Part shown: one piece after another, positions 1 through 64,000 of the stretch | How positions within the stretch are numbered: position 1 is the stretch's first letter | Layout of the letters: each line of letters starts with the position of its first letter | NCBI RefSeq assembly: GCF_004102725.1 | Contig: NZ_LHQS01000002.1 | Coordinates: forward strand, 487,984-551,983 | Source: Methanoculleus taiwanensis | GTDB taxonomy: Archaea > Halobacteriota > Methanomicrobia > Methanomicrobiales > Methanoculleaceae | Direction of reading: 5' to 3' | Length of the DNA: 64,000 bases | The notes under the pieces: generated by a model | What the model was told of the DNA's origin: nothing | Database searches by the model: none | Seen by the model: only the letters and a program-made list of their open reading frames with translations | Translations under genes and position numbers: made by a program

Positions 1-742
1 GGTATCCACGCTGCATCCGTCCAAGAACGGCGTCCGAGCCGGACTGGACGGGCAGGTGGAGAAACCGGAAGATCTTCTCGCTATCGTAGGCCCGGGCAAG
101 ATCGTCGAGGATCGGAAGGACGGTCGCCGGGTTCATCATCCCGAGGCGGAGGCGGAAGCGTCCCGGAACCGTCACGATCTCCCGGAGGAGATCCGGGAGG
201 CGCTCCCCGCGGTCGATCCCCCAGGCGGAGACGTCCTGGCCGGTGAGCTGGATCTCCTTCGCTCCGCCTGCTGCGAGGGTCCTGACGGCATCGAGGACTG
301 CATCGACGGACTCGCTTGCGATCGCCCCGCGTGCACGGCGCGTGATACAGTAGCTGCAGCTCCCGACGCAGCCCGTGGCTATCTGGACGATGCCGACCGC
401 TCCGTCTGCCGGCGTCCCGGCACTGCCGTACCGTTCCCGTATGCTCTCCGGGAGGATGATCCGGGGACTGCAGGCCGACTCTATCGCATCCATCCGGGCG
501 AGCGGCATGCATCCGGTGAGGTAGAGTTCCTTATCGGCAAAGACCCGCATCCGGCGGATCATATGCCGCTCCGTCGCGCCGATGACGATGCAGGTGTTGA
601 TGACGACGGCCTCGGCCTCATCCGCGCCGACACGGGTGCACCCCTGCCCCTCCAGGATCGCGATCAGTTTCTGCGTGTCCGCGTGGTTGTAGGTGCAGCC
701 GTACGACTCGATATAGACCTTCTTCCCTATCAGGCGCTCCAT
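1..742 (-). CDS. tRNA methylthiotransferase, MiaB/CDKAL1-like radical SAM protein (partial)
   Basis: Reading from the ATG at 742 towards base 1, the frame stays open to the window edge, so the 3' end is missing. The N-terminal UPF0004 domain shows its three iron-sulfur cysteines at about C16 (ESYGCTYNHAD), C51 (NTC) and C78 (TGCMP). The radical SAM cluster motif CVGSCSYC lies near residues 125-132. This arrangement is that of methylthiotransferases; archaeal members of the CDKAL1 branch methylthiolate t6A37 in tRNA, so this is probably an ms2t6A37 enzyme. It is divergent from nadX. The family is clear; the exact tRNA substrate is inferred. Confidence 0.88.
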   Translation of the reverse strand, partial: MERLIGKKVYIESYGCTYNHADTQKLIAILEGQGCTRVGADEAEAVVINTCIVIGATERHMIRRMRVFADKELYLTGCMPLARMDAIESACSPRIILPESIRERYGSAGTPADGAVGIVQIATGCVGSCSYCITRRARGAIASESVDAVLDAVRTLAAGGAKEIQLTGQDVSAWGIDRGERLPDLLREIVTVPGRFRLRLGMMNPATVLPILDDLARAYDSEKIFRFLHLPVQSGSDAVLGRMQRGY

Positions 743-928
743 GGTTCGTCCCGAAAATCTCTGATTTTGTCCGTCCTCCAGCAATTTGCACTTCCCTATC
801 CGCCGGAAGGATCCGGGCGGTTATTTTGCCTTCCCCTGCCTGTTCGGGGCGGATACGACGCGCCGGGGATGGGGCGGCAGTTCGTGGAGCACAATGCTTA
901 ACCGCTGATATTACTATCTCTTTATTCG

Positions 929-1687
929 ATGATTAACGTAGGGTTGCTCGGATGCGGCAACGTCGGCCATATTCTTGCACGACATGCGGAGAACTTCCGG
1001 ATCGTTGCTGTCTTTGACATAATCCCGGACCGGGCGCAGGAGCTTGCGGCGCTCAGTCACGCGGAGCCCTATGCCGATTTTGATGAGTTCCTCCGCCAGG
1101 ATACCGATATCATCGTCGAGGCGGCGTCGGTCGCCGCCGTCAGGCGGTACGGCGAGGCTATCCTCGGGGCAGGAAAAGACCTCGTCGTTTTGAGCGGCGG
1201 CGCCCTTGCGGACGACGAGTTCCGCACCCGGCTTATCGAGGCAGCACGGAGCGCCGGGCGGAAGATCCGCGTGCCGAGCGGTGCCGTTACAGGCCTCGAC
1301 AACTTAAAGATCGGGCAGATCTCCCCCCTGCAGACACTCCTCCTCCGGACGACGAAGTCTCCCGGATCGCTTGGGATCTCGACCCCTGCGCGAATGGAGA
1401 TCTTTAAGGGGATGGCACACGAGTGTATAAAGCAATACCCGAAGAATATCAACGTCGCGGTAGCGCTGGGCCTTGCTGCCGGGAGGGAGGCTGACGTCGA
1501 GCTTTATGTCGATCCCGATGTGGAGCGGAACGTCCATGAGATATTTGCAGAAGGGGAGTTCGGGGACATTTACATCCGGGTGCGGAACGTCCCGAGCCCC
1601 GAGAACCCCGCGACAAGTTACATGGCCGCCCTCTCGATCCTGACGCTGCTCAAGAACCTTGACAATCCTCTGGTGGTGGGGACATAG
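929..1687 (+). CDS. nadX: L-aspartate dehydrogenase
   Basis: A 252-residue NAD(P)-dependent dehydrogenase with the nucleotide-binding motif GCGNVG at residues 8-13 and the later motif YPKNINVAVAL typical of aspartate dehydrogenase. It oxidises aspartate to iminoaspartate, the substrate of quinolinate synthase, replacing the oxygen-dependent NadB and so fitting an anaerobe. No Shine-Dalgarno is evident before the ATG, so the operon may be leaderless. The stop codon is 2 bp before nadA, and nadX-nadA-nadC form one operon for de novo NAD synthesis. Confidence 0.92.
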   Translation: MINVGLLGCGNVGHILARHAENFRIVAVFDIIPDRAQELAALSHAEPYADFDEFLRQDTDIIVEAASVAAVRRYGEAILGAGKDLVVLSGGALADDEFRTRLIEAARSAGRKIRVPSGAVTGLDNLKIGQISPLQTLLLRTTKSPGSLGISTPARMEIFKGMAHECIKQYPKNINVAVALGLAAGREADVELYVDPDVERNVHEIFAEGEFGDIYIRVRNVPSPENPATSYMAALSILTLLKNLDNPLVVGT

Positions 1688-1689
1688 CA

Positions 1690-2580
1690 ATGGAAAAGGA
1701 GCTTCTGGCACTTAAATCTGAGAAAAATGCCGTTATTCTGGCACATAATTATCAGCCGGCGGCAGTCAGGGCGGTCGCCGACGCCGTGGGCGACAGCCTC
1801 GAACTCGCCCTCCTCGCGCGCGACGTGACGGCCGATTGCATCGTCGTCTGCGGCGTCCTCTTCATGGCCGAGACGGCAAAGCTCGTGAACCCCGAGCGGA
1901 AGGTGCTTCTCCCGGCACGGGATGCGGGCTGCCCGCTCGCGGATCACCTCACTCCCGGGATGATCGAAAAGGCACGGGAAGAACACCCGGATGCCGCCGT
2001 CGCCGTCTACGTCAACAGCACCGCCGGGTGCAAAGCGCTCGCCGATATCACCTGCACATCCGCAAACGCCGTCCGGGTCGTCCGGTCGCTTGCAGAGGAG
2101 GAGGTGATCTTCGGCCCCGACGCAAACCTTGCCGCCTACGTGCAGCGGCAGGTGCCGGAGAAAAGAATAATTCCCACCCCTCCCGGCGGGCACTGCTACG
2201 TCCATACCGGTTTTACCCTCGCCGACGTCGAGGCTGCGAGAGCCCGGGGCTGCACCATAGTCTGCCACCCCGAGTGCCGCCCCGAGATCCAGGAACGTGC
2301 CGATATCATCGCCTCGACCGGGGGCATGGTCCGCGGAGGCGCCACCGCAGGCTGCTGGTCGGTCTTTACGGAGCGGGATATGGTATTGCGCCTCCGTTCC
2401 CTGTACCCGGATGGGACGTTCTGTGAGAAAGCGGACGCCGTCTGCGATGATATGAAGAAGATCACGCTGGCCGGACTCCTCCGCTCGCTTGAGCGGGAAG
2501 AGCACGAGGTTACGGTTCCGGATGAGGTCATGCATCCTGCCCGCCGCGCGATCGAGCGGATGCTGGCAGTGCCGGAGTGA
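1690..2580 (+). CDS. nadA: Quinolinate synthase
   Basis: A 296-residue NadA. It condenses iminoaspartate with dihydroxyacetone phosphate to quinolinate using a [4Fe-4S] cluster. The three expected cluster cysteines are at C81, C169 (PGGHCYVHTG) and C252, and the substrate motif AHNYQ lies near residues 18-22. A CHPEC motif at 192-196 is also typical of the long-lived NadA subfamily. The start lies 2 bp after the nadX stop with a GGTGG ribosome-binding sequence, and the coding end abuts the nadC ribosome-binding site. Confidence 0.95.
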   Translation: MEKELLALKSEKNAVILAHNYQPAAVRAVADAVGDSLELALLARDVTADCIVVCGVLFMAETAKLVNPERKVLLPARDAGCPLADHLTPGMIEKAREEHPDAAVAVYVNSTAGCKALADITCTSANAVRVVRSLAEEEVIFGPDANLAAYVQRQVPEKRIIPTPPGGHCYVHTGFTLADVEAARARGCTIVCHPECRPEIQERADIIASTGGMVRGGATAGCWSVFTERDMVLRLRSLYPDGTFCEKADAVCDDMKKITLAGLLRSLEREEHEVTVPDEVMHPARRAIERMLAVPE

Positions 2581-2585
2581 GCCTG

Positions 2586-3440
2586 ATGATCCCGATCGAT
2601 CATCTCCTCGGGTTCATCGAGGAGGATGCCCCCTGGGGAGACGTGACGAGCGACGCCGTCATCCCCGACGTCGTCTGTAGGGCGGAGGTGCATGCAAAGG
2701 CAGCGGGGACGATCGCCGGCCTTGCGGAGGCACGTGCGCTCTTTGAGCATTACGGCGTGGCCGTGCGGCAGCGGATCGCCGACGGAAAGTCGGTCTCGCC
2801 GGGCGAGGCGCTTCTCGAGCTCGAGGGGTCGGCAAAGGCGATTCTGCTCGTGGAGCGGACGGCGCTCAATATCATCGGGCGAATGAGCGGGATAGCGACG
2901 AAGACCCGATCCTGTGTCGAGACGGTGCGGACGGTCTCTCCCCACGTCCGCGTTGCTGCAACGAGAAAGACCTGCCCGGGACTACGGGTTCTCGACAAAA
3001 AAGCGGTCGAGCTCGGGGGCGGCGACCCGCACCGTTTCACGCTCAGCGATATGGTTCTGATAAAAGACAACCACCTTGCCGTCGTTCCGCTTCCAGAGGC
3101 GATTCGAAAAGCCCGTGCGGGGAGCCTCTACCGGACGATCGAGGTGGAGGTCGAGTCTCCGGGAGATGCCGTCCTTGCCGCAGAGGCGGGTGCGGATATC
3201 GTGCTGCTCGACAATATGTCGCCGGCAGAGGTGCGCGGTGCGATCCTGGCCCTTGAAGAGGTGGGTCTTCGGCAGCAGATCATCGTCGAGGTCTCGGGCG
3301 GGGTCACCGGGGCGACCTTGGCGGCGTATGCGGGCACGGGTGCCGATGCCGTCAGTATGGGCGCTCTCACCCATTCGGTCGAGAACTTCGATGTGAGCCT
3401 TACGATTCTGAAGGGCGTGCAGTCGTTCCGCCTTGAGTAG
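2586..3440 (+). CDS. nadC: Nicotinate-nucleotide pyrophosphorylase (quinolinate phosphoribosyltransferase)
   Basis: A 284-residue NadC that converts quinolinate and PRPP to nicotinate mononucleotide. The conserved blocks RKTCPGLR, HRFTLSDMVLIKDNH and VEVSGGV are all present. The ATG at 2586 is preferred over the in-frame GTG at 2577 because GGAGTGA, which also contains the nadA stop, sits 5 nt upstream of it. It is the last gene of the nadX-nadA-nadC operon and converges on the sensor gene that ends at 3445. Confidence 0.95.
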   Translation: MIPIDHLLGFIEEDAPWGDVTSDAVIPDVVCRAEVHAKAAGTIAGLAEARALFEHYGVAVRQRIADGKSVSPGEALLELEGSAKAILLVERTALNIIGRMSGIATKTRSCVETVRTVSPHVRVAATRKTCPGLRVLDKKAVELGGGDPHRFTLSDMVLIKDNHLAVVPLPEAIRKARAGSLYRTIEVEVESPGDAVLAAEAGADIVLLDNMSPAEVRGAILALEEVGLRQQIIVEVSGGVTGATLAAYAGTGADAVSMGALTHSVENFDVSLTILKGVQSFRLE

Positions 3441-3444
3441 CGGT

Positions 3445-4818
3445 CTACCTGACAGGTCCTGCCCGCTCCGGGGTCATATACCTGCTCAGTGTCTGCTGCC
3501 GCGCTCCGGCCTCCGCCAGCCGCTGCTCCTTCCGGGTGCGCCGGATTTTCTTTCTCCTCCGGGCAGCCTTCTTCTCTCCCTCCGGGGCATGCAGGGCGGG
3601 AGGTTCATTCTTTAACAGAAACTCCCGGACTTTTCGTGACTCAAGCCAGCCTTCGTCAAGCTGCCGGACCGTCTCGTTTATCTTTCGGACCTGCTGGCGG
3701 ATCTGTTCGGACTGCTCGTCTTCCATCAGATCCGCCCACCCGAGGATCACCTGCAGCGGATGGCGGAGGTGGTCGCCGAGGATCGCAAACTGCTCGATGT
3801 TCTTCTCGATCTGATCGTAGGCGTGCTTCTTGACGACGACCTGATCCGTAACGTCGCGGCAGACCCCTTCATACCCGATCACGAGATCGTGCCCGGTTAT
3901 CGGGGATGCATAGATCTCGACGACGGATCTGCTGCCGTCGGCGCGTACGAGTTCCGCCTGCAGCCATCCGCCCTCCGGTTCGCCCGCGAGTGTCGTCCAG
4001 AACCGTTCGAGCTCCCGGTCGAAGGGTGGAAGGAGAAACTCGCGAAGATTCCTCCCGATCACCTCACCGGCAGCATATCCGAAGACCTTCTCCACCGCGT
4101 GCGAGATGAAGGTGATCGTGCCTTCTCCATCGCAGATGAAGACGACATCGGCACTCGTATGAGCGATATGCCGGATTCGCTCTTCACCGGTGCAGGGTCT
4201 GCCGGAAGGCCGGCGTCGCGGCATCTGCTCGACTCCTCGCCAGCGGCCGTTCTGTTTTATCAGCATAAAATCGTGGCCGGCCGCGACGTCGACGATCCCG
4301 GAGATGCCGCACCGGCGAAGGGAGTATGTGCAGAGGGCGACTATCCTGCGGCTGTCGATGATCCTGTGGAGGGTGGCTCCGGCACGGCAGAATGCTTTCG
4401 CGTTCTCCGTCTCGGGCGAAGGCATAGTCCCAAGCAGGAATACTCCCGTATACCCCTGTTCCAGCGCCTGCTCCTCATCGGCGATCCACCTGTTCACGAC
4501 CGACTCGGGATCGACGCGGCCGTCTGCTGAGAATACCTCGTCGCAGTCCCGCAACGTGATCCGGCCGGATGAGATCTGCTCATCGAGACCGGGAATTACT
4601 CTGCGAAGAGCCTTCTGTGCATCGCCGATGCCGAAGGGTGCCGACGTCAGACAGATGCAGGCAGCGTTTCTCTCGACGGCCGCCCTCACGAACGGGACGG
4701 CGAGCTCGGCAAGTTCCTGCCGGTTCCGGTAGAGCATGCCGATCTGCGTTCCCCAGGGAACGGTTACGAAGGCATCGTTCTCCGGGGTGCTGATTCTGTC
4801 TTTCGTCATAACGCCCAT
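3445..4818 (-). CDS. MEDS-PAS sensor with a histidine-kinase-like dimerisation helix but no ATPase domain
   Basis: From the ATG at 4818 the protein is 457 residues. Residues about 17-190 match the MEDS domain, the sensory domain of methanogen/methylotroph DcmR-type regulators. Residues about 212-325 are a PAS domain (VVFICDGEGTITFISHAVEK). Residues 335-400 look like a phospho-acceptor helix with an H-box LGDHLRHPLQVILG (H353). No N/G-box HATPase follows; the chain ends in a very basic tail (RRRKKIRRTRKEQR). It may therefore act with a partner kinase or as a non-kinase sensor. The start could also be the ATG at 4809, and a longer frame begins at 4932. TATA-like sequence lies at about 4925-4945. 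Confidence 0.75.
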   Translation of the reverse strand: MGVMTKDRISTPENDAFVTVPWGTQIGMLYRNRQELAELAVPFVRAAVERNAACICLTSAPFGIGDAQKALRRVIPGLDEQISSGRITLRDCDEVFSADGRVDPESVVNRWIADEEQALEQGYTGVFLLGTMPSPETENAKAFCRAGATLHRIIDSRRIVALCTYSLRRCGISGIVDVAAGHDFMLIKQNGRWRGVEQMPRRRPSGRPCTGEERIRHIAHTSADVVFICDGEGTITFISHAVEKVFGYAAGEVIGRNLREFLLPPFDRELERFWTTLAGEPEGGWLQAELVRADGSRSVVEIYASPITGHDLVIGYEGVCRDVTDQVVVKKHAYDQIEKNIEQFAILGDHLRHPLQVILGWADLMEDEQSEQIRQQVRKINETVRQLDEGWLESRKVREFLLKNEPPALHAPEGEKKAARRRKKIRRTRKEQRLAEAGARQQTLSRYMTPERAGPVR

Positions 4819-5291
4819 CCTGCCAGGTCCTTCTCCGGGTTCGGGAAGGCCGGCCGCCCGGCCTAATCGCCTTTTTTCCCAAACAGGGAGACCCGTGGGG
4901 GTGTAAGGAATACTAACTGTATTATACCTCACGTTTTATTTAATAAAAAGATTTCCTATGCTCGCATATAAATCTCCGCGTCTCCAATCCGGTGAAAGTG
5001 CTCTGGGAGACCCTGCGAACCGTGGTCTGCCGCCGGTACCCGGGGGCGGTGCCGGCTCCTGCATCCGGAGGCCCTGAATGGCGTCCTGCTACGGTAAGCC
5101 GCCTCAAAAACGATCCGGGCCTCGGGGGATGATCCGGGCAGCGCTCTTCTCCGGCGATGCCTGCCCGTCACCCTGCACACGTTCCTCTGCAGTACGTATC
5201 GCCGGCGTATCTGCTCTACCCAAAAAAGAGGTCTCTTATTCCGGACGGCTCACAGGAGCGCCGGCGACTCTGTCCGATCACCGTTCGGGTA
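4819..5291. other. Intergenic region, promoter of the sensor gene
   Basis: About 470 bp lie between the sensor start and the next gene. The part near 4900-4945 is AT-rich and holds TATA-like sequence reading towards the sensor gene. An open frame on the minus strand at 4956-5180 gives an arginine-rich low-complexity translation and I do not support it as a gene. Nothing else is recognisable. Confidence 0.4.
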
Positions 5292-5720
5292 TCAGGGAGT
5301 GACGGGGACGTCCTCCAGCTCGAGTTCGTCGAGGAACGGCATGAGGCCTTTGACGTAGGGTGTGGTGCCGGCCTGTCCCTCCTGGAAGAGCTCCCCATAG
5401 GCGAGGATCTCGATAACGAGCGGGATGTCGCTTAGACGGTGGGCAAACTGGGGGTCGGACTCGTTTGCGAATTGCAGGAACCTATCCAGTCTGATGAACG
5501 GCCGCTCGAAGTCCGGGACATCAGAGTACTCTTCAATATCTTTCTCAAGGGTCGATTCGCGTGCCAGATCCTCCTCGAAGTAGAGGTAGATATCGATCTG
5601 CTGCTCCTCACGGATCGTATCAAGATCCCTGATATCGATCTCTGCTCCGGAGGTGACCCCCATCCTCTCGAGTTCCGGGGGGAACGATGCGCTCTCCTGC
5701 GTACCGGTTGGCTCAGCCAT
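5292..5720 (-). CDS. Conserved acidic hypothetical protein
   Basis: A 142-residue, strongly acidic protein with no membrane segment or signal peptide. I recognise no motif. The central part (DIRDLDTIREEQQIDIYLYF) looks helical and beta-alternating, and the codon pattern is like neighbouring core genes. It is flanked by intergenic gaps on both sides and so is probably transcribed alone. Function unknown. Confidence 0.65.
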   Translation of the reverse strand: MAEPTGTQESASFPPELERMGVTSGAEIDIRDLDTIREEQQIDIYLYFEEDLARESTLEKDIEEYSDVPDFERPFIRLDRFLQFANESDPQFAHRLSDIPLVIEILAYGELFQEGQAGTTPYVKGLMPFLDELELEDVPVTP

Positions 5721-5985
5721 ACTAGATCACAATGGCAGACGTACTACAAAAATGATCTGTCTTGTCTCCCGGTTCTGCTCTTCGCAGAAGACCCGTGCAG
5801 CACGGCGGCTGCGGAGGGGCAAAAGCCCTCCGGTACCGTCCTTCTCTTCCATCCCCGGCATGGTCTTTTGTTATCCACCTCTCCTGCAGCTGCCCGGGGC
5901 ATCTCCCTATGGAAGGCTGTGGAGAGCGGGGGGTGCAAACGCTTATAGTTCTGCCGCCCCAGAAGTGGGGTGAGAGGGTCAGTAG

Positions 5986-6528
5986 ATGGACGAGCCCGGT
6001 CGCCCGGAACCAGACAGGGATGTCGATGAGAGGAACCCGGAATCGGTGATCAGAATGTATCTCTCTATGCTCGAGTCCCGAAACCTCACCGACCGTTGGA
6101 GGGCTGCAGAAGCGCTCGGGGAGATTGGTGATGCCCGTGCCGTTCAGCCGCTCATTCGGGCGCTCCGAGACGATTACGCCGAAGTCCGCTGGAAAGCGGC
6201 CCTGTCGCTCGGGGTTGTCGACGGCCGGGTCGCCGTGGAGCCGTTGATCCGCACCCTGGGCGACGAGGATCCGTGGGTCCGGACGGGAGCGGCGCAGGCG
6301 CTTGGGGAGATCGGCGATCCGCGTGCGGTCGAACCGCTCATCGCCCTGCTCCGGGACGATAAACCGAGGGTGCGGATAGCCGCTGCGAGGGCGCTCGGCA
6401 GGATCGGGAACACACGCGCCCGTGATCCGCTCCTCCGACTCGAGAACGATCCCGACGCCGGGGTACGCGTAGCCGTCGTCCGGGCGCTCGGCGAGATCCC
6501 GACCGAACGGGAGATCCCCCTGGCCTGA
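5986..6528 (+). CDS. HEAT-repeat (PBS-lyase type) protein
   Basis: A 180-residue protein made almost wholly of about four 31-residue HEAT repeats after a short polar N-terminus. The repeated signature is RWRAAEALGEIGDARAVQPL, then VRWKAALSLG, VRTGAAQALGEIGDPRAVEP and VRIAAARALGRIG. Such short alpha-solenoids serve as protein-binding scaffolds; no catalytic residue is evident. The ATG at 5986 follows a GAGAGGGT ribosome-binding sequence. Its repeat period (31) differs from the 34-residue repeats of the large protein at 56165-60601. Confidence 0.85.
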   Translation: MDEPGRPEPDRDVDERNPESVIRMYLSMLESRNLTDRWRAAEALGEIGDARAVQPLIRALRDDYAEVRWKAALSLGVVDGRVAVEPLIRTLGDEDPWVRTGAAQALGEIGDPRAVEPLIALLRDDKPRVRIAAARALGRIGNTRARDPLLRLENDPDAGVRVAVVRALGEIPTEREIPLA

Positions 6529-6621
6529 GTAATCTCAGGCGGGTGGCTTTTGAGCCTCAGGGCTTTTAGGGGGCTCTCTTTTTTTGAAAAAGCCATGTAA
6601 AAAATGGTATGCGCTATCGCG

Positions 6622-6636
6622 CTCTTTATATCGGAT
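6622..6636 (+). promoter_or_regulatory. TATA-box region of the cytosine deaminase gene
   Basis: The sequence CTTTATATCGG lies about 30 nt before the ATG at 6661. This is the normal archaeal TATA spacing to a leaderless start and supports 6661 rather than the upstream in-frame start at 6604. Confidence 0.55.
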
Positions 6637-6660
6637 AAGATAGCAATCACAGAAGTACCT

Positions 6661-7095
6661 ATGGATCTCTTCATGAAATGCGCCATTGAAGAGGCGGAAT
6701 GCGGCCGCAACGAGGGAGGTGTCCCTATCGGCTCGGTTCTCGTCAGAGAGGGCAGAATAATCGGTAAAGGGCGCAACAGGCGGGTGCAGCAGAATGATCC
6801 GGTTCTCCACGCCGAGATTGACTGTATCAGGAATGCAGGCAGAATCAGGAGCTACCGGGGCACGGCGCTCTACTCGACCCTGATGCCGTGCTACCTCTGC
6901 GCCGGTGCGGCCGTCCAGTTCGGTATCGGGAAAGTTGTTGCCGGTGAATCGGAGAACTTCGGTGGAGCACGTGCGTTTCTGGAGCAGCACGGCGTCGAGG
7001 TTATCGACCTCGACCTTGCGGTCTGCAAAGAGATGATGCGGACGTTCATCACCGAGCATCCGGAGATCTGGTACGAGGATATCGGGGAAGAGTAG
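6661..7095 (+). CDS. Cytosine deaminase, yeast Fcy1-like
   Basis: A 144-residue zinc-dependent deaminase. Zinc and catalytic residues are visible as HAE (H50, E52) and PCYLC (C77, C80). Beyond the generic CDA fold, the pattern VPIGSVLV, GRNRR, CIRNAGR, VVAGESENF and the C-terminal EIWYEDIGE follow yeast cytosine deaminase Fcy1 closely, so cytosine to uracil is the likely reaction. Fcy1 has HGE where this protein has HAE. The start is set by the TATA box about 30 nt upstream. The next gene begins directly after the stop codon, so the two are probably cotranscribed. Confidence 0.82.
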   Translation: MDLFMKCAIEEAECGRNEGGVPIGSVLVREGRIIGKGRNRRVQQNDPVLHAEIDCIRNAGRIRSYRGTALYSTLMPCYLCAGAAVQFGIGKVVAGESENFGGARAFLEQHGVEVIDLDLAVCKEMMRTFITEHPEIWYEDIGEE

Positions 7096-7938
7096 TTGCC
7101 TGATCCGGGTGTGGGCACGATCCGGCTTGAGCCGACTGCCGCCCTTGTGATGCGGTGGGCCATGCCGCTCTATCGGGCCGGGATTGCCAGACGTTTCGTC
7201 GAATCGCTCGATCTTGCGGCTGGAAGAGACCTTTATGACCGTTGCAGCGCGGTCTGCGACTGGTACGGCGAGGTGATCCTGAACCGGAAACACTGCATCG
7301 GCTCGCTGATCCGCCGGCAGCTCGCGGCGATGGGGGAGGATGCCCGGATCGCCATCCTCGCGGCAGGCAGATCCCCGCTCGGACTCGAACTTGCAGCCGA
7401 CGGCAGTCTCCCTGCTGTTTCGATAGTCGAGGTCGACATTGCCGGGATGGAGGAGAAGGCAGCCCTCTACAGGGCGATAGATCCGGTCTCCTCCCGGCGG
7501 ATCCGGTGCCTGACCGGCGATATCACCGCACCCGGCCCGCGCGAACTGCTCGGGCACGAGCCCGCCCCGTCGATCGTCCTCCTTGAGGGTATCAGTTACT
7601 ACCTCCCGGATCAGAACCTTGCGGAGATCCTCTCGGCATTCCGGTCGGCCGATCTGAGCAACCGATTTATCCTTGAGTATCTGCTGCCGTGCGATGCCGT
7701 CAGGCCGGAGCGGCGGAGCATTCCCCGGGAGATATTCCGGATCATCAGAGAGAGCGCCGGACTTGCCGCCATCCGGGTCTATGCCCCGGACGAGGTCGAC
7801 CGGATTGTTGAAGCCTCCGGCGGGGCGGTCGACGTCCACTACCGCATGAACTGCATGGAACTGTTGCGGACGGGAGAAAACCGCTACTTTCCCGGAGAGG
7901 CTGACGGGTGGATCGCCTGCTGCACGGGACGAATCTGA
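7096..7938 (+). CDS. Class I SAM-dependent methyltransferase, leucine-carboxyl-methyltransferase/TcmP-like
   Basis: A 280-residue protein with features of the PPM1/TcmP family: DWYGEVILNRKHCIGSL near residues 55-70, the SAM-binding strand ARIAILAAGRSPLGLEL near 93-108, the acidic SVVEVDIAGM-like strand, and the post-motif LLEGISYYL near 165. Family members O-methylate carboxyl groups on proteins or small molecules; the substrate here is unknown. The start is a TTG directly abutting the deaminase stop with GGGGAAGAG 5 nt upstream; a GTG at 7111 is the alternative. Confidence 0.75.
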   Translation: MPDPGVGTIRLEPTAALVMRWAMPLYRAGIARRFVESLDLAAGRDLYDRCSAVCDWYGEVILNRKHCIGSLIRRQLAAMGEDARIAILAAGRSPLGLELAADGSLPAVSIVEVDIAGMEEKAALYRAIDPVSSRRIRCLTGDITAPGPRELLGHEPAPSIVLLEGISYYLPDQNLAEILSAFRSADLSNRFILEYLLPCDAVRPERRSIPREIFRIIRESAGLAAIRVYAPDEVDRIVEASGGAVDVHYRMNCMELLRTGENRYFPGEADGWIACCTGRI

Positions 7939-7987
7939 TCTGCTTATCACTGCGAAGCGACCACAGGTGATATACACCTATCAGGAG

Positions 7988-8818
7988 ATGCTGCTCTTGA
8001 CCTCTTCCACGCTCTTTCGCTCCGGCATTCTCGCGATCGCTCTGATCTTTACGGTCTTTACGATGGGTTACCTGCTCGGGAGCCTCCCGGCCGGCTCCGC
8101 GCCGGTGGACGGGCGCGACGTACTCTATCAGGTCTCGACGATCGACGCTCTGCTGCAGGGCGTGTACGACGGGACGGCGTCGATCGAGACCCTCGCCCGG
8201 CACGGCGACTTCGGCCTCGGCTGCTTCGATGCGCTCGACGGGGAGATGCTCGCCCTCGACGGCGTCTACTACCAGCTGCCCGTCGACGGCCGCGTCCGTG
8301 TACCTCCACCGGATGCGACGGTTCCGTTCGCCGCCGTGACCTTCTTCGATCCGGACATGATCGTTCCCCTGCGGAGTGGCATGAACCTGACCGGACTTGA
8401 GGCGGCGGTCGATGCGGCCATCCCTTCAAAGAACTACTTCTCTGCGGTTCGGGTAGACGGCACCTTCGCCTCCGTGACGGTGAGGAGCGTTCCACGGCAG
8501 GAGAAGCCCTACCCGCCGCTTACCGAAGTGGTGGCAGAGGAGCCGGTTATCTTCATCCTCGAGAACGTCAGCGGCACTGCCGTCGGCTTCCGTTCGCCTG
8601 CGTTTACCGCCGGGGTGAACGTTCCGGGCTACCACCTTCACTTCATCACCGACGATCGCACGGCAGGCGGCCACATCCTCGATCTTCGTATCGAAGAAGG
8701 GACGGCCGCGGTCGATAGCACCGCGGCGTTCTTTCTCGAGCTTCCCTCCGGAGAGGATTTCGCCGGGGCGGACCTCACCCTCGATCAGCAGGAAGCCCTC
8801 AAAAAAGTAGAGCGGTAA
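7988..8818 (+). CDS. Alpha-acetolactate decarboxylase with N-terminal membrane anchor
   Basis: The body matches alpha-acetolactate decarboxylase (BudA/AlsD), which turns 2-acetolactate into acetoin. Zinc ligands are visible in YHLHFITDDRTAGGHILD (the HxH pair plus the later H), with FDALDGEMLALDGVYYQ and E-rich beta segments upstream. Unusually, a hydrophobic stretch (GILAIALIFTVFTMGYLLG) near the N-terminus predicts a membrane anchor or uncleaved signal, placing the catalytic domain outside or at the membrane. An in-frame GTG at 7967 or a TTG at 7997 could be the real start. The sequence supports the family strongly; the localisation is inferred. Confidence 0.88.
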   Translation: MLLLTSSTLFRSGILAIALIFTVFTMGYLLGSLPAGSAPVDGRDVLYQVSTIDALLQGVYDGTASIETLARHGDFGLGCFDALDGEMLALDGVYYQLPVDGRVRVPPPDATVPFAAVTFFDPDMIVPLRSGMNLTGLEAAVDAAIPSKNYFSAVRVDGTFASVTVRSVPRQEKPYPPLTEVVAEEPVIFILENVSGTAVGFRSPAFTAGVNVPGYHLHFITDDRTAGGHILDLRIEEGTAAVDSTAAFFLELPSGEDFAGADLTLDQQEALKKVER

Positions 8819-8820
8819 GG

Positions 8821-9270
8821 TTAGCGGACGATGAGAACCGGGGGTTTCATCTCTCCGGCAACCTCTTCGAAGAGGGTACTGATCCGGTGCTTCCCGCTCC
8901 GGCCGTACGCACCCATGACGACCAGCGAGTACTCGCCGGAGTTTGCCTCCTGGATCACCTCGTCGCGGGTAATGCCCTCGACGATCTTCGACGAGCACCT
9001 GATCCGTTCCCTGTTGTAGTGATACAGGATCGCTGCGAGTTCGTCCTGGATATTCTTCTTCATGTCCCGCCAGATCTGGACTTCGTAGTCCTTCACCCGG
9101 TCGCAGATGCCGCTCTGCGCACAGAAGTTAAAGGCCATCGCTTTGGCCTCCCTGATATCGAGTACCGAGAAGAAGACCACTTCCGCTCCTTTTCGCTTCG
9201 CAATCGTGATTGCGTGCAACGCTGCTTTCTGGCTCCATTTGGAGCCGTCGAGGAGAACGAGATACTTCAT
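8821..9270 (-). CDS. Universal stress protein, UspA family
   Basis: A 149-residue single-domain Usp. The N-terminal strand KYLVLLDGSKWSQKAALHA and the ATP-binding loop GAYGRSGKHRIS are typical of the ATP-binding subgroup. It is the last gene of a three-gene minus-strand cluster: Usp-like protein, ArsB/NhaD-type permease, this Usp. The 3-bp gap to the permease stop suggests cotranscription and a regulatory role on the transporter, which is inference. Confidence 0.88.
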   Translation of the reverse strand: MKYLVLLDGSKWSQKAALHAITIAKRKGAEVVFFSVLDIREAKAMAFNFCAQSGICDRVKDYEVQIWRDMKKNIQDELAAILYHYNRERIRCSSKIVEGITRDEVIQEANSGEYSLVVMGAYGRSGKHRISTLFEEVAGEMKPPVLIVR

Positions 9271-9273
9271 ATG

Positions 9274-10596
9274 TTACACCACGTACATCATCCAGAGTAT
9301 TCCAAGACCCACCGCCACCGTGACCACGAGTACGAGCATCCCGAGTTTCAGGAAGTCGATAAAGGTGATGGCGACTCCTTCGCGCTCGGCGATACCGAGC
9401 ACGACCACATTTGCGGAGGCTGCGATCGCCGAGCCGTTGCCGCCGAGACAGGCGCCGAGGGAGAGCGCCCACCAGAGCGGGTAGACATCCATCGTTCCGC
9501 TCATATCGTGAATGAGCGGTATCATCGCTGCCGTCAGGGGGATATTGTCCACCACGGCCGATGCAAACGCAGCGAACCAGGTGATAATGATCATCGCTTC
9601 GCCGGTCGAGTGGACGTTGCTGATCATGAACGCCGCTATCTCGGCGATCACGCCCGTCTCCACGAGTGCCCCGACGATGATAAAGAGCCCGCCGAAGAAG
9701 AAGAGCGCCGGCCACTCGACCTTCTCGAAGATCATCTCCGGAGCCTCACGGCTCCAGAAGAGGATGAGCGCAGCTCCGATGAGGGCGACCTCGGCAGGCT
9801 CGAGCGTCATCGCGGGATCGACGAACGGCAGGAACGTGTGCAGGATACTGCCGATGTCGTTGTGGACGAAGAAGAGGAAGACCACGAAGAGGATGACGAT
9901 CACCGATTTGTTAAAGAGTGCCTTATCCCGGATTGCCGCCCGCTCGTCGAGGCTGCCCAGTGTCCGCACAAGGGTATCCCGCTCCTCCGGCGTGACTTTC
10001 ATACCCCTGCCGTAGAGGAGGTACATCATCCCGATGAGTATGACCATGTCGACGAGGGCGATAGGGCCCATATTGAAGAGGAACTCGTTGAAGGAGAGTC
10101 CCGCCGAGGATGCGATCATGATATTCGGCGGGTCGCCGATGAGCGTCGCCGCCCCGCCGATGTTCGAGGCGAATATCTCGGCGACCAGGAACGGGATCGG
10201 GTTGAGTTTCATCAGGTTCGCGACGTAGAGGAGCATCGGGGTGAGGAGCAGCACGGTCGTGACGTTATCGAGGAACGCGCTCACTACTGCCGTTACCGCC
10301 ATGAAGAGGACGAGGATCAGGATCGGACTTCCCCGTGCGAGTTTCGTCGTCCGGATCGCGATATACTCGAATAACCCGCTGTTCCGTGCGGTGTTCACGA
10401 TGATCATCATCCCCAGAAGGAGGAAGATGGTGCCGAGATCGAGGTGTTCGAGAAGCGAGTCCCACGGGACGATCCCGAGGAAGACGACAACGGCCGCTCC
10501 GGCCATGGCCGCGACCGCCCGGTGGATCCGCTCGTCCACGATCAGGACGTAGGTGAGCAGAAATACGACTATTGCCAGCAGCGCGACGCCGTCCAT
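9274..10596 (-). CDS. ArsB/NhaD-type ion transporter superfamily permease
   Basis: A 440-residue integral membrane protein with about 11-12 hydrophobic segments. The hairpin motifs SAFLDNVTTVLLLTPM near residue 107 and SAVVDNIPLTAAMIPL near 365 are the two inverted-repeat signatures of the ion transporter (ArsB/NhaD/SLC13) superfamily, and ASNIGGAATLIGDPPNIM is the central conserved loop. The transported ion cannot be read from sequence; NhaD-like Na+/H+ exchange or anion transport are the options. It is sandwiched between two universal-stress genes. Confidence 0.87.
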   Translation of the reverse strand: MDGVALLAIVVFLLTYVLIVDERIHRAVAAMAGAAVVVFLGIVPWDSLLEHLDLGTIFLLLGMMIIVNTARNSGLFEYIAIRTTKLARGSPILILVLFMAVTAVVSAFLDNVTTVLLLTPMLLYVANLMKLNPIPFLVAEIFASNIGGAATLIGDPPNIMIASSAGLSFNEFLFNMGPIALVDMVILIGMMYLLYGRGMKVTPEERDTLVRTLGSLDERAAIRDKALFNKSVIVILFVVFLFFVHNDIGSILHTFLPFVDPAMTLEPAEVALIGAALILFWSREAPEMIFEKVEWPALFFFGGLFIIVGALVETGVIAEIAAFMISNVHSTGEAMIIITWFAAFASAVVDNIPLTAAMIPLIHDMSGTMDVYPLWWALSLGACLGGNGSAIAASANVVVLGIAEREGVAITFIDFLKLGMLVLVVTVAVGLGILWMMYVV

Positions 10597-10604
10597 GACT
10601 CCAC

Positions 10605-11147
10605 CTAGTAGATGATCGCGGGATTCTTGACCCGCTGGCAGATCCTGAGGGCGAGCGGGCTTAAGGATGCGGTCGGCGATTCCCCGTCCCCGTAATGCTT
10701 CGAGATCGCGAGCATATCAAAGTCGGTCGCCATCCGTATCACGTCGTCGCCTTTCTGGCCGATGAAGAGCCGGGTCTGCGTCGCGATCCCATGCTTCTCG
10801 AGCTGGCGGGATACCTTTGCAAGGGTCTCTTCGCCGTGCGCCTCTTTCTTCTTCCGAAAGTCCTCGACCGTCTCATGATCGAGCGTCTGCTCCAGGATCG
10901 AGTAGACCCGGACGTCCGTTATATATGCAAGCGAAACCCTGGCGTCGTAGGCGGAGAGAACTTCGATGAGATCGTCCGGGAGTTCTCCGGTGAAGACGTC
11001 GAGGGGCAGCAGGATGGCATGCACCTCGGGGACGACCATATCCTCCTCGGTCAGCAGGAACTCGCCGTACTCCTTCAGGACGGTCTCGTAGCGCTTCCCG
11101 ACGATATCCTTGAACTTTCGTTGAATTAAGGATGAGTAATATCCCAT
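10605..11147 (-). CDS. Usp-like cytoplasmic protein
   Basis: A 180-residue protein with a divergent universal-stress fold: VHAILLPLDVFTGELPDDLIEVLSAY, then RVSLAYITD, a central helix (EKHGIATQTRLFIGQ) and a final strand NPAIIY. The nucleotide loop GxxGxG is not clear (KHYGDGESPTASLSPLALR), so ATP binding is doubtful. It is the first gene of the cluster with the permease and the second Usp. AT-rich sequence upstream probably holds the promoter. Confidence 0.7.
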   Translation of the reverse strand: MGYYSSLIQRKFKDIVGKRYETVLKEYGEFLLTEEDMVVPEVHAILLPLDVFTGELPDDLIEVLSAYDARVSLAYITDVRVYSILEQTLDHETVEDFRKKKEAHGEETLAKVSRQLEKHGIATQTRLFIGQKGDDVIRMATDFDMLAISKHYGDGESPTASLSPLALRICQRVKNPAIIY

Positions 11148-11266
11148 TGTAATGCTCTCCTAGAGTATCTGAATGGTGGGAGTTAATATTTTGGTCTCCT
11201 CCGTACCTGAAAATTTTTCCGCCTTTCCGGATTTCAACCCTTCGGAAGGGTTTCTCGGCAGAGCTG

Positions 11267-11803
11267 TCACTCCGGCCGGACCCCGAGCGCCTGGCGGCAG
11301 GCGGTGCAGAACTGCTTCTTCTTCCGGTCAAGCTCGTCGAGGGTCGCCGGCCGGAACATAATGCACTCCCGGTCGGTGCAGTGGTCGAGCCCGAGGAGAT
11401 GCCCGATCTCGTGAGCTCCTTCTTTTGCCGTCCGGTCGATGAGGTCGTCGTCGTTTGCTGCGCGGTTATAGTAGGTATTATCGAGGCGTGCGGTGGAGAC
11501 GACGGCGGCACCCGCTGCTTTCCGTGCGAGGCCGAAGACGAAGTCGCAGTTCTGCACGAAGAGATCGCGGCTCGTAACGAGGAGCAGAGGGTCCGCTATG
11601 CCGTATCGCCGGATAAACGTATTCTGGAGGCGATCCAGGATCTTCGCAGCATCGTACTGATCGCGGTTCCGGTCATATCCGTCCGCCAGGAGCGGGTACT
11701 CGATGATCTCGACCTCCCGGCAGAGAAGCATCGAGATGAGGCGGGAGACGGGAACCTCGAGACCCGGAGGTGCCTGCTGATCCCAAAGAATTTTGATGCC
11801 CAT
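11267..11803 (-). CDS. amzA: Archaemetzincin, zinc metalloprotease
   Basis: A 178-residue protein with the diagnostic archaemetzincin motif: HEIGHLLGLDHC, followed by CIM and the distal FCTACR. The three histidines bind catalytic zinc, and the four cysteines form the second, structural zinc site that defines the family. Length matches family members. It is divergent from the UPF0146 gene, which starts 17 bp away, so the two share a promoter region. The physiological substrate is unknown in the family. Confidence 0.93.
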   Translation of the reverse strand: MGIKILWDQQAPPGLEVPVSRLISMLLCREVEIIEYPLLADGYDRNRDQYDAAKILDRLQNTFIRRYGIADPLLLVTSRDLFVQNCDFVFGLARKAAGAAVVSTARLDNTYYNRAANDDDLIDRTAKEGAHEIGHLLGLDHCTDRECIMFRPATLDELDRKKKQFCTACRQALGVRPE

Positions 11804-11820
11804 TGCCTAATCTCTGGGTA

Positions 11821-12240
11821 ATGAGTGGGCATAAACGTATTGAGCAGAGTATCGGAGAGTTTATCGCTGCCCGGTACCGCGATGCCGTCGAGATAGGGAT
11901 CGGCAACAACCCGGGTGCCGCACGGGTGGTCGCTGCCGGAGGAGCCCTCCGGCGCTGCACCGACATCCGCCATGGGATCTCGCACGAAGGACTCTCCGTT
12001 ACCGTCGACGACATCTTCGAACCTGATCTCGCGCTCTATGCGGGGGCGGATCTGCTCTACGCCATCAGACCCGGCATCGAGATGATACCGTCCATGATAG
12101 CGCTCGCCCGGCGTGTCGATGCCGATCTCCTGGTGTACCACCTCGGCTTTGAGATATACGAAAACGGGGGGGAGATCGTCGACCCCGGAACCGTCCTCCG
12201 GCGCTACCACCGCCGGAGCGATCAGAAAAGTGTCGACTGA
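11821..12240 (+). CDS. UPF0146 family protein
   Basis: From the ATG at 11821 the protein is 139 residues. [38 protein letters not shown] and the downstream hydrophobic strand match UPF0146, a euryarchaeal family with a Rossmann-like fold resembling a methyltransferase without proven activity. An upstream TTG at 11803 is possible, but the ATG is simpler. Its 3' end overlaps the 3' end of rfcL by 19 bp, tail to tail. Confidence 0.85.
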
Positions 12241-13586
12241 CCTGCCGCCCGCTCCGAACGCTTTTCGGCGTCAGGGTTCTCCGGCGGGTCGGGATCAGCC
12301 TTCTTCTCTGTCTTCTTCCGTTTTGATGCCTTTTCAGCCTCTTTTTCGGCTGCTTTTGCCTCTTTTGCGACCTCGCGTATGATCCGTGCGGCAGCGGTCT
12401 TGTCCTGGAGGAAGAGGTTCAGTTCGTCGGCGTCGAGCTGGAGTTCCCGGACGTAGCGGGCAGGATCCTGCTCGACGAGCAGGGTGATCGGCGTGAAGAA
12501 CTCGTCGGCAAGCGTGCTCTCCGGGATATGCGCTTCGGCTGCGAGTTTTCGGATCAGGCCTGCCCGGATAGCCTTCTGCCGCCGCGACCTGCTCATCTTG
12601 CCCCAGCGTTCAGGCGGGGAGATCTTTCCGTGGATCCCGTGCCCTCCGGCCGCATCGGCCACCCCGATCAGCATCATGGCGGTCGCGTACCGCCAGAGCG
12701 TATAGTACTGGCGTCGGTACGTCAGTCCGACATACTCGTCGGCACGTGCGATAGCGTCGTAGCCGCGTGCCCGGGACGCGAAGTCGGGCATATGCTGGAG
12801 GTTGCCTTCGATCCACTGCAGGGCGGCGTCGGGGGTATCCTCCACCTCGTAGGATACCTTCATGAGCGCCTCGTCGCTTCTGCCCTTGAAGACGGCGGCG
12901 ACGAGATCGAAGATGGTGGAGCGCTCGTCCTTCTGCGCGGTGTGAATGTCGGCAACGGAGACTTCGCTCTGGCCGATCCCGGCAGCAAAGAGCATGTTCA
13001 CTGCCGCCCGCATATCCCCGCCGGCACGTCCGGCGATCTCGGCGAGCGCCTCCTCTCCGCAGGAGAGCCCCTCCCCGCTGCAGATCTGCCGGAGCCGGGG
13101 GACGATTGAGCGTGCCTGAAGCGACCGGAACTGCACCGGTTCGGTGACCGCCTTGAGCTCTTTTGCAAGACCGTAGTAGTCGTTTGCGATCAGGATGATC
13201 GGCTGACGGGAGCGGGCGATGATATCGACGATCGCCCGTGCGCCGCCGCGGTCGGCGTGGGCGTGGAGATTGTCCGCCTCGTCGAGGATGATGACCTTCC
13301 GCTCAGCGCCCGTAAGGCTCATCGTCGTGCTGCTGCTGCCCGCGATCTTCTCGATGATCGGCTTTGTACGCTGATCGGAGGCGTTCAGTTCGACGACCTC
13401 CCAGTTCATATCGTTCGCAAGAGCATATGCGCTCGAGGTCTTCCCGATCCCGGGTCTGCCGTACAGGACGAGGGGTTTGCTCTGCGGTGTCCAGGCTTTT
13501 GCCCATTCGTACATCTGCCGGACTGCGGAGGTGTTTCCCACGATATCCTGCAGGTGTCGGGGCCTGTACTTCTCCGCCCAATCCAT
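12222..13586 (-). CDS. rfcL: Replication factor C large subunit (clamp loader)
   Basis: A 454-residue AAA+ protein that loads the PCNA clamp together with RfcS. It begins [12 protein letters not shown], has Walker [10 protein letters not shown], Walker [10 protein letters not shown] and the RFC box region. The C-terminal tail is lysine/glutamate-rich and ends in QSTLF, a canonical PCNA-interacting PIP box. The start is placed at 13586 because family members begin with this WxEKYRP motif; GGTGG lies about 10 nt upstream. A longer frame starts at 13619. Confidence 0.95.
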
Positions 13587-13817
13587 GTACACATATCCAC
13601 CGCCCAGACGAAAAAACAATTGCCACCGCCTGAATATGCTCGATCCGGGGAGCGGCGGAGGTGCCGGATCCGCGGAGTTCCTGCGGCGGAGCCATGGTGG
13701 TAATCCCTCGTTTCGGAACGGATTTGCCTATCTGTCGGCGCCGTTCATATGATAATCAAATACATTATCTCTGATGAGGCAGAATACCATAAAGAAGATT
13801 GGAGTGTTGGTGTTCTC

Positions 13818-14828
13818 GTGGTAAGGGATTGCTCCACTGATACGGTAGCCAAAGCCGTCAGGGAATATGAAGGCGTAACAAGAAAGCACGATATCGGGGG
13901 AATGATCAAGGCACTCCGGATTGAAGCTCCCGACGTTATCGCTTCCTTCGGCGAAGATGCAGCCGTTATCAGGCACAACACCGATGATGCGCTGCTGCTT
14001 GCAGCTGATGGAATCTGGAGCCGGCTCATGGAAGCCGACCCGTTCTGGGCCGGGTATTGTGCGGTGCTGGTGAACGTTCACGATATCGCGGCAATGGGTG
14101 CGAAACCCGTTGCCATGGTGGATATCCTCTCCGTTACGAGCGAACGGATCCGCACCGAGGTGACGCGGGGCATGGTGACCGCATCCGCTCAGTTCGGCGT
14201 GCCGATCGTCGGCGGGCACCTGCACCCCGACACCCCGTACAGCGTCGTCGACGTGGCCATCCTCGGCACCGCCCGGATGGATCAGCTCATCTTCTCCCAC
14301 ACGGCGGAGGAGGGGGATGCGGTCATCGCTGCCATCGATCTCGACGGACGGATTCACCCGTCCTGCTGCCTGAACTGGGACTCGGTGACGATGAAGTCAT
14401 CCGCGGAGGTTCGGGCGCAGATCGAGCTGATGCAGCACCTCGGTGCCGAACGGCTGGTGACCGCCGGCAAGGACATCAGCAATCCCGGCATCATCGGCAC
14501 GCTCGGCATGCTGCTCGAGGTGAGCGGCAAGGGTGCGGTCGTCGATCTCGAGGCGATCCCAAGGCCCGATCTTGCGGCTCTCGGGATCCCCTTCGAGCAG
14601 TGGGTGCGGATGTATCCGGGCATGGGGTTCATCCTCACCGTCCGGGACGAGCATGTCGCCGAGGTCTGCCGGCGTTTTTCCTCCGTTGGTATGGCGGCCG
14701 CATCGATCGGCCGGGTCGACGCCAGCCGGAACCTCACCGTCACCTACCACGGCGAGAAGACGGAGGTCTTCGATCTCGACCGCGACGGTATCATGCGCAT
14801 CTTCGCCGATGAGGATGTATGCCGGTAA
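13818..14828 (+). CDS. Methanogenesis marker protein 2 (AIR synthase-related)
   Basis: An AIR synthase/ThiL-fold protein. SFGEDAAVIRHN, LVNVHDIAAMGAKPVAMVDI and IVGGHLHPDT are the glycine/aspartate-rich metal- and ATP-binding segments of the superfamily. The context, 10 bp overlapping marker 4, identifies it as methanogenesis marker 2, present in essentially all methanogens but with unknown reaction. The GTG at 13818 gives 336 residues, near family length, and follows GGTG and a TATA-like stretch at about 13757-13770. An ATG at 13749 in the same frame would add 23 residues. Confidence 0.85.
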   Translation: MVRDCSTDTVAKAVREYEGVTRKHDIGGMIKALRIEAPDVIASFGEDAAVIRHNTDDALLLAADGIWSRLMEADPFWAGYCAVLVNVHDIAAMGAKPVAMVDILSVTSERIRTEVTRGMVTASAQFGVPIVGGHLHPDTPYSVVDVAILGTARMDQLIFSHTAEEGDAVIAAIDLDGRIHPSCCLNWDSVTMKSSAEVRAQIELMQHLGAERLVTAGKDISNPGIIGTLGMLLEVSGKGAVVDLEAIPRPDLAALGIPFEQWVRMYPGMGFILTVRDEHVAEVCRRFSSVGMAAASIGRVDASRNLTVTYHGEKTEVFDLDRDGIMRIFADEDVCR

Positions 14829-15568
14829 CGGTCGGTATCGGGGCTCTGACAGATCCGGCGAAGGTTCGTGAGAGTATACGGGGAGCCCCTGCCGGGGTTC
14901 GGATGGTCTGCTTCGGCCCGCCGGGTCTGCAGGCAGTGCTCGGGGATGTCTGCACGGTGATAGAGAGCGCCGATCCGGGCAGTGCTCTCGTGTCGGCGCT
15001 GGCAGCAGGAGAGATCGATGCGGCAGTCCGCGGCACGCTTCCTGCATCGTCAACCCTCGGAGCCCTGAAGAAAGCCTGCGGGGTGGACAGCCTCGTTCGG
15101 ATAGCACTCCTCGAGACCGCCGACGGCCGTCTCTTCTTTCTCGCACCGGTCGGGGTCGACGAGGGGTGGACGGTCGCCCAGAAGATCGACCTCGTCGAGC
15201 GTGGGCGAAATCTTGCCCGGAGGTTCGGCCTTCCGGACTCTGTGGCGGTGCTCTCCGGCGGCAGGTACGGCGATATCGGCCGTCACCCCGCCGTCGACCG
15301 GAGCCTTGCCGACGCCGAGCTCGTCGCCCGCCTCGCCGGTGCCGAGCATACCGAGATCCTGATCGAGGATGCCGTTCGCCGCTTCGGCGTTATAGTAGCA
15401 CCCGACGGCATCTCCGGGAACCTGATCTTCCGTACCCTGACGTTTCTCGGAGCAGGCATCGGCCATGGAGCACCGGTGGTAAATACCGATAAAATATTCG
15501 TCGATACCTCGCGCGCCTCACCAAATTATACGAAAGCAATTCTACTCGCAGAATCGCTGGCAAAATAA
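14819..15568 (+). CDS. Methanogenesis marker protein 4 (MtxX-like, phosphotransacetylase-related)
   Basis: A 249-residue protein with the overall pattern of methanogenesis marker 4/MtxX: VTVGIGALTDP, AAVRGTLPASSTL, AVLSGGRYGDIGR and PVVNTDKIFVDTSRA. The fold resembles phosphate acetyl/butyryl transferases, and an old annotation as methyltransferase-related MtxX exists; the real activity is unproven. It overlaps the marker 2 gene by 10 bp, so the two are translationally coupled. Confidence 0.85.
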   Translation: MPVTVGIGALTDPAKVRESIRGAPAGVRMVCFGPPGLQAVLGDVCTVIESADPGSALVSALAAGEIDAAVRGTLPASSTLGALKKACGVDSLVRIALLETADGRLFFLAPVGVDEGWTVAQKIDLVERGRNLARRFGLPDSVAVLSGGRYGDIGRHPAVDRSLADAELVARLAGAEHTEILIEDAVRRFGVIVAPDGISGNLIFRTLTFLGAGIGHGAPVVNTDKIFVDTSRASPNYTKAILLAESLAK

Positions 15569-15716
15569 AAATCGGGCTTAATTTGGCCAAGCATTTGGAA
15601 ACTGCTCATAATTCTTGGGATTTGGAATCGCAATAATTCTGTGACCCGGGTTTGAATGCGGTCGTCAAATGTCTCGCCGATGCCGAAGAGGAGCGCAAAA
15701 AATCGAAATAATCCCG

Positions 15717-15758
15717 AAATATTTAAATATTAACTGATATACTTCTTTTAGAGGTGGA
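15717..15758 (+). promoter_or_regulatory. Promoter and ribosome-binding site of the histone gene
   Basis: An AT block AATATTTAAATATT (15718-15731) is a strong TATA element with CCCGAAA just upstream as a possible BRE. GAGGTGGA at 15751-15758 is a strong ribosome-binding site 7 nt before the ATG at 15766, which fixes the start and rejects an in-frame TTG at 15754. Confidence 0.7.
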
Positions 15759-15765
15759 ATTGATT

Positions 15766-15972
15766 ATGGCAGATCTACCCATTGCTGCGGTTGTACGTAT
15801 CGCAAAGAAGAATGGCGCTGAGAGAGTCGGCAGCGATGCCGCTGCTGCACTCGTTACGAAGGCAGAGGCATACATCGCCGAGCTGACCAAGGAAGCCAAC
15901 AGGCTCGCTCAGCACGCGGGACGCAAGACGATCAAGGCAGAAGATGTCGACCTCGCAGTTAAGTCTGCGTAA
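15766..15972 (+). CDS. Archaeal histone
   Basis: A 68-residue histone-fold protein like HMfA/HMfB. It starts MADLPIAAVVRIAKKNGAER, has the central long helix VTKAEAYIAELTKEANRLA and the final DNA-contacting segment GRKTIKAEDVDLAV. It wraps and compacts DNA as dimers that polymerise. Length is typical of minimal archaeal histones with no tails. The strong promoter and ribosome-binding site fit high expression. Confidence 0.96.
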   Translation: MADLPIAAVVRIAKKNGAERVGSDAAAALVTKAEAYIAELTKEANRLAQHAGRKTIKAEDVDLAVKSA

Positions 15973-16216
15973 GTCCGGCATCATCTCTCTTATTACCCTG
16001 ATTTTTGTATTGTTCGCACGGCCTCGAGCGGGTATCCTGCCCGATGGCTTTTCGGCCCGGCTCTGTTCATTGCAGATCTCGCAGTCTTCCGGCTCTTCTG
16101 TTCCGCTCCCCGGTGACGCTGGCGGTGCAACAACCGTAAAAAGAGGTGATATGGTGCTGCGCTGTCTGCTGCCTCATCGGAGCTGCAACATGGGGAGACG
16201 CCGATTCACGACACGC

Positions 16217-16798
16217 TCAAAGCGTCCCTTTCGTACTTGGAATCTCGGTGCTTGCCGGGTCGATGGCCACAGCGGCTCGTAGAGCCCTTCCGAACGCCTT
16301 GAAGACAGCTTCGCACATGTGATGGTCGTTTCGCCCGTAAAACGACACGTGAGCGGTGATACCGGCGTTGGTGCAGAGGCTGTAGAAGAAGTGCTCGACG
16401 AGGTCTCCCGGAATGTTCCCCGGGCCTGCGGGAGAGAATGTGCCTGTAAAGACGAGGTAGCCCCGTCCCCCGATATCGATCGCCACCCGGGCGAGCGCCT
16501 CGTCCATCGGAACGGCGGCATCCGCGAATCTCGTGATCCCCCGCCCGTCGCCGACGGCTTCTGCGAGCGCACTCCCAAGAACGATGCCGATATCCTCCAT
16601 GGTGTGGTGAGCATCGACGGCGAGGTCGCCGACGGCTTTGATCTCGAGGTCAAGCCTGCCGTGTTTCCCGAGGGCTCCGAGCATATGATCGAGGAATGCG
16701 ATCCCGGTATCGACGGTGCAGGCTCCGCTGCCGTCGAGATCGATCGAGACGGCGATATCCGTCTCGCGTGTTCTGCGGTGGATCTCACTACGGCGCAT
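16217..16798 (-). CDS. hisB: Imidazoleglycerol-phosphate dehydratase
   Basis: A 193-residue HisB for the sixth step of histidine synthesis. The duplicated metal-binding motifs [11 protein letters not shown] and [15 protein letters not shown] are intact, as is [14 protein letters not shown]. The ATG at 16798 overlaps the hisA stop by 11 bp, which fixes the start; an open frame extends further upstream only as a shadow of hisA. It is the last gene of hisG-hisA-hisB on the minus strand. Confidence 0.95.
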
Positions 16799-17504
16799 GT
16801 GCTGCCTCCAGTGCATCCGGGAGCGTGATCTTACCTGCATAGAGAGCGGATCCGAGGACGGCACCGGAGACTCCGGCGTCCCGGAGCGCCCGGACGTCGG
16901 CAGCGGACGAGACGCCTCCCGAGGCCACAACGGGGAGGTCTGTTGCCTCAATAAGTCTCTTCACCGGTTCGAGAGCGATCCCCTGCTGCAGCCCCTCGAC
17001 ATCGACGTTGGTGAAGAGGAGCGACCCGGCACCGAGCGTCTCGAAGGTCTTTGCCCAGGTGAGGTAGTCGCCGGCGGCTTCTTCCCAGCCTTCGATGACC
17101 ACCTGCCCTCCCCGGGCGTCGACCCCGGCCATCACACGGTCGCTGCCGAACTCGTCGGCGATAGTGCGGACAGCTCCCGGACTCCTGACGGCAAGCGTTC
17201 CGAGGATCACCCGTGCAACGCCGATCGCGAGCCACCCGGCGGCATCCTCGACGCTCCGGATACCCCCGCCGAGCTCGACGGTGACCTCCGTCTCCCGGAT
17301 GAGCTCCCGGATCAGGTCGGCGTTTCTGGTCGCCGTTCCGAATGCCCCGTCGAGGTTGATGACGTGAAGAGCATCGGCGCCCTCATCGAGCCACTTCTGC
17401 GCCCAGGCGGCAGGATCGCCGTAGACCGTCGCCTGCTCCCGCTTCCCCTGCACGAGCTGGACGCACCGCCCGTCCAGGATATCGACTGCCGGATAGATCT
17501 CCAT
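16788..17504 (-). CDS. hisA: Phosphoribosylformimino-5-aminoimidazole carboxamide ribotide isomerase
   Basis: A 238-residue (beta-alpha)8 barrel. The catalytic aspartates are visible in the N-terminal [12 protein letters not shown] and in AGVDARGG; the phosphate-binding motifs VELGGGIRS and VVASGGVSS are conserved. It catalyses the Amadori isomerisation of ProFAR. It sits 5 bp after hisG and overlaps hisB, giving a compact histidine operon. Confidence 0.95.
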
Positions 17505-17509
17505 AGGTA

Positions 17510-18409
17510 TCAGCGTATCATCCGGTCTATCGGCATAACTAATATGTCTTTTGCGCCCGCCCGTTTTAACTGGTTGATGAGCTGATAGACCCGCTCTTCA
17601 CGGACGACGGCGTGAACGGCGACGACATTGTCGCTCGATGCGACGTCCATCACGGTCGGGCCGCCGAGGCCCGGGAGGACGTTCTTGACATCCTCGACGG
17701 CGCTCCGGTGAACGTTCATCATCAGGTAGCACTGCCCCTTCGCCCGGATCACGCTCTCGAGGGCGAGAACCAGCTCGTCGATCTTCTCGCGCTTCTCCTG
17801 CATTGAGTTCTTGTTCGCGATGAGAATCGTGCTGCTCGCGAGGATCTCGTCGATGACGCGAAGATGGTTTGTCTTAAGCGTCGTGCCCGAGCTCGAGAGG
17901 TCGACGATGGCGTCGGCGATACCGAGGTGCGGCGTCGCCTCGCATGCCCCGCCGACGGTGACGATGGAGACTTTGATGCCGTGCTGCTCAAAAAAGCTCT
18001 TCGTAATCCCGGGAAACTCCGTCGCGACTCTGGCACCGGCGAGATCGCCGACGCTTCCCACCGCCGACTCCTCCGGCACCGCGACGACGAGCGTCGCCCG
18101 CCCCATTTGGAGGTCGAGCAGTTCGGCGACGTCGGCATTCCGCTCCATCACCATATCCTTCCCGGTGATCCCGATGTCGGCGACGCCGTTTGCGACATAC
18201 TCGGGGATATCGATCGGGCGGGCGAAGAGGATCTCCACGTGGGGATCGTGTGTTCTGGTGATGAGCCTTCGTTCGCCCCCATCCAGCATATGCAGGCCGC
18301 TCTTCTCGATCAGCTCGTTGATTGGCTGGGCAATCCTGCCTTTATTCGGCATGGCGAGGCGGATGGTATACTCATCCCGCCCTTCTTTCGTGTATGTCGT
18401 CGGGGTCAT
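17510..18409 (-). CDS. hisG: ATP phosphoribosyltransferase, long form
   Basis: A 299-residue HisG, the first and feedback-controlled enzyme of histidine synthesis. The catalytic domain shows [25 protein letters not shown] and [14 protein letters not shown]. The last ~75 residues ([20 protein letters not shown]) are the ACT-like regulatory domain of the long form, which does not need HisZ. It lies 26 bp after the metK stop on the same strand. The first ~15 residues are poorly conserved, so the exact start is uncertain. Confidence 0.95.
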
Positions 18410-18435
18410 AGGCTATTCCGAAAGAATAGTAGCCG

Positions 18436-19635
18436 TTAGAAGGTCTTGAGTTCTCCCCTGATGACCTTCTCGGTGATGGTGGTGACGTTCGCGAGCCACC
18501 CGTCGATGATAGCCTCGACCTCGGGGGCGACGGCCTGCATGCTCGTTCCCGGTTTTGTGATCACCTGGGCGCTTGCAACATGCGGTTGATCGATGGGGTG
18601 GCCGATCTGCGAGAGCAGGCGGACGTACATCTCTTCGATACCGTCGACCTTGGTCACGCAGTCCTGCGCTATCTGGGTCGCGAGGAGGTTATAGATCTTG
18701 CCGATGTGGTTGATGGGGTTCTTCCCGCTCGTCGCCTCCATGCTCATCGGGCGGTTCGGGGTGATCAGGCCGTTGCACCGGTTGCCCCGGCCGACCGATC
18801 CGTCGTCGCCCATCTCGGCGGAGGAACCGGAGACGGTGAGGAAGATGCTCTCGTTTGCGATGTCGTCTGCGGTGTTCACGTCGACGCGGACGGTCCGTTT
18901 CGTGAATCCCTGCGCGACGGACTCGACCTGCTCCTTGATGAGCTGTTTCATATCGAGGTAGTCGTTCAGGCTTGCACAGTAGCGGTCGACGAACGCGATG
19001 GCGAGGGTGATGGTGATCGCATCACCGTCGCGGAGGCACATGATCTTGCAGTCCTGGCCGATGACCGGATACCGGGGACGGAGCTGCTCGTCGATGAAGG
19101 CGGCGACGCCCCGAACGACGCTCTCCGCCTCGGAGAAGGGTGCATGCCCGACGCCGAACGAGGTGTCGTTCGCCCGCGGGATGGTGACGCAGGTCCGGAA
19201 GACGTCCCGGAGGTCGGTCGAGCCCATGCCCATGCGGGAGTCGACGGTGATATCGCGCTCCATATCGAGGGTCGGCAGGATCGTCCGGATGTAGTTTCGG
19301 GCGGCATTGATGGCGATGGTGTCTGCGGGGATGTTCGCACCGTCGAAGGTCTTCGTCGCCCTCCCGTTCAGCAGAACGTAGATCGGTTTTGTGATTACAC
19401 CGCCGCCGAACCTCGGGAGCGATTCTCCCGCGACGATCTCACCCTGGTCGGTGTTGTGGTGCAGGACGGTGCCACATTCCTCGAAGTAGGCTGCGCTGAG
19501 AGCGCGGCTGATCGACTCGGCGATACCGTCGGCAAGGCTGTCCGGGTGGCCGAGACATTTGCGCTCCACAAGCTCAATCCGCTGCTGTTCGATCGGGGTC
19601 TGCTCGAGTCCCTCTACACTGATATTCCTCTTCAT
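18436..19635 (-). CDS. mat: S-adenosylmethionine synthetase, archaeal type
   Basis: A 399-residue archaeal MAT, distantly related to bacterial MetK. It forms SAM from ATP and methionine. Conserved stretches include [34 protein letters not shown] and [16 protein letters not shown]. The ATG at 19635 has GGTGG 5 nt upstream and is preferred over the GTG at 19644, which lies inside that ribosome-binding site. AT-rich TATACTATA-like sequence near 19660-19670 is the likely promoter. Confidence 0.95.
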
Positions 19636-19695
19636 CGAATCCACCGTAGTTCTAAACTATACTATACCAGATGACTACAATTCATATAACCGTTT

Positions 19696-20493
19696 CTAAC
19701 TTTTAATCCGGAGATCCGAGCGGATAGCTATCTTGCAGATGCCGTTCCGAAATACCCGCACCATACCGCCGCTCTCCGAGATCGTTATGCCGACGACGGG
19801 TATCTCGCTGGTGACGAATGCAGTCGCCCGGTGCCTCCCGCCGAGCCCTCCCGGGAGCGTCACCGTCCTCCCCGTGACGTCGAGGTACCGGCCCGCCGCC
19901 CGGATATCTCCGGTCGTATCGATGACGAAGACCCCGTCGAGCTGGGCGAACTCCTTGACGCTCTCCCAGTTATCCCGGTCTTTGACGTCCCGGAGAGAGG
20001 GGGGCTGACCCTGGTACGGATTCAGGATGGCCTGGTGCGAGTGCTTGAAGATCTCCTCGGGGTCCCCGATGATGAACGCCGTGCCGATGGCACGCCCTTC
20101 ACGCCCCTCGATGGCGATCTCCATGGCGAGGGTCAGGACGGCATGCAGGACGTCTCTTGGGACGATATCGGAGAAGTCCCTGAGGTTGATGAAGTTCTTC
20201 CCCTCCTCGATGTCGTAGAGGATGATGGCGTAGGGGAAGACCCCCACGACGAGTCCGCTCTCGAACCGTCGCGAGAGGTAGATCTGGACGGTGGCGTCGA
20301 GCATGTGCCGCTCGCTCACCTCGAGGATATCGTGCATGGTGAGGTCTTTGAGGACGTCGAGCTGGAGCTCCTGCACCCAGATGACGGGAACCTCCGATGC
20401 GAACTCCCTCGGTTCGGTGAACGAGACGATCGCCTTGGCGTTCACCGATGCCGCCACCTGCCGGGCAGCCTCGAGCATCGTCTCATCGTTCAT
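19696..20493 (-). CDS. dacZ: Diadenylate cyclase, c-di-AMP synthase
   Basis: A 265-residue archaeal DacZ. The N-terminal ~130 residues resemble a pyruvate-kinase-like domain, and the C-terminal part is a DisA_N domain. The active-site signatures are LDGVFVID (DGV at 186-188, where most enzymes have DGA) and GGRHRATA at 218-225 containing the RHR motif. It makes c-di-AMP from two ATP; in archaea this nucleotide is linked to osmotic and potassium homeostasis. Its start overlaps the sucD stop by 4 bp, so it is the ninth gene of the fum-kor-suc operon. Confidence 0.9.
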   Translation of the reverse strand: MNDETMLEAARQVAASVNAKAIVSFTEPREFASEVPVIWVQELQLDVLKDLTMHDILEVSERHMLDATVQIYLSRRFESGLVVGVFPYAIILYDIEEGKNFINLRDFSDIVPRDVLHAVLTLAMEIAIEGREGRAIGTAFIIGDPEEIFKHSHQAILNPYQGQPPSLRDVKDRDNWESVKEFAQLDGVFVIDTTGDIRAAGRYLDVTGRTVTLPGGLGGRHRATAFVTSEIPVVGITISESGGMVRVFRNGICKIAIRSDLRIKS

Positions 20494-21356
20494 AGGAGGT
20501 CACGGATCAGTCCCGGGATCTCCGATGGGCGGGATGCTACCGGGACGCCGAGCGCGCAGAGCCGCTGCACCTTCGACCGGGCGTCGCCCTCGCCTCCTTC
20601 GATGATGGCGCCGGCATGCCCCATCCGCTTCTCGGGGGGAGCGCTCACCCCGGCGATGTAGGTGACGACGGGAAGTTCGGCCGACCGGACGCCCTCTTCC
20701 TCGAGGTTGCCGCCGACCTCGCCGATGACGACGACGGCCTCTGTCTCCGGGTCGTCGGCGAAGCGTTCGAGTACGTCCACGAACGTCTGCCCGATGACCG
20801 GATCGCCGCCGATCCCGACGATCGTGCTCTGCCCGATCCCTGCACGGGTCAGCTCGTCGACGACCTCGTAGGTGAGCGTCCCGCTCCGGGAGACGACGCC
20901 GACAGAGCCGCGTGTGGCGAGGTGGGCGGGCATAATCCCGAGCTTGCACTCGCCGGGCGAGAGGAGGCCGGGGCAGTTTGGCCCGATCACCGCGCAGTCA
21001 TGGAGTTTTGCGTAGGAGATGGCCTTCATCGCATCGTGCACCGGGATATGCTCGGTGATTGCGACGACGAGTTCGAGACCTGCATGGGCGGCCTCCATGA
21101 TGGAGTCGCCGGCGGCACCGCCCGGGACGAAGACGACACTCGCGGTCGCGTCGTGCTCGCGGAGAGCCTCCCTGACCGTATTGTAGACCGGGACGCCGTG
21201 AACCTCGCGCCCGCCCTTGCCCGGAGCGACCCCGGCGACGACCCCGCGCCCGCCGACCGAGCGTGCGTAGGCGTTCATCAGGTCGGTATGGAACGCACCC
21301 TGTTTGCCGGTGGCGTTCTGGACGATGACGCCGAGATCTTTATCGCCGTAGATCAT
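20490..21356 (-). CDS. sucD: Succinyl-CoA synthetase, alpha subunit
   Basis: A 288-residue CoA-binding subunit. The phosphohistidine loop is visible as GHAGAI, together with [13 protein letters not shown] and SRSGTLTYE. In a methanogen running the cycle reductively it activates succinate to succinyl-CoA for KorABCD. It overlaps sucC by 4 bp and dacZ by 4 bp. Confidence 0.95.
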
Positions 21357-22438
21357 GACGACACCTCCACGGCCGCCTTGACGGCGGCGTCCATGCTCTC
21401 GAGCATGCGGTAGCCGTGCTCCGCGAGGAGGTGCTTTCCTTCCTCCTCGTTCGTCCCGGCCATCCGGACGATCACCGTCGGGGCGACCCCGGCGGCGATG
21501 ATCCCCTTCGCCACCTCGTCGCAGCGGGTGATCCCGCCGAGGAGATTGACGACGATCACCTTGACGGACGGCATACCGGCGACGAGCTGCACTGCGTGGC
21601 GCACCCGTTCCTGGTCCGCCCCGCCGCCGACGTCGAGGAAGTTGGCGGCACTGCCCTGGTAGTACTCGATGAGGTCGAGCGTGGACATCGTGAGGCCCGC
21701 CCCGTTGCCGATGACTCCGATACTCCCCTCGAGCTCCACGTACGAGAACCCGTGCCGCTCCGCCTCCTGCTCCCGTGCGGAGAGGTCGCGGTTGACGGTG
21801 ATACCCTGGCGTGCGAGGGCATTGTCGTCGATGATCAGCTTCGCGTCCGCCGCATAGACGCCCTTTTCGGTGGTGACGAGCGGATTGATCTCGGCGAGCA
21901 TCGCATCCTTCTCCATAAACACGCGGTAAAGCCGGTTGATCACCGGTGCGAGTTCCTTCGGCGCACCGCCCAGGAGCTCCCGCATCAGGAAGGGCGGGAC
22001 CTCGCGGAGGAGCGGCGGCAGGGTGACCTTCCGGACAGCGCTCTCGTCTTCCCGTGCGGCGTTCTCGATCTCAACCCCGCCGGCATCGGCGAAGAGGATC
22101 ACCGGCCCCTTTGTGGACCGGTCGATGGCGATCGAGAGGTAGTACTCGTGGGTGATGGGGAGGCGTTCTTCAACGAGGATCTCGCGAACCGGGAGTCCCT
22201 TAATCGTCCGGGCGAAGAGGTCGCGAGCCGTATCGGCTGCTTCTGCATCGTTCACCTTCAGGATCCCGCCGGCTTTTCCGCGTCCTCCGACGTCTACCTG
22301 GGCTTTCAGCACCACGATATCTCCGAGCGCCGCAAGGTGGGGGAGCACCTCGTCCGGCGTCCTGATCAGCACACTCTTCGGAACCGGTATCCCGTACTCC
22401 GAGAATACCGCTTTTGCCTCGTACTCCAGCAGTTTCAT
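21353..22438 (-). CDS. sucC: Succinyl-CoA synthetase, beta subunit
   Basis: A 361-residue ATP-grasp subunit beginning MKLLEYEAKAVFSEYGIPVP. The motifs KAQVDVGGRGKAGGI, AEINPLV and NGAGLTMSTLDLI are those of SucC. It is slightly shorter than bacterial SucC (about 388), as is usual in methanogens. It pairs with SucD downstream and overlaps korC upstream, both by 4 bp. Confidence 0.95.
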   Translation of the reverse strand: MKLLEYEAKAVFSEYGIPVPKSVLIRTPDEVLPHLAALGDIVVLKAQVDVGGRGKAGGILKVNDAEAADTARDLFARTIKGLPVREILVEERLPITHEYYLSIAIDRSTKGPVILFADAGGVEIENAAREDESAVRKVTLPPLLREVPPFLMRELLGGAPKELAPVINRLYRVFMEKDAMLAEINPLVTTEKGVYAADAKLIIDDNALARQGITVNRDLSAREQEAERHGFSYVELEGSIGVIGNGAGLTMSTLDLIEYYQGSAANFLDVGGGADQERVRHAVQLVAGMPSVKVIVVNLLGGITRCDEVAKGIIAAGVAPTVIVRMAGTNEEEGKHLLAEHGYRMLESMDAAVKAAVEVSS

Positions 22439-22974
22439 AGTTTACACGCCTCCTCGCCGAGTTCGAATCCTCGTTTGAGAGCTTTTAGATTGAGTTCTTC
22501 CGTGCCCTTCGGCACGCTGTCGAGCACCGCTTTCTCGATAGCTTCCCTGCTCACGACGCCGGTGCCCGCCACGAGAGCGCCGATCATGATGATGTTCGCG
22601 ACGATCTCGCGTTTGAATGTCGATTTTGCCTCTGCGGTCGCCGGTATCTCACAGCTCCGGCATCCCGGGCGCGAGTGGACGAGGCCGGAATCGACGAGCA
22701 TGACGGCATCCTTACGGGCATGGACACCGTACTTCTCGAACCCCTGCTGCGACATGATGACGAATATGTCGGGCTCCGTCACCTCGGGGAAGAGGATCGG
22801 GTCGTCGTCGATGACGACCTGCCCCATCGACGCGCCGCCACGGGCTTCAGGGCCGTAGACCTGCGTCTGGACGGCGTATTTCTCGTCGTAGAGCGCCGCC
22901 GCCCGCCCGAGGATGACGACCGAGAGGATGATCCCCTGCCCGCCGAAACCGGAGAACCGGATCTCGCGTCTCAT
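22435..22974 (-). CDS. korC: 2-oxoglutarate:ferredoxin oxidoreductase, gamma subunit
   Basis: A 179-residue gamma subunit, beginning MRREIRFSGFGGQGI with the family motif FGGQGI and SYGPEARGG-like YGPEARGGASMGQV. The ATG at 22974 overlaps the korB stop by 4 bp, which fixes the start; the open frame continues far upstream only as a shadow of korB. Part of KorABCD, which reductively carboxylates succinyl-CoA to 2-oxoglutarate with reduced ferredoxin. Confidence 0.93.
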   Translation of the reverse strand: MRREIRFSGFGGQGIILSVVILGRAAALYDEKYAVQTQVYGPEARGGASMGQVVIDDDPILFPEVTEPDIFVIMSQQGFEKYGVHARKDAVMLVDSGLVHSRPGCRSCEIPATAEAKSTFKREIVANIIMIGALVAGTGVVSREAIEKAVLDSVPKGTEELNLKALKRGFELGEEACKL

Positions 22975-23759
22975 CGCCGCACCCCCATCGCGGGCCTGCT
23001 GCGCCGGACGAGTTCGCCGACCGTGAACATACCCTCGGGGATAGCTCGCCCCTCTGCTTCGAGCCTTCTCTTCTTCTCGACGAGGAGCGCGTGCGACCGC
23101 ATATGCTCGACCATCTCCGAGACCTTCCTCTGCTTGTTCCGCCGCCCGTAGTTCGTCGGGCACTGCGTCACCACCTCGATGAACGAGAGGCCCGGCGTCT
23201 GCAGACCGGCGGTGATCGCCCGCGTGAGTTCCTTGACGTGATATGCCGTCCACCGGGCGACGTAGTTTGCGCCGGCGGCGACGGCGAGTTCGGCAAGGTC
23301 GAAGGTCGGTTCGGCGGAGCCGTAGGGGGTCGTCGTCGACTGCGCTCCCATCGGGGTGGTGGGGCTTCCCTGCCCGCCGGTCATCCCGTAGATCTGGTTG
23401 TTCATGCAGACGACCGTCATATCGACGTTCCTCCGGCAGGCGTGGATGAAGTGGTTGCCGCCGATGGCGGCAAGGTCGCCGTCGCCGGTGAAGACGACCA
23501 CGTTCAGGTCGGGTTTTGCCATCTTCACGCCGGTGGCGAACGCGAGCGCCCGGCCGTGCGTGGTGTGGAGCGAATCGGTCTCGATGTAGCCCGGTGCCCG
23601 GGAGGAGCAGCCGATCCCGGAGACGAAGACGGTGTCGTCCTGCTTCCATCCCATCCCGGTGACGGCGGCGAGGGTGCAGTTGATAACCGTGCCGTTCCCG
23701 CACCCCGTGCAGTAGATGTGGGGGAGCCGATCGGTTCTGAACCAGTCTTCGACGTTCAT
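22971..23759 (-). CDS. korB: 2-oxoglutarate:ferredoxin oxidoreductase, beta subunit
   Basis: A 262-residue thiamine diphosphate-binding subunit. The TPP/Mg motif is GDGDLAAIGGNHFIHACRRN, with CTGCGNG near the N-terminus and VSGIGCSSR before it. The GGSPTTPMG region matches 2-oxoglutarate rather than pyruvate oxidoreductases. Overlaps korA by 4 bp. Confidence 0.94.
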   Translation of the reverse strand: MNVEDWFRTDRLPHIYCTGCGNGTVINCTLAAVTGMGWKQDDTVFVSGIGCSSRAPGYIETDSLHTTHGRALAFATGVKMAKPDLNVVVFTGDGDLAAIGGNHFIHACRRNVDMTVVCMNNQIYGMTGGQGSPTTPMGAQSTTTPYGSAEPTFDLAELAVAAGANYVARWTAYHVKELTRAITAGLQTPGLSFIEVVTQCPTNYGRRNKQRKVSEMVEHMRSHALLVEKKRRLEAEGRAIPEGMFTVGELVRRSRPAMGVRR

Positions 23760-24856
23760 CGCACCGCCTCCAGGGCTGCCGCGAGTTCGGCAGGGGTGTG
23801 GAGCTCGCCGCCGATCTTCGGGAGCATGACGACCTTCTGGTCGACGTGCCGCTCGACTTCCCGGGCAATCTGTCCCATATTCAGTTCCGGCATCAGGAAG
23901 ACCTTCGCGTCTGCAAACTCTTTGAGGGCGAACTCGGGGAACGGCCAGACCACTTTCAGGCGGAGGTGCCCGATATTCTCGTCCGGCAGATCGTGCATGA
24001 GCTGCTGCACCGTCCGTGACGGCGGACCGTAGGTGACGAAGACGAACTCCGCGTCCGGGTTCGTCACCTCGTAGTCCGCCATCTCGCGGCGTGCCGACTC
24101 GACTTTGCGCATCAGGCGCCGCACCAGGACGTCGTGCGCCTCGGCGTCCGTCGTATCCGGGTAGCCGCGTTCGTTGTGCGTGAGGCCCGTCACGTGGACG
24201 TGCCGCCCCGTCCCGAACGGGGCGAATCCGGGGATGCCATCGGGGTCGGCCGCAAACGGCAGTCTCCCATCGCCGAGCGGGCGGCGGGAGACGGTCTCGA
24301 CCGAGTCCGGGATGACGATCTTCTCGCGCATGTGGCCGATGATCTCGTCCGACATCAGAAAGACCGGCACCCGGTACCGGTCGGCGAGGTTGAAGGCCTT
24401 CGCCGTCAGGTCGAACATCTCCTGGACGCTATTCGGGGTGATTGCGATCGTGCTGTAGTCGCCGTGCGACCCGAACCGGCACTGCATCATATCGCCCTGC
24501 GCCGCCCTGGTCGGCTGGCCGGTGCTCGGGCCGCCGCGCTGGATATTGACGACGACAAGCGGCGTCTCGGTCATGACGGCGTAGCCGATATTCTCCATCA
24601 TCAGCGAAAAGCCCGGACCGCTCGTGGCGGTCATCGCTCTCGCTCCCGTCCAGGCGGCTCCGATGACCGAGGCGATGCTCCCGATCTCGTCCTCCATGGA
24701 GATGAACGTCCCGCCGACTTTCGGGAGCTTCCTTGCCATATGCTCCGCGACCTCCGTCGACGGCGTGATGGGGTAGCCCCCGAAGTACCGGCATCCTGCG
24801 GCGAGCGCCCCTTCGGCGCAGGCCGTATTGCCCTGCATGAACTCAACTTTGCTCAA
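23756..24856 (-). CDS. korA: 2-oxoglutarate:ferredoxin oxidoreductase, alpha subunit
   Basis: A 366-residue alpha subunit. FMQGNTACAEGALAAGCRYF, GYPITPSTEVAEHMA and ATSGPGFSLMMENIGYAVM are diagnostic of the KorA/VorA type. The start is a TTG at 24856 that overlaps the korD stop as TTGA, with GGAGG 7 nt upstream inside korD; an upstream in-frame start at 24988 would run antisense to nothing and inside korD and is rejected. Confidence 0.93.
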   Translation of the reverse strand: MSKVEFMQGNTACAEGALAAGCRYFGGYPITPSTEVAEHMARKLPKVGGTFISMEDEIGSIASVIGAAWTGARAMTATSGPGFSLMMENIGYAVMTETPLVVVNIQRGGPSTGQPTRAAQGDMMQCRFGSHGDYSTIAITPNSVQEMFDLTAKAFNLADRYRVPVFLMSDEIIGHMREKIVIPDSVETVSRRPLGDGRLPFAADPDGIPGFAPFGTGRHVHVTGLTHNERGYPDTTDAEAHDVLVRRLMRKVESARREMADYEVTNPDAEFVFVTYGPPSRTVQQLMHDLPDENIGHLRLKVVWPFPEFALKEFADAKVFLMPELNMGQIAREVERHVDQKVVMLPKIGGELHTPAELAAALEAVR

Positions 24857-25125
24857 AACTCGACCTCCACTCGGTGCGGCTCGAACGGTTTCTCTTCTTC
24901 CCAGTGTATCGCCTGATCCGGGCAGATCATGCTGCAGACTCCGCAGAGCATCCGGCCGTAGAGATGCTGGAGCCGGCAGTTCGTACACCGCTCCGGGCGA
25001 TCGAGGGTGGGGACGACGATCCCCCGGCGGTTCGGCGTTTTCCCCTCCTGGAATATGGAGTACGGACAGACCAGAACGCAGAGATTGCAGCCTTTGCAGC
25101 GGCTTTCATCGATGACGAGCTTCAT
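24853..25125 (-). CDS. korD: 2-oxoglutarate:ferredoxin oxidoreductase, delta subunit (2[4Fe-4S] ferredoxin)
   Basis: A 90-residue ferredoxin-like subunit with two cluster motifs, CKGCNLCVLVCP and CGVCSMICP, separated by an extra pair of cysteines (ERCTNCRLQ). It transfers electrons between ferredoxin and the KorABC core. Both ends overlap neighbours by 4 bp. Confidence 0.94.
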   Translation of the reverse strand: MKLVIDESRCKGCNLCVLVCPYSIFQEGKTPNRRGIVVPTLDRPERCTNCRLQHLYGRMLCGVCSMICPDQAIHWEEEKPFEPHRVEVEF

Positions 25126-25679
25126 GGGACATATCCTGATTCGTTATTGAATTCGCGGTTAAATTGTGTTTTCGCTTTGGTTCTCACTGCTTCAAAGAGA
25201 TCTCCGCCGTGAGCGTCTATCCCGACGGTCAGGGGCAGCTCGTCGACTTCGATGACCCAGACCGCCTCCGCCATGCCGAGATCTTCAAAGTAGACGCCGG
25301 CAAGGCGCATACGGGCGGCGGCGAGCGCTGCGCATCCTCCGGTGAACGCGAGGTAGACGGCGCGGCCGCGGAGCTCCTGGGCGACCTCCCCGCTCATCCC
25401 TCCCTTCCCGATGAGGGCGCGGACACCGGCGTCGAGGACAAACCCGGTGAGCGCGTTCATCCGGGCGGAGGTGGTCGGGCCGGCGACGACAATCCGGTTA
25501 TCCTGGACGACGGGGCCGCAGTGGTAGATCACGGCCCCTTTCGGATCGAAGGGGATCCCCTCCTCCAGCATTCGGAGGTGCGCCTCGTCGCGGGCGGTGT
25601 AGATCGTCCCCGAGAGCGTCACCCGGTCGCCTGCCCGGAGCGAGAGAACCTCGTCGCCGAGCGGCGTTGAGAGGTTCAT
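25122..25679 (-). CDS. fumB: Fumarate hydratase class I, beta subunit
   Basis: A 185-residue C-terminal-type subunit of two-subunit class I fumarase. GDRVTLSGTIYTARDEAH, HCGPVV and the conserved GPTTSARMN and GKGGMS blocks are present. With the alpha subunit it interconverts fumarate and malate using a [4Fe-4S] cluster. The ATG at 25679 overlaps the fumA stop by 4 bp and fixes the start. Confidence 0.93.
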   Translation of the reverse strand: MNLSTPLGDEVLSLRAGDRVTLSGTIYTARDEAHLRMLEEGIPFDPKGAVIYHCGPVVQDNRIVVAGPTTSARMNALTGFVLDAGVRALIGKGGMSGEVAQELRGRAVYLAFTGGCAALAAARMRLAGVYFEDLGMAEAVWVIEVDELPLTVGIDAHGGDLFEAVRTKAKTQFNREFNNESGYVP

Positions 25680-26518
25680 CGGTCTACCTCCACCGGGACG
25701 GTCGCTCTCCGGCACGCCCAGCACTGGATATTTACGGCGACCGGCAGCGAGGCGGTGTGGCAGTCGGCACGCTTCACCTTGACCGCAAGCGCCGTGGTCG
25801 CACCGCCGAGCCCCATCGGGCCTATCCCGAGCCGGTTGATGGTTTCGCAGATCCCGGTCTCGTAATCGTCCATGACGTTGATAGGCTCGAGCAGCGCCTC
25901 TTTCGCGAGTGCCGCCGCCATATCGAACGTCCCGCCTATCCCGACACCGACGACGATCGGCGGGCAGGGTTTTCCGCCGGCGATGAGCACGCTCTCAACC
26001 ACGAACCGCGGGATATCGGCCGCCTGCGAGGGAAGGAGCATCCCGATCCGGGAGGCGTTCTCGGAGCCCGCACCCTTCGGAAGGACGGTGACCTCGAAAC
26101 GGTCTCCCGGGCTGATATGGATCGCGGGCATCCCCGCTCCCGTATTGTCTCCCGTGTTCGACCGCGTCAGCGGGTCGACGACGTTCGGGCGGAGCGGGAC
26201 CACGCTCGTGGCACGGCGAACGCCTTCCCGCACCGCTTCGTAGAGGGCCGGTGTCAGCGGCACGTCGGGCGGGAGGGTAAGATAGATCACCGGTACCCCG
26301 GTATCCTGACAGATCGGGACATTCCTCTCGCGGGCGATGGCGATATTCTCGAGGATGGTCGAAAGTTCCCGGGCGGCGACGGCATTCTCTTCGGCTGCCG
26401 CTGCTCGCTCCAGCGTCTCGAGAACATCGGGAGGAAGCTCGATCTCCGCCTGTCTGAGAGCCCGGCATGTTGCACGGGTGAGTGCGTCCAGAAGTGAGGA
26501 GTCCGCCGGATTGTTCAT
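25676..26518 (-). CDS. fumA: Fumarate hydratase class I, alpha subunit
   Basis: A 280-residue subunit carrying the iron-sulfur ligands: CQDTG near residue 75, and later cysteines in ETGICETINRLGIGP and HTASLPVAVNIQCWACRR. It is the first gene of the nine-gene fum-kor-suc-dacZ operon. The TATA box ATTTTTATAG lies 25-30 nt before the ATG, suggesting a leaderless transcript starting at or near the initiation codon. Confidence 0.93.
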   Translation of the reverse strand: MNNPADSSLLDALTRATCRALRQAEIELPPDVLETLERAAAAEENAVAARELSTILENIAIARERNVPICQDTGVPVIYLTLPPDVPLTPALYEAVREGVRRATSVVPLRPNVVDPLTRSNTGDNTGAGMPAIHISPGDRFEVTVLPKGAGSENASRIGMLLPSQAADIPRFVVESVLIAGGKPCPPIVVGVGIGGTFDMAAALAKEALLEPINVMDDYETGICETINRLGIGPMGLGGATTALAVKVKRADCHTASLPVAVNIQCWACRRATVPVEVDR

Positions 26519-26540
26519 TATTTATAATGGAGAGAAGACA

Positions 26541-26550
26541 CTATAAAAAT
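26541..26550 (-). promoter_or_regulatory. TATA box of the fum-kor-suc-dacZ operon
   Basis: On the minus strand the sequence reads ATTTTTATAG, centred about 27 nt before the fumA ATG at 26518. That is the usual distance from an archaeal TATA box to the transcript start, so the mRNA is probably leaderless. Confidence 0.6.
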
Positions 26551-26680
26551 CTATATTCCCGCCCGTTTGCCCGTGAGCATGAGATTCCCGGATATGCCGT
26601 GCGGATATCTGCATTGCTCCCGCGGGGAGCTCCTGCCTGCCTTTTTGCCTGGCGCAGAGTAAAAAATGGGGGGTGAAGAT

Positions 26681-27196
26681 TTATTGGGCGACGGGGCGCT
26701 CTTCGATGACGATGCGTGCAGGTGAGGGGAGCTTGTACGTGCCGTTTCTGATGGCGGCCTTTGCCTTCTCCACGTACTGCTGGGTCGTCCAGACCGAGAA
26801 GATCTTCTGGTTCCTCTCCACGCGTGCTGCGGTACCGACGGCCTTGCCGAACGCGAGCCGCATGCCTTCAGAGACACGGTCAGCACCGGCGCCGGTCGCC
26901 TGTTTGTTCTCGCGGAGCACGTGGTGGGGGTAGGTCCGAAGCTTCATGTGGAAGTTCATCCTGCCGACATCCTTGGTGAGCTTACGGTTAATGCTGATAC
27001 GGGCTGCCTCAAGGGCAGTGTGGCGGATCTGGCAGGTTTCCATGACCTCGATGGAGAGTTCTATCGGAAACTCTTCCCGAAGATTGCCCATGTCAAACTG
27101 CACGATCTTGCTGCCCGGTACCCCGCCCATATATTCTCTTCGCGTATATGCCTTCTTTGCGAGATTCCTGTACATTTTTGCCGGTTTACGTACCAT
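26681..27196 (-). CDS. rpl10e: Large-subunit ribosomal protein L10e (uL16 family)
   Basis: A 171-residue L10e. [34 protein letters not shown] and [20 protein letters not shown] are the conserved blocks near the peptidyl-transferase centre. CAGGAG lies about 9 nt before the ATG and a TATA-like TTTTATAAA at about 27229-27237. It stands alone between the fum operon and the ABC transporter. Confidence 0.96.
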
Positions 27197-27257
27197 CGAT
27201 AAGAACTCCTGCCTATGGTTGAGTGCTTTATAAAATGGAGATGTTTTCTAATAAATC

Positions 27258-28016
27258 TTACTGGAATTCTTCACTCTCGTTTATTAGCTCGAGCACGTGG
27301 CGCCGGATCTCCGCGAACTCGGTGCTCGTCCGATCCCTCGGCCGCGGCCAGGGGAGATCGATAATCTCTCTGACCGTCCCGGGGCGGCCGGAGAGGACGA
27401 CAATCCGGTCGGAGAGGTAGACCGCCTCATCGACGCTGTGGGTGACGAAGATGATCGTCTTTTTCGTCTGCTGCCAGATGGAGAGAAGTTCTTTCTGCAT
27501 CCTGTTCCGGGTCTGGGCATCGAGCGCACCGAACGGTTCGTCCATGAGGAGGACGTCCGGGTCGTTCGCGAGCGCCCGGGCTATCGCCACCCGCTGCCGC
27601 ATCCCCCCCGAGAGCTCGAAGGGATAGTGGTCGCGGAACCGGTCGAGGCCGACGAGGGTGAGATACTCCCCGGCGATCCGGCGCCGTTCCGCCTTCGGGA
27701 CGCCCTGCATCTCGAGGCCGAACGCGATGTTGTCGATCACCGTTCGCCAGGGGAAGAGCGAGTACTCCTGAAAGACCATCCCGCGCTTCGGGTCGGGGCC
27801 GGTGATCTCCTGCCCGTCCAGGGTGACACTCCCTGTCGTCGCGGTTTCGAGGCCCGCGATGATACGAAGCAGCGTCGTCTTGCCGCAGCCCGAGGGGCCG
27901 ACGAAGCAGACGAGTTCGTCGTCGCGGATCTCGAGGTTGACCTCGCGGAGCGCGGTGATGGATTCGTGCTCTTTGGCAAATGCCTTGGAGAGATTGCTGA
28001 TGACGAGCCGTCCCAT
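27258..28016 (-). CDS. ABC transporter ATP-binding protein, SsuB/TauB-like
   Basis: A 252-residue ATPase with Walker A GPSGCGKTT, Q-loop FQEYSLFPW, signature LSGGMRQR, Walker B VLLMDEPFGALD and H-loop VTHSVDEA. The EAVYLSDRIVVLSGRPG region is typical of the nitrate/sulfonate/taurine group. The ATG at 28016 is 2 bp after the permease stop, with GAGGTGGTG upstream; the longer open frame is a shadow of the permease gene. Confidence 0.93.
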   Translation of the reverse strand: MGRLVISNLSKAFAKEHESITALREVNLEIRDDELVCFVGPSGCGKTTLLRIIAGLETATTGSVTLDGQEITGPDPKRGMVFQEYSLFPWRTVIDNIAFGLEMQGVPKAERRRIAGEYLTLVGLDRFRDHYPFELSGGMRQRVAIARALANDPDVLLMDEPFGALDAQTRNRMQKELLSIWQQTKKTIIFVTHSVDEAVYLSDRIVVLSGRPGTVREIIDLPWPRPRDRTSTEFAEIRRHVLELINESEEFQ

Positions 28017-28018
28017 GG

Positions 28019-28807
28019 TTACACCACCTCTCCGGTCCGCCACCGGAGCAGCCGGCGATCCGTGTATGCCCGGAAGAGTCGGTCGATGACGATGCCGAGG
28101 AAACCGAGGATGAGCATGTAGACGACGACGTTCGGCATATTCTGGAGCGAATAGGAGACCCAGAGTTTGTGGCCGATGCCGAACCTGCTGACCCCGAAGA
28201 TCTCGGCGGCGACGAGGCACATCCACCCGACGCCCATGGCAACCCGGATCCCGGATACGATCGAAGGCAGGGCTGCCGGGAGGGCGATGTGGCGGATCAG
28301 CTCGAGGTCTGTGTCGCACCCGAGCACCTTTCCCGCCTCCACGAAGGTCTTCGGGACGCCCCGCAGACCCGTGTAGGCGCCGATCAGGATCGGGAAGAAT
28401 GCGCCGACGAAGATGACGAAGCCCGCCGCCTGGGTTGTGAGGCCGAACCAGATGATGGCGAACGGTATCCAGGCGAGCGGCGGTATGGGGCGCAGGACCT
28501 CGATGATCGGATCCGCGAGGGCATCCATTGTGCGGAACCATCCCATGCCGACCCCGAGCGGGATGCCGATCAGGAGCGCCGCTCCGAGACCGACGCCGAA
28601 GTGGAGCAGGCTCGTTGCAAGGTCGTTTGGGAGCGACCCCAGCACCGACGGCGAGAGGAATGCAAAGAGGACATCGGTAAAACTCGGGAGGATGATCCGG
28701 TTGTCGACGACGAACTCCGCCACGACCTGCCAGAGTATGATGGCGCCTGCGATGGATGCGGCTGTCAGGACTCCCCGTCGGGCTCTTGAATGCAATCTGA
28801 TCTTCAT
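28019..28807 (-). CDS. ABC transporter permease, SsuC/TauC-like
   Basis: A 262-residue permease with about six hydrophobic segments and the EAA loop, AGKVLGCDTDLELIRHIALPAALP, that contacts the ATPase. The fold is that of the sulfonate/nitrate/taurine permeases. The ATG at 28807 gives family length; an in-frame start at 28888 would add a polar extension and is less likely. Confidence 0.9.
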   Translation of the reverse strand: MKIRLHSRARRGVLTAASIAGAIILWQVVAEFVVDNRIILPSFTDVLFAFLSPSVLGSLPNDLATSLLHFGVGLGAALLIGIPLGVGMGWFRTMDALADPIIEVLRPIPPLAWIPFAIIWFGLTTQAAGFVIFVGAFFPILIGAYTGLRGVPKTFVEAGKVLGCDTDLELIRHIALPAALPSIVSGIRVAMGVGWMCLVAAEIFGVSRFGIGHKLWVSYSLQNMPNVVVYMLILGFLGIVIDRLFRAYTDRRLLRWRTGEVV

Positions 28808-28928
28808 GACATGTTCCGGTTGATGGATGAATGGGTCCGCTTTACGCTTGTTCGACTGCAGTGGATTTACTCTATTCCGTCGATACATACGTAAAAGAAT
28901 GTTTTGAAAAAGGGGGTGAGATCCGGCT

Positions 28929-29927
28929 TTAGGCCGTGGCTTTCTCGTAGAATGAGAGGTCGAAGATCTCGTCCCTGGTGAGCGGCTTGTTGACGTAGCC
29001 GAGGTCGTGCTGAATCTCTGTGTAGCTGACGACCGAATCGGTGATCAGGTTCGGATCCGAGACCCAGGTGCCGTCCCACTCCTCGAAGGACTGCTTCACG
29101 ACGTTGATGTCCTGTCCGGTCTTGTTCGCATAGATTACGGCAGCCTCATCTTCGTTCGCGAGGTTGTACTCGGTCGCTCTGATATGGGTCTTTACGATCT
29201 GCTCGACGAGCTCGGGCTGCTCGCGGATCAGCTTGCCGCTGACGACGAGGACGCAGCAGGCGTGGTTCGGCTGTATCTCGCCGGAGGCGACGACCGAACG
29301 GCCGTTCCCGTTGCTTGCGATGATCGCGGGCGCCGGGTGCGGGAGGAAGACGCCGTCGACCTGATCGGCGGCGATCGCGGTCATCGCGTCACCGGGTCCC
29401 ATGGCCACGATGGTGACGTCCTCATCCGGAGTGAGGTTGTTTGCAAGCAGCCAGTCGCGGAAGAGGGTGTCCTGGATGGTGCCGGGCGGGAAGGTCGCTA
29501 TCTTCATGCCTTTGAGGTCTGCGGGGCTCGTGTATGCGACCTCGGGACGCAGGACGAGGTCCGAGCCCTGGGTCTGCACGGCCGCGACGATCTTTGCATC
29601 AAGGCCGCTGTTGGCCATGGCGACGATAGCCGGTGCGGCGCCGACGTAGGCAATATCAATCTGGTCGGCGATCATCGCCTGCATCTCGGGTGCACCGGTG
29701 GGGAACTCGGTGTCGGTTGCGGTGGTGACGCCGTAGGGAGCCAGATCTTCCTGCCACCATCCCTTCTCCATCGCCGTCATCTCGGCGATCTGGTGGGTGC
29801 TCGGCTGATAGCCGATGCGAAGGGTGGTAAGCTGCTGCTGCTCTCCGCCGGTGCCGGTGCATCCGCTGACGAGGATCAGGGCTACGAGGACTGCGGCGGC
29901 CATAAGAATGGAAACTATCTTTCTCAT
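28929..29927 (-). CDS. ABC transporter substrate-binding lipoprotein, SsuA/TauA-like
   Basis: A 332-residue solute-binding protein. The N-terminal signal ends in the lipobox LVSGC (cysteine near residue 22), then a Thr/Gly/Gln linker. The mature part has LRIGYQPSTHQIAEMTAMEKGWW, IDIAYVGAAPAIVAMANSG and later DQVDGVFLPHPAP typical of the NMT1/SsuA group. The ligand (sulfonate, taurine, nitrate or a pyrimidine) cannot be read from sequence. It is the first gene of the three-gene transporter operon. Confidence 0.9.
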   Translation of the reverse strand: MRKIVSILMAAAVLVALILVSGCTGTGGEQQQLTTLRIGYQPSTHQIAEMTAMEKGWWQEDLAPYGVTTATDTEFPTGAPEMQAMIADQIDIAYVGAAPAIVAMANSGLDAKIVAAVQTQGSDLVLRPEVAYTSPADLKGMKIATFPPGTIQDTLFRDWLLANNLTPDEDVTIVAMGPGDAMTAIAADQVDGVFLPHPAPAIIASNGNGRSVVASGEIQPNHACCVLVVSGKLIREQPELVEQIVKTHIRATEYNLANEDEAAVIYANKTGQDINVVKQSFEEWDGTWVSDPNLITDSVVSYTEIQHDLGYVNKPLTRDEIFDLSFYEKATA

Positions 29928-30011
29928 ATGAAGTGCCTCTCTCCGATACCTTTGTATCTGATAAATGTGTGCACCGTCACTATAAAATAATGCCGAAAAT
30001 CTGGAACAATG

Positions 30012-30027
30012 TTATACTATAGTATAA
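30012..30027. promoter_or_regulatory. Perfect 16-bp palindrome upstream of the ABC transporter operon
   Basis: TTATACTATAGTATAA reads identically on both strands. It lies 25-45 bp upstream of the TATA-like TTTTATA at about 29981-29988, which precedes the lipoprotein gene on the minus strand. Position and symmetry suit an operator for a dimeric regulator; no regulator is encoded nearby. It may instead contribute to divergent promoter activity towards argH. Confidence 0.45.
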
Positions 30028-30188
30028 TTAATTGTACTCTATGTATTCTTTACGGTCAGTATTCTCCCTCCGGGTAACGAATGCCCCGTCCGCCCGTCCG
30101 GAAGGCGCCCGGCGCTCCCCCGGCGGGAGGGGCGTGGCCTTAATCTGTCTTCGGAACGAACCGTAATGAACGAAGGGTTGTTGATAGC

Positions 30189-31667
30189 ATGCAGAAAGAT
30201 CAGATTCGGCAGGGCAGACTCGCCGGTGACCGCTCGGGTGCGATACTGCACTTTCTTGCTTCCATGGAGGCTGACCGCTGGATCGCTGAAGCGGATCTCC
30301 TCGTGGACATGGCGCATCTCCTGATGCTCCGCCGCCGGGAGATCATCGGTGATGCGCCTGCACGGGCGCTGATGGCGGCGCTCCTCGACCTCTACGAGCA
30401 GGGTCTCCCCGAGGCCGCCTTCGACGAGCGGTTCGAGGACGTCCACGCCGGGAAGGAGGCCTATCTCATTGAGCGCGTGGGAGAGGAGTACGGCGGGCGT
30501 CTCCATATGGGACGCTCGCGGAACGACGAGGTGGCGACCTGCATCCGGATTCGGCTGCGGGACGAACTGCTCGGCACGATGCAGGATATTCTGCACCTCC
30601 GGCTGGTGCTCCTCGAGGTTGCGGCCCGGCATACGGAGACGATCATGCCCGGGTTCACGCACCTCCAGTACGCCCAGCCGACGACGCTGGCGCACCACCT
30701 CCTCGCCTACGAGCAGGCGTTCTCCCGGGATTTCGACCGGCTCCGGGGCGCCTTTGAGCGGGTTGACGCTTCCCCGCTCGGTTCGGCCGCATTCGCCTCG
30801 ACCGGGTTTCCGATCGACCGGGAGTACACGGCGTGCCTGCTCGGGTTCCCGAAGCTCGCGACGAACACCATGGACGCGGTCTCTGCCCGGGACTTTGCGC
30901 TCGAGGCGATGAGCGACGCGTCCATCTGCATGACGACGGCGAGCAGGCTCTGCGAGGAGCTGATTGTCTGGAGCACGGCATTTGCACGGTTCATTCAGCT
31001 CGACGACCCTTACTGCTCGTCAAGCTCCATCATGCCGCAGAAGAAGAACCCGGACACGGCCGAGATCATGCGGGCGAAAGCCGGTTCGGTGGCGGGGGAG
31101 CTCGTCGCCGCCCTGACGATCGTCAAGGGGCTCCCGATGAGCTACAACCGCGACCTGCAGGAGCTGACCCCGCACCTCTGGCGGGCCGTGGAGGCGACCC
31201 GGCAGAGCCTGCCGCTCCTTGCAGGGATGATCGAATCTGCGGCCTTCAACGTCGAACGGATGTATGATGAGGCCGGAGGGGGCTTTTCGACCGCGACCGA
31301 GCTTGCAGATACCCTGGTTCGGGAGTTCGATCTCCCCTTCCGGACGGCGCACCGCATCGTTGGGCGGGCGGTCAGGCACGGTTCGCTCGACCTTGCAACC
31401 CTTGAGGCGGCGGCGGTGGAGGCCGCCGGGCTCTCGCTCGTCGAGCGGGGCCTGACAGAAGAGCGGGTCGGCGCGATCCTCGACGCACGGCACGGCGTCG
31501 GCGTCCGAAACGCGCCGGGCGGCCCCTCTCCCGAAGCGACGGCTGCGGCCGTTCTTGAGCGGAAGCTGACCTACGGCGCGGATGCCGCCTGGGCTCTGGC
31601 TGCTGAGACCGCCATAGCGAGCGCAAAAGAAAATCTGGTACACGAAGCACGGAGGCTGATAGCATAA
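30189..31667 (+). CDS. argH: Argininosuccinate lyase
   Basis: A 492-residue fumarase/aspartase superfamily enzyme that splits argininosuccinate into arginine and fumarate. The signature SSSSIMPQKKNPD near residue 280 carries the catalytic serine loop, and HMGRSRNDEVAT and GFTHLQYAQPTT are also conserved. Its end overlaps the apparent start of gatD (ATAA instead of the usual ATGA). Confidence 0.95.
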   Translation: MQKDQIRQGRLAGDRSGAILHFLASMEADRWIAEADLLVDMAHLLMLRRREIIGDAPARALMAALLDLYEQGLPEAAFDERFEDVHAGKEAYLIERVGEEYGGRLHMGRSRNDEVATCIRIRLRDELLGTMQDILHLRLVLLEVAARHTETIMPGFTHLQYAQPTTLAHHLLAYEQAFSRDFDRLRGAFERVDASPLGSAAFASTGFPIDREYTACLLGFPKLATNTMDAVSARDFALEAMSDASICMTTASRLCEELIVWSTAFARFIQLDDPYCSSSSIMPQKKNPDTAEIMRAKAGSVAGELVAALTIVKGLPMSYNRDLQELTPHLWRAVEATRQSLPLLAGMIESAAFNVERMYDEAGGGFSTATELADTLVREFDLPFRTAHRIVGRAVRHGSLDLATLEAAAVEAAGLSLVERGLTEERVGAILDARHGVGVRNAPGGPSPEATAAAVLERKLTYGADAAWALAAETAIASAKENLVHEARRLIA

Positions 31668-32893
31668 CCGAAGATATCACGAGCGGAGATCGGGTCAGGT
31701 GCACCCACGGGGGTGTATCGATGACCGGGACATACATCACGGATCGCGACGGGATGGCCGTCGTCAAACTCGATACCGGTTACAACATCGGCATCTCCCC
31801 CGCGGAGGTGCAGTTCGTCGAGCGGCCGGCGCCCCGGGCGGCAGCGACGCCGGTCGTTATCCAGAACCCGGATCTTCCGGAGCTCTCCATCATCTCGACC
31901 GGCGGGACGATCGCAAGCAGGGTCGACTACCGGACAGGTGCGGTGACGAGCCAGTTCTCGGCATCCGATATCCTCCGGGCGATCCCGGAACTCGGCGACC
32001 TCGCCATCTATCGCTCACGGCAGCTTGCAAGTATCCTCTCCGAGAATATGCGCCCCTCGATCTGGCAGGAGCTCGCGAGGAGCATCCACGCCGAGATCGA
32101 GAGCGGGGTCGACGGCGTCATCGTCACCCACGGCACCGATACGATGGCCTACTCGGCGGCGGCGGTGAGCTTTATGGTCCGAAGCCCGGTGCCGATCGTC
32201 TTTGTCGGGTCGCAGCGGTCCGCCGACCGGCCGAGCAGCGATAACGCGATGAACGCTCTCTGCAGCGCCGCGGTGGCGACTGGCGACCTCGGCGAGGTGG
32301 CCGTGGTGATGCATGCGTCCACGAGCGACGACCGCTGCGCCGTGCACCGGGCGACGAAAGTCCGGAAGATGCACACCTCCCGACGCGACGCCTTTGCAAG
32401 CCTCGGGACGGCTCCCGTCGGTTACGTCGACTACCCGTCGCTCGAGGTGACGCTCTCGCCGGAGGCCGTCCGGCGGGGGACGCATGAGCTCGAGCTTGCC
32501 GATGAGCTCGAGGAGCGCTGCGGGCTTCTCCACTTCGTTCCCGGCATGCCGCCCGCGATCCTCGACGCCTATGAGGGGTATGCCGGCCTCGTCCTCTCGG
32601 GGACGGGTCTCGGCCACGTCAGGACCGAGTGGATACCCCGTCTCTCTGACCTCATCGCCGGCGGAACGACCGTCGTGATGACCTCCCAGTGCCTCCACGG
32701 CAGGGTCTGCGACCGGGTCTACGACACCGGCCGCGATCTCCTCGCGATCGGCGTCATCGAGGGCGAGGATATGCTCCCCGAAGCGGCGCTTGTGAAGTTG
32801 ATGTGGGTGCTCGCCCGCGAGGACGACCCCGCACGGATACGAGACCTGATGCAGACGAGCCTTCGCGGCGAGATCTGCAGGGGGTCGCGATAA
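31664..32893 (+). CDS. gatD: Glutamyl-tRNA(Gln) amidotransferase subunit D, apparent ATA start
   Basis: GatD is the asparaginase-like subunit that supplies ammonia for archaeal Gln-tRNA(Gln) synthesis. The first ATG is at 31721, but in-frame coding continues upstream with the expected N-terminal domain (GDRVRCTHGG then VSMTGTYITD). No ATG, GTG or TTG occurs there. An ATA at 31664 lies 8 nt after GGAGG and overlaps the argH stop as ATAA, exactly where an ATGA overlap is expected. A G-to-A change would turn ATGA to ATAA while keeping the argH stop. From 31664 the protein is 409 residues, near family length. The catalytic motifs STGGTIAS and THGTDTMAYSAAA are intact. It ends overlapping gatE by 1 bp. 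Confidence 0.85.
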   Translation: MTEDITSGDRVRCTHGGVSMTGTYITDRDGMAVVKLDTGYNIGISPAEVQFVERPAPRAAATPVVIQNPDLPELSIISTGGTIASRVDYRTGAVTSQFSASDILRAIPELGDLAIYRSRQLASILSENMRPSIWQELARSIHAEIESGVDGVIVTHGTDTMAYSAAAVSFMVRSPVPIVFVGSQRSADRPSSDNAMNALCSAAVATGDLGEVAVVMHASTSDDRCAVHRATKVRKMHTSRRDAFASLGTAPVGYVDYPSLEVTLSPEAVRRGTHELELADELEERCGLLHFVPGMPPAILDAYEGYAGLVLSGTGLGHVRTEWIPRLSDLIAGGTTVVMTSQCLHGRVCDRVYDTGRDLLAIGVIEGEDMLPEAALVKLMWVLAREDDPARIRDLMQTSLRGEICRGSR

Positions 32894-34761
32894 TGGAGTA
32901 CGACTACGCCGCTCTCGGCCTGAAAGCCGGGATCGAGATTCACCAGCAGCTCAATACGGCCGAGAAACTCTTCTGCCGGTGCCCGACCCTCCTCCGCGAG
33001 ACCGCTGAACATACGGGGGAGTTCTTCCGCTACCTGCGGGCGACGGAGAGCGAGCTCGGTGAGATCGACCGGGCCGCAAAGGAGGAGATGAAGCTTGTCC
33101 GGAAGTTCTGCTACTATACCTACGATACGGTCTGCCTCGTCGAGCACGACGAGGAGCCGCCGGCGCCGCTGAACAGGGAGGCGCTCGGGGTAGCGCTTAC
33201 CATAGCAAAGATGCTCGGGATGACGCCGATCGACCAGGTGCACACGATGCGAAAACTCGTCATCGACGGTTCCAACACGAGCGGATTCCAGCGGACGGCG
33301 CTCGTGGCCTTAAACGGCACCCTCCCCGGCGGCTGCCGGATCGAGACGATCTGCCTTGAGGAGGAGGCCTGCCAGCGGGTTGAAGGGGACGCCTTCTCGC
33401 TCGACCGGCTCGGGATCCCGCTCGTCGAGATAACCACGGCGCCCTGCATGCATACCCCCGAGGACGTCCGGACGGTCGCCCGGCATATTGGTATGGTGCT
33501 CCGTTCGACCGGGAAGGTGAAACGGGGTCTTGGCACCATCCGGCAGGATGTCAACGTCTCCATCCGCGACGGTGCCCGGGTGGAGATCAAAGGCGTGCAG
33601 GAACTCGACCTCATCGCCGAGGTTGTCAGGCGCGAGGTCGGGCGGCAGGTGGAACTCCTCGCGATCAGGGACGAACTCCGGGCTCGCGGAGCCTCGGTCG
33701 ATACGACGGTCACCGACGTGACCGGTCTCTTCGCGGAGACGAAGTCCGCCATCCTGAAGAAGGCAAAGGCGATCCTCGCCGTCCGCCTCCCGGGCTTTGC
33801 CGGCCTCGTGGGGCGTGAGATCCAGCCCGGCCGGAGACTCGGGAGCGAGATGGCCGACTACGCAAAGAAGTGCGGCGTCGGCGGGATCTTCCACACCGAC
33901 GAGCTTCCTGCCTACGGGGTGACGGCCGAAGAGGTCGCCCGTCTCCGCGAGCACCTCCGTGCGGCCGAACAGGATGCCGTCGTCCTCGTAGCGGCGAGCC
34001 GGAAGCAGGCAGGCTGTGCCGCGGAGCAGGTCATGATCCGCGCCCGGATTGCGCTCGACGGAATCCCCGAGGAGACGAGGAAGATGCTCGAAGGCGGGAG
34101 CACCGCTTACATGCGGCCGCTTCCCGGCGCAGCCAGGATGTACCCCGAGACCGATGTCTTCCCGGTCACTATCGGCAGTGACCTCTGGGAAGGAATCGAG
34201 CTTCCGGAGCTCCTTACCTCCCGGGCGGAGCGCTTCTCCCGTGACCTTGGCCTCGACGATGCGCTGGCACGGCAGATGGCTTTCTCGGAGAGGCTGCCGC
34301 TCTTCGAGCGCACTGTTGCCGAAGGGGTTCGCCCGACGCTGGCCGCCCGTACCCTGCTCGGGACGCTCCGCGAGCTCGCCCGCGACGGCGTTCCGGTCGG
34401 GCATCTCCCGGACGACGAGGTCGTCCTCCTTCTGCAGGCGGTAGAATCCGGCCGCACGGCAAAAGAGGCGATCCCCGACCTGCTCTCCGAGCTTGCCCGC
34501 ACGGCGGGAGAACAGCCGCGAAAGAGTCCGGAGGAGCGGATCGCCGCAGCCATCGAGTCGGTCGCCCCCACAGTCACGGCAGGCGATCTGGACGCGATCG
34601 TCGGACGGGTCGTCGAAGAGCGCGAGGAGTTTGTCAGGCAGCGGGGTATGGGGGCTCTCGGCCCCCTCATGGGCGTGGTGATGAAGGAGGTTCGCGGCAG
34701 CGTCGACGGACAGCTCGTGAGTCGGGCGCTGAAACGGGAGATTGAGCGGCGGCTTTCCTGA
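32893..34761 (+). CDS. gatE: Glutamyl-tRNA(Gln) amidotransferase subunit E
   Basis: A 622-residue GatB/E-family subunit that phosphorylates and amidates Glu-tRNA(Gln). The N-terminus GLKAGIEIHQQLNT, DGSNTSGFQRT and SVLGTIRQDVNVSIRDG-like RGLGTIRQDVNVS are conserved; the insert and YqeY-like C-terminal tail are of GatE length. The ATG at 32893 shares one base with the gatD TAA (TAATG). Longer in-frame starts lie inside gatD and are rejected. Confidence 0.95.
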   Translation: MEYDYAALGLKAGIEIHQQLNTAEKLFCRCPTLLRETAEHTGEFFRYLRATESELGEIDRAAKEEMKLVRKFCYYTYDTVCLVEHDEEPPAPLNREALGVALTIAKMLGMTPIDQVHTMRKLVIDGSNTSGFQRTALVALNGTLPGGCRIETICLEEEACQRVEGDAFSLDRLGIPLVEITTAPCMHTPEDVRTVARHIGMVLRSTGKVKRGLGTIRQDVNVSIRDGARVEIKGVQELDLIAEVVRREVGRQVELLAIRDELRARGASVDTTVTDVTGLFAETKSAILKKAKAILAVRLPGFAGLVGREIQPGRRLGSEMADYAKKCGVGGIFHTDELPAYGVTAEEVARLREHLRAAEQDAVVLVAASRKQAGCAAEQVMIRARIALDGIPEETRKMLEGGSTAYMRPLPGAARMYPETDVFPVTIGSDLWEGIELPELLTSRAERFSRDLGLDDALARQMAFSERLPLFERTVAEGVRPTLAARTLLGTLRELARDGVPVGHLPDDEVVLLLQAVESGRTAKEAIPDLLSELARTAGEQPRKSPEERIAAAIESVAPTVTAGDLDAIVGRVVEEREEFVRQRGMGALGPLMGVVMKEVRGSVDGQLVSRALKREIERRLS

Positions 34762-34825
34762 CCGTACCCCGTTCCCGCTACCTTTATCTCACCGTTTGCT
34801 CATATATGGTAAGGAGTTTGTATTC

Positions 34826-35092
34826 ATGGGAAAGACAGGAACCACAATATGGGCGCAGGTAAAAGGCGTCAAGGGACAGATCCGGCTCGTCCCCGCAAGT
34901 GAAGGCGAAGTGAAAAAGCCGGGCCCGAACCAGCGCTACAAAGCGCAGTCGTGCATCACGAAGCTCAGCCGCCAGCAGAGCCAGGACGCTCGCGGCGGTC
35001 GCGGCGGTGCCCCGACGGTGGACGTGCGCGTTCGCCGGAACATGCAGCGGTCGAAGGTCTCGGTGCTGGGCACCAAGCAGAAGTCGAGATAA
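34826..35092 (+). CDS. DUF5350-like small basic protein
   Basis: An 88-residue, very basic protein (MGKTGTTIWAQVKG at the start; arginine-rich C-terminus with GGRGGAP). From memory it matches DUF5350, a small euryarchaeal family of unknown function; its charge suggests RNA or ribosome binding. AAGGAG lies 9 nt before the ATG, and a TATATGG element lies upstream. An in-frame TTG at 34742 is rejected as it precedes the promoter-like sequence. Confidence 0.75.
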   Translation: MGKTGTTIWAQVKGVKGQIRLVPASEGEVKKPGPNQRYKAQSCITKLSRQQSQDARGGRGGAPTVDVRVRRNMQRSKVSVLGTKQKSR

Positions 35093-35142
35093 GGGGCTCT
35101 CCCCTCTCAACATCTTTTATAGTATAACTTCAAGTATCTGAT

Positions 35143-35499
35143 ATGGATCCAAAAACAGCCGTTAAGAGCTACCAGTTTGCCGAACGGGCTAAATCGGAAC
35201 TGATTGTTGGTTCACAGCTGACGCTCGCCCTCATGGACTTCAAGGGGAGCGAGAAGCCCGGCGGCAAAAGGATGCTCGTCATGGTGCTCGAGTCGATCCG
35301 CTCCGAGCTTGAGTTTGCCTACGGGTCGACCGGTCAGATGGACTTCAAGCGGGCGATAGACCATATCAGCCAGGCGATCGGTATGGTCGAGAGTATGGAT
35401 CTCGGTGCTGCTTCGAACACGATCAGTCAGGCGGTCAGTGCGGTGACGACATCTGCACAGGAGGCCTGGCAGGTGCTCAAAGAGCATGAACTCATCTGA
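35143..35499 (+). CDS. Conserved hypothetical helical protein
   Basis: A 118-residue protein predicted to be nearly all helical (MDPKTAVKSYQFAERAKSEL at the start). No motif is recognised. TTTTATAGTATAA at about 35114-35126 is a TATA box some 20-25 nt from the ATG, so the transcript is probably leaderless. The 3' end overlaps the nitroreductase gene by 14 bp. Confidence 0.7.
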   Translation: MDPKTAVKSYQFAERAKSELIVGSQLTLALMDFKGSEKPGGKRMLVMVLESIRSELEFAYGSTGQMDFKRAIDHISQAIGMVESMDLGAASNTISQAVSAVTTSAQEAWQVLKEHELI

Positions 35500-36013
35500 A
35501 TTCCTCCGCTTTCTGAAAGGCCGCTCGTCCGTCCGCGAGTACCGGGCAGAGCCTCTCGACGGGGAGGAGATCGAGTACATCCTTTCATGCGCCCGGACTG
35601 CACCGAGCGCCGGAAATCGCGAAGCCTGGGACGTCGTCGTCGTCACGGACGAGGACATGCGCCTCGAACTCTCGCTTGCCGCGCTTGAGCAGCCTCACGT
35701 CCGCGATGCGCCCGCCGTATTTGTCGTCTGTGCGAACTACATCCGGTCGATGTCCCAGTACGGCGAGCGGGGTATCCTGTATGCAGTGCAGGATGCAACC
35801 ATCGCCGCCACCTACATGATGCTCGCGGCACATGCAACGGGCCTTCGCTCCTGCTGGACCGGGGCGTTCCGGGAAGAGGAGGTGCGCGAGCTTCTGGAGC
35901 TCCCGCAGCACGTCCGTCCGATCGCGCTTCTCACCGTCGGGAAGGGGCAGCCCCCGCAGGAGCGGACGGGAAGGATAGCACTCGAAGAACACGTACATAG
36001 AGAGATCTGGTAG
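35486..36013 (+). CDS. Nitroreductase-family protein
   Basis: A 175-residue FMN-binding nitroreductase. [18 protein letters not shown] and [20 protein letters not shown] are the FMN phosphate and ribityl contacts; [19 protein letters not shown] is the C-terminal conserved block. The electron acceptor is unknown. It overlaps the upstream helical-protein gene by 14 bp. Confidence 0.9.
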
Positions 36014-36035
36014 GAATCAAGCCAGGGGGACAACA

Positions 36036-36374
36036 ATGCCCGACTATACGGTAACACTTGAATCAGCGTGGATTATTAAGGATGTCAAATCCCTGGACGA
36101 TGCAGTGAGCATTGCCATCAGCGAGGCCGGTAAGAGACTCAATCCGGCAGCAAAGTTTGTCGAGATCGAGGCCGGCATGATTGCCTGCCCCTTCTGTGAA
36201 GGAGAACTGAACAGTGCCCTTGTCGTCGCCAACACGGCGCTCGTCGGGCTCGTGCTGCAGATCAAGGTCTTCCGCGCCGAGTCGAAGGAGCACGCCGTCA
36301 GGATCGCAAAGTCGGTCGTCGGAAAGGCACTTCGCGAGGTTCCGCTGAAGGTGCAGGAGGTGGCGGAGCTGTGA
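36036..36374 (+). CDS. UPF0212 (DUF555) family protein
   Basis: A 112-residue protein of the methanogen/halophile UPF0212 family. The conserved CPFC (residues 51-54) could bind metal. AGGGGGACA lies just before the ATG. The stop overlaps the GTG start of the PfkB kinase by 4 bp (GTGA), so the two are translationally coupled. Function unknown. Confidence 0.85.
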
Positions 36375-37261
36375 TATCGGTCGTAGGACATACTGCGATC
36401 GATCACCTCTTCCGCGTCCCTTCCCTCCCGGGAAGGCACAACTCAACCTACATCACCGATCACAAGATCTACTACGGCGGCGGTGCGGCCAATATCGCGG
36501 CGGGTATCGCCACGCTCGGTGAATCGTGCCGGCTTATCAGCGCCGTCGGCGGCGATTTTCCGGGAAGCGACTACGATCGATGGCTGCGAAGCCTCGGCGT
36601 CGTCGAGGATTTCCTGGTCGTCGAGGACGCCTTTACGCCGACCGCGTACGTCTTCACCGACGAGGCGCGGGATCAGACGACCTACTTTGAGTGGGGAGCC
36701 TCCGGCGTCCGGAACACGACCGAGGCGCCTGCCCTTGATTTCGTCCATATGGCGACCGCCGATCCCGACTTCAACGTGCGGGTTGCGGCGAAGGCGAAAT
36801 TCGCCTCGTTCGACCCCGGACAGGATCTCCTGCGGTACAGCAGTGAGCAGCTCCGGTCGATCATGGGAAACGTCGACATCCTCTTTGCCAACAACCATGA
36901 GATGGCAGGCATGTGCCGGATGCTCGAGACGGAGCAGGACGAGCTGATTGAAGGTATCCCCTTCGTCATCATGACGAAAGGGTCGGAAGGCAGCATTCTG
37001 TATACGGACGGCGAAGAGCACTCAATTCCGGTCGTTGCTGTTGATGCCGTGGACCCGACGGGTGCCGGGGACGGCTACCGGGCCGGGTTCCTGACCGCCT
37101 ACCGCCGGGGCTATGACCCCGTCGACTGCTGCCGTGTCGGGGCGGTGGTATCGTCATTTGTCGTCGAACGGATGGGCACACAGACGAATCTTCCCGACTG
37201 GGAGCGGATGCTGGCACGATACCGGAACGCATTTGGCGATATCGAGCGAACGGATAAGTAA
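36371..37261 (+). CDS. PfkB-family sugar or nucleoside kinase
   Basis: A 296-residue ribokinase-fold kinase. [16 protein letters not shown] is the N-terminal substrate-binding motif and [13 protein letters not shown] the C-terminal motif with the catalytic aspartate. The NNHEM and FDPGQD segments resemble archaeal nucleoside/sugar kinases of the MJ0406 type; the substrate is not certain. It starts at a GTG overlapping the UPF0212 stop. Confidence 0.85.
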
Positions 37262-37265
37262 GGTT

Positions 37266-37409
37266 ATGATTCGGGTGGTTCCCTTCTCCTGCGCCACGGA
37301 TACGTGCGGCGCAGACCTGGCAGCGGTGGCGGGTTATATCCCGTCTCCGGAACATCTCCATCCGGCTGCTCATTCCGGGTGCGGTTCTGCAGGTCCGGGT
37401 GGCGTCTGA
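37266..37409 (+). CDS. Possible 47-residue cysteine-containing protein
   Basis: A short frame fills the gap between the PfkB and DUF2070 genes. It starts 4 bp after the kinase stop and ends in TGATG, so its stop overlaps the DUF2070 ATG as in real operons. The translation begins MIRVVPFSCATDTCGADLAA. No homologue is known to me and the match to operon geometry could be chance. Confidence 0.25.
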   Translation: MIRVVPFSCATDTCGADLAAVAGYIPSPEHLHPAAHSGCGSAGPGGV

Positions 37410-39148
37410 TGGAGTCGAGTCCCGATGTCAGGATGGAGCGGCTGAGCCGGTATCTCTTCAGCGCTCCGTCGTGGTCGAAGTCGGTCGGCATCATCCTCGC
37501 TCTAGGCCTCCTCATCGACGGGGCGGGGCTCCGGACGGGTTCGGAACTCCTCTTCTTCGGCACCCTGGGTTTTACCGTCCCCGCGCTCGTTGCGCTTCTC
37601 GTCACCGGGCCGCTCGTCGAGCTCTCGGGCCGGTTCATGTACCGGAACCGCTCGGCACTTCTTGCGCTCTCGTGCACGGTCTTCGGGGTTATCATCAGCC
37701 TCTCGCCGATCCTCTTCATCGATAGGGATCTCCTTCCCATTCTCTATGCTCTCGCGCTCGGACTCATCTTCGGCCTCCGGCTGCTCGTGCTGGTAGCGGT
37801 CGCGGATTACCGGATCAGCCGGATGCTCCTCCCCGCCGCCCCCCAGAGTTTTGCCGGCGTCGTCATGGGAGCGCACTTCTTCGGCCTTACCTTCGTTCCC
37901 TATGCGCTCGTGCTCCAGGCGCTCTTCGGCCTCGGATTCATCCTCCTGATCTGGATCATCGAGCGGCCGCTCAAGCGTGCATTCCAGATCAGCGGACTTA
38001 ATTTCCTCAATACGTTCATCGCCCACCTGACGGACGGTTCGAAGAGCATGGAGGACTTCTTCCGTGAGATCGGGGACGAAGTCTACGTGCCGGAGGTCTC
38101 GTTCTTCTTCAAGCGATCTGCTGCGAGGGACGTTATCCTCACCGTCCCGAACGTCCACCCGGGTCCTATGGGTGAGATCGGCGGCGGGAACCTGCCCCGG
38201 ATGCTGCACGACGCCTTCGATGAGGAGGTGCTCGTCGCGCACGGCTGCGCCACCCACGACTTCAACCTGGTCTCGGACACCGAGATCGAGAAGATCGTCC
38301 GGGCAGTACAGGGCTCCCGGGAGGGTGTTCGGTATACCGGAATGGCAGGCCGCTCAATCCGGGTCTCCGCAGGCTCGGTTCATCTCCTCTGCCAGCGGTT
38401 CGGGGATTCGCTCCTGATGGTCAGTACACGTTCTCCCGAGAAGACCGAGGACGTCGACTTCTCCATCGGGATGATCATCATGGCCGAGGGGCGGCGCTAC
38501 TTCTCCCATACCGCCTTTGTGGACGCCCATAACTGCATGGCGCAGATGGGTGCCCCCGTCCTCCCGGCGACCCGGACGGCGACCGAGTACCACATTGCGG
38601 CCCGGAAAGGCATCGAAGCGTGCCGGCTCGAACCCCTCGAGACGCTCCGGATCGGTGTTGCCCACGTCCGTGTTCCGTTCACCCGCGAACAGGGGTTCGG
38701 TTCGCTCGGTGTTCAGGCGCTCGTCACCGAGGTCGCCGGGCAGAGGACGGCATACGTCCTGATCGACGGGAACAATATCGCTACGGGCGTGCGGGAAGAA
38801 CTCCTCCGCCCCATCCTTGCACTGGTGGACGATGCCGAGGTGATGACCACCGACACCCATACGGTGAACACGATCACCGGAAAGAATCCGGTGGGGTACG
38901 CCGTGCCGGTTCCGGAGTTCCTGCCGTTCGTGACCCGGGCGGTTACCGAAGCGATAGACGATCTCTCCCCTGCCAGAGCCGGTGCGAGCACGGCCTGCTG
39001 CGAGCGGATCGTGGTCTTCGGATCGCAGAGCGTCTCGCAGCTGGCGAGCACCGTCAACACCATGCTTGCGGTCGTCGGGCCGGTCAGTCTGATCATCCTC
39101 ATTCTGGCGTTCGTCCTCTCGATCGTCGCATACGTCATGCTCCAGTAG
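37409..39148 (+). CDS. DUF2070 family predicted membrane protein
   Basis: A 579-residue protein: about six to seven hydrophobic segments in the first ~230 residues, a soluble middle part and a final transmembrane helix (SLIILILAFVLSIVAYVML). VPNVHPGPMGEIGGGNLPRM and HGCATHDFNLVS are the DUF2070 hallmark and contain conserved His/Asp residues suggestive of metal binding. The ATG at 37409 overlaps an upstream stop and has GGGTGG before it. Function unknown. Confidence 0.88.
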   Translation: MESSPDVRMERLSRYLFSAPSWSKSVGIILALGLLIDGAGLRTGSELLFFGTLGFTVPALVALLVTGPLVELSGRFMYRNRSALLALSCTVFGVIISLSPILFIDRDLLPILYALALGLIFGLRLLVLVAVADYRISRMLLPAAPQSFAGVVMGAHFFGLTFVPYALVLQALFGLGFILLIWIIERPLKRAFQISGLNFLNTFIAHLTDGSKSMEDFFREIGDEVYVPEVSFFFKRSAARDVILTVPNVHPGPMGEIGGGNLPRMLHDAFDEEVLVAHGCATHDFNLVSDTEIEKIVRAVQGSREGVRYTGMAGRSIRVSAGSVHLLCQRFGDSLLMVSTRSPEKTEDVDFSIGMIIMAEGRRYFSHTAFVDAHNCMAQMGAPVLPATRTATEYHIAARKGIEACRLEPLETLRIGVAHVRVPFTREQGFGSLGVQALVTEVAGQRTAYVLIDGNNIATGVREELLRPILALVDDAEVMTTDTHTVNTITGKNPVGYAVPVPEFLPFVTRAVTEAIDDLSPARAGASTACCERIVVFGSQSVSQLASTVNTMLAVVGPVSLIILILAFVLSIVAYVMLQ

Positions 39149-39226
39149 GCGGGTTTTTCCCGCCCCTATCTCCCCGCACCGGATAACCTCAACGCGTCCT
39201 TTATGGGTGCTCACCGCAACAGTGGT

Positions 39227-40420
39227 ATGGGAAGAACTGTGGTGCAGTATCGGTTTGCAGATCGGATGGCTCGCGTGCCGGAATCGTTTCTTGAAGAGCT
39301 CTTCTCGGTCTCGGCAGTTCCCGGGGTCATCTCGTTCGCGGGCGGCCTGCCGTCGTCCGCCACGATCGACGTCGCGGGGATTGCGGATGCCGCCCGCGCC
39401 GTGCTGGAGGAGGAAGGGCGGATTGCCCTGCAGTATACGACGACCGACGGCTACCTCCCGCTCCGGGAGTATATCGCGGAGCGCTATCGCCGGAGGCTCG
39501 GTCTTCCGGCGAAGGCCGAGGAGATCCAGATCGTCAACGGTTCCCAGCAGTGCCTCGATCTCGTGGCCAAGATCTTCCTCTCCCCCGGCGACTCTGTCGG
39601 AATGGAGCGTCCCGGGTACCTCGGCGCGATAGAGGCCTTCTCATTCTATGAGCCGGTCGTCCATGCCGTCCCCCTCGAGGACGACGGGCCCGATCTCGAG
39701 GCCTTCGCCGCGCTCGTGCGGCAGCACCGCCCGAAGTTCTTCTACGGCATCCCGAACTCCCAGAATCCCTCGGGAAGGACGTACTCGCAGGAGAAGCGGC
39801 GTGCCGTCGCCGGGATTCTCGACGGCACGGATACGGTCTTTTACGAGGACGACGCGTTCGGTGATCTCTTCTTCGACGGAAAACCCCACCTGCCGGTGAA
39901 ACGGTACCTCCCCGAGCAGACGATCATCTCGGGCTCGTTCTCGAAGATCGTCGCGCCCGGGATGCGGATAGGGTGGCTGCACGCTCCGGAGCCGATCCTC
40001 AAAGCGTTCAACATTGCCAAGCAGGCGGCGGATCTCCACTCAAACTTCCTCTGCCAGAAGATTCTCTACCGCTACCTTGCGACCCACGACCTCGACGCCC
40101 ATATCCGCGTGGTCGCTGAGCGGTACGGCAGGAACGCACGGCTGATGTGCGACCTCCTCGACGACCTCTTCCCGGCCTCGATGAGCCATACGACCCCCGA
40201 GGGCGGGATGTTTCTGATGGCCTTCCTGCCGGATGGCGTCTCGTCGATGGAGGTCTTCCGCGAAGGCGTCCGGCAGGGCGTTGCGGTGCTCCCCGCCGTC
40301 CCGTTCTGCGTGGGCGGCGGCGGTGAGGATGCCATACGGCTGAACTTCTCGACCGCGGATGAGGAGCAGATTACCGAAGGGATGCACCGGCTTGCCCGGG
40401 TGATCCGCGGGCTTTTGTAG
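39227..40420 (+). CDS. PLP-dependent aminotransferase, class I/II, LysN-like
   Basis: A 397-residue fold-type I aminotransferase. The pyridoxal lysine lies in SGSFSKIVAPGMRIGW, with NSQNPSG before it and ISFAGGLPS near the N-terminus, a pattern shared by 2-aminoadipate (LysN) and MocR-associated aminotransferases. The substrate is therefore uncertain. TTTATGG at about 39200 lies about 25 nt before the ATG at 39227, supporting that start over 39203. Confidence 0.88.
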   Translation: MGRTVVQYRFADRMARVPESFLEELFSVSAVPGVISFAGGLPSSATIDVAGIADAARAVLEEEGRIALQYTTTDGYLPLREYIAERYRRRLGLPAKAEEIQIVNGSQQCLDLVAKIFLSPGDSVGMERPGYLGAIEAFSFYEPVVHAVPLEDDGPDLEAFAALVRQHRPKFFYGIPNSQNPSGRTYSQEKRRAVAGILDGTDTVFYEDDAFGDLFFDGKPHLPVKRYLPEQTIISGSFSKIVAPGMRIGWLHAPEPILKAFNIAKQAADLHSNFLCQKILYRYLATHDLDAHIRVVAERYGRNARLMCDLLDDLFPASMSHTTPEGGMFLMAFLPDGVSSMEVFREGVRQGVAVLPAVPFCVGGGGEDAIRLNFSTADEEQITEGMHRLARVIRGLL

Positions 40421-40486
40421 GTGGCAGGACCTTCAAGGATCCGCTCTTTCAGGGCGTGCCTGCCCTCGTGGGGAGGGGCGGGACGA

Positions 40487-41346
40487 TCACTCTTCCGTGG
40501 ACAGGGACAGCCGCGTACTCAACCACGCCAGACGATCGTCCCGGGCTTCGTCGCTTAAGTAGTGGCCTGCATCGTACCACTGGATCGTTCTCGGTTCACT
40601 CGCGTTTTCAAAGAACTCCAGTGACATTTCCCGCGTAAAAAAGTCGTCTCGAAGACCGAACTGAAAGAAGAGCGCTGACGGCGCTGCGTGTCCGACGGCG
40701 CCCTCCGGGTCGATGGGCGCCAGCGTCCGACGATATCTCTCGAGCGCCTCTCCTGTGAGAGGCGGCATATTCAGAACGGCGACGTCCGTAAAGCTCCCCG
40801 TGCCCGCCATCAGGACGTAGGCTTTCACCCGACTCTCCACCCCGGAGAGTACCCCGCCGATAAGAGCCCCGAAGCTGTGACCAACGTATCCGATCCTCTC
40901 CGGGTCTATGTCCGGTCGCGCCGTAAGGAGATCAATCCCGCGGCGGAGCCCGACAACGGTCAGGATATGCTCCCGCACGGCATGCTCCGGATCTGCAAGC
41001 GACCTTCCCCATGCTTCCACCGCTTTCTCCGTCCAGGGGGCATCGATGAGAAGGGAGACCGCTCCCTGCCGGGCGAGCATCACCGTCTCGTCGAGAAAGG
41101 TATCCCTGCTTCCTGGCCCGGGGTGGACGTACATGATGCCTGCGAAAGGGCCTGCTCCGGCGGCGCCACCAGATATGCAGTGACTTTTCTTTCCGGGGTG
41201 ACGGTGTAGCGCACGTCGTGGATGGTGATTCTGTCTTTCCGCTCTATGAGGGTCTCTTCGAGATCGAGAGAAGTCCTGGGATCATAATCAAATGGCGTTC
41301 GCATCCGGTCGGACGATCTTTCCGGGAATGTTCCGTCGGATTTCAT
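40487..41346 (-). pseudogene. Alpha/beta hydrolase (dienelactone-hydrolase-like), frameshifted
   Basis: Two frames together form one hydrolase. The N-terminal part runs from the ATG at 41346 (AGGTG 6 nt upstream) to VTAYLVAPPEQ. Near 41148-41152, at a short G/C run, the frame changes by one base; the second frame continues FAGIMYVHPGPGSRDTF and runs to the stop at 40487. The nucleophile elbow GHSFGA (serine near the middle) and a late DAGH histidine are intact. Either one base has been lost in the genome or the reference has an indel error. An isolated internal start at 41134 would give a 215-residue fragment lacking the first strands. Confidence 0.8.
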
Positions 41347-41563
41347 GCCGTTCACCTATCTGTTGCGGTGTTGTCGCCGTGCTCTCGCACCGCGCAAATC
41401 TCCCTGGGCTCCCGCAGGTATAAGTAATGAGTAGAATCGGCATCTCTGTTATGCGTTGCTCATCGGTACTGCAACGCGAAATCCCATGCACGTATCCAAA
41501 GCCTCACTGAATATCGTATGGTTCAGGCTTCCTGATTCAGTCTTCGCCGCCGACCTACCCGGG

Positions 41564-41652
41564 CGTCGGACTTAATACATCCAATCGACAATAGATATAG
41601 GATCTTTTCGAGCGAGGGTAGCCAAGCCCGGCCAAAGGCGGTGGACTTAAGA
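41564..41652 (+). repeat. Upstream copy of a tRNA-Leu leader plus 5' tRNA half
   Basis: This ~89-bp stretch is about 90% identical to 41708-41795. It contains the leader (CGGACTTAATACATCC and the GATATAGGATCTTTT box) and then tRNA-Leu sequence from 41612. The D-stem is GCC/GGC, fully paired, and the copy stops at 41652 immediately after the anticodon loop, with no 3' half following. It looks like a tRNA-Leu gene broken at the anticodon loop. Confidence 0.75.
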
Positions 41653-41707
41653 ATTAATACTAAAAAAGGTTACTGGATCTCGCCTTTCTACCGAAGCCGT
41701 TACCGAG

Positions 41708-41795
41708 CGTCGGACTTAATACATCCAATTGATAATAGATATAGGATCTTTTGAGCGAGGGTAGGTAAGCCCGGCCAAAACCGGCGGACTTAAGA
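41708..41795 (+). repeat. Downstream copy of the leader plus 5' tRNA half
   Basis: Second copy of the repeat at 41564-41652, here continuing into a complete tRNA-Leu gene (41755-41839). The D-stem differs between copies by compensating changes (GCC/GGC against GGT/ACC), so the two tRNAs were distinct functional genes or have diverged under selection. Confidence 0.7.
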
Positions 41796-41839
41796 TCCGT
41801 TCTCGCAGGAGTCCGTGGGTTCGAATCCCACCCCTCGCA
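41755..41839 (+). tRNA. tRNA-Leu (anticodon TAA)
   Basis: An 85-nt class II tRNA. The acceptor stem GCGAGGG pairs with CCCTCGC and A follows as discriminator; CCA is not encoded. The D-stem is GGT/ACC, and the anticodon arm GCGGA-CTTAAGA-TCCGT gives anticodon TAA. A long variable arm follows, then the T-arm GTGGGTTCGAATCCCAC. A TATA-like GATATAGGATC box lies about 20-30 nt upstream. It marks the left edge of the accessory region. Confidence 0.95.
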
Positions 41840-41948
41840 TCGCGTATTTGGGTTATAGCGAGCTAAAAAATTTGACACTCTGCAATTCTGCGATTTCTGT
41901 CTTGTAACCTTGCGGCGCGCTTCAAAAAGAAAAACCGAATGTCTGCTG

Positions 41949-43874
41949 TTAATACTGCGCGATCTCAGGATAACTTTGATCTATCAAATCAAACATGCCT
42001 TGGACAACAGTAAAGGCCGGTGCATCATCCGGATAGAAGAACTGCAGCCTTAACCATGTACCGTCTTTAGTCTTTTGTTCCCAAAAGGTTGAATCTGGCA
42101 ATCGTTCAAATGGTTTTTGTTTCAAATCCCTGATCATTGTTTCAAATTGTGGAGCCCGTGCTTTATTGACAGCAAGCTCAACGCTGAACTTCTTCTCTTG
42201 AGGGAAATGGCAGAAATAATACATTACACCGGGGGGCATCTCCTTGATTTTCACGACATAATTTTCTTTGCTGCTCGTACCACCTTTTCGGAACAAAGGT
42301 CCTGCCATTTCCCTGTATGTTTCAATGAGGTTCTCGAATTCGGGGTGATACTGCTTTTGGGCTTTAGCAGGGATCCTTTTTTCAGGTTCCTCAGGTTTGG
42401 TTTTTCCCGGCAGGTTTTCCGCTATTGTGGCAGTACTTTGGTGTGTACCCTCTACGTGTACAACAAAATCGATGCTGGGGCCGCGTCGGGTATATTTCCG
42501 CACATCTGCTAATGACGAACGACATTTCTCCCCATAATAGTAGTACAAGCCAGAACTGATGTACGTGACTTCTGGTGGACATCGGGAAGCAAGTTCATTC
42601 CATTCAGTATACCATGAGCGGTACCTGTCCGTGGTATGGGGATGCTGGAGAATAATTACCGGTTTTTCTTGTGTGATGAGTTGATCGATCTCTTGGTGTA
42701 CAGTTTTTCGCCAGGTACTTCCCGGCACAGTATTAGCAGCCGCTCTCCCGCGGTTGCTGAACATTTTTAGATCATGGCACCCAAGAACCATTACCTTCCC
42801 AATTGGGATTTGAATGAAGTGAGAAGAAAGATCTGATACTCGAATCAGCCGGTTCTGTTGTGGGGAATCCGGATAGGATTTTCCCGTCCAGAAATACTGA
42901 TTGGTTTTCAGATCAACCACAGCTACAAATTCAACTTGGTATCCGTTACTTTTCGTTTCATCCGCAGAGTCAATTCCGATAGTGAGATAATCCGCATGAC
43001 GTGCAAGGTCTGACCGCAGCTTTTCATCGAGGAGCCGGTCACAGTACTCTTGGGCAGTATTACGGAGCAGGGTAAGGGTTTCTTCAGGAGGATGCAGGTT
43101 ATCGCTGGGTGCGGGAAAGTGTTCCGGCCAAGGAAACCGAAGAAATGCTCCTGGTGTTACGAAAAACGCAACGCGATCTTGAGTAGGCCACTGCTGTATG
43201 ATGTCTTCCATGAGAGCCTTTGCGCGGGTAATATTTCCTTCCCAAGGGCCAGCAATGATGACTCTTCCGAACTTCGGATTTGGATCAGCAATAGCCTCAA
43301 TATCTGTGTTCCTTTGACGCTCTGAGATAATATTTTTCATTTTCTCCCTGTCCTCATCTTTGCTCGGATCCATTCGGCACCACTCCCTTTCTTTCGCGTA
43401 TAACCTCACCGTCGGCAAGAACCCCTTGATCTCCGGAAGGAAATCCCGAAGTGTGTCATACCAGGCCCGTTGCTCATCGCGGAATGGCGGTTCATCGTCA
43501 TGCGCATGGATTTCATCGCAATGCTTCACCCAGGCTTCCCGCGAAAACCCGGTTTTAAGATCGGAAGGATAGTAGGAAAGGGCAATCTTCCGTGGTTCGG
43601 TGAAATGCTGGGACTCGTCAAATTCGACGATAAAACCGGGCTCCGGCACGAAATAATCCGCTTCAATATTCCGGGCCCTGACAAACTCCGTGGAGCCCCG
43701 GCAATTCTGAAGAGCGGAGTAAATCGTTGACAACTGACCATAAATTCGTTGCCCATGATAATCCTCTGGCAACGTGCCGATCTTGATCCGGTAGTTGCGG
43801 CGAACTTCCCCGTATATCTCTCGGAGCAATCTCTCTACTGTATCCTTGCACACGGAACACCGCTCGTTATGCAT
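41949..43874 (-). CDS. Large protein with N-terminal PD-(D/E)xK-like nuclease segment, candidate defence effector
   Basis: A 641-residue protein of no named family I can identify. Residues about 70-95 (ADYFVPEPGFIVEFDESQHF; D73, E84, D86, H90) resemble the core of PD-(D/E)xK/DUF559-type nucleases. A CxxC is at C6/C9. The middle part contains YLTIGIDSADETKSNGYQVE and a Rossmann-like IPIGKVMVLGCHDLKMF. The last ~120 residues (YFCHFPQEKKFSVELAVNKA; final FFYPDD) recall DUF4268-type C-terminal domains. It is the third gene of a minus-strand operon, overlapping the second by 8 bp, with GGAGG before its ATG. Nuclease activity is inference. Confidence 0.65.
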   Translation of the reverse strand: MHNERCSVCKDTVERLLREIYGEVRRNYRIKIGTLPEDYHGQRIYGQLSTIYSALQNCRGSTEFVRARNIEADYFVPEPGFIVEFDESQHFTEPRKIALSYYPSDLKTGFSREAWVKHCDEIHAHDDEPPFRDEQRAWYDTLRDFLPEIKGFLPTVRLYAKEREWCRMDPSKDEDREKMKNIISERQRNTDIEAIADPNPKFGRVIIAGPWEGNITRAKALMEDIIQQWPTQDRVAFFVTPGAFLRFPWPEHFPAPSDNLHPPEETLTLLRNTAQEYCDRLLDEKLRSDLARHADYLTIGIDSADETKSNGYQVEFVAVVDLKTNQYFWTGKSYPDSPQQNRLIRVSDLSSHFIQIPIGKVMVLGCHDLKMFSNRGRAAANTVPGSTWRKTVHQEIDQLITQEKPVIILQHPHTTDRYRSWYTEWNELASRCPPEVTYISSGLYYYYGEKCRSSLADVRKYTRRGPSIDFVVHVEGTHQSTATIAENLPGKTKPEEPEKRIPAKAQKQYHPEFENLIETYREMAGPLFRKGGTSSKENYVVKIKEMPPGVMYYFCHFPQEKKFSVELAVNKARAPQFETMIRDLKQKPFERLPDSTFWEQKTKDGTWLRLQFFYPDDAPAFTVVQGMFDLIDQSYPEIAQY

Positions 43875-44286
43875 CCTCTTCCTCCGCGATCAACTTTTCC
43901 ATCTCTTCACGCCCTGCAATCTTCTTCAGCTCGATTGGTTTCCTACCCCTGAACATTACAAAGCCCTCATAGACCAGGACCGCAGCGATCGCCGATGCGT
44001 GGCGGGGGCTGAACGATGGAAATGTTTCCCGGATAAATGAACCAAGGCCGGCAGGGTCCGGGTCGGTCATACTGGCACCGAGCAGGTACCAGCAGCCTCG
44101 CTCGATGAAGAATGTATCAAGGATTGTCCGGATCATCTCATTCGACAGTTCAAACTTGAGATCACCCCACAGGACCAGCCGGAACGGCGGATCCAGATGG
44201 ATCGTTATTGTCTGGCCTCTCCCACTCAATGGCTGTGTGGTGTAACAATTTGGCTGAATAGCCTGTTCACAGATCTTACTGGCCAT
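43867..44286 (-). CDS. Hypothetical protein, middle gene of nuclease operon
   Basis: A 139-residue protein starting at the ATG at 44286, which has GGAGG 6 nt upstream and overlaps the preceding gene by 11 bp. Visible features are a beta-rich front half (QTITIHLDPPFRLVLWGDLKF) and an acidic C-terminus. No family is recognised. Its tight coupling to the OB-like and nuclease-like genes implies a shared function. Confidence 0.6.
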   Translation of the reverse strand: MASKICEQAIQPNCYTTQPLSGRGQTITIHLDPPFRLVLWGDLKFELSNEMIRTILDTFFIERGCWYLLGASMTDPDPAGLGSFIRETFPSFSPRHASAIAAVLVYEGFVMFRGRKPIELKKIAGREEMEKLIAEEEDA

Positions 44287-44773
44287 GCGATTCCTCCGTA
44301 TCGAAGACCTCACCGAACCAGGAATACGATTGCGGGACGCTTAGCATAATCGATTTGTGATTCATTTTTCCTCCCACCAAATGCATGGTTTTGTATCCAG
44401 ACTGCCCGGAAATTTTCACGACATTCCTCGGAAACGTGAGCCGGTAATCGAGGCTGGATTTTCGTGCGAGCCGATCTTCGATCCGCTGGCCGAAATAGCC
44501 CTTGAAGTATGACCGCACCCCGGCCGTGAACTGAACAACGTCGCCCCGGGCAAATTCCCCGATTGCGTCGAATCCGGCCGTGTAGTTGATCCAGATGTGA
44601 TCGGCAAGCGCCCTTCCCTTTACGGTTTTCAGGTTCCGCAGCAGGATGCTCCGGCCGACAATTCCCCTGGATCGATAGATCCCGTACCTCTCGAAGGTCG
44701 CGACAAACCGCGACTTTTGCCCTTCCAACGGTTGCAGTTCTGTCCTCATTGTGCCCACCCCCGGGCTGATCAT
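44276..44773 (-). CDS. Hypothetical protein with OB-fold-like pattern, first gene of nuclease operon
   Basis: A 165-residue protein (157 if the ATG at 44749, which has GGGTGG 5 nt upstream, is used). The segment FARGDVVQFTAGVRSYFKGYFG and the earlier GRSILLRNLKTV show the alternating strands and basic residues typical of OB-fold nucleic-acid binders; this is a fold guess. The TATA element TATATAAAAA at about 44793-44802 is shared in the 60-bp gap with the divergent CARF-like gene. Confidence 0.6.
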   Translation of the reverse strand: MISPGVGTMRTELQPLEGQKSRFVATFERYGIYRSRGIVGRSILLRNLKTVKGRALADHIWINYTAGFDAIGEFARGDVVQFTAGVRSYFKGYFGQRIEDRLARKSSLDYRLTFPRNVVKISGQSGYKTMHLVGGKMNHKSIMLSVPQSYSWFGEVFDTEESHGQ

Positions 44774-44833
44774 CTATCTTTCAGGAAAAACGATAAGTAG
44801 TTTTTATATAGCATCGTTAGCAATCTTAGCATC

Positions 44834-45637
44834 ATGGGGCAGAATACCGGATTGGAAAAGATCGTTCATATCATTCCGCTCGGCCATGAGATTGATCGTG
44901 CTGTAGTCCCGTTTCAGGAGCAAACTCCTTACCGGGTCTACCTCCTCACCGTGACTAAGAATCCTGATCTCGACCAAAACATGATAGCACGACAGCAGTA
45001 TTTTGTCGAACAAGTGAAGGCCCGGCTGGACAAAACTACCGAAGTGATCACGATCAATACCAATATGTTCGAGCTCCAGGACGTGATCAAGACCCTCTCC
45101 GGCATCATCAGGAAAGAGAAGGAGCAGGGAAACCGCGTTTCGGTGAATATGTCTGCGTGCGGCCGGCTAACGTCGGTAGGTGCAATGGTGGCCGCAATGG
45201 GGCATGACGTTAACCTCTACTATGTCATGGCACAGGATTATGCCAAGACCGAAGAAGAGATCAACCTTCACGGGCTCAGTATCTGCCCGACGCTGGACGT
45301 AAAGAGAATTGTAAATTTTGCTTTTGTCCAGCCCGATGAAGTTGGTAAGCAGATCCTCGCTTTCCTCTACAGGAAAGGCAAACCCATGAGAACCATCGAT
45401 ATCTTTGAGGTTCTTCGGGACCAGGACGTACAAGGGTTCGACGTGTTATTCTATGAAGTTGAGGAGAAAAAGAAACGCGGTGTCCAGAGCAGGCAACTGA
45501 TGAAGCTCGACAAAACAATTCTTACCAAACTGGCACGGGACAAACTGATTACGCGGGAAAAGCGGGGGCGGAACGTCTTTGTTACACTTACGGAGTCTGG
45601 CAAGTATATGGCGTGTCTGAGCGGATTGCTGGAATAG
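44834..45637 (+). CDS. CARF-like / winged-helix transcriptional regulator (HFX_2341/DUF6293 type)
   Basis: A 267-residue protein. The first ~150 residues have a Rossmann/CARF layout: VHIIPLGHEIDRAVVPF, then YRVYLLTVTKN, and VNMSACGRLTSVGAMVAAM at the position of the CARF nucleotide loop. The last ~80 residues form a winged helix-turn-helix (LDKTILTKLARDKLITREKR). This matches the haloarchaeal HFX_2341-type regulators as I know them. CARF domains sense cyclic oligonucleotides in many defence systems, but no CRISPR genes are in the window. It is divergent from the nuclease operon across 60 bp, so it probably regulates that operon. Confidence 0.75.
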   Translation: MGQNTGLEKIVHIIPLGHEIDRAVVPFQEQTPYRVYLLTVTKNPDLDQNMIARQQYFVEQVKARLDKTTEVITINTNMFELQDVIKTLSGIIRKEKEQGNRVSVNMSACGRLTSVGAMVAAMGHDVNLYYVMAQDYAKTEEEINLHGLSICPTLDVKRIVNFAFVQPDEVGKQILAFLYRKGKPMRTIDIFEVLRDQDVQGFDVLFYEVEEKKKRGVQSRQLMKLDKTILTKLARDKLITREKRGRNVFVTLTESGKYMACLSGLLE

Positions 45638-45668
45638 GTAATGTGTTGCAGAGCTCATCCCAAAACCT

Positions 45669-46006
45669 TCAGACCATCATAGCACATGCCAAGTGGATCA
45701 ACCCAAGAAATGGGTGCTCATAGCGTTCAAACCGGGGAGTAATCTTCTTGAACGCCTCTATCCAGCTGAAGAATCGTTCAATGGCGCTGCGCTTCTTGTA
45801 GAGTTCCGGATCGAACCAGCATGGCCTTCCTCGCTTCGGGTGTGTTCGGGATCTCCGGTTGACCGGGATATTGCCCTTGATCCCTCGTTTCCGATTGTAT
45901 TGGTGGATCTCCCGGGAATCGTAGGCTGGACATGTGCGGTTTCGTCGGGGGGGAGATATTTCCGAATGATCTCCCAGAGTTCGTCGTCGATTTCATGGAA
46001 GGCCAT
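45669..46006 (-). pseudogene. IS5-family transposase remnant with internal deletion
   Basis: The start (MAFHEIDDELWEIIRKYLPP) is the N-terminus of IS5-like transposases. After a seven-C run and a frame change the reading jumps to the catalytic C-terminal part: AYDSREIHQYNRKRGIKGN, PKRGRPCWFDPELYKKRSAI, ERFFSWIEAFKKITPRFERY and a final HLACAMMV followed by a stop at 45669. The central ~100 codons, including at least one catalytic aspartate, are missing, so the element is dead. Clear terminal inverted repeats were not found. Confidence 0.8.
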
Positions 46007-46191
46007 GATCCTGAATATTATCTAAAGTGATTTATAAATGTGGGCCGACCTCTGATGTACTATCTACTATTTTCCCATAGAATACGCAGTGTTCCGGTCA
46101 ATAATAACTGTTCGATTTGGATTTTTTATAATATAGTTATCGATTTTTGGTATCGGGCAATCTTAATTAATTGCAGAATAAAGCTCATGCT

Positions 46192-47190
46192 ATGCATGCG
46201 CCAGAACCAGAGAACTGTTGGCGGGGTGTAATTCTATTCGGAAAGAATTCTGCAACATACAAAATGGCGCTCGGAAGGCTACTCCTCGATTACGCCTACA
46301 ACGGGCAAGATAAAGTGTCTCTGGACGATCTGGCAAATGATTTTTTATCCCTGTACATTGAGCGAACAGAAAATAACAAGCCACAAATGGGACTTACCGG
46401 GAAAAAGACCGTCACGGAACACCAGATTGATCTGATACGCTGCGGGAATAAATCGTTTGATTCCGCACTTGAAGTTGTCAGGACACAAGCACTTGCTGGA
46501 ATGGTTCTGGTGAAATTCAACAACCTATTTGGTAGGCAAATTCCCCAGCCGTTCTACTCCTTTATTCCGGGAGACAATGAAATTGTGTTAAACTCAAACT
46601 TGCTTCGGCTAGTTGATTCAAAGACGGAGAAGGGCATCTTTGAAAAAGAAATCTTGGGACGATGGGATCTCCTTGAGCATTCCTATGAGAGAACGCATGC
46701 CGTCCCCATTTCAATAGACGAGCGGCTGGAGTATCTAATCAATGCCGAGGAGAGAAAAAATCTCACCCCACTCATCCCAATGCTTGAAGGATACCAGCAG
46801 GGACGGTGTTTCTACTGTGGAGAGCCGCTCTACGACATACATGTCGATCATGTCATTCCATACTCTGCAATCCATCACAATGATGTCTGGAATCTTGTGC
46901 TTGCTCACGGAGAGTGCAACGAACAGAAGTCTGATACCCTCCCGTCCAAAGCGTTTATCGAGAAATTAATCACAAGGAATGAGTATTACATCTCCAGCTC
47001 ACACCCACTCAAAGATGAAATTATCCGAAAGACGGGTAAAACCCGCGATGCGCGGGAAAAAGAAATATATCGGCAATATAACGATGCTTACCACTTCAAA
47101 AGACGTTTTTGGAACGGAAACCCACACTACGACCCTGGAAAAGACAAAGAGTTCATCTACTGGTTGAGATACTATGCTCCAAAAGTATGA
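46192..47190 (+). CDS. HNH endonuclease
   Basis: A 332-residue protein. The HNH/treble-clef site is CFYCGEPL near residue 206, then VDHVIPYSAI (D219, H220) and WNLVLAHGECNEQK, a complete set of zinc and catalytic residues. The N-terminal ~190 residues have no recognised domain. Sequence is AT-richer than the core genome. The start is uncertain; a TTG at 46171 is in frame. It overlaps the MazG-like gene by 17 bp, so the pair is translationally coupled. Confidence 0.83.
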   Translation: MHAPEPENCWRGVILFGKNSATYKMALGRLLLDYAYNGQDKVSLDDLANDFLSLYIERTENNKPQMGLTGKKTVTEHQIDLIRCGNKSFDSALEVVRTQALAGMVLVKFNNLFGRQIPQPFYSFIPGDNEIVLNSNLLRLVDSKTEKGIFEKEILGRWDLLEHSYERTHAVPISIDERLEYLINAEERKNLTPLIPMLEGYQQGRCFYCGEPLYDIHVDHVIPYSAIHHNDVWNLVLAHGECNEQKSDTLPSKAFIEKLITRNEYYISSSHPLKDEIIRKTGKTRDAREKEIYRQYNDAYHFKRRFWNGNPHYDPGKDKEFIYWLRYYAPKV

Positions 47191-47488
47191 CAAGGCAATA
47201 CGGGACAGAATTCCTGAAATAATCGCCGCAGACGGAAGTCAGTGCAGTATCGAGAAGGTATCTGATGAGATTTTTCTCAAGTATCTTGAATTGAAATTGG
47301 TTGAAGAGTCAAACGAATTTATCGCCTCCGGCTCTCTCGAAGAGATCGCTGATTTGCTCGAAGTAATCTATCGGATAATCGAGTTAAAGGGTGCCTCACT
47401 TGAGGAGATCGAAGAGTTGAGAAAGATCAAGAAATATGAGCGCGGCGGGTTTGACGAGAATTTAATTCTCAAGTCCGTAACGAGGTAA
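47174..47488 (+). CDS. MazG-like nucleoside triphosphate pyrophosphohydrolase
   Basis: A 104-residue all-alpha NTP pyrophosphohydrolase. It starts YDKAIRDRIPEIIAADG, followed by KLVEESNEF and EEIADLLEVIYRI, which carry the EExxE and ExxD metal-binding acidic residues of the MazG/HisE superfamily. Such enzymes hydrolyse (d)NTPs to monophosphates. Its overlap with the HNH nuclease suggests a two-gene unit, possibly coupling nucleotide depletion and DNA cleavage; that is inference. Confidence 0.8.
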   Translation: MLQKYDKAIRDRIPEIIAADGSQCSIEKVSDEIFLKYLELKLVEESNEFIASGSLEEIADLLEVIYRIIELKGASLEEIEELRKIKKYERGGFDENLILKSVTR

Positions 47489-47993
47489 TTGCTCAGAAAT
47501 AGCCAGAATGTATGCTCCGCCCTCTTCATGGCTGTGGTCGCTGTGACACTCTTTTTCCCGCCTACCTCTCTGCCAATGCAGCGTGTGGGTGGCGGTTCTT
47601 ATCTCTGGTTTCCCTCTCTGTAGGTGGTCTCAGTCCATACGGTACACCCTGCATTCCCGTGAATACATAATGAGATGAAATTAAAATGGCTGAATTTCAG
47701 TTGAAATTTTGAAAGAGCCTTATTTATCTGGTTGATAAAAACGGCCTCGTTATGTGTCGCTCCAACACGTAACGATGAAGATCTTGTTTCAAATATCCGA
47801 TATTTGGCAACTAAATCGCGATTAAATCCCTATTGTGTCCCCCTTACTTTTACATCGTTATGTGTGATCGGGAATCCAGGGTACACAGTGAAAAGCAGGA
47901 AATAGTGCTTCATCAGATTCCTTTTTCCAATGAGCCTCGTTTATCCCTGTAAAATCAAAAGCCTTTTTTAATTATACACTAAAACTCAAAAAT
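47489..47993. other. Intergenic region with a possible hairpin and repeated CGTTATGTGT
   Basis: About 500 bp, AT-rich in its right half, with no supportable gene. CGTTATGTGT at 47748-47757 pairs imperfectly (9 of 10) with ACACGTAACG at 47765-47774 across a 7-nt loop, and CGTTATGTGT occurs again at 47856-47865. TTTTTAATTATACAC near 47966-47980 is a TATA-like element for the helicase gene. Confidence 0.4.
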
Positions 47994-49958
47994 ATGGCCG
48001 AATTTATCCCTGATCGCCTCCCAGGGAGAGCGAGTAGAGGGGAGGAGCGTACATTCAGTATTCTGAAGAAGTTGCCTGACGACTACCTCGTTTACTATGA
48101 ACCCAACATCGACAACCGACGGCCTGACTTCATCGTGATCGCACCGGATCTGGGTGTTATCGTCATCGAAGTGAAGGGGTGGTACCTCGATGACATCGAA
48201 AGAGTAAGCGACAGTGAAGTTGTTACCTTGTATGACGGGCGCCCGAAGGCCGAAGTACACCCTCTTACACAGGCGCGGAACTACCAGTGGAGGCTTGTAA
48301 AAGCATGCGAGAAGAACCCGAGGTTCTCGCACCTGCTTCACAAAGACGGCCCACACAAGAACAGATTCACCTTCCCGTTCGGCCATTTTGTCATACTCTC
48401 GAATATTTCCCAGGAACATCTCCAGAATTATAGAGGGCATGATCTCTCGGCTGTCTTCCGGCCTCAGAATACCATGACGCGGGACGTGCTCGTGAGCCTT
48501 GAGAATGCATCCCCGCAGGAGATTGCCGCTAAACTGAGATCGTACTTTGACCCGTTCTGGCGCATCACGCCCCTTTCCCAGGAGCAGATCGATGTGCTCC
48601 GCGCTATCATCCATCCGGAGATTATCTTAAGTTACGTCCCCTCATGCGTAATGCCTGCTCAAGACCCGGTGCAATCAGCCCCCGCCGAGAATGACACTGT
48701 CCAAGAACCAGAGGATGAGTACGTCTTCTCCTATGCGCAAGGAGTGTGTGAACCAAAGGTGAGATCACTGAAGGTCCTGGACAGACGGCAGGAGAATACC
48801 GCCAGGAAGATCGGTGATGGGCACCGGATCGCCTGCGGTGTGGCCGGGTCTGGAAAGACGGTCATTCTGGTCGCACGGGCACGCTGGCTCCACGACCGCG
48901 ATCCCGAGGCAAAGATTCTGCTGCTCTGCTATAACGTCTCCCTTGGAGCATATTTGAAAAACATACTCGTCGGCTATCCACGGATAACCGTCACTCACTT
49001 CGATGGCTGGGCAAAGCAGAACGGCGTTATCCGGAATAGGTGCGACCCGGTTACCGGCCTGGTCGAGGATGACGAACATCTTGGTCATCGCTTAAAGGAG
49101 CAACTGTCGAGCCGTGTCGGAGATTTTCGTGCGTATGATGCCGTTCTGGTCGACGAAGCCCAGGACTTCCATCCGATCTGGTTCTCGTGCATCCTTCTTG
49201 CGATGAAAGACCCCTACGATGGCGACCTGCTGATCGTGTGCGACGGCAACCAGGGGATCCGGCCGGTCGGGACGGTCAGCTGGAAATCTGTCGGCATCAA
49301 GGCGCAGGGTAGAACGATTCACCGCGCCCTGGATCTCGATCGGAACTACCGGAACACCCGCGAGATCCTGAAGCTCGCCTCACACTTCGCCTCGCAGGAT
49401 ACTCAGTTTAATGAGGACTCGTTCGGGATCATCCCGGTCGACCCCTACCAGGCGCAGCGAACAGGTTCGAAGCCGTTTCTCGTGCAGTGTGCGGATCACC
49501 ACGACGAATGCCAGAAAACACTGGAGATTGTGAAAGGGCTTCTCGCCGGCAGGCTCCCGGACGGCAACGCTATCGAGGATCTCCACCACGAAGAGATCGG
49601 GATACTCTACCGTAGGGCTTCGGCACCGGACAAAGAACTACTTGGCGGGCTTATCGAGGAGATCCGCCAATATGCCCCTGTTGTCTGGATCAATGAAGAT
49701 GCTTCATCACGGGCGAGAGTGCTGGACGAGGGCATCAAGATCCAGACGGTTGATTCTGCAAAAGGGCTGCAGTACCGGGTGGTGATCCTGCTGTGGCCGG
49801 ATGCGTTCGTACCGGTCAGAGCGGGCGATCTGCCGCTTGAGAACAGCCGGTTCTATGTTGCGCTCACGCGGGCGGAGGATGTGTTAATTATCTTGCACTC
49901 GTCAGAGAATGAGCACGTCAACAGAATGTTGGCGTCGGATGATGTCGTGATCTGCTGA
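47994..49958 (+). CDS. NERD-domain nuclease/UvrD-like SF1 helicase
   Basis: A 654-residue protein. Residues about 15-130 are a NERD domain (RRPDFIVIAPDLGVIVIEVK, with the D, E and K of a nuclease-related core). Walker A GVAGSGKT is near 283-290, DEAQD near 387-391, LDRNYRNT and the C-terminal TVDSAKGLQYRVV and RFYVALTRAED are UvrD-family motifs. NERD-helicases are often in phage-defence loci but also occur elsewhere. It stands alone between the HNH/MazG pair and the GIY-YIG gene on the opposite strand. Confidence 0.87.
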   Translation: MAEFIPDRLPGRASRGEERTFSILKKLPDDYLVYYEPNIDNRRPDFIVIAPDLGVIVIEVKGWYLDDIERVSDSEVVTLYDGRPKAEVHPLTQARNYQWRLVKACEKNPRFSHLLHKDGPHKNRFTFPFGHFVILSNISQEHLQNYRGHDLSAVFRPQNTMTRDVLVSLENASPQEIAAKLRSYFDPFWRITPLSQEQIDVLRAIIHPEIILSYVPSCVMPAQDPVQSAPAENDTVQEPEDEYVFSYAQGVCEPKVRSLKVLDRRQENTARKIGDGHRIACGVAGSGKTVILVARARWLHDRDPEAKILLLCYNVSLGAYLKNILVGYPRITVTHFDGWAKQNGVIRNRCDPVTGLVEDDEHLGHRLKEQLSSRVGDFRAYDAVLVDEAQDFHPIWFSCILLAMKDPYDGDLLIVCDGNQGIRPVGTVSWKSVGIKAQGRTIHRALDLDRNYRNTREILKLASHFASQDTQFNEDSFGIIPVDPYQAQRTGSKPFLVQCADHHDECQKTLEIVKGLLAGRLPDGNAIEDLHHEEIGILYRRASAPDKELLGGLIEEIRQYAPVVWINEDASSRARVLDEGIKIQTVDSAKGLQYRVVILLWPDAFVPVRAGDLPLENSRFYVALTRAEDVLIILHSSENEHVNRMLASDDVVIC

Positions 49959-49985
49959 GCCCCTCATTAGAGGATTTTTCTTTTG

Positions 49986-50963
49986 TTAGTGTCCCAGAAA
50001 CTGGAATCGCGGAACTGTTTTCGTGGCAGCGTAAAACGCCGCAATAAGATCATTTTCTAACTCTTTCAGCTGATGAGGCAGGACTGTCCCCGGCTGCAGA
50101 CAGTACGCAAAGGCGACCTCTCTCCCCTCCCAGGACTTCTGTCCATGGGTCGCTAATCTGCTCCTCATTGTTTTTGTCTGCCCGATGTAGCAGAGCTCGC
50201 CGGTTGCGGCATCGAGGATCTTATAGACCCCGGGCTTGGCGGGAACGTTTGCCGTCTTCTGGTCATCGAACACCCGCGGGTCTGTCCAGGAGAGTGTCAT
50301 CCAGTCACGATCCGTAGGATTCCCGTGCAACCGGAGAGGTGGAAAGCTTGCTCCTCCGGCGGGGTTGATGGCGCCGTCCGGGAGCCGGCCACCGCGTTTC
50401 TTGCTATTCTTGTCCCGCGACTTCAAATAGTTTGGATGGAACCGCCCGAAGTTGCAGAGGGTCGATGCTCTGAACTCCAATCGGTACTGCCACAACAGGT
50501 AGCACTCAAGCCCTTCTCGCTCTCGTTTGACGAGAGCCGGGTCTTTTCCTGAGTCGGGTGAAACCGGAGCCGCCGAGCATGCGAAGTCCATCCCAGTGGC
50601 ATCCCTCCACGCCCAGAGGGACGGGGCAGCGGTGTGCGGGTCGTTATAGGGCATCAACTCCGTTGATTTCCGATACTCCCGGAGTTCTCGCAGCCGTTGC
50701 CGCAGTGCCCGGCCGGTCTGGCCGATATAGACGAGGCACTCTTTATCCAGTGGTTTGATCCGGTAGACGCCTGGCTCGGAGAGTGTCATTGCGAGCTCGT
50801 GCGGCGGTGTGTCGAGGGGCACCCAGGGTGACCAGTCCAGATCGCACCAGTCTGTTTCAAGAAATGACGTAACACCCATACTATCCGCATGTCCCCTGCT
50901 ATTCAATCCGTAGCAATCCATCTCTTCCATGAGTTCTTTCTGGCTGGTTTCAACGAACTGCAT
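49986..50963 (-). CDS. Protein with two GIY-YIG nuclease domains
   Basis: From the ATG at 50963 the protein is 325 residues. Two GIY-YIG cores are visible: GVYRI (65-69) with YIGQTGRALRQRLREL (79-94), and GVYKI (245-249) with YIGQTKTMRSRLATHG (259-274). The conserved arginine and tyrosine are present in both. Such tandem domains imply paired or dimer-like cutting. The start lies 4 bp after the stop of the EVE-HNH gene, so the two are one operon. Confidence 0.82.
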   Translation of the reverse strand: MQFVETSQKELMEEMDCYGLNSRGHADSMGVTSFLETDWCDLDWSPWVPLDTPPHELAMTLSEPGVYRIKPLDKECLVYIGQTGRALRQRLRELREYRKSTELMPYNDPHTAAPSLWAWRDATGMDFACSAAPVSPDSGKDPALVKREREGLECYLLWQYRLEFRASTLCNFGRFHPNYLKSRDKNSKKRGGRLPDGAINPAGGASFPPLRLHGNPTDRDWMTLSWTDPRVFDDQKTANVPAKPGVYKILDAATGELCYIGQTKTMRSRLATHGQKSWEGREVAFAYCLQPGTVLPHQLKELENDLIAAFYAATKTVPRFQFLGH

Positions 50964-50967
50964 TTTT

Positions 50968-51933
50968 TCATGTTTCTGGACTCGCCAAATCCTTCTCAAA
51001 GATGTTTTCTCTGTGATACCGTAAGTAAGGGATCTGCTCAGGTCGGAATAGGCCCGCGTTAGTGTTTGGATCAATACACCACACTTTCAAGATCGCTTCA
51101 TTCAGACTGCGGGATACTAATAGTGCTCCGTTGTCCTCAAAGCTGATGTATCCTTTATCGAAAAGGTGGTCGATGTGTGGAGCTAGCAACAGACCATTAT
51201 TGCCATCAAGCCTTTCTTTATCTGTTGCATCACGCCACGGCTTTACGTGACTTGCAATTAGGTGCTTTGATTGTGTGACGCCTGTCACGCGGCATTTCTT
51301 TTCCAGTCTCTCAAGTTCAGTTCTAAATCGTCCTTGTCCTCGCCGGGAGAGCACTAATTGTTCTTTTTCGGTGGGTGGTATCTTTGGGTTTGCATTGATC
51401 CTAGCTTCTTCTTCTTTCTCGTGAGATTCTCTTTGAAAATCTCTGCGTAACCCGGTGAGATCTTGTCTATCTTCCGCAGCAATTTTAGAAAGTAGGAGAT
51501 TTGCCATTTCGTTCGGCAGTTGAACTAAGTAGAATGTCTGAACCCCATCCCCTGCCTTTTTCCCTTCCTCTATCAGCGGTGAATACTTTTCGGGTAAGGT
51601 TGGTTTAATCTCATCGAAAAAATCTTTCGGCTTGATTGGCTGCTTTAATTCATAGTAAAGCACTTTCACGAGCCAACCCTCTTTCCTCCAATAATCACCG
51701 GCGGGTTTTAGTTCCTCTGGCTTTTCATTTGTGTCTGCAGGGTCTGTTGCTACTCCTACTGCTTTGATGAATGTGCTGGAGTAAGAGAATACAAGATCTC
51801 CGGGGCTCACCTGCGTCATATTGTCATAGGAAACGTTCCTTCTCCCATCTGCGTTGACTTTCGGTGACCACAGGTACCCACCCAGTAACTCATGTTTATA
51901 CGTTTGATTTTGGTTGACCCACCAGTAGTTCAT
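50968..51933 (-). CDS. EVE-domain HNH endonuclease, likely modification-dependent restriction enzyme
   Basis: A 321-residue protein from the ATG at 51933 (AAGGA just upstream). Residues 1-150 follow the EVE/PUA-like layout (NYWWVNQNQTYKHELLGGYL, VSPGDLVFSYSS, IKAVGVA), a fold that binds modified bases. Residues about 215-275 are an HNH_2 nuclease: CRVTGVTQSKHLIASHVKPW, then NGLLLAPHIDHLFDKGYISF. This architecture is known in modification-dependent (type IV) restriction. It is followed 4 bp later by the double GIY-YIG gene. Confidence 0.82.
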   Translation of the reverse strand: MNYWWVNQNQTYKHELLGGYLWSPKVNADGRRNVSYDNMTQVSPGDLVFSYSSTFIKAVGVATDPADTNEKPEELKPAGDYWRKEGWLVKVLYYELKQPIKPKDFFDEIKPTLPEKYSPLIEEGKKAGDGVQTFYLVQLPNEMANLLLSKIAAEDRQDLTGLRRDFQRESHEKEEEARINANPKIPPTEKEQLVLSRRGQGRFRTELERLEKKCRVTGVTQSKHLIASHVKPWRDATDKERLDGNNGLLLAPHIDHLFDKGYISFEDNGALLVSRSLNEAILKVWCIDPNTNAGLFRPEQIPYLRYHRENIFEKDLASPET

Positions 51934-52130
51934 AAGTCCTTGTAAGGAGTTAGAGTGCATTAAATTGCTTATTCTCGCTTAAGAGCGGATGAAAGTACAT
52001 GGCGGCAGCAGGGTGTGTCTGGAACGGATTAAGAGGGCGGTGAAAATTGCTGTTTTGCAAAAGAATCAATTTATGTCTCTCATGACAAAATCGTATTTGC
52101 TGATCACCCATAATTGATTGGAGTTTATCT

Positions 52131-53201
52131 ATGCAGAACCTTGAAGTCTTGTATTATCCTAACTTTCAACCTTCTGAGGATTGGTTTCGGAAATATCTGT
52201 TATTATACGATAGTGTAAGGACAATAGTACCTAAAAACATTGACTTTGAACCGACGTTTGGGATTACAGAGATTGATGATTTGATACCAAACTCCTTCCG
52301 TCCGACGCCCCTTAAAAACTCAGAGAAAGAAATTAAGGATGTTCGTCTCAAGTCGCTACGTAAAGCGTTTGAGTCTCTTCGGCAAAATCCTCCAGAAATG
52401 GGTGTTAATAGAGTATCAGTTACAATCAATCAGAATGGTATTTTCGACCATAACGGATTTGCATGTATTGCAGATTCGAAGATATGTGAAAATATTCGGA
52501 GGTTAATCTTTGAATGTAATTTAGTAGATGTTGATGCTTCCAGCGGGGAATTGCTTGTCATTGATCATAGAGCCTCGGATCTCATAATGTGTAATCTCGC
52601 GGACAATGTTGGGAGAAATCACGGATGGGATACCATTACCGATAAAATTATGCCTTTCTCACTTTTAACCTCAAATACCCTGGATTATCATGCAATCTCG
52701 CGCCCAGAAGCGATGCTAGCAGCTTCAATTGTTCAAACATCTGTTCCTGCCAATATTACCGATTTAACCGTTGAGCAGTATGTTGAACTACGAAGTGATT
52801 ATGCTGATATTCGTGAAACATTTCGAGAATATATTGTTGAAACCGTACAAAAAGAGCAACTCAAGGATATTGGGGACAAAGAGCAGTTAGAGAGCATAAT
52901 TAATAAACTATCTAACAATTTTAACTCAAAAATATGTAAAATAAAGGAGTTGAACAAATATCGCATTCCGGAGTGGGTAGATATTGGAATTGGTGTCGCA
53001 TCTCTTGTGGGTAATTTTTCCGATGATCCTATCCCAAAAGCAATCGGAACATCCAGCGTTCTAGTGCAACCTTTTCTCAGAGGGCAGATTGAAAAGAGAG
53101 TCGTTGGTGGGCATGATATCCATCATACCTTCGCGAACCTTCAGTCAGATATCGATTGGCAATATACGGTCAGACGGTTGTTGCAAGCAGGCTGGTTCTA
53201 G
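52131..53201 (+). CDS. AT-rich hypothetical protein, DUF6236-like N-terminus
   Basis: A 356-residue soluble protein whose base composition is clearly more AT-rich than the core genome. The N-terminus EVLYYPNFQPSEDWFRKYLL followed by YDSVRTIVP recalls DUF6236 proteins; the match is from memory and weak. Residues 215-265 are charged and helical, and a hydrophobic stretch with IPEWVDIGIGVASLVGNF follows. No catalytic motif is evident. It sits between the restriction pair and a dispersed repeat, so a defence or mobile-element role is possible. Confidence 0.6.
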   Translation: MQNLEVLYYPNFQPSEDWFRKYLLLYDSVRTIVPKNIDFEPTFGITEIDDLIPNSFRPTPLKNSEKEIKDVRLKSLRKAFESLRQNPPEMGVNRVSVTINQNGIFDHNGFACIADSKICENIRRLIFECNLVDVDASSGELLVIDHRASDLIMCNLADNVGRNHGWDTITDKIMPFSLLTSNTLDYHAISRPEAMLAASIVQTSVPANITDLTVEQYVELRSDYADIRETFREYIVETVQKEQLKDIGDKEQLESIINKLSNNFNSKICKIKELNKYRIPEWVDIGIGVASLVGNFSDDPIPKAIGTSSVLVQPFLRGQIEKRVVGGHDIHHTFANLQSDIDWQYTVRRLLQAGWF

Positions 53202-53447
53202 TGAAGCGACTCCGGTACCCAATAGGGTTTCCTTTCCATTGTTGGGGAGAACTGTCATCAACAGACTAATTTTTGATTTATGCCTGTAGGATATACAGGC
53301 GCCGCTTCTCTGCTGTAGCAAAGCATCGCCTTGTGCACTTGATAACAGGACCTGCCTCAACCGCGCCATACCACTTTGTAATCACATTCCACACAAAGTC
53401 ATCTTAACTTGACAACTACACCGACCATTTCATTTCACCCCCTGGCC
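53202..53447. other. Intergenic DNA between the orphan gene and repeat copy A
   Basis: No coding sequence is supportable in these ~250 bp. Composition changes from AT-rich to very GC-rich at about 53440, where the dispersed repeat begins. A minus-strand open frame at 53145-53369 is not supported. Confidence 0.4.
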
Positions 53448-53736
53448 CACCTCCGCCCGCTCCCTCCGGTCGCTCCGCCCTCCTCCCGGGAGGAGGGCAG
53501 TCATTTGCGATAGCCCGTATCCCGGGCGTTGCAGTCGATACACCGTGGACGGGAGCAGAGGTACGATCCATCAGCCGCAAGCATGCCCGGCGGAGCCGGT
53601 GATGCGAGCGGCGGGCCGGAGCAGCCGTCACGAAGCGAGGTCGTGCCGAGCGAGTGAGGGCGCCTGAGGCACCGGACACCACGAAAAGAGCAGGGCGACG
53701 TTCCGAAGCGAGCCCCGCGAGCGAGGAATCTCGCCC
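53448..53736 (-). repeat. Dispersed GC-rich repeat, copy A
   Basis: Copy of a repeat family shared with 55633, 56030 and 61181. Read on the minus strand it runs GGGCGAGATTC, GAACGTCGCCCTGCTCTT, GGTGTCCGG, GCGCCCTCACTCGCTCGGC, CTCGCTTCGTGACGGCTG, CCGCTCGCATCACCGGC and ends with the self-complementary CCCTCCTCCCGGGAGGAGGG (53478-53497) and GGAGCGGGCGGAGGTGGG. It codes for no protein; shadow translations share the spurious ALTRSARPRFVTA. Confidence 0.85.
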
Positions 53737-53757
53737 GTCGGGTGGCGCCCGAAAATG

Positions 53758-53913
53758 TTACTCTTCCTCGACCGGATCGAGCAGGATGATCTTCACTCTT
53801 TTACCGACCCACGAGACCGGCACCATAACATGACCGCTGTTCCCGGTTTTGGTAACGGTCTTCTCCCGCACTTCGTATCCGCTGATAGTGAGTTCCACTT
53901 TATCCATACTCAT
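53758..53913 (-). CDS. DUF2080 family transposase-associated protein
   Basis: A 51-residue protein beginning MSMDKVELTISGYEVREKTV (a second ATG at 53907). TKTGNSGHVMVPVSWVGKRV followed by KIILLDPVEEE is the AbrB-like swapped-hairpin pattern of DUF2080 proteins, which are usually found beside transposase genes. Here no transposase adjoins; the repeat copy A does. The protein is probably DNA-binding and could act on the 26-bp palindrome just upstream of its own promoter. Confidence 0.82.
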   Translation of the reverse strand: MSMDKVELTISGYEVREKTVTKTGNSGHVMVPVSWVGKRVKIILLDPVEEE

Positions 53914-53948
53914 TATGTAATCTTTGTATCATTAAAATCTAACCTTAA

Positions 53949-53974
53949 TTATACATTGTATATACAATGTATAA
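53949..53974. promoter_or_regulatory. Perfect 26-bp palindrome between the DUF2080 gene and the ArdC cassette
   Basis: Each half is TTATACATTGTAT, and the two halves meet with no spacer to give a 26-bp perfect inverted repeat. It lies 36 bp upstream of the DUF2080 ATG at 53913 on one side and about 70 bp upstream of the ATG at 54044 on the other, so it is positioned as a shared operator or as overlapping divergent TATA boxes. No similar site is seen elsewhere in the window. Confidence 0.7.
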
Positions 53975-54043
53975 AAGTTTAAATACTCAGCCGTCCTATA
54001 CTATAATAGTGAGCGGAGAGGTGCTCACTGGAGGAATAGACAG

Positions 54044-54307
54044 ATGACATTCAAGAAAATCGGAAGGCTGGCCCTGCACGACGGCCGGCTCCGGGTCGAG
54101 ATCGACACGGTCGGATCGTTCACCTTTGACGATCACTGCCTGGTCGGCGAGGACGGACGGCGGCACGGCTACGCGATGCCGAGCACGACGGGAAAAGCGA
54201 TGAACCTGCACCTGACGGGCGGAGCGCTCTGCACCGTGATCAAGTCGCAGCTCCTGCAGGTCGTCAGCGGGAATATCGGAAAAGCAGCAGTGTTCGAGGT
54301 GGCGTAA
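54044..54307 (+). CDS. Hypothetical protein, first gene of ArdC cassette
   Basis: An 87-residue protein beginning MTFKKIGRLALHDGRLRVEI, predicted mostly beta. No family is recognised. GGAGG lies 11 nt upstream of the ATG, and TATACTATAATAG at about 53998-54010 is a likely TATA box. It directly abuts the next gene and is GC-rich like the rest of the cassette. Confidence 0.6.
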   Translation: MTFKKIGRLALHDGRLRVEIDTVGSFTFDDHCLVGEDGRRHGYAMPSTTGKAMNLHLTGGALCTVIKSQLLQVVSGNIGKAAVFEVA

Positions 54308-54622
54308 ATGTCCTGCCAGACGCCAACGGCCATCCCGAACCCCTGCACAGAGAAGATCGGCGGGCAGCCCCTTAACCCTTCCGGGCGCCCCCTCTCTTTC
54401 ACCGACGCGATCCCGTACCGCGACCTCTGCCGGATGGCCGCGCTCGAGGAGCGGGCGATGGAGATCGGCGGCGAGAAGAACCCGCTCTCGCAGCGGGTCG
54501 CTGCCCACCTCTTCAAGCAGGCCGAGGAGATCCTGCAGCAGTACCGCGACCTCGTCGCAGAGCACGGCCTCGAGGCCTGCGTACAGTGGGCGGCCGAGGC
54601 CGACGCACGGAGGGGACTCTGA
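54308..54622 (+). CDS. Hypothetical helical protein of ArdC cassette
   Basis: A 104-residue protein. The first 45 residues are proline-rich and polar; the rest (AALEERAMEIGGEKNPLSQR, VAAHLFKQAEEILQQYRD) is helical. It starts at the base after the previous stop and ends sharing one base with the following ATG (TGATG), so it is clearly part of the operon. Function unknown. Confidence 0.6.
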   Translation: MSCQTPTAIPNPCTEKIGGQPLNPSGRPLSFTDAIPYRDLCRMAALEERAMEIGGEKNPLSQRVAAHLFKQAEEILQQYRDLVAEHGLEACVQWAAEADARRGL

Positions 54623-54771
54623 TGCCGGCGACCTGCGACGAGTGCGGCGCCGAGGTGCCGGACGACTGCTGCCGGATCAGCCGCGAGCGGGAAGAGTTCT
54701 GGGGTGCGCCGTGTTCCTACACGGTGATCACCGGCTACGTCTGCCCGGAGTGCGGGCACAGGGAGGTATGA
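54622..54771 (+). CDS. Small zinc-ribbon protein of ArdC cassette
   Basis: A 49-residue protein with two CxxC pairs, CDECG at 5-9 and CPECG at 41-45, forming a likely zinc ribbon; CC at 16-17 adds two further cysteines. The ATG at 54622 overlaps the previous stop (TGATG), which fixes the start. It lies 3 bp before ardC. Confidence 0.7.
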   Translation: MPATCDECGAEVPDDCCRISREREEFWGAPCSYTVITGYVCPECGHREV

Positions 54772-54774
54772 CGG

Positions 54775-55740
54775 ATGGTCTCCGTCTACGAGGTGGTCCG
54801 GGACCGGATCATCTCGTCCCTTGCAGCCGGCACGGTACCCTGGCGGCAGACCTGGCAGAGCATGTCCCCGATGAACCTCGCCACCGGCCGGCCCTACCGG
54901 GGGATCAACCGGATCCTGCTCGCCGGCCATCCCTGGTGGGGCACCTACAACCAGATCAAGCAGCTCGGCGGCTACGTCCGGAAGGGCGAGAAGGCATCCG
55001 GGATCGTGGTCTTCTGGTCGTTCGACGAGACGAGGCGGACGGTGAGCGAGAACGGCGACGAGGTCGCGGTGGTCATGCAGCGGGAGCGGCCGCTGGTGCG
55101 CTACTACAAGGTCTTCAACCTCTCCCAGTGCGAGGGAATCGCCGTGGAGGAGGTCGGCGAGGTGCAGCCGATCGCCTCCTGCGAGGACGTGATCGCCCGG
55201 AACGCTCCCCGGGTGATCCCGGGTGAGCCGGCCTACCTCCCGAAGAGCGACCGGATCGCGATGCCGGCGCCGGACCGGTTCACCTCGGCGGAGGCCTACT
55301 ACGCGGCCTTCTTCCACGAGCTCGCCCACTGGACCGGGCACGCCTCCCGGCTCGACCGGCCGGGGATCACGGGGCCGATCCGGTTCGGCAGCGAGGAGTA
55401 CAGCCGCGAGGAGCTGACCGCGGAGATGGGCGCCGCGTTCCTCTGCGCGATGACCGGCACCGATCTGCCGGTGCTCGCGAACCAGGCGGCCTACATCGCC
55501 GGGTGGCTCCGGCACATCCGCGACGGCTCGGCGGCCGACGTGATCCGGGCCGCGGCGGATGCGCAACGGGCGGCGGACTTCCTCACCGGGGGCGGTGGGG
55601 AGGCCTCTTCTTTTTCGAGGGCGGGAGCGGCCGGGCGAGATTCTTTGCTCCCGGTGGTCGCTGCAGAACATCGCCCTGGTTCTTCGCGGTGTCCGGGATC
55701 GCGGGCGCCCTCACTCGCTCGGCGAGGCCTCGCTTCGTGA
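54775..55740 (+). CDS. ArdC-family anti-restriction protein with repeat-derived C-terminus
   Basis: A 321-residue protein. Residues 1-130 form the ArdC N-terminal ssDNA-binding domain (YEVVRDRIISSLAAGTVPWR, GGYVRKGEKASGIVVFW). Residues 170-245 form a zincin-like metallopeptidase with HELAH (181-185) and a distal EELTAEMGAAF (E213/E217). ArdC proteins help plasmids evade host restriction. From about residue 287 the reading frame runs into dispersed repeat copy B, so the last ~35 residues (SRCPGSRAPSLARRG) are repeat-derived rather than ArdC sequence. The native C-terminus has probably been replaced. Confidence 0.87.
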   Translation: MVSVYEVVRDRIISSLAAGTVPWRQTWQSMSPMNLATGRPYRGINRILLAGHPWWGTYNQIKQLGGYVRKGEKASGIVVFWSFDETRRTVSENGDEVAVVMQRERPLVRYYKVFNLSQCEGIAVEEVGEVQPIASCEDVIARNAPRVIPGEPAYLPKSDRIAMPAPDRFTSAEAYYAAFFHELAHWTGHASRLDRPGITGPIRFGSEEYSREELTAEMGAAFLCAMTGTDLPVLANQAAYIAGWLRHIRDGSAADVIRAAADAQRAADFLTGGGGEASSFSRAGAAGRDSLLPVVAAEHRPGSSRCPGSRAPSLARRGLAS

Positions 55741-55928
55741 CGGCTGTTCTCTGACCGCCGCTCGCATCTCCGGCTCCGCCGGGCATGCTCGCGGCTGGAG
55801 GTTGGGCACTCGCTACCGTTACCCGTCCTGGCAGTGGAGGTTGGCCCGGGACACGGGGTATCGCACCGGACTGCCCTCCTCCCCGGGGAGGAGGGCGGAG
55901 CGACCGGAGGGAGCGGGCGGAGGTGGGC
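55633..55928 (+). repeat. Dispersed GC-rich repeat, copy B
   Basis: The fullest plus-strand copy, from GGGCGAGATTC to the CCCTCCTCCCC/GGGGAGGAGGG palindrome (55874-55895) and GGAGCGGGCGGAGGTGGG. It begins inside the 3' end of ardC and includes that gene's stop codon at 55738-55740. Core blocks are the same as in copies A, C and D. Confidence 0.85.
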
Positions 55929-56029
55929 TCTCCGGGTGGTGGAGTCGGATGGCAGTAAACGGGATCGCAGATCGCGACCGAGTTCGGTACCTGTAGAGAA
56001 GTGCCTGATACCTCTCGGGCGGTGTGGCA

Positions 56030-56157
56030 GGGCGAGCTTCTTTGCTCCCTGCGGTCGCGGCAGAACATCGCCCTGGTTCTTCCCGGTGTCCGGGATAGCG
56101 GGCGCCCTCACTCGCTCGGCACGGCCTCGCAGCGTGACGGCTGTTCCTGCACATTGA
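56030..56157 (+). repeat. Dispersed GC-rich repeat, copy C (short)
   Basis: A truncated copy holding GGGCGAG, GCAGAACATCGCCCTGGTTC, GGTGTCCGGG, GCGCCCTCACTCGCTCGGC and GCGTGACGGCTGTTCC, and ending a few bases before the stop of the trypsin-NACHT-HEAT gene at 56165. It lacks the palindromic tail. Confidence 0.8.
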
Positions 56158-56164
56158 GTAGGTT

Positions 56165-59100
56165 TTATTGCACAGATACAGGGAGTGAGATCCCCATTTC
56201 ATACAGTGTTTCGAGGGCATCGACTGCTGTCCGCCGCACATCCGATCTCTTGTGTTCCAGCAACTTTAGGATAAATTTGACAGTCGTCGGATCTACCTTC
56301 TCGGTAAGTTTTCCTAGGGCATACACTGCCGCAGACCTTACGCCCCTGTCTGGATCCGTCAGCAACTTTGCGATGTCCCTGACAACTTTCTGGTTTATTG
56401 CTTCTGGCAGATTCCCAAGGACATCTACTGCCATATGTCGGACACTGGGGTCCGAATGCTCCAGTAGATTTGCGATGTCCTTGACGGTCTCCTGATCTAC
56501 CATCGCGGCGAGTTTCCTGATAGCATCAGCTGTCGCAGACCTTACGCCACGGTCTGGGTCCTTTAGCAATTTTGCAATTTCCTTGACGGCCTCCCGATCC
56601 ACCTTTTCGAAAAATTTTCCGAAGATATCGACGATCGCATGCCGCACATCTGGATCTGTATCCTTCAGCAGTTTTGCAACGTCCTTGATGGTTTCCTGGT
56701 CTACCTTCCTGGCGAGTGTCTTGAGAAAGTAAACTGCATTAGATTGCACAAAACGATCCGGATCCTTCAGTAGTTTTGCAATGTCTTTAGTGGTCTCTGG
56801 GTTCAATGCCCCTGGAAGATTTCCGAGGGCACTTATCGCCGCATACCGCACAGTGGGATCTGGATCCTTCAGCAGCTTTGCAATGTCTCTAACTGTCTCT
56901 GGATCCACCTTCTCGGCGAGCTTTCCAAGGGCATATACCGCTTTAGATCGTACACCGCGGTTTGGATCTTTCAGCAATTTTGCAATGCCCTGAACGGCCT
57001 CTGGGGTTACCTTCTCAACGTGTTTCTCGAGGGTACTAACTGCCGCATGCCGCACATCTGGATCTGTATCCTTCAGCCTTTTTGCAATGTCTTTGATGAT
57101 CTCCCGATCCCCGATATCTGGGCATTCCCCGAGGGCTTCGACTGCCGCATGCCGCACAGCGGAGCTGTGATGCTCCAAAAGCTTTGCAATCTCTCTAACG
57201 GTCTCCGGGTTTAATGCTTCCGGAAGACTCCCTAGGACACTTGCCGCTGCACGCTGCACACCGTAATTTGTATCCTTCAACAGTTTTGCAATGTTCCTGA
57301 CGGTTTCCGGATCCACTGTCTCACGGAATTTCCCGAAGATTTTGACTACCGCATTCTGCACATAGGAGACCGGATCCTTCAGCAGTTTTGCAACATTCCT
57401 GACTGTCTTTGGATCCACCTTCGTCGCGAGCCTTCCGAGGGTATATATTGCCGTATGCCGCAGATCGGGATCTGTATTCCTTAGCAGTTTTGCAATGTCT
57501 CTGATGGTTTCCGGGCCTACTTTGTCGATAAGGGTCTCGAGGGCGTGCCCTGCCGCAGACCGGACACCAGGGTCAGGATCTTCCAGCAGTTTTGTAATGG
57601 CTTTGACAGTTGTCGGATCCACTTGCTTGGCGAGTCTTCCGAGGGCATAAACTGCCTTGTATCTCACATCGGGATCTGTATCTCCCAGCAGTTTTGCAAC
57701 GTCTTTGGCGGTTTCTGAATCTACTTTCTTGGCAAGTTTTCCGAGGGCATATACTGCTCTAGATCGCACATCGGGATCTACATCCTCCAGCAGTTTTGTA
57801 ATATCCTGAACTGTCTCTAGGCCCACCTTCTCGACGAGTTTCTCGAGAGCATCCATTATTACATATTGTGCTGAAAAATGCCCGTCCTTCAGCAGTTTTG
57901 CAATGTCTTTGATGATCTCCTGATCCCCCATATTAGGATATTCCCTGAGGGCTTCGACTGCTGCATGCCGCACAGCGGGGTCCGTATGCTCCAGTAGACT
58001 GGTGATGTCTCTAATGGTCTCCGAGTTGCCTGTCTTAGCAAGTTTCCCCAAGACATCAACTGCTACATTCCTTACATTAGGATCTGTATCCTCCAGTAAT
58101 TTTGCAATACTTCTGGCGATTTCTGGATCCACTGCCTCGTGAAATTTCCCTAAGATTTCGACTACCGCATACCGCACGTCGCGATCGGGATCTTCCAGCA
58201 ACTTTGCGATGTCCTTGACCGTCTCATGCTTCACCACACCCGAAAATTTACCGAGGGTACGGCCTGTTGTAGACTGCACAAGGAAATCCGGATCTTTTAG
58301 CAGCTTTGCGATGTCGCGGATGGCATCCTGATCAACCCTCTCAGAAAGTTTTCCAAAGGCATCGACTGCTGCGGATCGCACATCAGGGTCTTCAGATTTC
58401 AGTAGTTTTGCAATGTTCCTGATACCCTCCTGGTTTACTATCTCAGGGAATTTTCCGAGGACATCGATTGCCGCATGCCGCACACTGGGATCTGGATCTT
58501 TTAAGCACTGTATAATCCTGAAAATTGCCTTGTTTGTTTCATCCTCGGGGATTCTAGGAGCCCGCGCGAGTTGGATCATAGATTCTATTGCTCTTGGTTT
58601 TAGTGCAGCATCCTCGATGTCCATAAGATTTTGGAGGATTTCCTGCCAGATTTTAATGTCAATATCCCGCACTTCTGGTACGCATTCCGAGATCAAAAAG
58701 AGGTTTGAACAGATGATATTGTCTTCCTGCTGCAGCAGATCCTTGATACATTCGTTCCCTTTTATTCCTGCAGCGAATTTAATCACTTCTCTCCACTTCG
58801 GATTCCATCGTTCAGAGAAGACACGCTTATAGTAAGATTCGCCTTTTCGTTCTGTTATTAATTCCGCCGCGAGATATTCTTGGAAGGATTGATGTGTGTA
58901 ATAGAAATAGTGTTCTCCCTTTTCAAGGATCAGGTTAATTGGTCCAAGATGAGGGAGTCGATCCATGCGGTCCTCGCCGATAATTTCTTCTACAAATGAG
59001 GCTGGCAACTTCTGGATTACGGGATTATCTTCGCCAAGTGAGCAGTATGAAATTTTTTTCAGATCTTTCCTAACACCCGTTGTACGACTAGCCTTTTCCC

Positions 59101-60601
59101 TGCCGAGTCTCCCATGCTCTGTGATGATGTGGTTTATAAACTGTTTATATAGATCGGTGCGGTTCTGTACGTCCCCAATATTTCCGGTTTCCAGCAGGTT
59201 TTTAACCATAAAAGCAAGCATAGGGATTTTTGTTAAGTGGGGAGCAAAAGAACAGACCGATCGGGAAATATCATAGTACTCACCAAAGTATCGTTTCTCA
59301 TCCTCCGGGGAGTAGAGTTTTAACCTTAAAAATGGTCTTCTGAAGTCTTTCTCGAGGCCAATAACTGCAGAGGGTCGTGAACTGATGACGAAATTATTCT
59401 GACCAACGATTTGAGCAATTTCTTCCGCAATCACACTTGGAGATGTTTGATCTGAGATCTGATCGAGTCCATCCAGAAGAAATACAATTTGCCCCTTCTC
59501 AAAAAAATCAGAGAACAGATCTTCGATGTCTGCCTTGGTGACATAGTAATCCATTCGATTTGCTAATAACAGCTGCTCTCTATATCGCTCTACAAGTTTT
59601 TGTTTTAATGATTCCCACGAATTTGGTCTCCACTTTTCGAAATCAGCGCACTGGATGAATGAGGCAACAACATCGTGTTCGCTATTGAGGCGTGCGCTCA
59701 GCCAGAGCAGCAATGTGCTCTTGCCAGTGCCAACAGACGAAGAAAGAATGTACGATACGGCAGGAGGTTTTAGGTCATTTAAATCGAAGTATTCCCAAGA
59801 TCTTCCATGTTCCCATTCTTCTATCCCAACAGCCAGCAATTCCCTTTTTTCTTTTTCTCTTGGTTTTTTTCCGCATTCGAGGGAAAGAGGAATAAATTCA
59901 TTATTTTGTAGTTTTTGAATTTTCAGTTCTTCTTCTGCCCGTTCAGATATAGAAAATCGAATTTTTTTATACACATCATGAAATTCCTTAAGACACGGCC
60001 ATTTTTTTAAAAGGGGCGTGATAGGTACAAAGGCTGCTTTATTATTGTCAATGATCTCTCTCGAAGTGATTAGCCCAACTACTTTAGTGGTTCGCGTGTT
60101 TATTACTGGACTGCCACTATAACCACTTTGCACGGCGGAAATGCTAAGTCCACTGATCTCCACGGTGGGGGTATTCCCCTCAAAAGTCGGACCGACTATT
60201 CTCCCTTCAACGTGACGACCTGATTCTTGGTAATAGCCCTCTGGATGACCAAAACTGTGACATATATCCCCGCGTTTCCATCGACCGTATACATCAAGGG
60301 GCAAGTATTCACTCGGTCTAGTACACCCAACTAGCTGGAGAACTGCAATATCGGCTTCCTGAATGCAATATTCTGTAATTCTTGCTATTCTTGGCTCGTT
60401 TTCTCCAGGACAGAGGACACTTACAGATTCAGTATTGTGTTCTAAATGATCCTCAATGACGTGATAGCACGTGAGTATGTATCCATCCGGATGGCAGAAA
60501 AATCCGGTGCCTGTACCTAGTAGGCAATCTGAGTTTGGCTCTAGGATGACAACGGCATACTGCCCCAAGTTGTCAAGATCAATTCTCATCATACTTGCCA
60601 T
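56165..60601 (-). CDS. Trypsin-like protease / NACHT NTPase / HEAT-repeat protein, NLR-like conflict protein
   Basis: A 1478-residue protein. Residues 12-200 form a trypsin-like protease with complete triad: H47 (TCYHVI), D84 (EADIAVLQ) and S162 (GYSGSPV). Residues about 270-600 form a STAND/NACHT NTPase: Walker A SSVGTGKST (K294), Walker B IVFLLDGLDQ (D377). Residues 690-1470 are 23 tandem HEAT repeats of exactly 34 residues (typical unit DPETVRDIAKLLKDPDPDVR followed by HAAVDALGKLAEKV). This is the effector-switch-sensor layout of bacterial and archaeal NLR-like antiviral proteins. The ATG overlaps the Trypco1 gene by 13 bp. Dispersed repeats C and D flank the pair. Confidence 0.88.
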   Translation of the reverse strand: MASMMRIDLDNLGQYAVVILEPNSDCLLGTGTGFFCHPDGYILTCYHVIEDHLEHNTESVSVLCPGENEPRIARITEYCIQEADIAVLQLVGCTRPSEYLPLDVYGRWKRGDICHSFGHPEGYYQESGRHVEGRIVGPTFEGNTPTVEISGLSISAVQSGYSGSPVINTRTTKVVGLITSREIIDNNKAAFVPITPLLKKWPCLKEFHDVYKKIRFSISERAEEELKIQKLQNNEFIPLSLECGKKPREKEKRELLAVGIEEWEHGRSWEYFDLNDLKPPAVSYILSSSVGTGKSTLLLWLSARLNSEHDVVASFIQCADFEKWRPNSWESLKQKLVERYREQLLLANRMDYYVTKADIEDLFSDFFEKGQIVFLLDGLDQISDQTSPSVIAEEIAQIVGQNNFVISSRPSAVIGLEKDFRRPFLRLKLYSPEDEKRYFGEYYDISRSVCSFAPHLTKIPMLAFMVKNLLETGNIGDVQNRTDLYKQFINHIITEHGRLGREKASRTTGVRKDLKKISYCSLGEDNPVIQKLPASFVEEIIGEDRMDRLPHLGPINLILEKGEHYFYYTHQSFQEYLAAELITERKGESYYKRVFSERWNPKWREVIKFAAGIKGNECIKDLLQQEDNIICSNLFLISECVPEVRDIDIKIWQEILQNLMDIEDAALKPRAIESMIQLARAPRIPEDETNKAIFRIIQCLKDPDPSVRHAAIDVLGKFPEIVNQEGIRNIAKLLKSEDPDVRSAAVDAFGKLSERVDQDAIRDIAKLLKDPDFLVQSTTGRTLGKFSGVVKHETVKDIAKLLEDPDRDVRYAVVEILGKFHEAVDPEIARSIAKLLEDTDPNVRNVAVDVLGKLAKTGNSETIRDITSLLEHTDPAVRHAAVEALREYPNMGDQEIIKDIAKLLKDGHFSAQYVIMDALEKLVEKVGLETVQDITKLLEDVDPDVRSRAVYALGKLAKKVDSETAKDVAKLLGDTDPDVRYKAVYALGRLAKQVDPTTVKAITKLLEDPDPGVRSAAGHALETLIDKVGPETIRDIAKLLRNTDPDLRHTAIYTLGRLATKVDPKTVRNVAKLLKDPVSYVQNAVVKIFGKFRETVDPETVRNIAKLLKDTNYGVQRAAASVLGSLPEALNPETVREIAKLLEHHSSAVRHAAVEALGECPDIGDREIIKDIAKRLKDTDPDVRHAAVSTLEKHVEKVTPEAVQGIAKLLKDPNRGVRSKAVYALGKLAEKVDPETVRDIAKLLKDPDPTVRYAAISALGNLPGALNPETTKDIAKLLKDPDRFVQSNAVYFLKTLARKVDQETIKDVAKLLKDTDPDVRHAIVDIFGKFFEKVDREAVKEIAKLLKDPDRGVRSATADAIRKLAAMVDQETVKDIANLLEHSDPSVRHMAVDVLGNLPEAINQKVVRDIAKLLTDPDRGVRSAAVYALGKLTEKVDPTTVKFILKLLEHKRSDVRRTAVDALETLYEMGISLPVSVQ
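56190..58535 (-). repeat. 102-bp tandem coding repeat (23 HEAT units)
   Basis: The coding sequence for the C-terminal half repeats every 102 bp without any indel across 22 full units plus a 33-residue first unit. Conserved DNA tracts such as TTTTGCAAT and GACATCGC recur in each. Units beginning with Asn (NQEG, NSET, NPETVRE, NPETTK, NQKVV) fall at positions 2, 6, 14, 18 and 22, and units 6-9 resemble units 14-17, so blocks of four units were duplicated. Confidence 0.85.
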
Positions 60602-60906
60602 TCGGCAGTAATTACTAGACTTGCCTCAGCTCCAGTCTTTACTAAATAGACGTTCCCTTCACCACTAATCTTTAAACCGAATTCAGTTATGAGCTTATTT
60701 GGCTTTTTATATTCGGGCATATCGTTGAATGTTTGAATGATGGCACCGCATAGAGTTTTAATTGGTTCAGAGAACTCACTAAAACCAATCACAATCCCGT
60801 CTGTGGTTTTAGATACTTTCCGGGGTCCAGACTCCGCATGCGCTTTTTCGTCCGCTTCGATCCAAAGTTCTGTACCGTTCACTTTGACTTTGATGAGTTT
60901 GGACAT
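60589..60906 (-). CDS. Trypsin-co-occurring domain 1 (Trypco1) protein
   Basis: A 105-residue protein of the CU044_2847/Trypco1 family: KLIKVKVNGTELWIEADE at the start, then an amphipathic helix around FSEFSEPIKTLCGAIIQTF, and the hallmark end TEFGLKISGEGNVYLVKTGA. The domain is known from NTP-dependent conflict systems, where it is encoded next to trypsin-like proteases. That is exactly the context here: 13-bp overlap with the trypsin-NACHT-HEAT gene. A regulatory or effector-tethering role is inferred. Confidence 0.82.
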   Translation of the reverse strand: MSKLIKVKVNGTELWIEADEKAHAESGPRKVSKTTDGIVIGFSEFSEPIKTLCGAIIQTFNDMPEYKKPNKLITEFGLKISGEGNVYLVKTGAEASLVITAEWQV

Positions 60907-61180
60907 GATTCTATCACTTCGTCACGATTGTATGTGAATCAGTCTCGGCGAAGGGAATATTAATATTCTCATTTAAAACGGGTCAATTGCGATTAAAAAA
61001 TCTGATTCTGGTAACTGGACATTACCGTCTGATCATGGAGTCGTTGAAACTTAGAAGATTTATTCACCGTTTAGCACCTCTTTTCCAAAAGGATGGTGCA
61101 ATAACCAATCAAACGGTGCGAATTGTACATAATAAGCTTATCTCGTAAGTTACTAAGAATAAATGCGTTACATTTCACTG
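60907..61180. promoter_or_regulatory. Promoter region of the Trypco1 operon, with 14-bp palindrome
   Basis: About 270 non-coding bp. GAATATTAATATTC (60955-60968) is a perfect palindrome about 50 bp before the Trypco1 ATG at 60906, and TTTTAAAT at about 60972-60979 is a TATA-like element on the minus strand. No gene is supportable in the remainder. Confidence 0.45.
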
Positions 61181-61378
61181 GGTGAGATTCTTTGCTCCCG
61201 GTGGTCGCTGCAGAACGTCGCCCTGCTCTTCTGCAGAACGTCGCCCTGCTCTTTTCCGGTGTCCGGGTCATCAGACGCCCTCAATCGCTCGGCGAGGCCT
61301 CGCAGCGTGACGGCTGCTCCTGCCCGCCGCTCGCATCACCGGCTTCGCCAGGCATGCTCGCGGCTGCTGCTCGGTAAA
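61181..61378 (+). repeat. Dispersed GC-rich repeat, copy D
   Basis: Copy with GAGATTCTTTGCTCCCGG, GTCCGGG, CGCTCGGCGAGGCCTCGC, GCGTGACGGCTGCTCC and CCGCTCGCATCACCGGC. A 23-bp segment starting CTGCAGAACGTCGCC is tandemly duplicated within it (61208-61230 and 61231-61253). It closes the trypsin-NACHT module on the right. Confidence 0.85.
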
Positions 61379-61663
61379 GCAATCCTTACATACCCGTAAT
61401 CCGGGCTACATCCGCCGAGAAAACCACCCTCACAGACGCCCACAGACGACCGATCTTGAGGCGAGGCATAGTATCCATCCTTCGAAAATTACTGCCCCTC
61501 ATATGGCCATTATAACTCGATGATTCTGCCGTATTTCTAGAATCAGGCCGATCTGCTTCAATGAACAATTTCACCCAAATCCGGCCTCTGAAACTGGCCT
61601 CAAAACCGGAAAATACCCGTAAAATAGCCCCCTTCCAGGATGGAAGAGAGGGGGTGTTCCCCC
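61379..61663. other. Intergenic DNA between repeat D and the element-end genes
   Basis: About 285 bp with no gene. Composition is mixed; stretches such as CCTCAAAACCGGAAAATACCC resemble non-coding element DNA. The rightmost part forms the hairpin at 61648-61665. Confidence 0.4.
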
Positions 61664-61665
61664 TC
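61648..61665 (-). terminator. Hairpin at the 3' end of the 167-residue gene
   Basis: GAGGGGG (61648-61654), a 4-nt loop and CCCCCTC (61659-61665) form a perfect 7-bp stem. It overlaps the stop codon of the minus-strand gene ending at 61664, the right place for a 3'-end signal. No U-tract follows, so it may be an mRNA-stabilising stem rather than a classical terminator. Confidence 0.45.
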
Positions 61666-62167
61666 ACCCGAGCGCCGGCACGCCGTCCGCCCAGGTCTCG
61701 ACCGTGGTGCGGATCGCGTCGTCCTGGTAGCTCGTGATCCGGACTGCATTCCGGGAAAGCGTGACGTAGTAGATCTCGCCGGACGGGTCGTGGCACTTGA
61801 GCTGGCACGAGTAAGAGTCGTGCTCGGCGTCGCGGACGGCATCGCCGCCCATTGCGGCCGCGAGGGCCGCGTCGCCCATGATCTCGGTAGCGACGCTGCC
61901 GAACGCCGCAACGCTCGGCGCCCGTGCGGAGACCGCCCCCACACGCTTGCCGTCGTTGTCCTCGTAGTTCACCTTCGCAGTGTAGGACTCGCGGTTCCGG
62001 GTCACACCGTCATACGTGACGCCGCTCTCGATGTAGTCCACGCACCCGAAGGGGTTGTCTGCGAGCACGCTTCCGACGATAGCGTCGAAGGTGCTGACAT
62101 CGGCGATCGGCAGGGAAAGTTCCCGGACCGCCGTCTTGGTGTTGCTCTTCTCGACAAAGTCTGCCAT
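61664..62167 (-). CDS. Hypothetical protein, possible element structural protein
   Basis: A 167-residue protein from the ATG at 62167 (AGGAG about 10 nt upstream). The sequence is beta-rich with alternating polar residues (TAKVNYEDNDGKRVG, YSCQLKCHDPSGEIYYVTL) and an alanine-rich helix (ALAAAMGGDAVRDAEHD). No family is recognised. Its neighbours are a holin-like gene and small membrane proteins, so a virus- or plasmid-related structural role is possible but unproven. Confidence 0.6.
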   Translation of the reverse strand: MADFVEKSNTKTAVRELSLPIADVSTFDAIVGSVLADNPFGCVDYIESGVTYDGVTRNRESYTAKVNYEDNDGKRVGAVSARAPSVAAFGSVATEIMGDAALAAAMGGDAVRDAEHDSYSCQLKCHDPSGEIYYVTLSRNAVRITSYQDDAIRTTVETWADGVPALG

Positions 62168-62283
62168 AGGCTGTTTGCTCCTGCCTGTCGAGTCCCGGGA
62201 TGACAGACAATCATAAAATATTACCTCAAGTAATATTAATCTGCCTTGACTCCCTATACTCTCTCCAATGGAGGAATGCGACA

Positions 62284-62532
62284 ATGTCGGAGGAGAAGAC
62301 TACCCGGGAGCTCGTCTACGAGGTCAGCCGGGACGTGAAGTGGATCTGCAAGACGCTTGCGGAGATGAAGGAGCAGGCCGGCGACCACGAGAATCGCTTG
62401 CGAGCGATCGAGGGCTGGCGGCAGACGAAGATCGGCGAGGAGCAGCGGCTCTCGAAGATCAGCGCCGGTGCCGGCGGGCTGGTCGGTGGGGTCGTGGCGG
62501 TCATGGTGCGGGCGCTCGGCGGCGGGTGGTAG
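62284..62532 (+). CDS. XhlA-like small coiled-coil membrane protein
   Basis: An 82-residue protein with an N-terminal charged helix likely to form a coiled coil (VKWICKTLAEMKEQAGDHEN) and one C-terminal membrane segment (GAGGLVGGVVAVMVRALGG). The layout is that of phage XhlA/holin-associated proteins. GGAGG lies 9 nt before the ATG at 62284, fixing the start; an in-frame upstream ATG at 62200 is rejected. Confidence 0.65.
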   Translation: MSEEKTTRELVYEVSRDVKWICKTLAEMKEQAGDHENRLRAIEGWRQTKIGEEQRLSKISAGAGGLVGGVVAVMVRALGGGW

Positions 62533-62547
62533 ACGCCGATACTCCGC

Positions 62548-62964
62548 CTATACAATCGTCCGGAGCCACCGGCACTTCACGGTCAGATCATACGCTTTTT
62601 CCCGGGGGTTCCGATACTCCGCAATGAATGTTCTGGCCTCTCCCGGCGCAAGATCCCCTATCCGATAAGAGCCCGAGCCGGTGATCAAGCCGCTCGCCGG
62701 ATCGGTGAACTCGTACACCACCTCGACATTCTCGGCCGGGACGACATCCTCGTTTGTTACGGTGAAGTTCCGGGTGTATACCCGAGTGGGGAGGACGCCA
62801 ATATTATCCGGACCTAGATGATAGTACTCCTCTCCCTGACCAAAGGTGATCGTCAGGTTCACCGTCTCCACGGTCAGCAGGAACCCGGACGAGATGACGA
62901 GAGTTGCGGTGATCACGCATCCTGCGAGGATGAGGAGGGCGGCGCTGCGGGAGAGGCGCGTCAT
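62548..62964 (-). CDS. Membrane-anchored hypothetical protein, beta-sandwich-like
   Basis: A 138-residue protein with an N-terminal hydrophobic helix (AALLILAGCVITATLVISSG) followed by an extracellular beta-rich domain (RNFTVTNEDVVPAENVEVVY, DLAPGEARTFIAEYRNP), similar in style to CARDB-like or Ig-like domains. No family is assigned. Its ATG overlaps the upstream gene's stop by 4 bp. Confidence 0.65.
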   Translation of the reverse strand: MTRLSRSAALLILAGCVITATLVISSGFLLTVETVNLTITFGQGEEYYHLGPDNIGVLPTRVYTRNFTVTNEDVVPAENVEVVYEFTDPASGLITGSGSYRIGDLAPGEARTFIAEYRNPREKAYDLTVKCRWLRTIV

Positions 62965-63215
62965 GCTGCTTCGTCAAGTGCTTTCGCTTCGCGGTGCCAC
63001 TTCAGGCACACCCATGCTGCTACAATGAACTGAACCCCGACGAACGCGGGAACGGCATAGACCATTCCATAAAATACCGGTGTCAGCACGGGGATCAGGG
63101 AGGGGTACTCCACTGCTATAGCATAAACACCATGCGCCCCGAAGAAACTCGTGAAGGCGACGACCGCCGGCCAGAAGTTCCGTATGTGGACGATTTCCTG
63201 AAGAGTTAATTCCAT
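62961..63215 (-). CDS. Small membrane protein, two to three transmembrane helices
   Basis: An 84-residue protein from the ATG at 63215 (GGGAG just upstream), beginning MELTLQEIVHIRNFWPAVVA. Two hydrophobic hairpins follow (VAFTSFFGAHGVYAIAV; VFYGMVYAVPAFVGVQFIVA) and the C-terminus is charged. It may be holin-like given the neighbouring genes. It is cotranscribed with the gene ending at 62548. Confidence 0.6.
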   Translation of the reverse strand: MELTLQEIVHIRNFWPAVVAFTSFFGAHGVYAIAVEYPSLIPVLTPVFYGMVYAVPAFVGVQFIVAAWVCLKWHREAKALDEAA

Positions 63216-63340
63216 GCTCCCGAGCCTCGTTTTCAATTTTGAGGCGCTGGCATTTAACCCTGCCCCTGTACGCCCTCCCAAAACCGCTCCATTTCCGGTG
63301 CTGGTTACCGCCTGTGAGTCTCTCCGATTGATCACACGGA

Positions 63341-63400
63341 GGCTCAGCGCGGCGGGCTCCTCTCATCGTTCACTTTCACTGAGCGCGGGGCTCCCTCCTA
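63341..63400. repeat. Two similar GC-rich direct repeats upstream of orc1/cdc6
   Basis: CTCAGCGCGGCGGGCTCC (63343-63360) and CTGAGCGCGGGGCTCC, allowing one gap (63379-63394), are near-identical and lie 30-85 bp before the Orc1/Cdc6 ATG. Their place suggests origin recognition (ORB-like) or autoregulatory sites. CTAAATA at 63398-63404 is a TATA-like element. Confidence 0.4.
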
Positions 63401-63426
63401 AATAGGGACGGCCCCACGATCCTTGT

Positions 63427-64000
63427 ATGCAGAAGCGGTTCCTTCACGCCGACCAGACGCTCTTTCGGGACGTCGACGTCTTTGAGATCGACCATGTTCC
63501 AGACCTCTTTGACTACCGCGAGAAACAGCTCGATGAACTCGCCTTTCAGATCCGACCGGCACTCCGGGGCGGCCGGTCGCTGAACGCCGTCTGCCGTGGG
63601 CTGCCCGGCACCGGGAAGACGACGAGTGTGCTCCGGATCTTCACTGAGCTCGAGCAGGCCACGAAGAAGGTGCTGCCGGTCTATGTGAACTGCCAGAACG
63701 ACCGGACGAAGTATATGGTCTACTCCCGGATCTACGCGAAGATCTTCGGCCACGCTCCGCCGCGGACCGGGCTCTCGATCCGGTCGGTGATGGACGCGAT
63801 CGGGGACGCCCTGCAGAAGCGGGAGATCAGCCTGCTGGTCTGCCTGGATGATGCGAACCTCCTGCAGTACAACAGCACACTCAATGATGTCTTGAACTCC
63901 CTGCTCCGGCTGCACCAGGACTACCCGGGGGTGCGGGCTGGAGTCTTCGCGATCGTCAGCGATATGGATCTCGACCTCGGCCGGGAGCTCGATGCCTGGG
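63427..64000 (+). CDS. Orc1/Cdc6 replication initiator (partial)
   Basis: The frame is open from the ATG at 63427 to the window edge, giving 191 residues of an AAA+ initiator. It begins MQKRFLHADQTLFRDVDVFE, with Walker A GLPGTGKTTS near residue 60 and Walker B LLVCLDDANLL near residue 135 (DD where DE is common). The C-terminal winged helix lies outside the window. Given the ArdC, holin-like and repeat context, it may be the initiator of an integrated plasmid or virus rather than the main chromosomal one; that is inference. Confidence 0.88.
   Translation, partial: MQKRFLHADQTLFRDVDVFEIDHVPDLFDYREKQLDELAFQIRPALRGGRSLNAVCRGLPGTGKTTSVLRIFTELEQATKKVLPVYVNCQNDRTKYMVYSRIYAKIFGHAPPRTGLSIRSVMDAIGDALQKREISLLVCLDDANLLQYNSTLNDVLNSLLRLHQDYPGVRAGVFAIVSDMDLDLGRELDAW

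What the first reader, a model, noticed from the sequence alone, without database searches (positions are those of the whole stretch)
41564..41839. Duplicated tRNA-Leu leader and 5' half, broken at the anticodon loop, at the island edge
About 89 bp including the promoter and the tRNA-Leu 5' half occur twice, 144 bp apart. The upstream copy stops right after the anticodon loop, a common integrase crossover point, while the downstream copy is a full tRNA-Leu(TAA). D-stem differences are compensatory (GCC/GGC against GGT/ACC), so the broken copy was once a different functional tRNA. Accessory genes start directly downstream.
Basis: partly seen in the sequence, partly recalled or inferred. Interest (0 to 1): 0.62.

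Follow-up and report, generated by a model that had tools for sequence, protein, structure and literature searches.

The report
Mobile island carrying a spare tRNA gene
A 45-kb mobile DNA island cut an archaeon's only gene for one leucine tRNA in half at the anticodon and supplies a complete spare copy of the same tRNA at its own edge; related islands in many methane-producing archaea do the same to all five kinds of leucine tRNA gene, so the cell depends on a gene carried by the island.

Summary
Window 41564-41652 holds the promoter and 5' half of the native tRNA-Leu(UAA), cut after anticodon loop CTTAAGA. Then come 102 bp and a complete, different tRNA-Leu(UAA). The missing native 3' half lies 44.8 kb downstream, outside the window (G000:C2:574453-574506), beside a tyrosine recombinase (P0001). 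Rejoined, the two native halves form the tRNA found intact, next to the same aminotransferase gene, in element-free relatives.

This is one member of a family. In 22 elements with both ends found (several families of methanogenic archaea), the recombinase abuts a displaced tRNA-Leu 3' half. The far end is a broken native 5' half followed by a complete replacement tRNA-Leu with the same anticodon. The 34 recombinases form one clade and use five leucine isoacceptors.

Known tRNA-targeting islands carry a tRNA fragment that rebuilds a chimeric gene; these carry the whole gene. I found no earlier description in the open-access library searched. The replacement's anticodon stem differs from the displaced stem in all 19 elements compared and is never the closer match to the element's own attachment site. 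That suggests, but does not prove, immunity to the element's recombinase. Cargo includes the Hma defence system. Integration and tRNA activity are inferred from sequence only.

The parts
39203..40420 (+). PLP-dependent aminotransferase gene, conserved chromosomal neighbour of tRNA-Leu(UAA) on the left flank
   Evidence: tblastn finds it beside tRNA-Leu(UAA) in most related loci, with and without the element
41564..41611 (+). native tRNA-Leu(UAA) leader/promoter region (host side of attL)
   Evidence: same leader precedes the intact tRNA in element-free relatives
41612..41652 (+). 5' half of the native tRNA-Leu(UAA), ending with anticodon loop CTTAAGA (41646-41652) = attL core
   Evidence: identical to the 5' half of intact tRNAs in relatives; pairs with the 3' half 44.8 kb away
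41653..41707 (+). element left end: attP right arm (ATTAATACTAAAAAAGGTTACTGGATCTCG...)
   Evidence: 85-92% conserved in four other Methanoculleus-type elements; related motif TACTAAAAAAGGTT in the Leu(UAG) elements
41708..41754 (+). leader/promoter region of the replacement tRNA
   Evidence: 95.6% identical to the native leader in this genome
41755..41839 (+). complete replacement tRNA-Leu(UAA) carried by the element; no second complete Leu(UAA) gene was found in the assembly
   Evidence: ARAGORN; whole-genome DNA search
41840..41966 (+). about 127 bp after the replacement tRNA that recur (92%) after the displaced 3' half at G000:C2:574507 onwards
   Evidence: local alignment; origin unexplained
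41653..64000 (.). portion of the 44,826-bp element inside the window; it continues to window-equivalent 86478 (G000:C2:574461)
   Evidence: core positions; GC shift
44834..45637 (+). cargo: CARF-domain protein
   Evidence: PADLOC CARF3, E=3.8e-95
47994..49958 (+). cargo: NERD + UvrD-type helicase
   Evidence: PADLOC C3a187, E=1.1e-82
50968..51960 (-). cargo: HNH restriction-type endonuclease
   Evidence: PADLOC HNH / REase_II, E=2e-22 and 3.2e-19
54775..55740 (+). cargo: ArdC-like antirestriction protein
   Evidence: Pfam ArdcN and MPTase-PolyVal
56165..60601 (-). cargo: protease-like domain plus HEAT-repeat protein
   Evidence: PADLOC HEAT-ARM_XIII, OloA and RT-Protease-type hits
63395..64000 (+). 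cargo: Orc1/Cdc6-like AAA ATPase (start only; full gene is L009:6411-7538)
   Evidence: Pfam Cdc6_lid, E=1.7e-13

Best explanation
41653 to window-equivalent 86478 is a 44.8-kb integrative element. Its tyrosine recombinase (P0001, at the far right end) recombined the element's attP with the 7-bp anticodon loop of the host's only tRNA-Leu(UAA) gene. The host gene was cut into a 5' half at the left end (attL) and a 3' half at the right end (attR). Because attP shares only about 7-10 bp with the target, no chimeric gene can be rebuilt. Instead the element carries, directly inside attL, a complete same-anticodon tRNA-Leu gene with its own leader, which takes over. Shown from sequence: both ends, the sharp core, the matching host halves, the integrase at attR, the intact site in relatives, and repetition of the design in 22 elements. 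Inferred: that the recombinase catalyses the event, that the replacement is expressed and essential, and that its altered anticodon stem keeps the recombinase from cutting it.
For: (1) Missing 3' half 44.8 kb downstream on the same strand, beginning at the same core CTTAAGA, abutting a tyrosine recombinase with an open 403-aa frame. (2) Rejoined native halves are detected as tRNA-Leu in 18 of 19 elements tested (the exception, G025, has a 1-nt deletion in the 3' half); the native 5' half fits its own distant 3' half better than the replacement's 3' half in the anticodon stem in all 18, and in G044, G159, G118, G161, G042 and others the acceptor stem agrees. (3) Element-free relatives have the intact native-type tRNA beside the same aminotransferase gene. 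(4) G020 and G025 have the same two ends at 31.4 and 10.5 kb spacing, with the same 100-bp arm next to the integrase. (5) 22 elements with both ends: UAA G000, G020, G025, G119, G118-C44, G518; UAG G011, G341, G406, G476, G309, G317, G359; CAG G001, G044, G118-C41, G159, G161, G169, G534; CAA G042, G138; a GAG target is known from attR only, G132. (6) The 34 recombinases form one clade (100/100) with repeated isoacceptor switches, and the replacement anticodon always matches the target. (7) Catalytic R, K, HxxR, W and Y positions are near-invariant.
Against: No excised circle or attP junction was seen, and no viral contig carries the integrase or the attP arm. G402 has the replacement tRNA and attR but no broken 5' half; in G506 no broken 5' half was found within about 51 kb. 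Degenerate integrase fragments lie near intact single tRNAs in G010, G013 and G014. In G000 the two leaders (95.6%) and about 127 bp of 3' flank (92%) are more alike than the simple model predicts; gene conversion or a second event is needed. The rejoining test was not run on G359, G118-C44 and G518, which were added later.
Confidence: 0.93

Rival explanations
1. Simple tandem duplication of the tRNA leader and 5' half, without any mobile element.
For: In G000 the leaders are 95.6% identical and about 127 bp of 3' flank are also duplicated.
Against: The native 3' half sits 44.8 kb away beside an integrase. The broken half ends exactly at the same loop in 22 elements at four different isoacceptor genes. 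The spacer after the break is conserved between species as an element end.
Confidence: 0.02
2. Ordinary tRNA-targeting island: the element's attP carries a 3' fragment that restores the host gene, and the broken 5' half comes from a second, collapsed element of about 144 bp.
For: Most archaeal tRNA islands work with 3' fragments (PMC8371274, PMC6563490). In G000, about 127 bp of flank are repeated after both 3' ends.
Against: At attR the tRNA match begins at the anticodon loop and the integrase arm precedes it. The complete tRNA next to attL differs from the displaced halves in several stems. The same order of parts recurs in every element with both ends.
Confidence: 0.04
3. The displaced halves still make a functional tRNA by trans-splicing (a split tRNA), and the complete gene is an extra copy.
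For: The break is at the usual archaeal intron and split position in the anticodon loop. In 7 of 19 elements the sequences flanking the break are complementary (duplex energies about -14 to -22 kcal/mol).
Against: In the window's element the flanking sequences pair no better than arms swapped between elements (-8.6 against a cross mean of -9.7). The complementary cases are also what a dyad integrase site would give. The G025 3' half has a 1-nt deletion. No second complete Leu(UAA) gene was found in G000, so the complete gene is not surplus there.
Confidence: 0.04
4. The anticodon-stem differences between replacement and native tRNA are plain divergence and have nothing to do with escape from the integrase (rival to one step of the best explanation).
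For: Among intact Leu(UAA) tRNAs of relatives, 30% of differences also fall in the anticodon stem, about the same share as in the UAA elements (14 of 56). Some element-free genomes also carry the ATGGG stem.
Against: The stem differs in all 19 elements compared, in G341 and G001 with almost no other change. The attP left half-site is closer to the native stem in 14 elements, tied in 5, never closer to the replacement. In one archaeal family every Leu(UAG) replacement examined is ATGGG and nearly every displaced native stem CAGGG. These cases share ancestry, so the counts are not independent.
Confidence: 0.4

Closest known systems
tRNA-gene genomic islands with tyrosine integrases, as defined by Islander (PMC4383910)
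   Same: Tyrosine integrase; target tRNA gene split; a displaced tRNA fragment marks the far end of the island
   Different: [quoted passage not shown] Here the element carries the entire replacement gene and both native halves are abandoned.
pTN3-like archaeal integrases (Cossu et al. 2017, as summarised in PMC8371274)
   Same: Archaeal; recombination concerns the 5' half of a tRNA gene; the working tRNA is read from an element-side promoter
   Different: pTN3 restores an uninterrupted chimeric gene and its integrase gene is disrupted on integration. Here the integrase frame is intact and the replacement is complete.
SSV-type integrases (Serre et al. 2002, as summarised in PMC8371274)
   Same: Strand exchange borders the tRNA anticodon loop
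   Different: The att identity is 40-50 bp and an intact tRNA is rebuilt; here about 7-10 bp are shared.
Caldiarchaeum tRNA-Thr disruption (Sugahara et al. 2012, PMC3293823)
   Same: A mobile element leaves a 5' tRNA fragment upstream of a working tRNA gene
   Different: There the working gene keeps the native 3' part and gains an intron. Here the native 3' part is displaced by tens of kilobases and the whole tRNA is replaced.
Tycheposons (primary paper not held; seen only through PMC10872708)
   Same: Cargo elements with a tyrosine recombinase and a tRNA gene at their border
   Different: Could not be compared: the primary paper was not available, so whether any tycheposon carries a complete replacement tRNA was not checked.

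Membership tests
tRNA-targeting integrative element (Islander type) | Tyrosine recombinase encoded by the element | tested here: met
   PF00589 E=9.6e-19; catalytic positions near-invariant
tRNA-targeting integrative element (Islander type) | Target tRNA gene split, with a displaced fragment at the far end | tested here: met
tRNA-targeting integrative element (Islander type) | attP carries a fragment of the target so that a chimeric gene is restored | tested here: not met
   The replacement is a complete gene inside the element; the native 5' and 3' halves both remain unpaired at the ends
tRNA-targeting integrative element (Islander type) | Excised circular form with a recombined attP | not testable with these tools
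   No reads available; no viral contig matched
SSV/pTN3 'suicidal' integrase elements | Integrase gene split by integration | tested here: not met
   Open 403-aa frame beside attR; only its first few codons overlap the displaced tRNA half, and most homologous matches begin about 20 residues in
Split (trans-spliced) tRNA | Complementary leader sequences at the break | tested here: inconclusive
   Not above control in the window's element; present in 7 of 19 elements, where an integrase dyad also explains it
Split (trans-spliced) tRNA | Mature tRNA made from the two halves | not testable with these tools
   Needs RNA data

The most novel reading that the evidence does not exclude
The replacement tRNA is an 'immune' copy: compensatory changes in its anticodon stem keep it a working tRNA-Leu but remove the integrase half-sites, so the recombinase destroys the host gene and spares its own. 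The attP arm plus tRNA forms an exchangeable cassette; some elements (G518, and in part G506) carry additional core-arm-tRNA cassettes for other leucine isoacceptors, which would let one lineage switch targets among the five tRNA-Leu genes. Imprecise loss of the element would be lethal, which makes it self-maintaining.
Probability: 0.4. Interest if true: 0.85.

Novelty: new variant of a known kind. Interest (0 to 1): 0.74.

Why it matters
[quoted passage not shown] This family instead discards the host gene and takes over the decoding of leucine codons with its own gene. That gives a natural case of horizontal replacement of essential tRNA genes, a built-in dependence of the host on the element, and a direct route by which tRNA genes become separated halves, which bears on the origin of split and disrupted tRNAs in archaea. 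It also means that island finders which look for 'one complete tRNA plus one fragment' will place the left end of such elements wrongly or miss it.

Tried and rejected
Simple tandem duplication: rejected by the 3' half and integrase at the far end. Concentration of differences in the anticodon stem as proof of immunity: 57 of 186 differences against 22 expected by length, but intact Leu(UAA) pairs show the same share (0.30), so this statistic alone is not used as support. Looking for the element in viral contigs, by integrase and by attP arm: no hits. Using the Rfam tRNA model to list all Leu tRNAs in G000: it missed a known Leu(UAG) gene, so I relied on the DNA search instead. Integrase homologues at about 35% identity (G251, G252) are not next to a tRNA-Leu and were used only as outgroup. 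G038:C9 shows a broken Leu(UAG) 5' half before a complete Leu(UAG), but no integrase of this family was matched there; not pursued.

Full report
What is in the window. Copy 1 (41564-41652) and copy 2 (41708-41795) are 91% identical over 88-89 bp and 143-144 bp apart. Copy 1 is the leader and 5' half of a tRNA-Leu(UAA), ending at the anticodon loop CTTAAGA (41646-41652). Copy 2 belongs to a complete tRNA-Leu(UAA) at 41755-41839. GC content falls from about 63% to 45-52% directly afterwards.

The missing half. A whole-genome search placed a 54-base 3' half at G000:C2:574453-574506, same strand, 44.8 kb downstream of the break and outside the window. It starts at the same CTTAAGA core. Immediately inside lies an open 403-aa tyrosine recombinase frame reading into the island (Pfam PF00589). 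The element is therefore about 44,826 bp between cores.

Which tRNA is native. In relatives without the element the same place, beside the same aminotransferase gene, holds one intact tRNA-Leu(UAA), with D-stem GCC/GGC in nearly all of them and most often anticodon stem GTGGA/TCCAC. That is the type of copy 1 and of the displaced 3' half. The complete tRNA in the window is the foreign type (GGT/ACC; GCGGA/TCCGT; variable arm TCTCGCAGGAG). No second complete Leu(UAA) gene was found in this assembly, so decoding by this tRNA now depends on the element's gene.

The same element elsewhere. Four other related genomes (G017, G020, G025, G033) carry the broken 5' half, a conserved 50-bp arm (ATTTAATACTAAAAAAGGTTACTAGATCTCG) and the replacement tRNA. 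G020 and G025 are complete at 31.4 and 10.5 kb, with the same integrase and the same 100-bp arm ending ...ACAGCGCCAAGTG(A/T)ATGTGATA(G/T)A at the core. G017 and G033 end at contig ends.

A family with five targets. The integrase was found at E<=1e-60 in 28 of 232 genomes of the order and in further families of the phylum. Where its start is intact, a tRNA-Leu 3' half broken at the anticodon loop lies beside it: UAA, UAG, CAG, CAA or GAG. Following the element inward, 22 elements show the other end, each time a broken native 5' half, a short spacer (31-115 nt in the 19 measured) and a complete tRNA-Leu of the same anticodon. In 18 of 19 tested, the displaced halves rejoin to a tRNA that ARAGORN recognises, and the 5' half fits its own distant 3' half better than the replacement's; G025 has lost one base of its 3' half. 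The integrases form one clade (100/100), outgroups aside, with repeated isoacceptor switches on the tree.

How it probably works. The recombinase uses the anticodon loop as overlap region. attP shares little more than the loop with the target, so a chimeric tRNA cannot be formed. The element solves this by carrying a whole gene. Expression from its own leader is inferred from the duplicated leader in the UAA elements; in the UAG elements the promoter would lie in the arm itself, or transcription could read through from the native promoter. Losing the element imprecisely would remove the only Leu(UAA) gene; precise excision would restore the native one.

Is the replacement immune to the integrase? 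In all 19 elements compared, its anticodon stem differs from the displaced stem, nearly always by compensated changes; in G341 and G001, four of five differences are there. attP's left half-site is closer to the native stem in 14, tied in 5, never closer to the replacement. In family f8, Leu(UAG) replacements are ATGGG and displaced native stems CAGGG (one mutated case); element-free genomes are mostly CAGGG, with a minority of ATGGG. Against this, intact Leu(UAA) tRNAs of relatives vary in the same stem to the same degree, and the cases share ancestry. I treat immunity as a plausible but unproven step.

Cargo. The island carries the Hma defence set (HmaB and HmaC full length, HmaA as a 673-aa frame covering the C-terminal half of the profile, L009), a DUF262-like HEC-05 protein, CARF, NERD-UvrD, HNH and HEAT-protease proteins, an ArdC-like antirestriction protein and an Orc1/Cdc6-like ATPase, consistent with a defence-laden integrative plasmid. 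The HmaA frame was read from a stretch that ends at the locus boundary, so its full length was not established.

What does not fit neatly. In G000 the two leaders are 95.6% identical and about 127 bp of 3' flank recur at 92% after both 3' ends, which suggests gene conversion or an additional event. G402 has lost the broken 5' half, and G506 shows none in the stretch read. G518 contains further core-arm-tRNA cassettes for CAG and CAA inside the element, while other Leu(CAG) and Leu(CAA) copies exist elsewhere in that genome.

Literature. A review of archaeal tyrosine recombinases and the Islander paper describe restoration of the target gene from a fragment as the rule. The nearest archaeal case is the Caldiarchaeum tRNA-Thr locus. 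Eight searches of the open-access library found no element with a complete replacement tRNA; subscription papers (Williams 2002, the primary tycheposon paper) were not held.

Noticed in passing
L180 (G518:C21), 15094-22224 in contig coordinates: Inside one element, three further tRNA-Leu genes (two CAG, one CAA), two of them preceded by their anticodon-loop core and an attP-like arm and the third by a CTTAAGA core with a similar arm, but without a clear native 5' half, while other Leu(CAG) and Leu(CAA) copies exist elsewhere in the genome: possible exchangeable attP-tRNA cassettes.
   Followed up: partly
41849-41876 and 3' flanks of tRNA-Leu in L012, L026, L035, L070, L078: A motif GGGTTATAG-n-AAAAAATTTGACA recurs just after tRNA-Leu 3' ends in several Methanoculleus-type genomes, after both native and replacement genes, and nowhere else in the loci held; nature unknown (terminator, processing signal or end of another element).
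   Followed up: partly
L009:7551-16979 (G000:C2:552550-561978): Hma (helicase-methylase-ATPase) anti-phage system plus a DUF262-like HEC-05 gene within the island.
   Followed up: partly
L067 (G038:C9:12493 onwards): Broken Leu(UAG) 5' half followed by a complete Leu(UAG) in another archaeal family where no integrase of this family was matched: perhaps an independent or decayed case.
   Followed up: no
L066 (G052:C23, about 73000-73100): tRNA-Leu(UAA) that appears to hold an intron at the position where the elements insert; ARAGORN miscalled it Gly(CCC) with an intron.
   Followed up: no
L046, L048, L092 (G010, G014, G013): Truncated copies of the integrase lie a few kilobases from an intact single tRNA-Leu(UAA), apparently remnants of past elements.
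   Followed up: partly
L050 (JAHDPQ010000103.1): A contig labelled Oscillospiraceae carries the archaeal integrase and attR; probably a mis-binned archaeal contig.
   Followed up: no

Follow-up and report, generated by a model that had tools for sequence, protein, structure and literature searches.

A CARF–winged-helix regulator opposite a candidate nuclease–nitrilase operon in Methanoculleus taiwanensis: a putative ligand-controlled defence module

What is known of CARF sensors comes mainly from type III CRISPR. Within the 64,000-nucleotide stretch analysed here (the window), from the genome of the methane-producing archaeon Methanoculleus taiwanensis, a CARF gene diverges from a three-gene operon. 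Because this switch faces different antiviral genes in relatives, we infer that the block is an undescribed, interchangeable defence module. Its four genes lie at 41949-43874 (-), 43867-44286 (-), 44276-44749 (-), and 44834-45637 (+), with the following features:

41755-41839, plus strand: tRNA-Leu (TAA), island border; a partial upstream copy lies at 41559-41652
41949-42452, minus strand: residues ~475-641 of the 641-residue protein P0001, a disordered linker and small C-terminal domain
42453-43304, minus strand: P0001 residues ~191-474, nitrilase-fold domain (AF2 and Foldseek)
43305-43874, minus strand: P0001 residues 1-190, possible nuclease core of Vsr/DUF559-like PD-(D/E)xK type
43867-44286, minus strand: P0002, 139 residues, unknown fold, found in nearest relatives only
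44276-44749, minus strand: P0003, OB-like protein of 157 residues, first gene of the operon (relatives aligned)
44801-44810, strand not set: TATA-like element TTTTTATATA, ~28 bp before the CARF ATG
44809-44833, minus strand: three 9-bp direct iterons, GATGCTAA-GATTGCTAA-CGATGCTA, abutting the CARF start codon; putative operator
44834-45637, plus strand: CARF–winged-helix regulator of 267 residues (HFX_2341_N and DUF6293_C; Pfam, PADLOC)

A sequence-only reading made earlier had described these four genes, including the unknown 139-residue protein and operon overlaps of 8 and 11 bp, and all of this held. It had also assigned each operon gene its own strong ribosome-binding site; GGAGG precedes the 139- and 641-residue genes. 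The tRNA gene that it placed directly beside the block is the tRNA-Leu gene listed above. Its divergent gap of 60 bp failed and is corrected to 84 bp, because the OB-like proteins of relatives begin at a conserved MRTxLQ, corresponding to the ATG at 44749. The CARF gene has no Shine-Dalgarno sequence and, as far as can be inferred from sequence alone, is leaderless, with its TATA element ~28 bp upstream.

The same reading had called the regulator a CARF-like/winged-helix protein, and the domain scores far exceed the curated cutoffs: 117.8 bits to PF19810 (cutoff of 30) and 75.6 bits to PF22665 (cutoff of 27), together with a PADLOC CARF3 match (E 3.8e-95). The match to TIGR01884 was weak (E 0.007). 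The regulator, which alone in its genome matches PF19810, belongs to the HFX_2341/DUF6293 CARF–winged-helix family; that it binds a nucleotide ligand is inference, without binding data.

Had the four genes been neighbours in no other genome, the module would have been refuted. Other genomes do keep them together: BL5_bin.12 has all four; genome G157 has the CARF gene, the OB-like gene, and the start of the 139-residue gene at a contig end; and several others have CARF, OB-like, and core genes. The arrangement is not due to chance: CARF genes divergent from OB-like genes, core genes, or both are found again in Methanomicrobiales and in one Syntrophaceae metagenome-assembled genome. Across the archaeal order, the cassettes facing CARF relatives comprise OB-like, OGG-like glycosylase, and nuclease–nitrilase genes in varied combinations, as well as TPR-OB, a 96-residue nuclease-like protein, CBASS, and type I-E cas3-cas8e. 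One relative faces a CBASS cyclase (E 4.1e-117) with a 2TM effector (E 1.5e-61) and another faces Cas3e (E 7.8e-48) with Cas8e (E 2.3e-92); a PDC-S37/Hhe-like helicase is also among the known defence genes in the swapped cassettes.

The divergent arrangement persists while the cassette changes, and so do the iterons, which stand between the CARF TATA element and start codon. Across 25 non-redundant CARF promoters, the periodicity at lag 9 was 11.52, compared with 8.04±0.24 in shuffled sequences. When 231 genomes were searched, the TGYTAANNN iteron pattern fell at a CARF start in 8 of the 10 genomes with a match, and a second iteron pattern fell at CARF promoters in 11 of 11; in M. taiwanensis, the exact TGYTAA pattern occurs only at this locus. 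The two genomes with TGYTAA sites away from any CARF start were G034, where the site lies near an Mrp-like gene, and G091, where it lies inside a Val-Asn-rich coding stretch. The position of the TATA-like element was inferred from the geometry of archaeal leaderless promoters, and the element may serve the divergent operon promoter too.

The 641-residue protein had been read as carrying a PD-(D/E)xK-like segment at D73, E84, and D86. These acidic residues occur in the order expected of that type and, with Q89 and H90, are invariant in 50 relatives; Cys6, Cys9, Cys119, and Cys166 are conserved as well. The lysine of the (D/E)xK motif is missing, its position in E84-F85-D86 being taken by the invariant Asp86. 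Although the AF2 model of the core has a pLDDT of 95.4, no PDB structure gave a significant fold match (best E 0.69), the sub-threshold matches being mostly to PA-N, LACV L, AbaSI, and RecE endonucleases. Members of the core family match DUF7255 (PF23913), which has no assigned function, in 50 of 50 cases and DUF559 (PF04480) in 6 of 50; the window protein itself scores 20.4 bits to DUF7255, under the gathering score of 27. The core is only weakly Vsr/DUF559-like, a possible nuclease whose cutting activity is inferred. A profile match to a copper ATPase (E 0.004) was rejected as a CxxC coincidence.

Most of the protein is something that the earlier description had not included: residues ~190-474 have a nitrilase fold. 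All 31 Foldseek matches at E ≤ 1e-3 belong to the nitrilase/CN-hydrolase superfamily (best E 6.6e-7), and sister proteins match PF00795 (E 4e-11). Lys332 and Cys366 of the catalytic triad are retained and Gly242 replaces the catalytic Glu. The same Glu-to-Gly change marks group A, to which the window protein belongs, and group B, and the complete E-K-C triad is found only in the group C sisters. Profile comparison among the three groups (hhalign) gave low probabilities; they are linked by fold (group A), Pfam (group C), and motifs (group B). The small C-terminal domain is present also in NucS-like proteins of 345 residues in relatives. A transposon or metabolic enzyme with no nuclease fold would have counted against the module; we judge this test passed, given a nuclease-like core and no sign of a transposase, with the caveat that a large part of the protein is folded like a metabolic enzyme and the nuclease fold is unconfirmed.

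The core occurs in bacteria and archaea. Nitrilase is fused (40) or adjacent (12) to it in 52 of 84 loci; 29 of the 84, some on short contigs, have no nitrilase within 3 kb, and solo cores exist. Relatives of P0001 are patchily distributed (25 of 199 genomes of the order), and none was found in the viral contigs, phages, and plasmids searched. Many core relatives carry a ScoMcrA-like head domain (E 2.4e-5). Their 105-residue N-terminal extension was considered as a fused OB protein, which profile comparison does not show, and as a sulfur-binding domain; both were rejected, since the match covers ScoMcrA residues 4-97, described as a small head domain whose function is unknown (PMC6224610).

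The two smaller proteins are less well placed. The OB-like family is kept opposite CARF genes at loci L038, L050, L055, L106, L133, L134, L136, L174, L189, L201-203, L205, and L207, but P0003 has no Pfam or PDB match, and its OB assignment, which rests on resemblance alone, is tentative. The 139-residue slot is filled at L050, L106, and L109 by an OGG-like glycosylase-like protein, itself a doubtful assignment from a sub-threshold match.

A source of ligand was sought in the host genome. Cas10 (PF22335) gave no match there, whereas the control genomes did match. A SMODS search returned a single match, below the cutoff, to an open reading frame that reads as a probable CCA-adding enzyme. Other CBASS cyclase families were left out of the genome-wide search; within the SMODS family, the genome probably holds no convincing CBASS cyclase, and no ligand source is known. 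Cas1 is a solo gene: the 18 kb examined contained no CRISPR repeat and no other recognisable cas gene.

The reading that we favour, at a probability of about 0.6, is a ligand-switched, CARF-controlled operon that degrades DNA in defence, with ligand, substrate, and antiviral activity all inferred. A CARF dimer would bind the iterons, repress its own leaderless promoter, and keep the operon low; upon infection, a nucleotide ligand would alter DNA binding by CARF and turn the operon on, and the products would degrade foreign DNA. The OB-like protein would be the nucleic-acid-binding subunit, the occupant of the 139-residue slot would recognise or open abnormal bases, the Vsr-like core would cut, and the nitrilase-fold domain would be an oligomer platform or a second enzymatic or ligand-binding site. 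Because many core relatives bear the ScoMcrA-like head, we prefer modification- or damage-directed cutting within this reading; the substrate is inferred. Support comes from the identity of the CARF protein, the conserved neighbourhood, cassette swapping with defence genes, the iterons, the invariant nuclease-type residues, the nitrilase fold and its linkage, the ScoMcrA head, the OGG-like partner, and the island genes. Against it stand the core without a fold match, Asp86 in place of Lys, the lost nitrilase Glu, the missing ligand source, the 29 loci without a nearby nitrilase, the weak OGG and OB assignments, and the absence of direct antiviral evidence. The proposal of an uncharacterised, signal-controlled defence module is supported, and gains strength from relatives in which this regulator family, with iterons of the same type, faces CBASS or type I-E cas genes; ligand binding and antiviral activity remain inference.

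A possible alternative explanation is abortive infection, in which viral nucleic acid is detected by the N-terminal core and the OB-like protein, and the toxic effector is the nitrilase domain, which destroys an essential amide or amine metabolite. DRT1 offers a precedent, a reverse transcriptase–nitrilase fusion whose nitrilase was proposed as the effector (PMC13275509), and both the full triad of group C and the 12 loci encoding nitrilase and core adjacently fit this view. However, the catalytic Glu is Gly in groups A and B, the strongest conservation lies in the nuclease-like core, and that core can stand alone. An unlikely alternative is a nucleotide-sensing repair or stress operon acting on host DNA by base-excision-type repair. 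The Vsr/DUF559-like core, OGG-like neighbours, and OB-like protein would suit it, but the patchy distribution, the defence-island setting, and the CBASS and cas operons faced by the same regulator do not.

It could also be that CARF regulates no more than its own gene and distant ones, and that the divergent operon has hitchhiked independently in a defence island. Methanosarcina mazei MM_0565, a CARF–winged-helix protein encoded next to cas8b, indeed binds its own promoter and not that of cas8b (PMC7465815). We consider this very unlikely here, as the divergent arrangement and iterons stay while the cassette varies and the exact TGYTAA pattern is restricted to this locus in its genome.

Known systems resemble the block in part. 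Like the window regulator, Csa3, which responds to cyclic oligoadenylate, and MM_0565 combine CARF and winged-helix domains (PMC8844856, PMC8699464, PMC7465815); the HFX_2341/DUF6293 family differs in facing varied cassettes across 9-bp iterons, here in a genome without Cas10. CapW and BrxR are likewise ligand-type winged-helix regulators co-localised with diverse defence systems (PMC9122588, PMC9122589, PMC9122601), but they are WYL proteins, whereas the window regulator is an archaeal CARF protein with iterated 9-bp sites. DRT1 (class 3 UG/Abi), a defence system, also couples a nitrilase domain to a nucleic-acid enzyme within one protein; the window protein has a nuclease-like core instead of a reverse transcriptase, for which Pfam, PADLOC, and NCBIfam gave no match, has lost the Glu, and is linked to a CARF promoter. 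Among modification-dependent endonucleases, ScoMcrA is likened through its head domain, which the window protein lacks, and AbaSI as a sub-threshold sequence and fold neighbour of the core; in contrast to both, no SRA, SBD, or HNH domain was recognised in the proteins scanned.

A bolder reading, no more than possible, is an archaeal regulatory "socket" in which one CARF family reads 9-bp iterons and effector cassettes are interchangeable. The cassette here would be an unnamed effector class, a Vsr-like nuclease paired with a nitrilase-fold domain for reading or processing amide or nitrile groups on modified viral bases, and the ligand would come from neither Cas10 nor a CBASS cyclase. One CARF family and an iterated promoter site facing many cassettes suggest that archaeal defence genes plug into a common ligand-responsive promoter, and the iteron pattern is a handle for finding more such cassettes. 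The sequence-only reading could name no family for the operon proteins; PADLOC, Pfam, and NCBIfam likewise hold no name for the nuclease–nitrilase family, which spans archaea and many bacterial phyla. The island around the block also contains HNH, NERD-helicase, and GIY-YIG genes.

The CARF regulator gene and its divergent operon are arranged as follows.

41949-43874, minus strand: 641-aa protein
43867-44286, minus strand: 139-aa protein
44276-44749, minus strand: OB-like protein, 157 aa
44809-44833: three 9-bp direct repeats, immediately before the CARF start
44834-45637, plus strand: CARF regulator, 267 aa

The sequence-only reading had described these four genes, with overlaps of 8 and 11 bp, beside a tRNA gene (tRNA-Leu), and this held. 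Its 60-bp divergent gap did not: full-length relatives of the OB-like protein start with MRTxLQ or similar, the ATG at 44749 is the better start, and the gap is therefore 84 bp. The strong ribosome-binding sites claimed for the operon were confirmed for the 139-aa and 641-aa genes, each preceded by GGAGG. No GGAGG precedes the CARF gene in the window sequence, and TTTTTATATA is centered ∼28 bp upstream of its ATG; from sequence alone, the gene would appear to be leaderless. A partial copy of the tRNA-Leu 5′ part plus 50 nt of leader lies upstream of the tRNA (41559-41652; 87 to 94% identical) and may represent a duplication or a scar of integration.

The regulator is clearly a CARF–winged-helix protein (HFX_2341_N, 117.8 bits; DUF6293_C, 75.6 bits; PADLOC CARF3, E = 3.8e-95) and the sole PF19810 match in its genome. 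All four genes recur together in the relative BL5_bin.12, and genome G157 carries CARF, OB, and the beginning of the 139-aa gene before the contig ends. CARF, OB, and the core (residues 1 to 190 of the 641-aa protein) co-occur at L050/L213, L106, and a Syntrophaceae MAG locus (L055), and CARF and core at L058/L186 and L061/L188. The slot of the 139-aa gene, between OB and core, holds an OGG-like protein in L050, L106, and L109 (PF21790, E = 0.0044 to 0.11, below cut-off). Across the order, 67/232 genomes have a CARF match, and 50 loci, including three pairs representing the same locus, were examined for divergent cassettes.

Divergent cassettes at 50 CARF loci
OGG + TPR-OB: 10
OB + OGG: 8
96-aa nuclease-like protein, with or without small membrane protein: 6
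Core alone: 4
OB + core: 3
OB + OGG + core: 3
OB alone: 2
Small membrane protein: 2
Helicase: 2
Other: 10

At two of the others, L177 and L210, CARF faces CBASS genes (a cyclase, E = 4.1e-117, and a 2TM effector) and type I-E cas3-cas8e, respectively. PADLOC gave no match for the 96-aa protein, and "nuclease-like" is a label that we inferred. The L177 CARF start carries TGCTAA iterons; at L192-L200 and L209, an OGG-like protein and a 430- to 436-aa TPR–OB protein are divergent from CARF, with TTCAC-class 9-bp iterons.

The iterons were first spotted by reading aligned promoters, and the period was tested afterwards. In 25 nonredundant CARF promoters the mean lag-9 score was 11.52, against 8.04 ± 0.24 (maximum, 8.72) in 300 dinucleotide shuffles and 8.58 ± 0.28 at positions drawn at random from those loci; no lags other than 9 and 18 were elevated. 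The pattern TGYTAANNNTGYTAANNNTGYTA is present in 10/231 genomes, 8 of which have it at a CARF start. Eleven genomes carry a second class, TCACNANNTTCACNANNNNCACGTGA, with all sites 25 to 60 bp from a census CARF gene. Since both patterns were built from CARF promoters, matches there are to some extent expected by design, and what carries information is that they are almost absent from other places. The iterons sit on the CARF side, between TATA and start codon, and from this position we infer possible autorepression with shared control of the divergent operon.

The family of the 641-aa protein is large and modular and is not named in Pfam, PADLOC, or NCBIfam. A scan of genome contigs yielded 78 loci in archaea and many bacterial phyla; searches of viral contigs, phages, and plasmids turned up no relative. 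In 50 core sequences, C6, C9, K10, D73, E84, F85, D86, E87, S88, Q89, H90, F91, R95, and W115 are invariant, and C119, C166, and R132-D133-E134-Q135-R136 nearly so. DUF7255 matched 50/50 of these and DUF559 6/50. The AF2 core model is confident (pLDDT 95.4); Foldseek against PDB returned no significant match, and the subthreshold list was mostly PD-(D/E)xK endonucleases. We infer a divergent Vsr/DUF559-like nuclease, its activity likewise inferred. Many relatives carry an ∼105-aa N-terminal extension, and it is this extension that resembles residues 4 to 97 of ScoMcrA (E = 2.4e-5), the head domain, whose function is unknown. The small C-terminal domain of the 641-aa protein is shared with 345-aa NucS-like proteins at L115-L117 (PF01939, E = 2e-4, below cut-off).

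Residues ∼190 to 474 adopt a nitrilase fold in the whole-protein AF2 model (pLDDT 83.5), which 31 PDB chains matched at E ≤ 1e-3, all from the nitrilase superfamily. Sorted by C-terminal module, relatives form three groups: group C has the full Glu-Lys-Cys triad (PF00795, E = 4e-11), and groups A (including the window protein; G242, K332, C366) and B retain Lys and Cys with Gly in place of Glu. The group B assignment rests on motifs, hhalign probability being low. Among core-bearing loci, not deduplicated, the nitrilase is fused to the core in 40/84 and adjacent in 12/84.

Gene order, families, conservation, and iterons are shown by the sequence analysis. We propose that a ligand would control transcription of the operon, whose product would act as a nuclease and may attack modified or damaged viral DNA. 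No ligand source was identified in the host genome, since Cas10 was absent in a search with positive controls, the only SMODS match fell below cut-off in an ORF that reads, by its sequence alone, as a putative CCA-adding enzyme, and Cas1 appears to be a solo gene. That cas1 lies at L228 8262-9191 (about C2:386261-387190), and the surrounding 18 kb contains neither a CRISPR repeat nor any further recognizable cas gene.

Other explanations can be envisaged. The nitrilase domain could be a toxin, as proposed for the RT–nitrilase defense system DRT1, or the operon could serve repair. Alternatively, the CARF protein may not control its neighbor, for which MM_0565, the Methanosarcina mazei CARF-wHTH protein, is the comparison case. 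CARF and WYL regulators of defense are present in the literature searched. No paper on HFX_2341 was found there, in a mostly open-access set lacking the 2020 CARF classification, and a prior description is not excluded.

Near the proposed ligand-controlled module, a short frame (45758-46006, minus strand) resembles the N terminus of an IS5-type transposase and, judged by eye, appears to be a remnant. A defense island adjoins at 46171-51960, encoding an HNH protein, a NERD-UvrD helicase (PADLOC C3a187, E = 1e-82), a GIY-YIG protein, and an HNH restriction-like protein. Farther along (56165-60601, minus strand), a 1,478-aa protein combines a weak trypsin-like N terminus with HEAT-like repeats.
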